Shown: positions 1 to 25,515 of the stretch, in pieces | Numbering within the stretch: the first letter of the stretch is position 1 | Layout of the letters: each line of letters starts with the position of its first letter | Position numbers and translations under genes: made by a program | From: a virus | IMG/VR virus record: IMGVR_UViG_3300025141_000664 | Location: 1-25,515 of that record | Length of the DNA: 25,515 bases | Strand: one strand, 5' to 3' | Notes under the pieces: generated by a model | Told to the model about the DNA's origin: nothing | The model's input: only the letters and a program-made list of their open reading frames with translations | Database searches by the model: none

Positions 1-1557
1 CGAAATCGAACTAAACTCAGGAAAAGCACTTCTACCAAAAATAAATTCAATGGAGGTCATAAAAGAATTTATTAATCTTTTCCACTGCTGATTAAGTTCA
101 AGCAATTCAACTTTGTTTCTTTTAAGGCGCGCTTGGATATTAAATCCCTTTGCTCCCATAGAGTCTGCAGCCGCCAGAAATTTATTATACTCTGTTAGGA
201 ACTTCGTCAATCTTTCGATCGTATAAGTAATCGCCGTGGTAGATAGATCAACCATTTCAATAACAGCCCTATACTCATAGGTCCCTATATCGTGATTCGC
301 CATATCTTGATCGGTCACAACAACATTGAGAACCTGTTTGTTGAGGCCCCGGAATTGGACCGGCCGTACGAGGCCGTTCCTAAGAGTGGCGATAAGCTTT
401 TCGGCAGAGGTGGAAGCAAGCTTTGTGTTGCTCCCACAAATATTTATTTTCCCAGGAGTTAACATATTGGGTTGTACATTGGCATTAATCCGAGAGCGCC
501 AGATTTGAATATTTTCTATCTTAAAACAACTCATAAGGGCATCCTCATTTTTGATAAGAAATCCTAATTTTGTATTTTCTCGGACGAGGCGCATATAATC
601 AATCGCAAAAGAAATTTTTAACTCATTATTTGCAGTGCGGGAATAAGAACAGTCAGAAACTTTACCTGGTTTTTTAATTATTTTGGCAGCTTTTTCTAGA
701 TCTTTGCGTTGCCTTAGTGTTAAAACCTGCGCAGAGGCGGGCGTATCCGAAAATGAAAGACCTCTTATGGCCTCAAGAAATCGAAAATCTTTAATCTTTT
801 GATTTGATACCAATTTGGCCGACAGTGGAGGATGCGATGCTTCTGTGTGAGATGCGCCGGCCATAAATCCCATTTCATCGTTGTAATGAATTGGGCCGGG
901 CCAAACTTCCCCAGCGCGACCGAAGCTTCTGTTGTCCCCCTCTAGCACAAAAACTGCACTTTTAAGGGGCGCGTCCGTATCAATCATAATTGTCTCTGTG
1001 GCCGGAGGGCTGATTTTCATGGCTTTTATTTTTCGATTGACGCCAGTTTTGTCGATTGTTTGAGGATCGGTAGCATAGGTGGTCACATACATATATAAAT
1101 CATCTAGCTCTTCGAGAAGGAACTTGTGAGTAAAGGTAAGAGCTTTTTTGAGCACTACTATAGAATTTTCTGATGCTTTGGGACTTGGGAGGACCCGGGA
1201 AAGACGGGCTTCACGGCCGGGACGTTCAAGATACCGCCTAATAATCCCTCCCTGAATTGTCTTTTTCGGGTCGCGAATTAAATTTTTAGCTATAGATTCA
1301 TCTTCCGTCATTTTCAGTAGTGGCCGAGGATTAGAGGAAAAGGCAACAAAAACTCTATAGGACCCATCAAAAATCTTACGTGATTGATAGAAAGCAGCTT
1401 TGCTCAGCGCTGGAGCTATAGTTTGCAACGAAAGTTCTATTTCTATTTCTTGTTCATCGGTGGTCCAATTACGAGGAAGAATTTTTATGTTTTCTATATA
1501 AGCCGAGGGTAGACCCAGGGAGATAGACGGATTAATCCCAGAAGTGGCAATCGTCAT
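1..1557 (-). CDS. Unrecognised phage structural protein, 3'-truncated by the window edge
   Basis: An open frame of 519 codons runs from ATG at 1555-1557 to position 1 with no stop, so the C-terminus lies outside the window. The start is well supported: it lies 1 nt after the stop of the upstream gene, and AGGAG sits 10 nt ahead of it. The protein begins MTIATSGINPSISLGLPSAY. No signal peptide or membrane segment is visible. A His-containing stretch near residues 221-245 (GPIHYNDEMGF, then ASHTEASHPPL) leads into KLVSNQKIKDFR. Basic helical stretches follow near 280-297 and 470-495, and two short beta-like segments, SFAIDYMRLVRENTKLGF (about 316-333) and YEYRAVIEMVD (427-437), look like repeating structural elements. 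I do not recognise the family. Its place as the last visible gene of a baseplate operon suggests a virion protein, which is inference only. Confidence 0.75.
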   Translation of the reverse strand, partial: MTIATSGINPSISLGLPSAYIENIKILPRNWTTDEQEIEIELSLQTIAPALSKAAFYQSRKIFDGSYRVFVAFSSNPRPLLKMTEDESIAKNLIRDPKKTIQGGIIRRYLERPGREARLSRVLPSPKASENSIVVLKKALTFTHKFLLEELDDLYMYVTTYATDPQTIDKTGVNRKIKAMKISPPATETIMIDTDAPLKSAVFVLEGDNRSFGRAGEVWPGPIHYNDEMGFMAGASHTEASHPPLSAKLVSNQKIKDFRFLEAIRGLSFSDTPASAQVLTLRQRKDLEKAAKIIKKPGKVSDCSYSRTANNELKISFAIDYMRLVRENTKLGFLIKNEDALMSCFKIENIQIWRSRINANVQPNMLTPGKINICGSNTKLASTSAEKLIATLRNGLVRPVQFRGLNKQVLNVVVTDQDMANHDIGTYEYRAVIEMVDLSTTAITYTIERLTKFLTEYNKFLAAADSMGAKGFNIQARLKRNKVELLELNQQWKRLINSFMTSIEFIFGRSAFPEFSSIS

Positions 1558-1558
1558 C

Positions 1559-2551
1559 TTAACAAGGCTCCTCATCAATGGTGGTATAAAGGTCTCTGTT
1601 GAACTTAAGCCGACTACCGTTGGAGGTAATATCTTGCGCTGTCATTCCTATAGTATTCATTATGTTATAGGGGAGTTCATCATCTAAATACAAATTGAAA
1701 TAATATTCAACATCTCCAACATTTGTTTTAGTATTCCCTAAAGGCTGCGGAGCAGAAATTGTGGTTGGTTCAGTTTTCATAAAGGACATTTGTTGTATAA
1801 CAGTGGTTCCAACAGCAGAACCAGTTCCTTCGGACTCAAAAAATACTTCAATTTCGAAGTTTTCTTTTTCAAAATTTGTATTTCCTTCAAGGATCTCTAA
1901 TACAAGAAAATCTTCGCGTAACGCCAAATAAAGATTAGGATCACTTCCTGGATCGGTAAAATGGCCACTAATTGCATCGGTCTCGAATTCGCCGGTGCGA
2001 AAAAAGATTTGATAATCTACGTCGATGTTTAACTGCGGGATTCGCGTAATTACTCCGTCCAGGAGGCCGGCTGTGCTGGAAGACGGGTTGGTAACGATGT
2101 ACTCTTGGGTCGAATCAATTGTATTATGAAGAGCGTTGATGGCCCAAGCTGCGGTTTTGTCCGATGACATATCTCCCGTCCCAATAGGATAAGATGAGTA
2201 ATTACTCCTTTCCGTAAAAGATTCCTGATGGAGGGCCTCGGTATTATTTGCTGGGTCTGAGCTGTTCCCGCCGAGGGCCCCTTCCACACTCGCAATAAAT
2301 CTAGTAACTCGTTCCTCAGCACTAGTTCGGGTTGGAATTACTTTCAAATTCGGAGTTTCATGCCGAATTCTTCGGTCGATATCATTTTGGGGTTCTGCGA
2401 GGGTTCCCGCATACTCAGAATTATACAAGATCTCATCATCGTAAAAACAATAATATACAGGATCGAGCTTTCCAAGAGACAGCAAATATTTCCCATATTC
2501 GGTCAATTGGACTTCAAGAATTTCTTCTTTCTTATTAAAAAACTCGGCCAC
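1559..2551 (-). CDS. Unrecognised 330-residue phage structural protein (GTG start)
   Basis: The frame opens with GTG at 2549-2551 and ends with TAA at 1559-1561. The GTG start is preferred because AGGAG lies 10 nt upstream and a second AAGG lies closer. The first in-frame ATG is only near residue 128, which would remove the distinctive N-terminus. That N-terminus (MAEFFNKKEEILEVQLTEYG, then KYLLSLGKLDPVYYCFYDDEILY) is rich in charged and aromatic residues and looks like a small conserved head domain. A Ser/Asn-rich middle (about 90-160) and a beta-rich C-terminal half (about 165-325, with FEIEVFFESEG and VEYYFNLYLDDELPY) follow. No enzymatic motif, signal peptide or membrane helix is visible. 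It starts 3 nt after the giant LamG gene and stops 1 nt before the next gene. I infer a baseplate or tail accessory protein and cannot name the family. Confidence 0.72.
   Translation of the reverse strand: MAEFFNKKEEILEVQLTEYGKYLLSLGKLDPVYYCFYDDEILYNSEYAGTLAEPQNDIDRRIRHETPNLKVIPTRTSAEERVTRFIASVEGALGGNSSDPANNTEALHQESFTERSNYSSYPIGTGDMSSDKTAAWAINALHNTIDSTQEYIVTNPSSSTAGLLDGVITRIPQLNIDVDYQIFFRTGEFETDAISGHFTDPGSDPNLYLALREDFLVLEILEGNTNFEKENFEIEVFFESEGTGSAVGTTVIQQMSFMKTEPTTISAPQPLGNTKTNVGDVEYYFNLYLDDELPYNIMNTIGMTAQDITSNGSRLKFNRDLYTTIDEEPC
1568..1572 (-). promoter_or_regulatory. Shine-Dalgarno AGGAG for the gene starting at 1557
   Basis: The minus strand reads AGGAG here, with a 10-nt spacer to ATG at 1557. 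The site lies inside the last codons of the upstream 330-residue gene, so the two genes are probably translationally coupled. Confidence 0.7.
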
Positions 2552-2554
2552 TTT

Positions 2555-5500
2555 TTACCTTCTCCTTCTGCGACGGCGACGGCGACGACGGGGTCTACCA
2601 CTAAATAGCCCTAATGGATCGAAAATTCGCTGTAATACTTGCCTCACACTACGCTGACGAGTTTGTGCGCGTCCTCGACGGCGACGATTGGCACGAGTGC
2701 GCCGCCGAGTAGGTCGCGGCGGGGCTGATCGTGTGGGCCTTGTCCGGGTCCGCGTTGTCGGGCGTGGGACAGCTCTACTAGTAGTACTGCGACGGCGTGG
2801 AATCGCCCTAGAAGCACTGGGGCGCCTTCGACGTCTGCGAGGCGGTCTCGGAGTTAGTGTCCCGGCAATAGCCGAATCAATAATCTCGGGGGGCGGAGAT
2901 ACGGCTGGGGGGATTTCCTCGGGAGCGGGGATAAACTCTCTTAAATCAGGATACACCGGTATTTCTTCTTCGTCTTCTGGTATTATATCTTCTGTGGTGT
3001 ATACGATGGTTTCGTCTATCTTGACTAGCTCCACAAAGGAGAAATAATCATAAGGCCAATTATAGGAATATTTGGTGTCAAGAGCCGGTTGGACAATGGG
3101 TAATCCTTCAGCTAAGCCCTTCCTGGTAAAGACATTGTAGTCTTTTTCGGCCCTTCTCTTAACTTTAAAAACCATCCACTGTAAGTTCTGATCGTTACCG
3201 AGCATCTGGTCGACCAAATCTGTGACTTGAATAAGCGCTGTGGATTTCTTGAATGTAGAGGCTATTCCGGGTGCGCAATTTTGCCAAATGTCCATCAGGT
3301 CTTTTTGAGTTAAATCTAAACTAAATTCAAATGCGTAGAATGCAATGGGCTTTACCGACCGATGTAATAAGAAATCAAATGTTGGTGGGAAAACGTACTT
3401 ATTCAAGAGGGCCAGTTGGGTCACATATTCTTGCGTGCGGAGGGGGACATCAAAGAATTTCCTGTCTCCCCTGACCGTGAGAAACGGCACACATACAATT
3501 GCTTCTTCGACTTTTTTAACCTCTGCAAAATCTCCAATTCGTTTTTGAGATGGTGTTATACCAACTATCTTTGTTAAGGGCTTCACATCAATAAAACCGC
3601 CGTAAGTGGAGGAACTATATTGCTGAGGCATGTCTCTAACAGACAAATGAATTCCTTCGGAGCCTGATGGGAGATTACCGTATTGATGCCACATGCCCCG
3701 AATGTATGGCTTGTTCTGCCAGGGGGCTACCCAGGCCGACAAGTCGCCGTCGGCGTCGTCGTTGAGCCTAACATAGAAGGGGGCGCCACCGCGCTCGTCG
3801 GTATCCCATGCTCCGCGGAGTCTAGAATATACATAACTGGGTGACGCTGAGGATGAAGCGGGGACACCAAAGAAGTTTAGCACTGGAGCTTCAAATTTAG
3901 GTTGGATAAGCCAACGCGCCTGTTGTGCGTTGGTATCGGGCGCAACAACCAGCAGTTTTTCGAAAATGTCAACACTTGAAGTAATTTGAGGTCTTACTAC
4001 ATCATAGCCCGGCGCATAAGATTTCAGGCGCAAGCGCTCCATGTTGGAGCCCACGAAGGTTTTTCCTTTACCAAGTACATTAATATCTGCCGAGTCCTTA
4101 ATAAATTCAGTAACACGATTGCCTAGGATATCATCCAATGTCGCTTTGCCCGAATAAGGAGCTTTGAAAATTATGTTGGCGACACATTGACCATACCAAT
4201 GAGGGGGGAGCCATGGCTCATAACTTATGAAGTCGCGGGTGCCGGTGCCGCCGGGAGAGCCCCTTAATTGTACTGCTGGGCCAAAAGCTGAATCTCGACT
4301 ATACATTCCAAACGTCTTTTCAAATGGAAAGCCAATCTCCGAAGCAGACAAATTGGTTCGTTCAAGCTTTATTTGCAATCCATAGTATTGATCTTTTTCA
4401 ACCGATAAAAATTCTTCCTCGGGCTTCGAAAGAAACGATTTAAGCGGCGTTTGGAAGAAATTTATTGTTTCGCAGAGGAAGTTATCTATACCCCACTTAT
4501 ACAACGGGCTACGAGAAGAGCCCTTGTACTGAATATGAGGTGTAGAACCATCGCTAGCTAGCCCCAAACTAGCACTGAACATTCCCGTATCGTACAAATA
4601 CATCTCTGGATGTAAGCCTGAAGCAACATTGCCTCCAGCAGATTGGATAGCTTCTTGAGACAGATAGACGTCGGGATCCCTTATGGCCTCAAAGGGTATT
4701 GGTTGACCATAGAAGCTGGGGTTGACGTCGTCCGAACCAATATACAAAGCCTTCGAGCCACTCGAAACAATTCTTAATGAATAAAATGGTGAATTCGTGT
4801 CCGCATTAGAGTCGACCTGGCCGAGATGGTGATAGCCCGTTCCATCCAGATTAGACTCACGATAGCCGCCCTGGCCGGAGGAAACGAGATTACCATTAAA
4901 AAGTGAAGAAGTAGTCGACACATCGTATGAGGAAGTGAATGTGAGGGCCCGAGCATTGTGGTTATCTCCGACGAGAACGAGACTGCTGCATGCAATTCCT
5001 GACTTAATGGTATTAAACAAAATTCCCGGAGCCATAAGTGGTTCTAATAGGATCCTTTTAGTAATTTTTTGGGCGCCGCGCCAGTAGCCAACGTTGGTTT
5101 TGGGAAAGGAATAAATGGGGCCAAGTGACTGCGATAACAATCGGCCGAGTTCTATCGTTCTTTCTGCTGGATAAAAGCCTTTATAGGGAAGGAACTGTAG
5201 AAGTGCGTCGCAACTCAGCTCTATGGTATGCCGTCGCATTTTTTCGCCGGCGGCGTTGGCTCTATCCGCAAGCTCTCCATCAACCACCTTAAAATACTTC
5301 ATAAAATCTGTCGCTGAATAAAGTTGGTAGAACTTTCCGTTCGAACTATCCGGCACCGTTGCCCCAGTTAAATTGAATATATTATCAAGCTTCGTAAGAA
5401 AATTGGTACCCTCTTCTTCTACGAATGTTCCCAAATGCTCACTAATTCTAAACTCTGGAACAATGGACATATTTTTGCCCAACAGTCTAATGGTTTTTGT

Positions 5501-8500
5501 ATAGTCGTCATAAGGTTGGTAGGGGGCCGAGGCCGATTCGTACGCTGTCCATCTTTGTCCACCAATAAGAAGGCCGCTCCCTTGAATAGCATTCGTGCTG
5601 CCTGTAACCGTTTGGCCGCCGCGAATAGGCATCGTATAAGCAAGCGACGCAGTTACACCACTAACTCCTTTAGTGGTATAATATCCAAATCGTGCATAAG
5701 TATTTTGAAGTTCGCCGGCGCCTGATCCCAGATAGCCGTCACCATCGGCTGCAGGCATCACGCCTCCGCCCTGTATCTGATAACCAGGCATACCACCGAC
5801 AAGACTTGCACCGCCCGCGCTAAGATCGGCACCAGTCAAGTTAAGGGGGGCATCGAGTGGCCATATGCTTTCGCCGGGCTCTAAGAAGCCTTGAGAATTG
5901 GGCACCGCAACAGGGGCAGCAGAACCAGTATAGCCGGAAGTAGATGGGCTGATATGCCCCGGAGACGGCATCGACCGAAGGCGCCGCACATCTTTCCAAA
6001 TGTCTGAAGTATCATACCTTTCTCTCTTGTTCACCTGTGGTTTGGTAGTATTGTGGGCCCGGGGAAAAATCTTTTGTCCATACCTCACGATCGTGCTTAA
6101 GCTGGAATCAAACGTATAATCAACTATTGCATTAAAAGCATTCCCTTCGGCAGGATTAATACGTCGGTTTAGACCGAGGCGCCAATTAAGCCCTTGGTTT
6201 GTAAAATAATCTAAATTATTTTGATAACTGACCTTCAATGTCATGTTATTGGCTTTATCCCCGCCGGCATTATCTTCAAAAGTAAACTCAATTGGTTTTG
6301 CCGTGTCATAAACTACTACCGGTTCTCTATAGTCAGTAAAATTATTAGATTTAAGGCCGCGGCCGAGGGGACGTCCATTGGATGCTCTTATTAAGGGAGG
6401 CGGATGAAGAAGGCCAATTAAATTGTTCTCTCTTAGTTTGCGCGCAACTGGATGGTCGCCCGTTCTGGTTTGCTTCCAAATCGGGTAACCGTAGGGACCG
6501 TGGCGTTGACGCAACATGTGATTAAACATGATAGGATGAAATGGAGCCGCCGGGACGAACTCAACATCGTTAAGCGCTCCGCCGTAGGAGACTGAACCGG
6601 TTGGGAAAACAGCATTAGTTGCGTATCGGGCACTATTTAAACCATCAGCAGAGAGGGGACTATTGTCCAGCCGGTTCCAATAAATTAAATGCGGAGAAGT
6701 TTGCGGAAAATGATTGAGGTCCGCCGTCATGCCACCCTCATACATTTCTTTTATGCCCGCGGCATCGGCGGCAGTGTTGGGATTAAATCCCCGAGAGTAG
6801 ATGGCTAGATCGGCTATCAAACCATTAAAACCGCTAGCGAAGTCTTTGGTGTCGTGGCCGATTCGGGCGCCGTAGGTACCAATTGCGTATGGATCGGTTA
6901 CAGCTACTCCGCCGCGGTCATGTACCCCGTTGATAAAGAGGTGCATGAGACCAGTTGCACCGCCCGTGAACGTGAACACAACATGATGCCATTCCTTGGT
7001 TCCCATCACAGAAGTTGATTCAATCTTTTGGGTTCCTTGGTTCCAGAGGATGCCGCGCAACATGAGATCGTCGGCATCTGCGCCACCGCCGCCTTTGCGG
7101 TCGATATACATCGACCTGAGGCCCTCATTGGAAGCCTCGCGACCAACAGAAAATATGTACCCGGCGTCGGTGCCGAAGGGTTCGAGGAGGTTAACCCATG
7201 CTGCAATAGTAAATGGCAATGCAGCAGCGTCGACGCCGCCAATCCAGCCGTCCCAGGAACTCGGGTCGCCGTATCCTACATCGACGCGAGCGCCGTCGCT
7301 TTTATTAAATTTCCCCACTGTTCTTGTTCTATGAATCGGAATATCAGTTGGGGGAGACTCAATGGTCCGTGGCTCACTAAGATATCCCAAAAGATGGGTT
7401 CCAACAGATGCAGACTCCACAATGGGAACGTGCCATGGCATAAACGGAAGCTGAGCATCATTATAATAAGGATCATAACTAGAAGTTTGGAGCCCAGTTA
7501 ATACCGATGCGCTTATGCAACTTGGAGCCTGGAGGCCGAAAATTCTAGGGCCGCTGGTTCCTGGGATGGCGCCCATGCCATCGAGGTAGGTCCAGCCCGC
7601 GCCGTCGGCGATCGGCGGCCTTTGATTAAGGCGCACCATCGATCCAGTAACCCAAGAATACTGTGATGTAGACCGAGGGATTTGATGCTGAATAAACTGG
7701 TTATCATAAAATCGTTCGGATATAACTTGCATTGGTGCAGTTTCCAGGCCTGTGCGAGATTTGGACTGACCTGGGATGTTATAGGGATATCTCGCCATGT
7801 CAAGGCCGCGCTGCATCACCATATATAAAGGGCGCAGGCTTTGGTCGATCGGCCCAGCGCCTTGAGCAACGCTTGTCTGGTTAGCGTGGTTAATGAGATT
7901 ATAATTGATACCCTGATCATCGAGGGGCCCGTCGCCGGCACTTGGGTCGAAACGTGCCCAGACGAGCAAGTTATCAGAGAGCAATCTCTGAGTAGACAAA
8001 GAATTGGCCGCGGGATATAAAGATTGATTAGTTATGGGAGCAATAACCCGATTGTTATACAAGGCGGTCACCTCATCAGGACCCAAGCACCGGTTCCAAA
8101 TCAAAATGTTAGCCATGGCGCCGTTCCAGTATCCCTGGCCAGCGGCGGAGTTGGAGGAACGGCCGAGGTACATGCCGGAAGCTATGGAGTCCGGGTCATC
8201 CAGGTTGTAGGCCCCCTCGGTCGTTGTATCGTCGACGGCATCAACGTAAATCCTCATACTAGGACTATCAGAGGCGCCACCAGGGTCACCGCCGGTGAAG
8301 GTTGCTACTATATGATACCAACGTTGGGCCTCTAAAGTACTCGTTTTACTCCAACCGGCCGTGTCGCCGGCGATGACGAATGAGATCTGGGATTCGGATG
8401 CCATAAAGCGCAAGTAGCGATCCCCGACGCCCCACTCAAAGAGGGTACCAGGTTCGCTAAGACCTACCTCATTTGCATAAACCCAAGCTGAAAACGTAAA

Positions 8501-11500
8501 CGGTTTTGCCTGGGCGCCGGATCCGCCCATGAGCTCGCCGAGGACCCCGGCCGTTGCACCTATATCGATACCAGAGCTGCTCCCATTAAACTCGCCGACA
8601 TAAAGATCAGTGGCTCTTATCCTATCTCTCGCATTCCTATTAGTTTTGTGATAGGCCGGAGACTTAACATAGGTATCAGCGAATACCTCGCCATAGGCGG
8701 GGTCCACGCCAAAAGGTCCACAATGGAGGGTTTCTAACTGTCTTAGGCCCCGCGTCCGTCCAAGTTGATCGACCACATGGATGGTGCCGGAAATATCTGA
8801 AGAATTTAGAGGATTTGTGCGCTGCGGAGGCATCCCAGACCCGGTGGCTGGCCAACCAGTACCACCAAAATTAAGCGTGAGCGGACTTCTATAAGGGGTG
8901 GCATTATAAACCGAGAACTCTTCGTGGGCTGGGTCCATGTAGCCTCGGGACCTCACTTCATAGCCGGCGCCGCCGGCGGTGAAGCGATTTACAATGATTG
9001 ATTGGTTAGAGTCTGCACCCATGCGGGCCGGAAGAGAGTAGTCTAAATTGCCGCTTACATTTTCTGTTAAGCTGCCTATAGCACCATACTGCAGAGAGCC
9101 AGATTTATTCCGATCTATGCCACCGTTTGACATAGAAGTGTCAAACCCTGTATATGCTGGGTTCGTCAGATTTATAACATCGTATATGGGCTGACCAGCA
9201 GCTGTAAAGCTGTCGCCCGGGTAATCTCCTAAGGGATACCATCTCAAAAGACCGGCTGGTGTCTCCCTTTGTGGATTTGCGCGCGCCCCACCATTATAGA
9301 TTGTTTTTATTTCAGCCGCGGATAAAACCCTATCCCAAACGACAAAGTCACACATATTGCCGCTCCAAAAATAAGAAGAGCCGCCGCGGGCGCCTAGGTA
9401 GCAGTCCGAGGTCTCGATATCATCGCGGTTCTGAGTATACGTAACACTATTATTTAAAGCACCATCGATATAGAGATTCATGGTGCCAGCATTATATTGT
9501 GTAACCACATGGTACCATCTATCAGGCTCGATGCTCCCGCTGGTGCTGTCTAATCTTCGCGACCAGGGTGAGGCGGTGATAGTCACTTGAAATTGAATGT
9601 GAGTAGGCCAGGATGCTCCATCTATACTAAGATTGACGTCATGGTTTCCAAAGTTCCAGATCTTGCCGGCATTGGTAGGGTTGCCGGAGTTGTTGCTGCG
9701 GTTCTTAATCCAGCAGGAGATAGTGAAATTTTTAGCGCTAGCTCCAGTGCCGCCGATGAGGGGGTTCCACTCCTCGTGGTCGCCCAGATCGACGAAGTTT
9801 TCGCCAGCCGAGTCCAAAAGTATTGAATTACCCAAAGGAGGCGCGAGGGGGAATCTTCCGCGAGTTGCCAGTGTCTCAGGAGTCAACGCAAAATTGAATG
9901 ATTGGTCGTTAAAGAAGGGATCGTTTTTCTCGCGCGCATTGCTTTGAACAACCTCATAATTCTTTGTATAGTTGCCGATAGGGCCATGAGCCAATACGCC
10001 AGAAAGACTGGTTCCCACAGAAGATGTGGTCATCTTAACATTTTGGATATTAACCGGGCGCTTTGTTCCAACATTTCGCAAACGATGCCCGGTGGGGATG
10101 TCTTTGTTAAAGCCGTCGCTACTGGCAGCATCGTCATAATTCGGCGGAACGATACCAAGCATCGGCGTCAAAAAGCTCTGGTGGCCGCCGCCAGTAAAAT
10201 CCGTTACATCAACTATAGCAGGGCCGCTGACGTTTGCAAGAGCGGTGGCAACATTACCAATAACCCCAACAGTGTCCATAGTAAGTGTAAGTTGAGTGTT
10301 GCTTGAACCTTCGGCTGCCGTAATGCCCGAGACGCCTGCAGTGCCTCTTGAACCAGCACTCGCCGGGATTATACGAGAATTAGAAGTATTATTTATAGCT
10401 CTTTTGATCAAGGTTGCGATGCTCGAATCTGATTCGCCAAGAATACCAATACCAATTTGATCTGCAGCGGCTGGAGTACCAGTGGTTTCTGAGGCATCTA
10501 AAAGTATTGTGATTGCGCCAGCGCCGCCCGTAGTATCCCCGCCATTTGCTGCAGGAATCGTAATCGTAATCGTACAATCGCCGCCATCTGCAACTACACC
10601 AGTTGTATCAATTGCATCTACTGCGGTTGCGGCAGCGTTGTCCGCGGAAGCCACATGATCAAATTTGAGTTTCCAGCCTTCTGCACGATAAAGAGAATTA
10701 TCAGAGCCCTGGTTCAATTCGGTATGGCGATACTGGCGGCCTCCTACATACTTCTCTGGGAAGGGGCCCTGCATCGGCGAATCGCTATTATTCACAATGT
10801 CGTGATGAAGGTTGGTAATCTCTATTTCTGGTGCGTAATTCTCGATAACCTGCAGGTTCTGCCCGGTCGTAACCGAAGAAGAGTAAATACTGAAGGGGGC
10901 CAAGAGGTTGCCGTCCCCCTTATGAAGAGTGCTATCTGCTCGATTGATGTCGGGGTTCATTTGGAAACCAAGACGTTGCTTATAGGTAGGCCAATATACA
11001 TCTTTGGTGTCTATTAGCTCTTCAACTTCGTTACGGAAGCCTACCATCACATTTTTTGCGGCGCGGCCGCGAAGGCCTCCGAATGGAGAAGTTGCTACGA
11101 ACACAAAGTCAACTTTCTTATTAATACCAAACCCTACTCCACCAAGAGTAGAATTACCTTCAGCCCCAAATTTGTAAGGAGTCTGCTGTGCTCTGGAGTT
11201 CGACTCTATAGTAGACTTGAGTATCACTTGCTTATTTTTAAGGGCAGCAGGGTCAATATCGGGGGTCGGCTCCACCAGCGCGAGAGTATTTCTCGCCGCT
11301 TCCGCTCGCCACCAAATAGAATTCCTATCTAAAGGTCCGAAGGCTTCTCCCAACTCTGGCGGAGGAGCGTGCTGAAATTTCCAATTTCTAAAATTGACTG
11401 GTTGTGATGAACCAATTTGTCGCCTGCCTTGTGCGTTTGCAGAGTAAAACCCAGTTCCAGTAGCATCACTGTCCGGGGAGGCGTCTTGAACCGCGCTGAG

Positions 11501-14500
11501 GTCAATGGGCTGGAGGATCCCTTCGGGATCGCCAAGTTGCTTCTTAACATTTTGAAACTTACTTTGATACTTGCTGCGTTCCAGCATATGGCTCTCAATG
11601 ATGGTGCGAACATTCTCTGCAAAATCAGCAGAGGCCGGGACAAGCTGTTGGAGCATTACCGTTAATGAAGAGTCAAACCACTTATAGAACTCATAGAATT
11701 TTTCAAAATCAATTTCGGTGTTGCCGACTCTTTCGAAGAAGCGTTGGCGCAGAAGTTTCAAGCCCTTATATTCTGGCCGGTAACGATTTACAGGAGCTCC
11801 GATAAGGTTATTAACATCTTTGAGAGTGGCAAAGTAGTTAATCATCTCCGCCGAAAGTGCTTGGGCCATACTCTTTTCAAACGCAAAGAAGTAATTTATG
11901 GGTCTCGAATCTCGTGTAAGTATCTTTTGTTCCTGGGCGCCCAAAACTGTCACCATGTCGCTAGACTGTACGTTCTCGGGCAGTTGAAGCTTTGAAGAAA
12001 TCACATGGTCTTTGTCGACCACCTTTATTGACGAGGCCTTGAAGTTCTGACCTTTACCGGGGAACTGTATACCCAGGAAATTTCCAAGCCAGTCGAATCT
12101 TGAGCCAGCTGTGACAGCCGAACCGGAATACTGATCTATAACAGTGAACTCGCCGGAGGCATTAGAACCAGTATTCTGGGAAAACTCCCAGTTAAACATT
12201 AGAGTATCGGCTTTTAGTACCTCGCCAAAGGAGGCAGAAGGAAGAAACGGAAACGCATAACGATGCGGCTGTAAGGAACCATAATTTAAGGTGTCAAAGG
12301 CATGGCCGACAAGAGTAGCATCCTCCACATAATCTAACCAATAGCGACAGGCGTTAACTTTGACATCCGACGTTTCTAAAATTGAGCCGGTGAAATTAGT
12401 CCTATGCGCGCCGATGTAGGCTCTCTTGCTGCCGGTTACAAACCCGACGGGGGCGCCGGGAACATCGCCAGTTAAGGTGAATTCGTTTCTTACGACTCCA
12501 GCATCTAACTGCACACCGTGGAGTTCTATAACATAGTTACTGATTTCGCCAACAGCAGGAGCACCCAGCACCTGGCCGGCTTGAGGGTAATTTACTGGCT
12601 TGATACGTACTGCCAAATTCCAATATGTGTTGTCATAAACTTCTTCATAAAGATCGGATACCAGTGGGGGCACCCTTCCGCCAGCAGTTCCTGTGAGCAC
12701 AAATCGAACGCTATCAGAAGTTAACTCATCTCGAACAGCGTAAACTTGGAAATTTGTGGTATCCGTTGGGGATGTTCCCCACGTGGTAAAATCTTCTGAA
12801 TCATGGGCTGTATGCACACCAAAGAGGGAAGCACTTATAGTATTTGTATTATAATAGAATGAGGCGCCTTCATCGGGCTTGAGGGGGAAGAGAATGTCCG
12901 CCTCTAACGTCGTTGCAAATCCGCCGCTGAGTCTCGTGTTGGCAGGTATAAATCCTGTGGTGTTGGTAGTGTCTGCGGGATCTTGAAACTGGAATACAGT
13001 GCCGCCTCGATTATCTTCGGTATTAAAATCGATAAATTTGTCTACAACCGAAACAGTGCGCCGATTGTCTCGAATCTCATATTCAATTCCATTAGCATAC
13101 ATATTCAGTTTGACGAGCTCGTCGTCAATGCCGAAACAACGAATCAGATTACGGAAGGCCTTTTCTGTTCCTTTTGTCTTGTAAATGTAAACTAAGTTGT
13201 TGTAGATATTCTGATAAATAGTGTTCTTGACGTCTGCTAGTGATTTTTCGTACAGTCTGTCCTCGCTGCGATCAGCTAGCTTTTCCAATACGTCGGCATC
13301 GATAAAGAGCTCGGGAGCCATAAGACCCGAAGATCTTAATAAACGATCTGCGAAGGGCAATGGCTTCTGGCTGCCAGAAGCATAAGTTATGTCTTTTAGA
13401 TTAGATAATGATTCAACCTGAAGCTGTAAAGTGTCAAAATAACTTGACATTATTTGAATAAGTTGTTTTAATTGCCTCTGTCCTTCTTCGTCCTCTTCAG
13501 TAATCCACGACGGAATAGAATTATATATGGCCGCATTATTGTTAATATCATATTCAGAACCAGTTAACTGCAGTCGGTTGGCAAGTCCCGATACTTCAGG
13601 ATGGAAGGCGTAGATGATTGGATCTTTAAACTCTTTAATCGCAGCATTTGATAATACAATCGCTGAGCCGGTTGCGCGAGAGTCAGAGGTGTAGCCTGTC
13701 CAGGTACCATTGCTAATGCGGCCAGAATAATCAAGAACCACTGAATCAGTGGCCGCTACTCCTGTGATTCCTTCATTGAATTTATAGTAAACACCCAAGT
13801 TGGTGTTAGCTTTTTCACGAGTTTCTTTAAAAGGCTTCGGATCATCATTTGTGCCGCCGCCGACTTGAGTAAACCAATGGCGGCCGATCTGTTGGCCGCT
13901 ACGCTCGGTTTTCCAATAACGAAATTCATCCAACGAGGCCGAGAGTTTGCCGGCATATGCTGCAGCCGAGGAGCTTGCGGGTGTTGCAATCAGAGCACCA
14001 ATGTTTGCTCGCAACGCTCCCGTAACTTCATTAAGGTCCATTGAGGTGCCAAAAACGGCAGAATTATTCAAAGTTCCGTCTAAATAAAAATTACTTAAAA
14101 CGCCGTTAGAAGCTGACATTAAGGTAAGACCATAATGGTGCCACACGCCGTCGGCAACAGCTTCGCTAGTAACGGTGCTGGCGGCTACCGATTGTGCCTC
14201 AAAACCGTTAGAACCGGATAGTACTGTTAAACGAAAGCAATCCGCGCCGGAGGCACCAGTTAGTTCTAATCTAAGACGCCCATAACCGTTGCCAGAGCCG
14301 GCGGTGATGTCAGCTACATCAACTACGCTAACACCACTGACATCTGCAAATACACTGGCATCGTTCCAAGCCGCCCCACCATGATCCATAGTAAATGTAA
14401 TTTGGGTATTGCTGCTGCCCTCGGTTGCCGTCATGGGTGGCACACCGTATTGGCCCCTTCCAGAAGGTGCGTAAATTATACGAGAATTGGAGGTACCATT

Positions 14501-15379
14501 TATGGCTCTTCGGATTAAAGTTGCAATACTCGAATCTGATTCGCCGTTGATGCCAATACCAATCTGATTAGCGGCCGGGGGGGTACCAGTCGTTTCCGAG
14601 GCATCTAAAAGTATTGTGATTGCGCCTGCACCCCCTGTGGCATCTGCATTGGGGACCTCAAGACGAATGTTAAACGAGCAATCAGCCCCAGATGCAGCCA
14701 CGCCAGTTGTATCAATTGCGTCTGTTGCTCCGGCTTTAGTCAGCTCCCTGCCATTCCAAAGATCGAAAATAACTTCTTTTTCTGTCTTTGCGGTGTCAAA
14801 AGCCTCCTTTTTGAGCCAAAACTCAATAGAAACGCCCTTGCTTAATAAATCAAACTTTAAATTATTTTCCCGATTTAAGGCAGGCTCATAATAATTTGCC
14901 CCCGTAAACTGAGTCGAATAGGGGATCATCCCGTCCGGATTAGGATGAGGTCCGCCTTTAAGATAAATGTATTCTAAATCGGCAGGGAGACCATAGCCCT
15001 CTGAAATCGAACTTTGGGTGCCCCACTCGCCGGCGGATAAATTAATGTAGCCGTTAGTTCGTGGATACTCTTTATCAAATACATGAAGGTCTAAGTAGGT
15101 GCAGCTATTTTCCCATTCCAGCCTCTCTTTAAGGGAGCCGTCATAAGGATACTCTTCATAAATTTTTCTTAAGGCTAGGGAGTAATACTCTTCCGCTGAG
15201 CCGTATCGAGCAAAGTTTTTAGGGAATTTAAAATTGGCCCGTGGTATAAAGCGCTCTTCGCGGATTATATCCTCGGCGTGGTACCCAGCAGACTCTACCT
15301 CATCGCCGATTTGAGCGGCCGATTTGTCAGATAGTGCTTGGATAGACTTTGCTTTATCGTAATAGTCCTTAAAACCCAT
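2555..15379 (-). CDS. Giant (4274 aa) baseplate protein: gp7/tail-protein-I-like N-terminal part, five LamG-type modules, Arg-rich tail
   Basis: The uninterrupted frame starts at ATG 15377-15379 (an in-frame TAG lies two codons upstream, so it cannot start earlier) and stops with TAA at 2555-2557. Residues 1-165 form an N-terminal region with YPYDGSL and FDKEYPRTNGYI. A LamG fold (about 165-510) is split by an inserted module (217-361). Residues 620-770 include IYQNIYNNLVYIYKTKGTEK and AFRNLIRCFGI, a pattern like the tail-protein-I/gp7 family (helix, Y-x-x-K-G-T, short helix, G). A diverged LamG-like domain spans about 795-1015, and a helical segment about 1155-1280. A second copy of the inserted module is at 1586-1731. 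Three further LamG domains lie near 1852-2035, 2262-2450 and 2689-2890, each with the W-Y/H-H-V strand and a Y/F-I-D/N-G-type hairpin. A long beta/mixed region follows, then an acidic Pro-rich stretch (4131-4168) and an Arg-rich tail. T4 gp7 is about 1000 residues, so this is a great expansion. Placement after gp25 and gp6 genes supports a wedge role, with LamG modules likely binding host glycans (inference). A side-fibre or adhesin role is the alternative. Confidence 0.85.
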   Translation of the reverse strand: MGFKDYYDKAKSIQALSDKSAAQIGDEVESAGYHAEDIIREERFIPRANFKFPKNFARYGSAEEYYSLALRKIYEEYPYDGSLKERLEWENSCTYLDLHVFDKEYPRTNGYINLSAGEWGTQSSISEGYGLPADLEYIYLKGGPHPNPDGMIPYSTQFTGANYYEPALNRENNLKFDLLSKGVSIEFWLKKEAFDTAKTEKEVIFDLWNGRELTKAGATDAIDTTGVAASGADCSFNIRLEVPNADATGGAGAITILLDASETTGTPPAANQIGIGINGESDSSIATLIRRAINGTSNSRIIYAPSGRGQYGVPPMTATEGSSNTQITFTMDHGGAAWNDASVFADVSGVSVVDVADITAGSGNGYGRLRLELTGASGADCFRLTVLSGSNGFEAQSVAASTVTSEAVADGVWHHYGLTLMSASNGVLSNFYLDGTLNNSAVFGTSMDLNEVTGALRANIGALIATPASSSAAAYAGKLSASLDEFRYWKTERSGQQIGRHWFTQVGGGTNDDPKPFKETREKANTNLGVYYKFNEGITGVAATDSVVLDYSGRISNGTWTGYTSDSRATGSAIVLSNAAIKEFKDPIIYAFHPEVSGLANRLQLTGSEYDINNNAAIYNSIPSWITEEDEEGQRQLKQLIQIMSSYFDTLQLQVESLSNLKDITYASGSQKPLPFADRLLRSSGLMAPELFIDADVLEKLADRSEDRLYEKSLADVKNTIYQNIYNNLVYIYKTKGTEKAFRNLIRCFGIDDELVKLNMYANGIEYEIRDNRRTVSVVDKFIDFNTEDNRGGTVFQFQDPADTTNTTGFIPANTRLSGGFATTLEADILFPLKPDEGASFYYNTNTISASLFGVHTAHDSEDFTTWGTSPTDTTNFQVYAVRDELTSDSVRFVLTGTAGGRVPPLVSDLYEEVYDNTYWNLAVRIKPVNYPQAGQVLGAPAVGEISNYVIELHGVQLDAGVVRNEFTLTGDVPGAPVGFVTGSKRAYIGAHRTNFTGSILETSDVKVNACRYWLDYVEDATLVGHAFDTLNYGSLQPHRYAFPFLPSASFGEVLKADTLMFNWEFSQNTGSNASGEFTVIDQYSGSAVTAGSRFDWLGNFLGIQFPGKGQNFKASSIKVVDKDHVISSKLQLPENVQSSDMVTVLGAQEQKILTRDSRPINYFFAFEKSMAQALSAEMINYFATLKDVNNLIGAPVNRYRPEYKGLKLLRQRFFERVGNTEIDFEKFYEFYKWFDSSLTVMLQQLVPASADFAENVRTIIESHMLERSKYQSKFQNVKKQLGDPEGILQPIDLSAVQDASPDSDATGTGFYSANAQGRRQIGSSQPVNFRNWKFQHAPPPELGEAFGPLDRNSIWWRAEAARNTLALVEPTPDIDPAALKNKQVILKSTIESNSRAQQTPYKFGAEGNSTLGGVGFGINKKVDFVFVATSPFGGLRGRAAKNVMVGFRNEVEELIDTKDVYWPTYKQRLGFQMNPDINRADSTLHKGDGNLLAPFSIYSSSVTTGQNLQVIENYAPEIEITNLHHDIVNNSDSPMQGPFPEKYVGGRQYRHTELNQGSDNSLYRAEGWKLKFDHVASADNAAATAVDAIDTTGVVADGGDCTITITIPAANGGDTTGGAGAITILLDASETTGTPAAADQIGIGILGESDSSIATLIKRAINNTSNSRIIPASAGSRGTAGVSGITAAEGSSNTQLTLTMDTVGVIGNVATALANVSGPAIVDVTDFTGGGHQSFLTPMLGIVPPNYDDAASSDGFNKDIPTGHRLRNVGTKRPVNIQNVKMTTSSVGTSLSGVLAHGPIGNYTKNYEVVQSNAREKNDPFFNDQSFNFALTPETLATRGRFPLAPPLGNSILLDSAGENFVDLGDHEEWNPLIGGTGASAKNFTISCWIKNRSNNSGNPTNAGKIWNFGNHDVNLSIDGASWPTHIQFQVTITASPWSRRLDSTSGSIEPDRWYHVVTQYNAGTMNLYIDGALNNSVTYTQNRDDIETSDCYLGARGGSSYFWSGNMCDFVVWDRVLSAAEIKTIYNGGARANPQRETPAGLLRWYPLGDYPGDSFTAAGQPIYDVINLTNPAYTGFDTSMSNGGIDRNKSGSLQYGAIGSLTENVSGNLDYSLPARMGADSNQSIIVNRFTAGGAGYEVRSRGYMDPAHEEFSVYNATPYRSPLTLNFGGTGWPATGSGMPPQRTNPLNSSDISGTIHVVDQLGRTRGLRQLETLHCGPFGVDPAYGEVFADTYVKSPAYHKTNRNARDRIRATDLYVGEFNGSSSGIDIGATAGVLGELMGGSGAQAKPFTFSAWVYANEVGLSEPGTLFEWGVGDRYLRFMASESQISFVIAGDTAGWSKTSTLEAQRWYHIVATFTGGDPGGASDSPSMRIYVDAVDDTTTEGAYNLDDPDSIASGMYLGRSSNSAAGQGYWNGAMANILIWNRCLGPDEVTALYNNRVIAPITNQSLYPAANSLSTQRLLSDNLLVWARFDPSAGDGPLDDQGINYNLINHANQTSVAQGAGPIDQSLRPLYMVMQRGLDMARYPYNIPGQSKSRTGLETAPMQVISERFYDNQFIQHQIPRSTSQYSWVTGSMVRLNQRPPIADGAGWTYLDGMGAIPGTSGPRIFGLQAPSCISASVLTGLQTSSYDPYYNDAQLPFMPWHVPIVESASVGTHLLGYLSEPRTIESPPTDIPIHRTRTVGKFNKSDGARVDVGYGDPSSWDGWIGGVDAAALPFTIAAWVNLLEPFGTDAGYIFSVGREASNEGLRSMYIDRKGGGGADADDLMLRGILWNQGTQKIESTSVMGTKEWHHVVFTFTGGATGLMHLFINGVHDRGGVAVTDPYAIGTYGARIGHDTKDFASGFNGLIADLAIYSRGFNPNTAADAAGIKEMYEGGMTADLNHFPQTSPHLIYWNRLDNSPLSADGLNSARYATNAVFPTGSVSYGGALNDVEFVPAAPFHPIMFNHMLRQRHGPYGYPIWKQTRTGDHPVARKLRENNLIGLLHPPPLIRASNGRPLGRGLKSNNFTDYREPVVVYDTAKPIEFTFEDNAGGDKANNMTLKVSYQNNLDYFTNQGLNWRLGLNRRINPAEGNAFNAIVDYTFDSSLSTIVRYGQKIFPRAHNTTKPQVNKRERYDTSDIWKDVRRLRSMPSPGHISPSTSGYTGSAAPVAVPNSQGFLEPGESIWPLDAPLNLTGADLSAGGASLVGGMPGYQIQGGGVMPAADGDGYLGSGAGELQNTYARFGYYTTKGVSGVTASLAYTMPIRGGQTVTGSTNAIQGSGLLIGGQRWTAYESASAPYQPYDDYTKTIRLLGKNMSIVPEFRISEHLGTFVEEEGTNFLTKLDNIFNLTGATVPDSSNGKFYQLYSATDFMKYFKVVDGELADRANAAGEKMRRHTIELSCDALLQFLPYKGFYPAERTIELGRLLSQSLGPIYSFPKTNVGYWRGAQKITKRILLEPLMAPGILFNTIKSGIACSSLVLVGDNHNARALTFTSSYDVSTTSSLFNGNLVSSGQGGYRESNLDGTGYHHLGQVDSNADTNSPFYSLRIVSSGSKALYIGSDDVNPSFYGQPIPFEAIRDPDVYLSQEAIQSAGGNVASGLHPEMYLYDTGMFSASLGLASDGSTPHIQYKGSSRSPLYKWGIDNFLCETINFFQTPLKSFLSKPEEEFLSVEKDQYYGLQIKLERTNLSASEIGFPFEKTFGMYSRDSAFGPAVQLRGSPGGTGTRDFISYEPWLPPHWYGQCVANIIFKAPYSGKATLDDILGNRVTEFIKDSADINVLGKGKTFVGSNMERLRLKSYAPGYDVVRPQITSSVDIFEKLLVVAPDTNAQQARWLIQPKFEAPVLNFFGVPASSSASPSYVYSRLRGAWDTDERGGAPFYVRLNDDADGDLSAWVAPWQNKPYIRGMWHQYGNLPSGSEGIHLSVRDMPQQYSSSTYGGFIDVKPLTKIVGITPSQKRIGDFAEVKKVEEAIVCVPFLTVRGDRKFFDVPLRTQEYVTQLALLNKYVFPPTFDFLLHRSVKPIAFYAFEFSLDLTQKDLMDIWQNCAPGIASTFKKSTALIQVTDLVDQMLGNDQNLQWMVFKVKRRAEKDYNVFTRKGLAEGLPIVQPALDTKYSYNWPYDYFSFVELVKIDETIVYTTEDIIPEDEEEIPVYPDLREFIPAPEEIPPAVSPPPEIIDSAIAGTLTPRPPRRRRRRPSASRAIPRRRSTTSRAVPRPTTRTRTRPTRSAPPRPTRRRTRANRRRRGRAQTRQRSVRQVLQRIFDPLGLFSGRPRRRRRRRRRRR
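2558..2848 (-). other. Arginine-rich C-terminal tail of the giant protein
   Basis: By my count 43 of the last 104 residues (4171-4274) are Arg and none is Lys. There is a run of six Arg (4181-4186), clusters such as PRRRS, PTRRRTRANRRRRGR and RQRSVRQ, a short hydrophobic island IFDPLGLFSG, and a terminal run of eleven Arg. The first run uses CGC, AGA, CGT, CGA, AGG and CGC, so the amino acid appears to be selected rather than a DNA repeat. The composition recalls protamine-like or nucleic-acid-binding arms, but no function is established for it here. Confidence 0.8.
2562..2566 (-). promoter_or_regulatory. Shine-Dalgarno AGGAG embedded in arginine codons
   Basis: The last four codons of the giant gene are AGA AGG AGA AGG, followed by TAA and then the GTG start of the next gene. 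These codons create AGGAG 10 nt before GTG at 2551, and an additional AAGG closer in. The preceding seven arginine codons are all CGN, so the switch to AGR codons coincides with the need for a ribosome-binding site. Confidence 0.75.
2876..2989 (-). other. Acidic, proline-rich spacer before the Arg-rich tail
   Basis: Residues 4131-4168 are dominated by Glu, Asp, Pro and Ile (PEDEEEIPVYP, PAPEEIPPAVSPPPEI). It directly precedes the arginine tail, giving a sharply charge-segregated, probably disordered C-terminus. Confidence 0.7.
6710..7315 (-). other. LamG/concanavalin-A-like module (giant protein residues about 2689-2890)
   Basis: Typical LamG order is visible: GKFNKSDGARVDVG, then LPFTIAAWVNL, then IFSVG, then EWHHVVFTFTGG, then LMHLFINGVHD, then ARIGHDTKDFASGFNGLIAD and IYSRG, ending in IKEMYEGG. 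A post-LamG strand, HLIYWNRLD, follows. Family knowledge: such jelly rolls bind glycans or proteins, often with calcium. The ligand is unknown here. Confidence 0.8.
8030..8596 (-). other. LamG/concanavalin-A-like module (residues about 2262-2450)
   Basis: It shows the same order as the neighbouring module: GEFNGSSSGIDIG, KPFTFSAWVYANE, LFEWGVGDRYLRF, RWYHIVATFTGG, MRIYVDAVDD, MYLGRSSNSAAGQGYWNGAM and ILIWNRCLGPDEVTALYNN, followed by NLLVWARFD. Confidence 0.82.
9275..9826 (-). other. LamG/concanavalin-A-like module (residues about 1852-2035)
   Basis: Visible elements are NFVDLGDHEEWN, KNFTISCWIKNRSNN, IWNFGNHDVNLSIDG, DRWYHVVTQYNAG, MNLYIDGALNNSV, CYLGARGGSSYFWSGNM and FVVWDRVLSAAEIKTIYNGG, followed by LLRWYPLGD. 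It is a canonical full-length LamG-3-type jelly roll. Confidence 0.85.
10187..10624 (-). repeat. Second copy of a duplicated module of about 145 residues (residues 1586-1731)
   Basis: This copy begins AVDAIDTTGVVADGGDCTIT and contains the same 20-residue core (TGGAGAITILLDASETTGTP) as the first copy at 14297-14731, plus GESDSSIATLI and EGSSNTQ. A 29-nt stretch at 10491-10519 is identical to 14598-14626. It is flanked by non-LamG sequence (WKLKFDHVAS before, HQSFLTPMLG after), so it has been placed in an unrelated loop of the same protein. Confidence 0.85.
12335..12997 (-). other. Diverged LamG-like domain (residues about 795-1015)
   Basis: The order of elements is LamG-like: TTLEADILFPL, SLFGVHTA, FQVYAVRD, VRFVLTG, NTYWNLAVRIKPV, YVIELHGVQLDAG, RAYIGAHRTNFTGSIL, then VKVNACRYWLDYV. 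It lacks the W-H-H-V strand and is more diverged than the other modules, so the assignment is weaker. Confidence 0.55.
13070..13492 (-). other. Tail-protein-I/gp7-like helical segment (residues about 630-770)
   Basis: A helix-rich segment reads YFDTLQLQVESLSNLKD, then ADRLLRSSGL, then DVKNTIYQNIYNNLVYIYKT, then KGTEKAFRNLIRCFGI. The arrangement resembles the conserved N-terminal part of P2 gpI, Mu gp48 and related wedge proteins, where helices precede a Y-x-x-K-G-T turn and a short helix ending in G. The match is by eye, and the location just after gp6 supports it. Confidence 0.5.
13850..14887 (-). other. First LamG module, interrupted by an inserted module (residues about 165-510)
   Basis: LamG strands are present on both sides of the insertion. 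Before it are LLSKGVSIEFWLKKEA and KEVIFDLWNG. After it are YGRLRLELTG, GVWHHYGLTLMSAS, LSNFYLDGTLNNS, ANIGALIA, YAGKLSASLDEFRYWKTERS and a post-domain strand NLGVYYKFNEG. The inserted module (217-361) lies between the second and third recognisable strands. Confidence 0.75.
14297..14731 (-). repeat. First copy of the duplicated module, inserted inside a LamG fold (residues 217-361)
   Basis: It begins ATDAIDTTGVAASGADCSFN and ends VVDVADITAG. It shares a 20-residue identical core with the copy at 10187-10624 (residues 248-267 here, 1617-1636 there) and clear similarity over its whole length. The nucleotide identity extends to a 29-nt exact match (14598-14626). The composition (G, T, A, D, few aromatics) suggests a small Ig-like or beta-rich domain. 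I do not recognise a named family. Confidence 0.85.
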
Positions 15380-15389
15380 GTTCTAATTA

Positions 15390-16934
15390 TCAGTCAACTC
15401 TAAATTTAAACGTTTGTGGCTGTTCTTGCCATGCACCTATACTATCATTATAATAGGATAAATTTATCCTATACATATATCCCGGTTCTAATAGCGACAT
15501 GTCTAAATCGAAGTAATTACCTTCCTTATCGTAAGACAAATAAGTACTATAACTGGATCCAGTCCCATACGGGATCGCGTTATAGTCATCCGTGGTGCGC
15601 CGGATGTTATATGAAGCACTAGTGATAATTTGTGTGGGATTATTGGCTGTCGCCTTCACATAAATCGTTGGATTCCAATTTCTATCGCGAACAAAAAACC
15701 TGAAACGCGCTGTGTCGCTCGTAGAATAAGACTTTTTAAGGTTTCTGCAATTCGTTATTTGAGTAAAGGTTGGCGCCGAATCATAGGTGGGCATGTGCTC
15801 TGGGAAAATAGAGCCTGTAAAATACTGGATTGTCCCAAGAGTATGCGGGCCGCCGCTGGACTGGTTATGCCATACATCATACATAACAGTCAACCCCTTT
15901 GGTAGCTCCGTCGAAAGTGCAGCGGTTATGGCCATCTCGGCGGAATAAACACCCCTGGACACCCAAGAAGCTGTCGTATTGAGATTGCCGTCATATAGAG
16001 TTAACTTTGAGCCGGTAGGAGCTGTCGAACCTGAAAAAAGGGAAACCATCAGAGTACTCCCGGCCTCAACCACTGGAATATTTACCAAGCGCCCACGGAT
16101 ATAATTGTATAAATATAGTTTATTAATATTGTCCTGAGCCGGCGCCAGTGAGCTAGAATAATAGAAATTTTCTCGATCGTCTGAAACACGCGAATCCCAG
16201 CGGGCCTCAATCACAGGCCGCTTGAAGAAAAATTCGCTAGATCTCGCAAAAAACTTCTTGGTATAATAAGATTGCTGTGCACCATTCGTATTGTTGATAA
16301 TTTTTCCTGTGTCGGCCCCCGTAGAACTAGAAAAATAAGCTTCCTCACTAGCTGTTAACCGCAAGCCCAACCCATAATTGCTGTAGGTGCCGTCAACCCA
16401 CTGTTCTACAATACGAGTTATGTCTAATTCAACGTCTTCAAAGCCCTGTGCAAAATTAATAGTATAAGTTGAACCCGGATCCTGCGTGATATAATCTCCC
16501 CCAATGTTGGTCCACGTGGTAGAGTCATCGGACTTGATCCAATTAGAGGCTCCCAGATCCTGGTAATTGTCCATGTCAAGTCCGGTTCCCTCTACCCAAG
16601 AGCGCGAAACCGGTGCCACAGTCAAATTAAAGTCCTGTGGAAGAGTAAACGGATGAGCGGCGTTAAACATCCTAAGATAGAAGGATACGCTTCCGCTAGC
16701 TGGGATAGTGCCGGCCGTTCTATCGGCCGTAATAGAAGTAATCGGGAATCGTACTAGAGTTCTCGATAGTTCCTGGGATTGTCCCGTCGTGCCCGATACT
16801 TGTCCATAAATTGAAAAGATTTCTAATGAATCGGCATAACCCATATTTGAGCCAGTTCCACGGGTAGCAAGATCCGCTTCAAAAGCATTTGTGATAGTAT
16901 TGTCGATGTCTGCGACATACCTGGCAATTGCCAT
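15390..16934 (-). CDS. Baseplate-associated protein with DNRLRE/CBM96-like beta-sandwich
   Basis: The frame runs from ATG 16932-16934, overlapping the TAA of the upstream gene by one base (TAATG), to TGA at 15390-15392, giving 514 residues. A weak AAGGA lies 11 nt before the start. Residues 35-200 follow the DNRLRE pattern closely: SRTLVRFPI (strand), SVSFYLRMFNA, TVAPVSRSWVEGTG, a Trp-containing loop (NWIKSDDSTTWTNIGGDY), then FEDVELDITRIVEQWVDGTY and SNYGLGLRL. In bacteria this module is found on surface and polysaccharide-active proteins. The remaining 300 residues are beta-rich (LTLYDGNLN, ARFRFFVRDRNWNPTIYV, GYMYRINLSYYN) and unassigned. There is no signal peptide, consistent with a virion component. 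It lies between gp6-like and gp7-like genes, so it is probably a wedge-bound decoration or fibre-attachment protein (inference). Confidence 0.75.
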   Translation of the reverse strand: MAIARYVADIDNTITNAFEADLATRGTGSNMGYADSLEIFSIYGQVSGTTGQSQELSRTLVRFPITSITADRTAGTIPASGSVSFYLRMFNAAHPFTLPQDFNLTVAPVSRSWVEGTGLDMDNYQDLGASNWIKSDDSTTWTNIGGDYITQDPGSTYTINFAQGFEDVELDITRIVEQWVDGTYSNYGLGLRLTASEEAYFSSSTGADTGKIINNTNGAQQSYYTKKFFARSSEFFFKRPVIEARWDSRVSDDRENFYYSSSLAPAQDNINKLYLYNYIRGRLVNIPVVEAGSTLMVSLFSGSTAPTGSKLTLYDGNLNTTASWVSRGVYSAEMAITAALSTELPKGLTVMYDVWHNQSSGGPHTLGTIQYFTGSIFPEHMPTYDSAPTFTQITNCRNLKKSYSTSDTARFRFFVRDRNWNPTIYVKATANNPTQIITSASYNIRRTTDDYNAIPYGTGSSYSTYLSYDKEGNYFDLDMSLLEPGYMYRINLSYYNDSIGAWQEQPQTFKFRVD

Positions 16935-18730
16935 TATCTTACAGATCCTTGAATGTCATTGTTGGGAAACTTTAATTCAAAAATTGTAGTCTCAGCGGCA
17001 TTGATTGAGCGTCCGTCGGTTGACATATTGCTCTTAAAGTCATAGTTGCTCTCCGAATAAGGGCCGCCTTGTTTTTCCACTATCTGGACATCATAGACAT
17101 CTAAAATCCCCTTCACCTTTAACAATTCTCTATAAACATCTGTTATTAAAAGTCTCTCCCCAATCTCATAGGGGTTATTATTATAGAACGTTGCTAATCT
17201 CGAACTGGCCCGACTAAGCACCGTGTATCGATTTGCATTAGCTTCTAAAGTAATCTGATACTTGATTCCAAAATTTACTATTTCAGCGTCGAGGATGTCT
17301 ATAGTATCATTGATCATTTTATACTGAGTTATCCAATTTTTTATATTAGTTTTTAGCATAGAGTTAGCAGCCACTAGCTTGGCGCTTGTATCTGTTGAAA
17401 TTACATATAAATTTAAGTTTCTTTTGAACTCGGAGAAATCTTTTACAATACGTGCACGATGAATAGCGCCGAACTTTCCAGGCATCCCATATACAACTGC
17501 TTGATAATCTTCAGCAGTTACCGCTCGATTTTGTGTTGCAAAATAACTCCTAACTCTTTCCTTGACCTCGGCTGAAGAAGGAAGAGAAATACTTCCAACA
17601 AAAGGTTGTTCATTTGTTACTTCCATAGACCCAGCTACACCGTTTCGTGTGGCCAGGGGGAGGGATCCTTGATTAAGAAATTTAAAGTTCGCTGAATTAA
17701 TAATAGTAATAGTGTTTATAGCAGCGTTTACATCGCGGTTGGAATTCATCCTATAGGCAATCCTCAATGTTGTGTTTGACGGCGCCACCCCAAACTTGTC
17801 AGTACTTATAAGTTTTGTGGGATCAAAATCAGCATCTGTAATATAATCTTTGCCGTTCAAGTCCAGCATCAAATGGGTTGGATCCAAAACTGAATTACTT
17901 AACAATTCAGAGTCTGACCCGTACCCAAACTGCAAAAATGAGTCAATAGATGTTTGTTCTAAGACAAACCTGCGTGCTGCCGGAACAGCTTTTAAAATAC
18001 TAGGAACTGTTGCTCGACTAGAATCTGTATTGCGAATAGCTTTATAAATAACATTTTGAGATAGATTGTCGACTTGAACATACTCATGCCCTTCTGTATC
18101 CACCACACTTATGATGTCGGTCACATTCGCATTAGATAAACTAATTTTTAAAAACCTCTGGAAGTTTCCTACTTCACGCTCTTCCACAACTGCATGCCCG
18201 GAAACAGCGCGACCAAGTGCTCTAATAATGTAAGATATTGCATTACCATTGGTTGTATTAGCCTCGCCGGCGACCATCGAGTTAGACGGCGACGAAAAGT
18301 CTACGTCTTCCAATAACGTGTATGATCCACCGCCGGCGGAGCCGAGTACAGAGCCTGCCTTCAAAACGCCAGCATACCTCAAGTCCGGCCCGCCGCCGAC
18401 GCTAGCTGCTGGAACTTTGATATAAAAAGTTAAAATTCCTAAAGATGAGGAACTTCCCGGGAGGCGAAAACCAAATTGGCGTGCATGACGCACAACATTA
18501 GTGTACTGTATGGCCGAATCTAGAAAACTCTCGTTCGCCTGGTAGTCAACATAAAATGACAGGATATCTCCAACATAGGAAACGGTGTCCAGCATTAATG
18601 AACCAAATGAAGCTTCACTAAAATCCTTATAGGTATTAGGATAGTATCGGCGGGCGTAATTTTCTAAATCTTCCCTGATCGAATCAAAGTCTCGACTAGT
18701 ATAATCTATTGATTGTAGTTTCTTTGGCAT
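16934..18730 (-). CDS. Baseplate wedge protein, gp6/baseplate-J-like
   Basis: The frame of 598 residues runs from ATG 18728-18730 to TAA 16934-16936. Only a weak GGA lies 7 nt upstream of the start, in a 25-nt gap after the gp25-like gene. The N-terminus has the characteristic wedge signature (SIDYTSRDFDSIREDL, YPNTYKDFSEASFGSLMLD, YVGDILSFYVDYQANESFLD, then NVVRHARQFGFR). The C-terminal half has the baseplate-J motif NRAVTAEDYQAVVYGMPG at 401-418, followed by RARIVKD and LNLYVIS. This family forms the dimer that clamps each baseplate wedge around the hub and joins the sheath initiator (T4 gp6, P2 gpJ, Mu gp47). Length is close to T4 gp6 (about 660). Its place directly after the gp25-like gene matches the conserved order in contractile tails. 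Confidence 0.92.
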   Translation of the reverse strand: MPKKLQSIDYTSRDFDSIREDLENYARRYYPNTYKDFSEASFGSLMLDTVSYVGDILSFYVDYQANESFLDSAIQYTNVVRHARQFGFRLPGSSSSLGILTFYIKVPAASVGGGPDLRYAGVLKAGSVLGSAGGGSYTLLEDVDFSSPSNSMVAGEANTTNGNAISYIIRALGRAVSGHAVVEEREVGNFQRFLKISLSNANVTDIISVVDTEGHEYVQVDNLSQNVIYKAIRNTDSSRATVPSILKAVPAARRFVLEQTSIDSFLQFGYGSDSELLSNSVLDPTHLMLDLNGKDYITDADFDPTKLISTDKFGVAPSNTTLRIAYRMNSNRDVNAAINTITIINSANFKFLNQGSLPLATRNGVAGSMEVTNEQPFVGSISLPSSAEVKERVRSYFATQNRAVTAEDYQAVVYGMPGKFGAIHRARIVKDFSEFKRNLNLYVISTDTSAKLVAANSMLKTNIKNWITQYKMINDTIDILDAEIVNFGIKYQITLEANANRYTVLSRASSRLATFYNNNPYEIGERLLITDVYRELLKVKGILDVYDVQIVEKQGGPYSESNYDFKSNMSTDGRSINAAETTIFELKFPNNDIQGSVR

Positions 18731-18755
18731 TGAAAAGTCCGTTAGTAATTAGTTA

Positions 18756-19139
18756 TCAAAATCCAATTTTAAGCGTAGTAGATGATTGTAAGGGAACAAT
18801 TGTAAAATGTATAGAAATCGATAAATCGTGTGGATACAAATCTGGCTCGTTTTCTGGTACTGAAAAATCAATCTTATTAACCTGTATAAAAGGCATATAC
18901 CGACCTGTTTGTTCCAAAATACGATCATTAATTTTTGCGTAGGTACCGGGAGCATTCTGTTCAAAAAGATACGCTTTTAGTCCAACCCCAAAATCTGGAT
19001 TCATAATCCTTTCTCCAGGCACTGTCAATAAAAGCATTTTAAAATTTTGTTTTGCCAACGCGGTATAACTTTTTATCAAACGATATGGCCCATCGACTTT
19101 ATCGATGGCCAACGGCAATCTTGGTGAAAGTCCTGACAT
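18756..19139 (-). CDS. gp25/GPW-like sheath initiator (baseplate wedge)
   Basis: The 127-residue frame runs from ATG 19137-19139 to TGA 18756-18758. AGGAG lies 8 nt upstream of the start. The hallmark is LLLTVPGERIMNPDFGVGLK (residues 37-56), the GPW/gp25 core motif with the Glu-Arg pair at 43-44, followed by AYLFEQNAP. A C-terminal strand pattern (VNKIDFSVPEN, LSISIHFTIVP) matches the family. gp25 proteins connect the first sheath ring to the gp6 clamp and form part of the universally conserved baseplate core of contractile phages, R-pyocins and T6SS (TssE). Length is typical (T4 gp25 is 132). Its presence argues strongly for a contractile tail. Confidence 0.93.
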   Translation of the reverse strand: MSGLSPRLPLAIDKVDGPYRLIKSYTALAKQNFKMLLLTVPGERIMNPDFGVGLKAYLFEQNAPGTYAKINDRILEQTGRYMPFIQVNKIDFSVPENEPDLYPHDLSISIHFTIVPLQSSTTLKIGF

Positions 19140-19147
19140 ACTACTAA

Positions 19148-19152
19148 CTCCT
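19148..19152 (-). promoter_or_regulatory. Shine-Dalgarno AGGAG for the gp25-like gene
   Basis: In the 21-nt gap between genes the minus strand reads GAGAGGAGTTAGTAGT just before ATG. The AGGAG core is 8 nt from the start and is the strongest ribosome-binding site in the window. Confidence 0.8.
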
Positions 19153-19160
19153 CTCTATAA

Positions 19161-22100
19161 TTAACACTGACTCGGAGTTTCTTCCTCAGAAACATTAGTC
19201 ATTGGTTCCGCAGACTCGTCCTGGTCGTCCTGCATAGCCTCATCTAGCGCGTTCTTCAGCAACATCAACAACAGATAGACAATCCCGAATGGGCCGGGCG
19301 GCAACATCAAGAGGCCCAAAAATGTTCCCGTAAAGTCTACACCCTCCATACTTATTCGAGGGAATAAATTATCTTTAATTGCCTCCGGAACATTGTTTCT
19401 TGGATCGCGGGGATCCTCTTGGCCTTCTTGATAGGTGAGATTGTCCCGTGTCATTCCGGGTCCGCCGGGAGCCGGGTTCACGAGGCGGTTCCCTAGGAAA
19501 ACTGCGCCGGGGACCATGAGGCCGGCCTTACCCAGGAAAAGATCTGAATCGATCGCCGGAAGACGGCCAACTGTATTCAAAGGACTTCCATCTCGGGCTT
19601 TGCCACCATCGACAGCCAATTTGCCATCACCAAGCACAAAGCCTGCTGCAGCAATTTCCATAGCAGTTCCTAGCGCGCAGAACACAAGCTCCATCACCTT
19701 TTCTCCAGTAATGTTTGGGAAGGGGCCCACTCCGGGTTGTGGTTCCGCAGCAGCAGCTTCTGCGGCTGCGGTCAACGCAGCAACGAGAGCGCCCCATGTG
19801 TTAGGACCAACTATACCATCCCACTCGGTGGGGTCATCGGGGAAGGAATCAGTCTGGAATTCTTCGACTGCAGCTTTTGTTTCATCGCCAAAATCGCCGT
19901 CCACACCAAATTGGGTAAGTGCATACTCCAGTCCATTAGGGGAGTCTCCGGAAAGCTTTGCCTGCAGGATCCGAACATCTTGAGATGGAGCCGGCGGGTT
20001 ACCCTTTCGCAACACCGTATCTGTCGGAAGTTCATCGATCTCTGTAAGGGCTGCACTCAATTCTGCTGCTTTCCTGGCATTAGCTTCGCTGATTTCCGTC
20101 TGGGCACGGACAAACTCCGATATATCTACACCTTCGTCCGGTGTTGCCGGCGCACCGCCGATGACGACGGCTTTGCTTTCAAGCCACGCAATTGACGCGG
20201 TATCGTTCACCTTCGTATAATTGTAGGCACGGTCCCACTTACCGCGGTACTTCGCTTTGAGCCCAAGCCACTCTCCCGCAGCGTTCTTAGCATATGCAAA
20301 CTTGTCCACACCTGGTACCGCGTACTCTGTAATTCCTGTTCCTCCTGGTACCACGATCGGCTCGACGCCCTCAGAGGCAAGATATTCATCCCAGCGCGGT
20401 GATGTAGCCTTGGACTCAAGCTCTTCTTCTTTTGCCCGATTAGGGTCGGGTTGCGAAAGATTTATCCACGGACTATCCGGGGGGCTCTTGTAGCGCACAA
20501 GCCACTGGCGCGGATTGCCATACGTAGGCGCCCCCGAGGCGTCCGGTATACGTGCATACTCATATGTGTCGTCGCCAGGGAGAACCATCGCTACGGTGCC
20601 GCGGGGCAGGCCCGGTACCTGGGAGGGGGGTAAACTCTGTCCCTCCCCCTGGCCCAGGCCGGCTAGTGGTGAGTCATTGGCAGCTGCGCGGTTCGATTCG
20701 TCAGCCATGTCCGCGGCGGCAGCGTCGCGCGCAGCCTGGGCTTCTTGTTCCTCGGCAGCTTCTTCAGCGGCCAATTGTTCCTCGGTCTTGGGGCCTTCTC
20801 GCAGGAATCGGAGGGGCTCCGACTTATCTATTTGATCAGCCATTAGGTCAAAGATCATACCAGTAATGTCGCGGATAATCTTAGAAATCCCCACATGTGG
20901 ATCCATCATCTCTGATACGCCTCTCAAAATGTTGATCGGAGTTTCAATTAGCATCTTTAAAATAAAGTCTCGGGCGGAGGCATTGAGAGCCGAGGCAGGA
21001 TCATTAATATTCTGAAGATTAGCCTGTTCTGCTTGTGGAGACGTCCGCGACGACATGTCAACGGGGGACGCAGAGTCATCTACTGTGGCGTCAACAAATA
21101 TTTGAAGGCACCGATGCTTGGCGCCCATGAGAATACGATCCATCGCGGGGAAAGTATCGGTTGTCAAATAAAAATTATACATTACTGGGATTAAAGACGT
21201 TAATGTTCTATTAAATGTCTTATCAAAATAATCTTGGAAAACTGGATCTTCAGTTATCAACGTTAATTCACTATTTGTTACTGTATCGTCGTAATGGTCA
21301 AGTTGTTGTTTCAAGACGGGTACTGCGACGGTCTCCCAGCCTCCAGGAAGAGCTTTTCCTGGAACAACCAATTGAGGATTAAACACGGACTGCAGCGATG
21401 TGTCCGTCAGTGAAACGTCGTTTGCGAGGGTCAGCGAACTATCCAATGTCGCGAGCACAAACCGCGTTAGTACGTTCCCGTCGCCAAGATCTAACTTCAG
21501 ATGGTTATGTAATTTTATGCCCTCCACAGTTAATGGTTGGTTCTGCATCGATACGCTAGCACCGGTATTATTAGGCATATAATAAACAATGTTATATGCC
21601 ATTCGTAAATTAGTGAACCGGAGCTCCTGGCTGGCCTGGGCCCAAATTCCCGGATGCGCGGTGCCTTTATTCAATAAGTCCTTAAAAATACTTAATTCTA
21701 ATCCATACCCATGGCCGGTGGTGTAGCGGAAGATATTGGGGACTCGTTTATTATTTTCAGATACCACGCTCTCCCATATAACTTGTCTTTCTAACACTAA
21801 TTTTCCATAAGGGAGAATTTGTGTAGCCGGATCATTGCCGCGGAACTTATTCCATGCAAGGTCCAGATGTTCCTTTGCGCGGCCGCTATACAGGATACCC
21901 TGGTTACCGGCCATGGCACTCGTCCAGGTGGACCCATGAATTGAGCTTCCCGCGCTGATCTGGGCCGGGTTTACCCGAAATCGCAAGTATCTTCGAGATC
22001 GGCCGGCTGCATTGGTCGAGATGTGACCTGCCGGGCCGGCGCCGAAGAAGCTTGGCTGAATCGTCAAAACGTCTTCGACAAATGCACGGTTGAAGTCTTT

Positions 22101-25100
22101 GGGGTTCGTTTTACTAGACGCTCTTTTAACAGCATTAGAAACCGATCTTCGAGAATCAAAAATTCGCTTCTCAGTAGTATACTCGATGAGCGCCGGAAGA
22201 TCCACAAGAGTGACGCTTCTTCCGGCGCGGAAGACTACATTTCCGCTGGAGTCAACAAGGCCCCCTTGGTCGGCTGACGGCGACCGGGCGATCTTTTTAT
22301 TAAAGTATTTTACAACCCATTCTCCCACGAGTGGCTTAATGCTAATGAATTTTGCTATCTGGTTACGGAGGGTTACAGACATAAATTGTTTGACAGTTGG
22401 AATCTCTAAGAGATCGTCGATCTCAAATGCAGAAAATACAAATATATTCTTAATAATAAACTGGGCAATGTGGATTTGTATCAACATTTGAAACACCCCG
22501 AAACGCAGAACATCCCGAATTCGGGTGCCATCGGGATTATCGTCATCGGGATCTGCCACGTCATTGCACATTGCATCTTCCATTTCTTGCCTGAGCTGAT
22601 CTAGAATAGCGGTACCACCCTGCTTGCCCTGGCGGCCGGGGGGAGTGGGACCCATATCGAGAAGGTCGGCAACATTCTCTGGAAGACATCCCGAATTATC
22701 ATGAAAGAAATTGAGCGAGTCCAATTTCTCGGTATCGAAAATTCCATTTTCCTCAATAAAGTTAAACATAGCCTCGACTTGTCCAGCAAAGACAGCGGGA
22801 AACAATACCGTATCGATCTCTCGGGTATATATTTCTTTGAGAGCCGGATCGTTGTTATGGATAGGATGAGGAATTTGACTTATAAGCTTATCCGAAAACA
22901 GCGAAACATAGGGATTAGTATTTCTGCTATTAGTAACGGTCGAAACAGGGTCCGTAAGATTGAAGTCATTGGCTCCAGGAAACAATTTAGATTTGAAAAC
23001 AACGTCTGCTAAGTTGCCTCCTTGGGCCGCCGTGTCAGCATCGGGGAATGTAAGAAGAATATGATCATCAGCGCCCTGAGGAGTCGGAGCTTTTATAAAT
23101 TTTGGAATTCCAAATTTATTGGGAACCCCAGACGGCGTTAGCATTTGGCCGCCGGTAGGATCGGGGATAAAGCTAATTCTCTGTTTCCTTGGAAGAGTAA
23201 ACTTCAGGTTTATGGGCTTATAACTATCATAATTACTATAAAATGAATATGCACTAAAGTGCTCAGATCTGACCTGACCATTTGTCATAACCGCGGTGCG
23301 CTCGTGGATGGCCATATTGGCAATGGAATTAAGAACCGGAGCTTCTCCAAGGTAGTCTCCAAATTTGGTTTTAAACCCAGTAGGAAACTCATACTGGGTG
23401 GCGACCGAAGATGCGCCGCCGGGGCCACTCATAGCACCAGAAAGTGCCGAAAGGCGATTATCAATGTCCTGAACTGCAAGGACGGTGGACTGGTCTGTAA
23501 CCAGATCTTGCATGAGTGTGACTACTGTACTGATTATTTCCTCAACCTGCCCGGCTTCGACCCCCAAAAGCGATGCTACGTCGCAATGCTCATCCAATTT
23601 ATCGAGGATGGATTCCATTGTGGCAAAAACTTCCTGCATAGCCCTGAGTATATCTTGTGAGACCTTGGAGGGCTCTTCCTCGGGCGCAGGAGCAGCGACG
23701 CCCATCTGCTGGGCGGCAGCGATACCTGCGGCCACCGCTGCGGATGAATCAGATGCCGCAATAGTTGGCTCTTTCAAAATTTGCTGCGCAGCAGACACTC
23801 CATTCACAAATTCAGTTTCCACGGCTGTAGCCGCAGTATTCAACAAGGTAGGAATGGCAATGCTCATTAAAGCATTTTCACAGTAATCAGCCGCGAGAGG
23901 ACACTTCAAATTAAGACTCTCGATTGGATTAGGAATTTCAACTCCATTTTCAGCCATGTCTAACAAAATTTCATTAATCGCGTCGGGGGCCATGTCTTCC
24001 AATAAACAAATGTTATCAACGTTTGCCTGGAAAAGTTGGTTCGCTATCTCGTTACAAAATGTACTAACATCTACAAATCTAGCAAGGTTGGCAAAAAATC
24101 CCAGAACAGCACTCGGAGTATTCAGTGCCGCTCTTACATCTAAATCATGGTATGACAAATTAAAATTAATTATTCTGTCGATTGTTGCAACAGAGAGTTC
24201 CGAACGATCTGTAAACAGGAAACAAATTTCCATAGAACTCAAAATTGCAGAAAGATCTGAGAGGTATCCTGCGGTGGCGGCATCGCCGAGGACCTGACCG
24301 GGAGATAGATTATCGTTTCCAAATAATTGATCCAGAGGCGAATTATTCGTAATGCTCGGCGTATTGTTAAAATCATCATTTAAATTATTATTAACAAGGT
24401 CTCCCACATCTGTCGCGCCAAAATCATCACTGAGTGGGTTATTTAATTTGCAAGATTCCTTTAGTAGCTCCGCCAAAGCCTTAACTATTTGTATAACGCC
24501 TTCTATAAGAGAATTAATGAGTACTTTTTTAAGGTTCGGCCATAAATCGCCGTCAATAGTTGGCAACTTGGGAAGTTCCGGCTTTGGCATTTTCATTGCT
24601 GGTTTCGGCGGTTTGGGCTTGCCATGACGTTTCGGGCCACCAGGTGGCGGGAACAGCGCTTTAAGGGGCGCCATCTTCTCCTCCATGGCCTCTTTCGACA
24701 AGGGCGGTGGGCCGCTAGCGACGGCCTCGAAGGCAGGCGATGAGCTTGCGGTGGCGCGGCTCGCAGCCTTACCAATTCGGGCAAAAGATGCACTAAGGCC
24801 GAAAGTGGCACAAATCCAAGCTTCTTTCGCTAATTCCTCTATACCAATTTTACGCAATAGTTGGCCCAGAGGAGAATCGGGCTTAATACCCCCCAGGAGG
24901 TTACCGGTTTCTAAAACATTAGTGATCGCTTCTATAATATCTACTGCTGTACCAACGGTCTTCTTGGCCATTGCCGCTCGTAGTCTAGCATAAATTTCGG
25001 GATTATCTCGCACTTCTTTCTTGAATCTCTCTAACTGCGCAGGTGTTAATTGGTCTATAAGAGCCTCTTCAAGATTTGTGGTATCCCCCAAGTCAATGAT

Positions 25101-25515
25101 GCCCAATCGGTGCGCTTCCCTCAGTAATAGATGATCGTCTGGCGCTGCGGGATCTGGGAAGTCGTCCCAGATAGTCTGGTCGTCAGCCCCGAAGTCGCCG
25201 GGGTTGTCCTTCATCCAATCCATAAAGTTCGAACTGGGCATCTGGAAATTCCGGGCGAGTGCCATGGCGGCCACAAGAGACTCATAATTTTTTAAAGTAG
25301 CTAATATAAGAGGATCATTCATTTCTTTGTTCCACGTAATATTTGTCATATAGCCCATTAGTACTGGCTTTCGATTTTGCGACACAGATGTCACTAAATA
25401 AGAAATTGCAGAAATCGCTGCATCGCCGTTCTCTCTTGTTCCAAAACTAATCGTAATTGAGTCAGCATCAGTAAATTCAACATACGGGCCGCCTACCGTG
25501 AGGTTGGCGTTATGA
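19161..25515 (-). CDS. Very large structural protein with peptidoglycan-binding domain, probable hub/spike-region protein (5'-truncated)
   Basis: The frame is open from the window edge (25515) to TAA at 19161-19163, at least 2117 codons. A GTG at 25392-25394 could be read as a start, but it has no Shine-Dalgarno and 40 further in-frame codons precede it (ending YLVTSVSQN), so the true N-terminus is probably off the edge. Numbering from that GTG: a mainly helical N-terminal third; a Pro/Lys-rich linker at 228-278 (PKRHGKPKPPKPAMKMPKP); helical Cys-containing segments at about 380-520; an Ala/Glu-rich coiled stretch at 1537-1575; a linker region with short repeats of Y-A-x-x-P type at 1590-1760; a peptidoglycan-binding-1-like domain at 1805-1872; and two hydrophobic segments near 1901-1920 and 2021-2050. 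It lies just upstream of gp25, where hub and spike genes are common. A role in contacting the cell wall or membrane during injection is inferred. No lysozyme or amidase active site was recognised. Confidence 0.75.
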   Translation of the reverse strand, partial: HNANLTVGGPYVEFTDADSITISFGTRENGDAAISAISYLVTSVSQNRKPVLMGYMTNITWNKEMNDPLILATLKNYESLVAAMALARNFQMPSSNFMDWMKDNPGDFGADDQTIWDDFPDPAAPDDHLLLREAHRLGIIDLGDTTNLEEALIDQLTPAQLERFKKEVRDNPEIYARLRAAMAKKTVGTAVDIIEAITNVLETGNLLGGIKPDSPLGQLLRKIGIEELAKEAWICATFGLSASFARIGKAASRATASSSPAFEAVASGPPPLSKEAMEEKMAPLKALFPPPGGPKRHGKPKPPKPAMKMPKPELPKLPTIDGDLWPNLKKVLINSLIEGVIQIVKALAELLKESCKLNNPLSDDFGATDVGDLVNNNLNDDFNNTPSITNNSPLDQLFGNDNLSPGQVLGDAATAGYLSDLSAILSSMEICFLFTDRSELSVATIDRIINFNLSYHDLDVRAALNTPSAVLGFFANLARFVDVSTFCNEIANQLFQANVDNICLLEDMAPDAINEILLDMAENGVEIPNPIESLNLKCPLAADYCENALMSIAIPTLLNTAATAVETEFVNGVSAAQQILKEPTIAASDSSAAVAAGIAAAQQMGVAAPAPEEEPSKVSQDILRAMQEVFATMESILDKLDEHCDVASLLGVEAGQVEEIISTVVTLMQDLVTDQSTVLAVQDIDNRLSALSGAMSGPGGASSVATQYEFPTGFKTKFGDYLGEAPVLNSIANMAIHERTAVMTNGQVRSEHFSAYSFYSNYDSYKPINLKFTLPRKQRISFIPDPTGGQMLTPSGVPNKFGIPKFIKAPTPQGADDHILLTFPDADTAAQGGNLADVVFKSKLFPGANDFNLTDPVSTVTNSRNTNPYVSLFSDKLISQIPHPIHNNDPALKEIYTREIDTVLFPAVFAGQVEAMFNFIEENGIFDTEKLDSLNFFHDNSGCLPENVADLLDMGPTPPGRQGKQGGTAILDQLRQEMEDAMCNDVADPDDDNPDGTRIRDVLRFGVFQMLIQIHIAQFIIKNIFVFSAFEIDDLLEIPTVKQFMSVTLRNQIAKFISIKPLVGEWVVKYFNKKIARSPSADQGGLVDSSGNVVFRAGRSVTLVDLPALIEYTTEKRIFDSRRSVSNAVKRASSKTNPKDFNRAFVEDVLTIQPSFFGAGPAGHISTNAAGRSRRYLRFRVNPAQISAGSSIHGSTWTSAMAGNQGILYSGRAKEHLDLAWNKFRGNDPATQILPYGKLVLERQVIWESVVSENNKRVPNIFRYTTGHGYGLELSIFKDLLNKGTAHPGIWAQASQELRFTNLRMAYNIVYYMPNNTGASVSMQNQPLTVEGIKLHNHLKLDLGDGNVLTRFVLATLDSSLTLANDVSLTDTSLQSVFNPQLVVPGKALPGGWETVAVPVLKQQLDHYDDTVTNSELTLITEDPVFQDYFDKTFNRTLTSLIPVMYNFYLTTDTFPAMDRILMGAKHRCLQIFVDATVDDSASPVDMSSRTSPQAEQANLQNINDPASALNASARDFILKMLIETPINILRGVSEMMDPHVGISKIIRDITGMIFDLMADQIDKSEPLRFLREGPKTEEQLAAEEAAEEQEAQAARDAAAADMADESNRAAANDSPLAGLGQGEGQSLPPSQVPGLPRGTVAMVLPGDDTYEYARIPDASGAPTYGNPRQWLVRYKSPPDSPWINLSQPDPNRAKEEELESKATSPRWDEYLASEGVEPIVVPGGTGITEYAVPGVDKFAYAKNAAGEWLGLKAKYRGKWDRAYNYTKVNDTASIAWLESKAVVIGGAPATPDEGVDISEFVRAQTEISEANARKAAELSAALTEIDELPTDTVLRKGNPPAPSQDVRILQAKLSGDSPNGLEYALTQFGVDGDFGDETKAAVEEFQTDSFPDDPTEWDGIVGPNTWGALVAALTAAAEAAAAEPQPGVGPFPNITGEKVMELVFCALGTAMEIAAAGFVLGDGKLAVDGGKARDGSPLNTVGRLPAIDSDLFLGKAGLMVPGAVFLGNRLVNPAPGGPGMTRDNLTYQEGQEDPRDPRNNVPEAIKDNLFPRISMEGVDFTGTFLGLLMLPPGPFGIVYLLLMLLKNALDEAMQDDQDESAEPMTNVSEEETPSQC
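19245..19334 (-). other. Hydrophobic C-terminal hairpin of the large upstream protein
   Basis: The segment FTGTFLGLLMLPPGPF followed by GIVYLLLMLLKNAL is strongly hydrophobic with a PPGP turn. It could be a two-helix membrane hairpin or a buried packing element. It is followed by an acidic tail ending PSQC. Confidence 0.55.
19779..19982 (-). other. Peptidoglycan-binding-1-like domain
   Basis: Visible signature: DVRILQAKLSG, then FGVDGDFGDETKAAVEEFQ, then WDGIVGPNTWGALVAAL. The G-x-D-G-x-F-G-x-x-T-x-x-A-V-x-x-F-Q and D-G-I-V-G-P-x-T-W-x-x-L elements are the standard pattern of the family, which binds bacterial cell wall. Confidence 0.88.
24561..24713 (-). other. Pro/Lys-rich low-complexity linker in the large upstream protein
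   Basis: Residues about 228-278 (from the GTG at 25394) contain GPPPLSKEAMEEKM, FPPPGGPKRHGKPKPPKPAM and KMPKPELPKLP. It is likely an extended, flexible basic connector between a helical N-terminal part and the next helical region. Confidence 0.7.

Follow-up and report, generated by a model that had tools for sequence, protein, structure and literature searches.

The window analysed here is a complete IMG/VR virus fragment of 25,515 bases, and all of its large open reading frames lie on the minus strand. The longest of them, which encodes 4274 residues, begins with an ATG at position 15379 and is stop-free throughout; that it occupies half of the window follows from the window being the entire 25.5-kb virus fragment. 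Upstream of this giant gene are genes for a gp25-type and a gp6/gpJ-type baseplate wedge protein and for a 514-residue protein, and a gene for a 330-residue protein follows downstream (Table 1). Two further frames are partial, one of 526 residues and one of 2117 residues whose product is perhaps a hub or tail-tip protein. The giant gene is located directly downstream of gp25, gp6 and the 514-residue gene in all 66 relatives with sufficient upstream sequence, and the 330-residue gene follows it in all 42 relatives with a complete giant frame; such a conserved order of three upstream genes and one downstream gene is far beyond chance. At two more distant loci, those of Flavobacterium phage immuto and Microcystis phage Mel-JY01 (L081 and L192), other genes take the place of the 514-residue gene between gp6 and the core-encoding gene. 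In G001, a 165-kb relative, the downstream neighbour and a second protein (70958-71905 and 78199-79125) have the N-terminal motif F..KEE.LD..LTEYGK..L..GK..P.YYAF.DDDILY in common, which suggests a paralogous pair.

Table 1. Genes of the window and parts of the giant protein. Residue numbers refer to the giant protein; limits of LamG modules are those of the family HMM.
Feature	Position	Strand	Evidence
Gene of the giant, putatively wedge-type protein	2555..15379	-	447 related IMG/VR stretches; full-length relatives of 2783-4325 aa
gp25-type wedge protein, 127 aa	18756..19139	-	PF04965, E 5.9e-12
gp6/gpJ-type wedge protein, 598 aa	16934..18730	-	PHROG wedge families, 4e-20; Mel-JY01, 1e-78; immuto, 9e-59
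514-aa protein between gp6 and giant gene	15390..16934	-	weak Disaggr_repeat match; same position in 66/66 relatives
330-aa protein, conserved downstream neighbour	1559..2551	-	42/42 relatives with complete giant ORF
2117-aa partial frame upstream of gp25	19161..25514	-	peptidoglycan-binding domain near C-terminus, PF01471, 1.2e-6
Residues 1-216, conserved N-terminal block	14732..15379	-	40 of 40 full-length relatives, with HSPs ~58% identical
Residues 176-498, N-terminal LamG, universal in the family, split here by an insert	13886..14854	-	family HMM, 176-231 and 336-498
Residues 216-366, first ~150-aa module, inside N-terminal LamG	14282..14734	-	covered in ~7-17% of full-length relatives; HMM matches; alignment
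Residues 595-760, helical gpI/gp7-like segment, first half of the wedge-like core	13100..13597	-	homology to immuto, Mel-JY01 and LR756508; alignment; model helices of low pLDDT
Residues 732-750, motif IYKTKGTEKAFRNLIRCFG	13130..13186	-	aligns with T4 gp7, P-SSM2 gp7 and P2 gpI at the homologous place
Residues 772-1132, predicted jelly roll (pentraxin/LamG fold) between core halves	11984..13066	-	predicted model; VIA Z up to 15.6; absent from immuto
Residues 1148-1290, second half of the wedge-like core	11510..11938	-	blastp to immuto (1188-1273) and LR756508 (1128-1270)
Residues 1584-1736, second ~150-aa module	10172..10630	-	~65% identical to first copy; covered in ~3% of full-length relatives
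Residues 1863-2035, optional LamG module	9275..9793	-	Pfam Laminin_G_3; HMM 4e-47; missing from compact relatives
Residues 2272-2443, optional LamG module	8051..8566	-	HMM 6e-42
Residues 2702-2886, optional LamG module	6722..7276	-	HMM 1e-35
Residues 2930-4120, conserved C-terminal region	3020..6592	-	in ~90-100% of full-length relatives; model pLDDT 68, pTM 0.74
Residues 4140-4274, low-complexity Arg-rich tail, last residues R11	2558..2962	-	sequence; variable or absent in relatives

Relatives of residues 600-1300 of the giant protein are encoded in 447 IMG/VR stretches, 80 of which were retrieved for comparison. Full-length relatives (n = 40) comprise between 2783 and 4325 residues, and some pairs are near-identical. 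Among isolated phages, the core was detected only in immuto gp109 (1265 residues) and, via immuto, in Mel-JY01 WWT39511 (1336 residues); the same route led to a core homologue in the 484-kb uncultured huge phage LR756508. The sole cellular match, to a 4-kb contig of a Flavobacteriales MAG (L238, 36%), is too thin for naming a host. In one relative (L028 / G005) the giant gene is split inside the core into two overlapping frames of 560 and 3557 residues, which is either a real mutation or an assembly error.

A backbone of conserved blocks (residues 1-216, 366-1590, 1741-1850, 2042-2255, 2540-2666 and 2922-4136) is found in most or all relatives, and the three optional LamG modules and the two copies of a ~150-residue module are inserted between these blocks. 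The latter module (AIDTTGV...GAGAITILLDASETTGTP...GSSNTQITLTMD), whose two copies in the giant protein have runs of identical DNA, was found in 38 IMG/VR loci (L200-L237), where it occupies several different sites in the giant relatives and occurs also in unrelated-looking frames of ~470-1200 residues; in G007, it is present in two different genes. Judging from its distribution, the module appears to travel between structural proteins of phages. For a model of the C-terminal region (residues 2952-4110), none of the PDB matches was convincing, the best having a Z of 3.4. The final ~135 residues are extremely rich in arginine, with eleven arginines at the very end, and may serve to bind nucleic acid or some charged surface; the corresponding tails of the relatives are rich in Arg, Lys or Ser/Thr, or do not exist.

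Pfam assigns four stretches of the giant protein to Laminin_G_3 (E 9e-61), while a fifth jelly roll, missed by Pfam, is confidently predicted between the core halves and matches the pentraxin/LamG fold. Assignment to the LamG/ConA-like lectin domains is hence by profile for four modules and by modelled fold for the fifth. The initial annotation, which described a single 4274-residue frame with five LamG-type modules filling half of the window, was exact as to the frame, for which homologues with conserved flanks exist, and right as to the share of the window and the number of modules; jelly rolls do fill much of the remainder of the protein, as it had proposed. The N-terminal LamG, placed at residues ~176-350 in the family-wide comparison, is present in each of 41 full-length family members, over which the modules were counted, and is accompanied by zero to four further LamG modules at fixed junctions, so that the total varies from one to five. 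Since these further modules are optional inserts, the length of the homologues varies over the wide range given above. Comparison with the near-identical relative L003 reveals 85-95% identity across most of residues 1-1600 (73% in 1301-1400), a drop to 26-43% over residues ~2200-2950 and a return to 66% at 3001-3100, a pattern of replacement rather than slow drift. LamG modules are apparently gained, lost and altered in the manner expected of parts in contact with the host, and we infer for them a role in glycan or receptor binding. In the long-relative records, nearly all LamG matches are located inside the giant gene, apart from one match to a 307-residue frame in G004 and another to the 560-residue fragment of the split G005 gene.

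The wedge-like core itself consists of two separated halves, and is common to immuto gp109, Mel-JY01 and LR756508. Alignment with immuto gp109 has an hhalign E of 4e-11, with residues 610-761 and 1188-1273 matching immuto 409-578 and 664-745. Fewer than 90 residues lie between the halves in immuto, which is devoid of the jelly roll, whereas the spacing amounts to several hundred residues in the window protein as well as in Mel-JY01 and LR756508. In both immuto and Mel-JY01 the core homologue likewise comes after gp25 and gp6. A helix motif in the first half, YKTKGTEKAFRNLIRCFG, aligns weakly, and at the same spot, with the third wedge proteins T4 gp7, P-SSM2 gp7 (5195 residues) and P2 gpI, and in profile comparison the motif YKTKGTEKAFRNLIRCF is the top match on T4 gp7 736-752, P-SSM2 gp7 207-223 and P2 gpI 54-95. 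A helical segment with the YxSKGTExs...L motif was taken as a mark of third wedge proteins, and its alignment here, weak in absolute score, was controlled by column shuffling: the individual matches have hhalign E-values of 0.013-0.08, and 1, 7 and 6 of 200 shuffled profiles reach the scores observed for T4 gp7, P-SSM2 gp7 and P2 gpI, respectively, but none of the 200 places all three proteins on the motif.

Taken together, several weak but agreeing lines suggest that the window protein is probably a greatly enlarged third wedge protein of a marine contractile-tail phage, with the role of T4 gp7, P2 gpI or R2 pyocin Tri2 and with built-in, exchangeable lectin modules, a reading in which we place reasonably good confidence. 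The split helical core would then bind a gp6-type dimer and gp25 and build each of the six wedges, with the pentraxin/LamG-type jelly roll sitting in the loop that follows the KTKGTE motif of the core. The long C-terminal scaffold would bear further LamG modules at its fixed junctions, where they could be gained, lost or replaced, and with six copies of the protein the edge of the baseplate would be ringed by lectin-like modules. These modules would most likely touch glycans of the host surface, alone or beside separate fibres, and host contact might be passed via gp6 and gp25 to the sheath. The scheme builds on what was observed for the order of the genes, the homology of the core, the optional, hypervariable modules and the jelly-roll fold, and borrows the surface position, glycan binding and signalling from T4 (PMC3004832) and XM1 (PMC10457771).

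The initial annotation had gone further in reading the locus as a fusion of wedge and lectin that replaces separate fibres. Third-wedge identity and LamG content are supported, the former by the order gp25-gp6-(514 aa)-giant gene, by the core shared with immuto, Mel-JY01 and LR756508 and by the motif that aligns with three known third wedge proteins. Replacement of fibres is not: in G001, a 409-residue protein matches tail-fibre PHROGs (5.8e-8) and is flanked by a pair of repetitive proteins of similar appearance, and genes for tail fibres and spikes are annotated in immuto, so that separate fibres are probably not replaced and the reading was rejected. Moreover, 15 of the 41 full-length members possess the N-terminal LamG alone. 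It is more likely that the lectin-type modules act alongside fibres. The same two observations, fibre-like genes and members with a single LamG, are also what would be expected if the protein is a third wedge protein in which LamG modules serve a structural purpose, that is, wedge-to-wedge contacts, spacing or the stability of a two-layered baseplate, while separate fibres do all of the recognition. We consider this unlikely, albeit worth keeping in mind, since the central modules are optional, vary in number and are replaced between near-identical relatives, which is usual for host-contact parts but unusual for load-bearing ones. As a separate observation, G001 has, close to its tail genes, a cluster of genes for sugar-nucleotide, epimerase and glycosyl-type functions (105358-119969, judged by eye) which recalls the host-recognition clusters of pelagimyophages.

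A second alternative concerns the wedge assignment itself: the giant gene could encode a baseplate-edge or fibre-type protein within a wedge operon, with the true gp7/gpI being another gene, for example that of the 514-residue protein or of a very divergent protein elsewhere. Consistent with this, the window protein exhibits no match to the curated wedge families PF09684, PF10076, PF21427/8/56 and TIGR02242 (which include the Tail_P2_I, Gp7 domain and Phage_Mu_Gp48 families), and TIGR02242 matches weakly on immuto, at the core motif, and on a single relative. Against Mu gp48, the core showed no signal where one was expected, and the second core half matched neither T4 gp7 nor P2 gpI significantly; PDB profile searches with the core and its helical part returned chance-level matches only (e.g., CooA and aminotransferases), and close-relative scans with T4 gp7 and P2 gpI retrieved nothing beyond the families of these two proteins. 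The AlphaFold model of residues 590-1310 reaches good confidence in the jelly roll alone, with pLDDT of ~25-65 in the helical part, and the Foldseek and VIA lists for this model contain pentraxins, PAPP-A and laminin domains but no wedge protein; the wedge fold for which the initial annotation had proposed a structural check is not confirmed by this model. Finally, another gene does lie between gp6 and the giant or core gene in the window family, immuto and Mel-JY01. Sequence profiles are, however, often blind at such distance, and the lack of a curated match therefore lowers formal membership rather than the functional reading. What argues against this alternative is that (i) the motif agrees with three known third wedge proteins at one spot, (ii) the core follows closely upon gp6 in every relative that could be assessed and is single-copy in the seven long ones (90-165 kb), with the gene split over two overlapping frames in G005 and with one gp25 in each, (iii) these seven records, which are possibly incomplete, contain no separate Tail_P2_I, TIGR02242 or T4-gp7-type match, such a homologue being what the initial annotation had named as a refutation (the window itself is only a 25.5-kb fragment), and (iv) the 514-residue protein offers a weak Disaggr_repeat match only. 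Hence, we regard a non-wedge protein as improbable. A chance open frame or an assembly chimera, for which nothing speaks except the length of the frame, has a negligible probability and is ruled out by full-length homologues on many contigs with conserved flanks.

A close counterpart of the window protein is gp7 of the Prochlorococcus phage P-SSM2 (5195 residues; NC_006883), annotated as a baseplate wedge subunit, which is likewise giant, marine and encoded right after gp25-gp6, and which has the same KG-type motif (207-223). In P-SSM2 gp7, ~2200 residues separate the T4-matching pieces 192-269 (blastp E ~1e-4) and 2493-2549 (weak). The two giants nevertheless exhibit no BLAST similarity, and the window protein has no phrog_2885 match; P-SSM2 gp7 contains a YHYH domain and no LamG, and the portion of it that matches T4 gp7 starts close to the N-terminus, whereas the core of the window protein begins near residue 595. 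T4 gp7 (1032 residues; PDB 5HX2, 5IV5) also has a helical segment with the motif (734-751) and then an inserted domain (domain V, 766-861, right after the motif), but it is four times smaller, is devoid of a Pfam LamG and resembles the window core at the level of the motif only.

P2 gpI, which aligns at that motif, R2 pyocin Tri2 (PA0619) and XM1 gp17 are small third wedge proteins (176-242 residues) without built-in lectin-type modules. XM1 gp17, the orthologue of T4 gp7, has two attachment sites for spikes, a loop of the core domain (80-106) for one set and the C-terminus for another (PMC10457771), and these are the two kinds of place at which the window protein carries lectin-type modules; by analogy, the XM1 core loop may be the place where the jelly roll is inserted here. 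Immuto gp109 and Mel-JY01 WWT39511 have the homologous core in the same operon but are far smaller than the window protein, and in immuto the annotated genes for fibres and spikes come next. In pelagimyophages and cyanomyophages, baseplate proteins of the VrlC type have been reported to substitute for T4 gp7, and ConA-type domains were described in unidentified proteins of the VrlC structural operons, without being attributed to VrlC itself (PMC7029224); we found no link between VrlC and the window family. Giant third wedge proteins are thus already known from cyanophages, as exemplified by P-SSM2 gp7. What is new is a separate and abundant family, the presence of LamG modules inside its proteins and the plug-in pattern of these modules; we found no description of this family in the open-access literature.

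Through this assignment, hundreds of giant open frames from ocean viromes that lacked an annotation are connected with the baseplate wedge. In addition, a single loop within the gp7/gpI core stands out as a site where insertions recur; it accommodates ~100 residues in T4, ~2200 residues in P-SSM2 and a jelly roll here, and may correspond to the core loop that bears spikes in XM1. The family provides a testable case of host-contact parts located within the wedge instead of on fibres. It is tempting to speculate, albeit only tentatively, that in a widespread marine lineage the wedge is the main receptor-binding array, with a fixed scaffold on which lectin modules are swapped between near-identical phages, such that host specificity would change without a change of fibres. 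If the proposed reading is right, LamG modules could help to predict the hosts of uncultured marine phages.

Follow-up and report, generated by a model that had tools for sequence, protein, structure and literature searches.

The giant protein of the baseplate operon in the window (the whole stretch of viral DNA analysed here, 25,515 nucleotides) ends in an arginine-rich arm that is real and selected at the protein level. The reading we favour, and hold tentatively, is that a disordered polybasic arm, specific to the lineage, makes electrostatic contacts, the host envelope being the most likely target; its function is inferred from its charge, its pattern of conservation and its place in a baseplate operon. 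The positions of the relevant features are given in Table 1.

Table 1. Features of the window related to the arginine-rich arm and its gene neighbourhood.
Feature	Position	Strand	Description
Third gene	1..1578	(-)	Truncated at the edge of the window; its homologues frequently have Gly/Arg/Lys-rich tails with GY or SY at the end
Next gene	1559..2551	(-)	330 aa; start served by the Shine-Dalgarno sequence in the Arg tail; acidic ..DEEPC end in the family
Giant baseplate-operon protein bearing the tail	2555..15379	(-)	4274 aa; concanavalin/LamG domains inside; downstream of gp25 and gp6 homologues
Arg-rich C-terminal arm	2558..2869	(-)	Residues 4171-4274; 43 Arg, 0 Lys; predicted disordered, pLDDT mostly below 60
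Terminal Arg11 run	2558..2590	(-)	R4264-R4274; Arg9 at the same place in L024
Shine-Dalgarno AAGGAG of the downstream gene	2562..2567	(-)	Inside AGA AGG AGA AGG, the final four Arg codons
Short conserved element VRQVLQRIFDPLGLF	2603..2647	(-)	Residues 4245-4259; L024 counterpart VAETLRRIFDPLGLF
First six-Arg run	2825..2842	(-)	R4180-R4185; CGC AGA CGT CGA AGG CGC, five different codons
Conserved C-terminal core domain	2870..5401	(-)	Diagnostic of the family; rich in beta structure and modelled with high confidence
Acidic linker with conserved PDLREFIPAP	2921..2995	(-)	Residues 4129-4153; between folded core and arm
Helical region with KTKGTEK..RNLIRCFGI	13088..13603	(-)	Homologous to the protein at the same operon position in cultured phages (hmmsearch; hhalign to immuto gp109)
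gp6-type baseplate wedge subunit	16934..18730	(-)	PHROG baseplate wedge subunit, E=4e-20
gp25-type baseplate wedge subunit	18756..19139	(-)	PF04965 GPW_gp25, E=6e-12

The giant protein and its operon

The giant protein is a member of a large uncultured phage family, which is defined by the C-terminal core and has more than 500 members in IMG/VR; no match to this core was found in the cultured-phage and plasmid records searched. Sequence and fold searches of the PDB with the core gave no convincing match, a result that does not imply a novel fold. In one 165-kb relative, the head protein, portal, and terminase are those typical of tailed phages. Distant relatives were detected on two MAG contigs (WOR-3 and Euryarchaeota) and are uninformative on the host. 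An Rfam search returned nothing.

According to the PHROG and Pfam matches of P0003 and P0006, the gene of the giant protein is located directly with gp25 and gp6 homologues, as is characteristic of gp7/gpI-type wedge genes, and the order gp25-gp6-giant is also present in relatives, in Flavobacterium phage immuto, and in Microcystis phage Mel-JY01. This operon location and the shared gene order bear out the baseplate placing that had been proposed from the letters of the window alone. Searches of the candidate gp7/gpI region against Pfam, NCBIfam, and PHROG gave no match, and its detected homology goes no further than its syntenic counterparts in immuto and Mel-JY01. In the N-terminal model, a lectin-like domain was the only part matched, the helical parts being of low confidence. 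We call the giant a baseplate wedge-operon protein; an equivalence to T4 gp7 or P2 gpI would be one of position, family and fold matches giving no confirmation. Four stretches of the protein are covered by a Laminin_G_3 match (E=9e-61).

The syntenic proteins of the two cultured phages, immuto gp109 and Mel-JY01 WWT39511, resemble the giant in following gp25 and gp6 and in carrying a homologous KTKGT region. Unlike it, they are 1265 and 1336 aa long, respectively, and have neither the conserved C-terminal core nor a basic tail. About 250 nt of the giant gene are duplicated, at positions 10368-10624 and 14475-14728; the two copies lie 4.1 kb apart and are 75-81% identical.

Composition and origin of the arm

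The sequence-only reading had described 43 Arg and no Lys among the last 104 residues, 11 consecutive Arg at the end, and five different codons in the first six-Arg run, all of which agrees with a count over residues 4171-4274 and with the codons listed in Table 1. The span that it had assigned to the tail, 2558-2848, is Arg-rich as stated, but comprises 97 residues with 42 Arg, since R4177 (2849-2851) falls just outside. The Arg density of the arm is 41%, while Arg accounts for 4.7% of the protein body (binomial log10 P = -28.9 for the arm against the body). In a comparison of 381 ORFs of at least 150 aa from the window and ten related contigs, 104-residue segments comparable in Arg were found in orthologues of the giant alone, with 42 Arg on the L025 contig and 36 on the L009 contig; all others had at most 21. 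In the AlphaFold2 model, the core is confident and the tail is of low confidence, with a weakly predicted helix at model residues 903-927, up to RIF, and the arm is predicted to be intrinsically disordered.

The use of Arg codons is indistinguishable between tail and body (chi-square p=0.52 in the window and p=0.27 in the related phage L024), and GC3 is not raised in the tail (0.40 versus 0.46 in the body). Base-by-base (mononucleotide) shuffles of the tail DNA yielded 13 Arg on average, the highest count being 25. The only tandem DNA in the arm is an 18-nt (GCGACG)x3, equal to (CGTCGC)x3, within the last Arg run, and the terminal Arg run of L024 has no such repeat. Given this single tandem, a codon use equal to that of the body, the unraised GC3, and shuffles that fall short, expansion of a DNA repeat was rejected, and selection at the protein level, as originally claimed, is the better account; the synonymous divergence around a conserved motif, described below, points the same way.

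The earlier reading had also named a frameshift or assembly error in this GC-rich stretch as something that would overturn its claim. Local GC content is indeed 62% versus 48% in the body, and in one relative, L022, the basic stretch lies in another frame, as might be expected of such an artefact. However, the frame of the arm is continuous with the conserved core, its Arg codons follow body usage, and the same architecture recurs in another phage that was assembled twice separately, as L024 and L025; the two assemblies show 14 differences in 18.9 kb, and both bear the Arg tail. The recurrence of the same kind of tail in separate assemblies makes an error of either kind extremely unlikely, and it was rejected for the window and L024, while for L003 and L022 it is possible. 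In the latter two, a basic ORF of 16 codons, MIQSRRRRTVRTTRKK, lies in another frame, its ATG overlapping the stop codon of the giant; this could be either a frameshifted tail or a tail produced as a separate peptide.

Tails of related proteins

C-termini were read in 105 distinct relatives among the matches listed, which are ranked by similarity and so biased towards near relatives; a tail was considered strongly basic when the last 60 residues carried a net charge of +10 or more. Thirteen of these relatives have strongly basic tails and 11 mildly basic ones, 81 are neutral or acidic, and many terminate right after the core. On the core tree, the window belongs to a well-supported clade of nine, seven of which are basic, with tails that are Arg-rich (the window and L024), mixed, or Lys-rich (e.g., L021 and L032). 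Charge stays in this clade while sequence, length, and the choice between Arg and Lys change. Its non-basic members are L027, which has no tail and ends at the core, and L022, which ends without a basic tail. L197, a 91% relative of the window's phage, breaks off ahead of the tail.

Elsewhere in the tree, basic tails are present in L036, L058/L062, L054, L059, and L182, and the basic-tail label requires five changes on the core tree. Short basic ends, RRRRR in L159 and RRRRK in L051, are present in two further members of a 15-row clade. A sister clade (L028, L029, L049, and L160) has a conserved helix-like end of its own, YTEAEATAILNDLNN, with the pattern YT[ED]AEATA[IV]LNDLN, and a variant of this end precedes the RRRRR of L159.

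The expectation of a tail conserved in composition and not in sequence is therefore borne out in the nearest clade and fails across the family, since most of the relatives read end soon after the core or in a neutral or acidic tail. The short or neutral to acidic ends of most relatives count in part against the original claim, which had treated homologues without a basic tail as contrary evidence. The arm is a lineage-specific add-on, repeatedly gained or lost, in which charge is kept and sequence is not. With 81 of the 105 relatives showing not even mild basicity in the tail, and with L027 terminating at the core, the machine itself can do without the arm.

A conserved element before the terminal arginines

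The protein of the window ends in LQRIFDPLGLFSGRP-Arg11, and those of L024 and L025, which share about 47% identity with it in the C-terminal part, end in LRRIFDPLGLFTP-Arg9. All eight residues of IFDPLGLF are identical between the window and L024, while six of the eight codons are synonymously different; the element is therefore old and under selection, and not the result of recent transfer. Its conservation argues for a specific contact, beyond charge alone.

A search of the viral collection for a relaxed motif with an Arg run revealed the L024/L025 phage as the sole other match. IFDPLGLF was found in 21 viral stretches elsewhere, mostly in short or unrelated frames. A podovirus protein adjoining ejection-type genes (L113, 5553-6365, minus strand) ends in ..KKIFDPLGLFS, which was treated as a probable chance resemblance. 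L021 and L022 are nearer to the window and yet have no IFDPLGLF element, through either loss or recombination, which are indistinguishable here. The 9-mers before DPLGLF, VRQVLQRIF and VAETLRRIF, have high helical hydrophobic moments (0.79-0.86), and the arm thus combines cationic character with an amphipathic element in the manner of cell-penetrating segments.

Possible function of the arm

In the reading that we favour, several copies of the arm per baseplate would form a flexible, positively charged fringe, which would attach electrostatically to a polyanion external to the virion. This polyanion would most likely be the host envelope, through LPS phosphates, acidic capsule, or teichoic acids. 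The arm would aid low-specificity docking while the LamG domains would provide sugar contacts, and in the phage of the window and L024 the amphipathic RIFDPLGLF may add a specific or membrane-surface contact beside the Arg run. The retention of charge amid turnover of sequence, length, and Arg/Lys choice is what would be expected for a low-specificity charge contact; together with the disorder, the LamG domains, and the baseplate context, it favours such a contact, and the latter two make an envelope contact plausible at the place of the arm.

Protamines and the C-terminus of the hepadnavirus core protein are Arg-dense, disordered, terminal tails that bind nucleic acids. The arm is like them in Arg density, disorder, and terminal position, having 43 Arg in 104 residues of low pLDDT, and the term protamine-like used in the sequence-only reading is apt for its composition; the likeness goes no further. 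One could hypothesise that phage DNA or host RNA is bound by the arm, for instance while the virion is being assembled, as a protamine or an Arg-rich capsid tail does, since its Arg density is within the range of Arg-rich nucleic-acid binders and its polybasic stretch is predicted to be disordered. However, unlike those tails, the arm is part of a tailed-phage baseplate-operon protein, and nucleic-acid contact is unexpected from this position. The gene sits in the wedge operon, away from the head and genome-contact proteins, DNA would not be expected at wedge positions judging from the T4 baseplate architecture, and domain searches found no DNA-binding domain. The location in the wedge operon makes nucleic-acid binding less likely, and we regard this function as quite improbable.

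Among known systems, the tape-measure-related contractile-injection-system effector Tme of Streptomyces davawensis has a long cationic, CPP-like segment with 32% Arg, and both this segment and the arm are Arg-rich and cationic and are carried by proteins of phage-tail-like machines (PMC11126660). The Tme segment differs from the arm in its length of 250 aa, its location on a tape-measure-related nuclease effector, and the 8.8% Lys mixed in (PMC11126660); no sequence relation between the two is expected. This precedent, the high hydrophobic moment, and the weak helix predicted at the same stretch would suit a membrane-active arm, whose poly-Arg and amphipathic RIFDPLGLF insert into or disturb the host membrane on contact or firing. 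Such an activity is rather unlikely, since RIFDPLGLF occurs with an Arg run in two known phages only, other members with Lys/Ser-rich tails lack the element, and the helix prediction is of low confidence; within the lineage of the window, the arm may act on membranes. The bolder proposal, that LxRIFDPLGLF-x(2-4)-Arg(9-11) is a new terminal module, is unlikely. It would be a contact-triggered device for membrane-surface contact or partner docking, kept by selection across diverged phages and making the baseplate rim a cationic, membrane-active fringe.

Descriptions of charged disordered arms on phage baseplates appear to be scarce, and none was found in the literature searched. The present family, with hundreds of environmental members, provides a case in which arms come and go and charge is kept while sequence turns over. 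With closely related natural versions that have or lack the arm, non-specific electrostatic adsorption can be put to the test.

Overlap with the next gene and acidic neighbours

The next gene starts with GTG downstream of the AAGGAG within the Arg codons, which provides an example of a coding tail and a ribosome-binding site sharing DNA. The last four Arg codons are all AGR in both the window and L024 (hypergeometric p 0.004 and 0.009, respectively), whereas the Arg codons in the rest of the arm are mostly CGN, and this switch at the end is common to L024. The length of the Shine-Dalgarno match is alike for basic and non-basic tails, with means of 4.5 and 3.9 nt, and pressure from this site was therefore rejected as the whole cause of the arm. 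The overlap explains codon choice at the very end, and not the arm.

A related possibility is that the tail is a near-neutral disordered extension, its basic bias arising by drift with the help of the purine-rich ribosome-binding site required at the 3' end. The high variability and frequent absence of the tails and the overlap of the Shine-Dalgarno sequence with the last four codons agree with this. Nevertheless, drift is a very unlikely explanation: the strength of the site is similar with and without basic tails, it covers four of the 43 Arg codons, these being AGR and the remainder mostly CGN, and an IFDPLGLF with six of eight codons changed would not persist by drift.

The product of the next gene has an acidic ..DEEPC end with a terminal Cys, and most relatives have an acidic C-terminus, often EEPC. 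An internal clamp could accordingly be proposed, in which the arm and the short element dock onto an acidic baseplate partner and lock the wedges together; the candidate partners are the giant's own acidic linker, the ..DEEPC tail, and the acidic end of a 2.1-kaa protein encoded in the window. The conserved PDLREFIPAP linker appears together with the arm: the basic members of the near clade have it, as does L022, and tail-less L027 has neither linker nor arm. The acidic C-termini of the neighbouring proteins, the resemblance of IFDPLGLF to a docking peptide under strong selection, and the sister clade's own conserved helix-like terminus are consistent with docking as well. However, the ..DEEPC tail occurs just as well in phages whose giant lacks a basic tail, no covarying partner was found, and a dedicated interface should keep more sequence than is observed. 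A clamp is thus possible rather than probable, and the acidic C-termini of the two neighbouring virion proteins may provide an internal partner; low-specificity contact with the envelope is the reading we prefer.

A shared charge of the arm and the tail of the third gene's product (P0007 homologues) was considered and rejected (rho 0.20, p 0.058, no phylogenetically independent support). Homologues of the third gene's product often end in GGY, GSY, or LGY, and several of them are strongly basic (L026 and L058). The 2.1-kaa protein (19161-25514, minus strand) contains a peptidoglycan-binding region, a hydrophobic GIVYLLLMLL stretch, and an acidic end, and several of its near relatives also end in ..EC.
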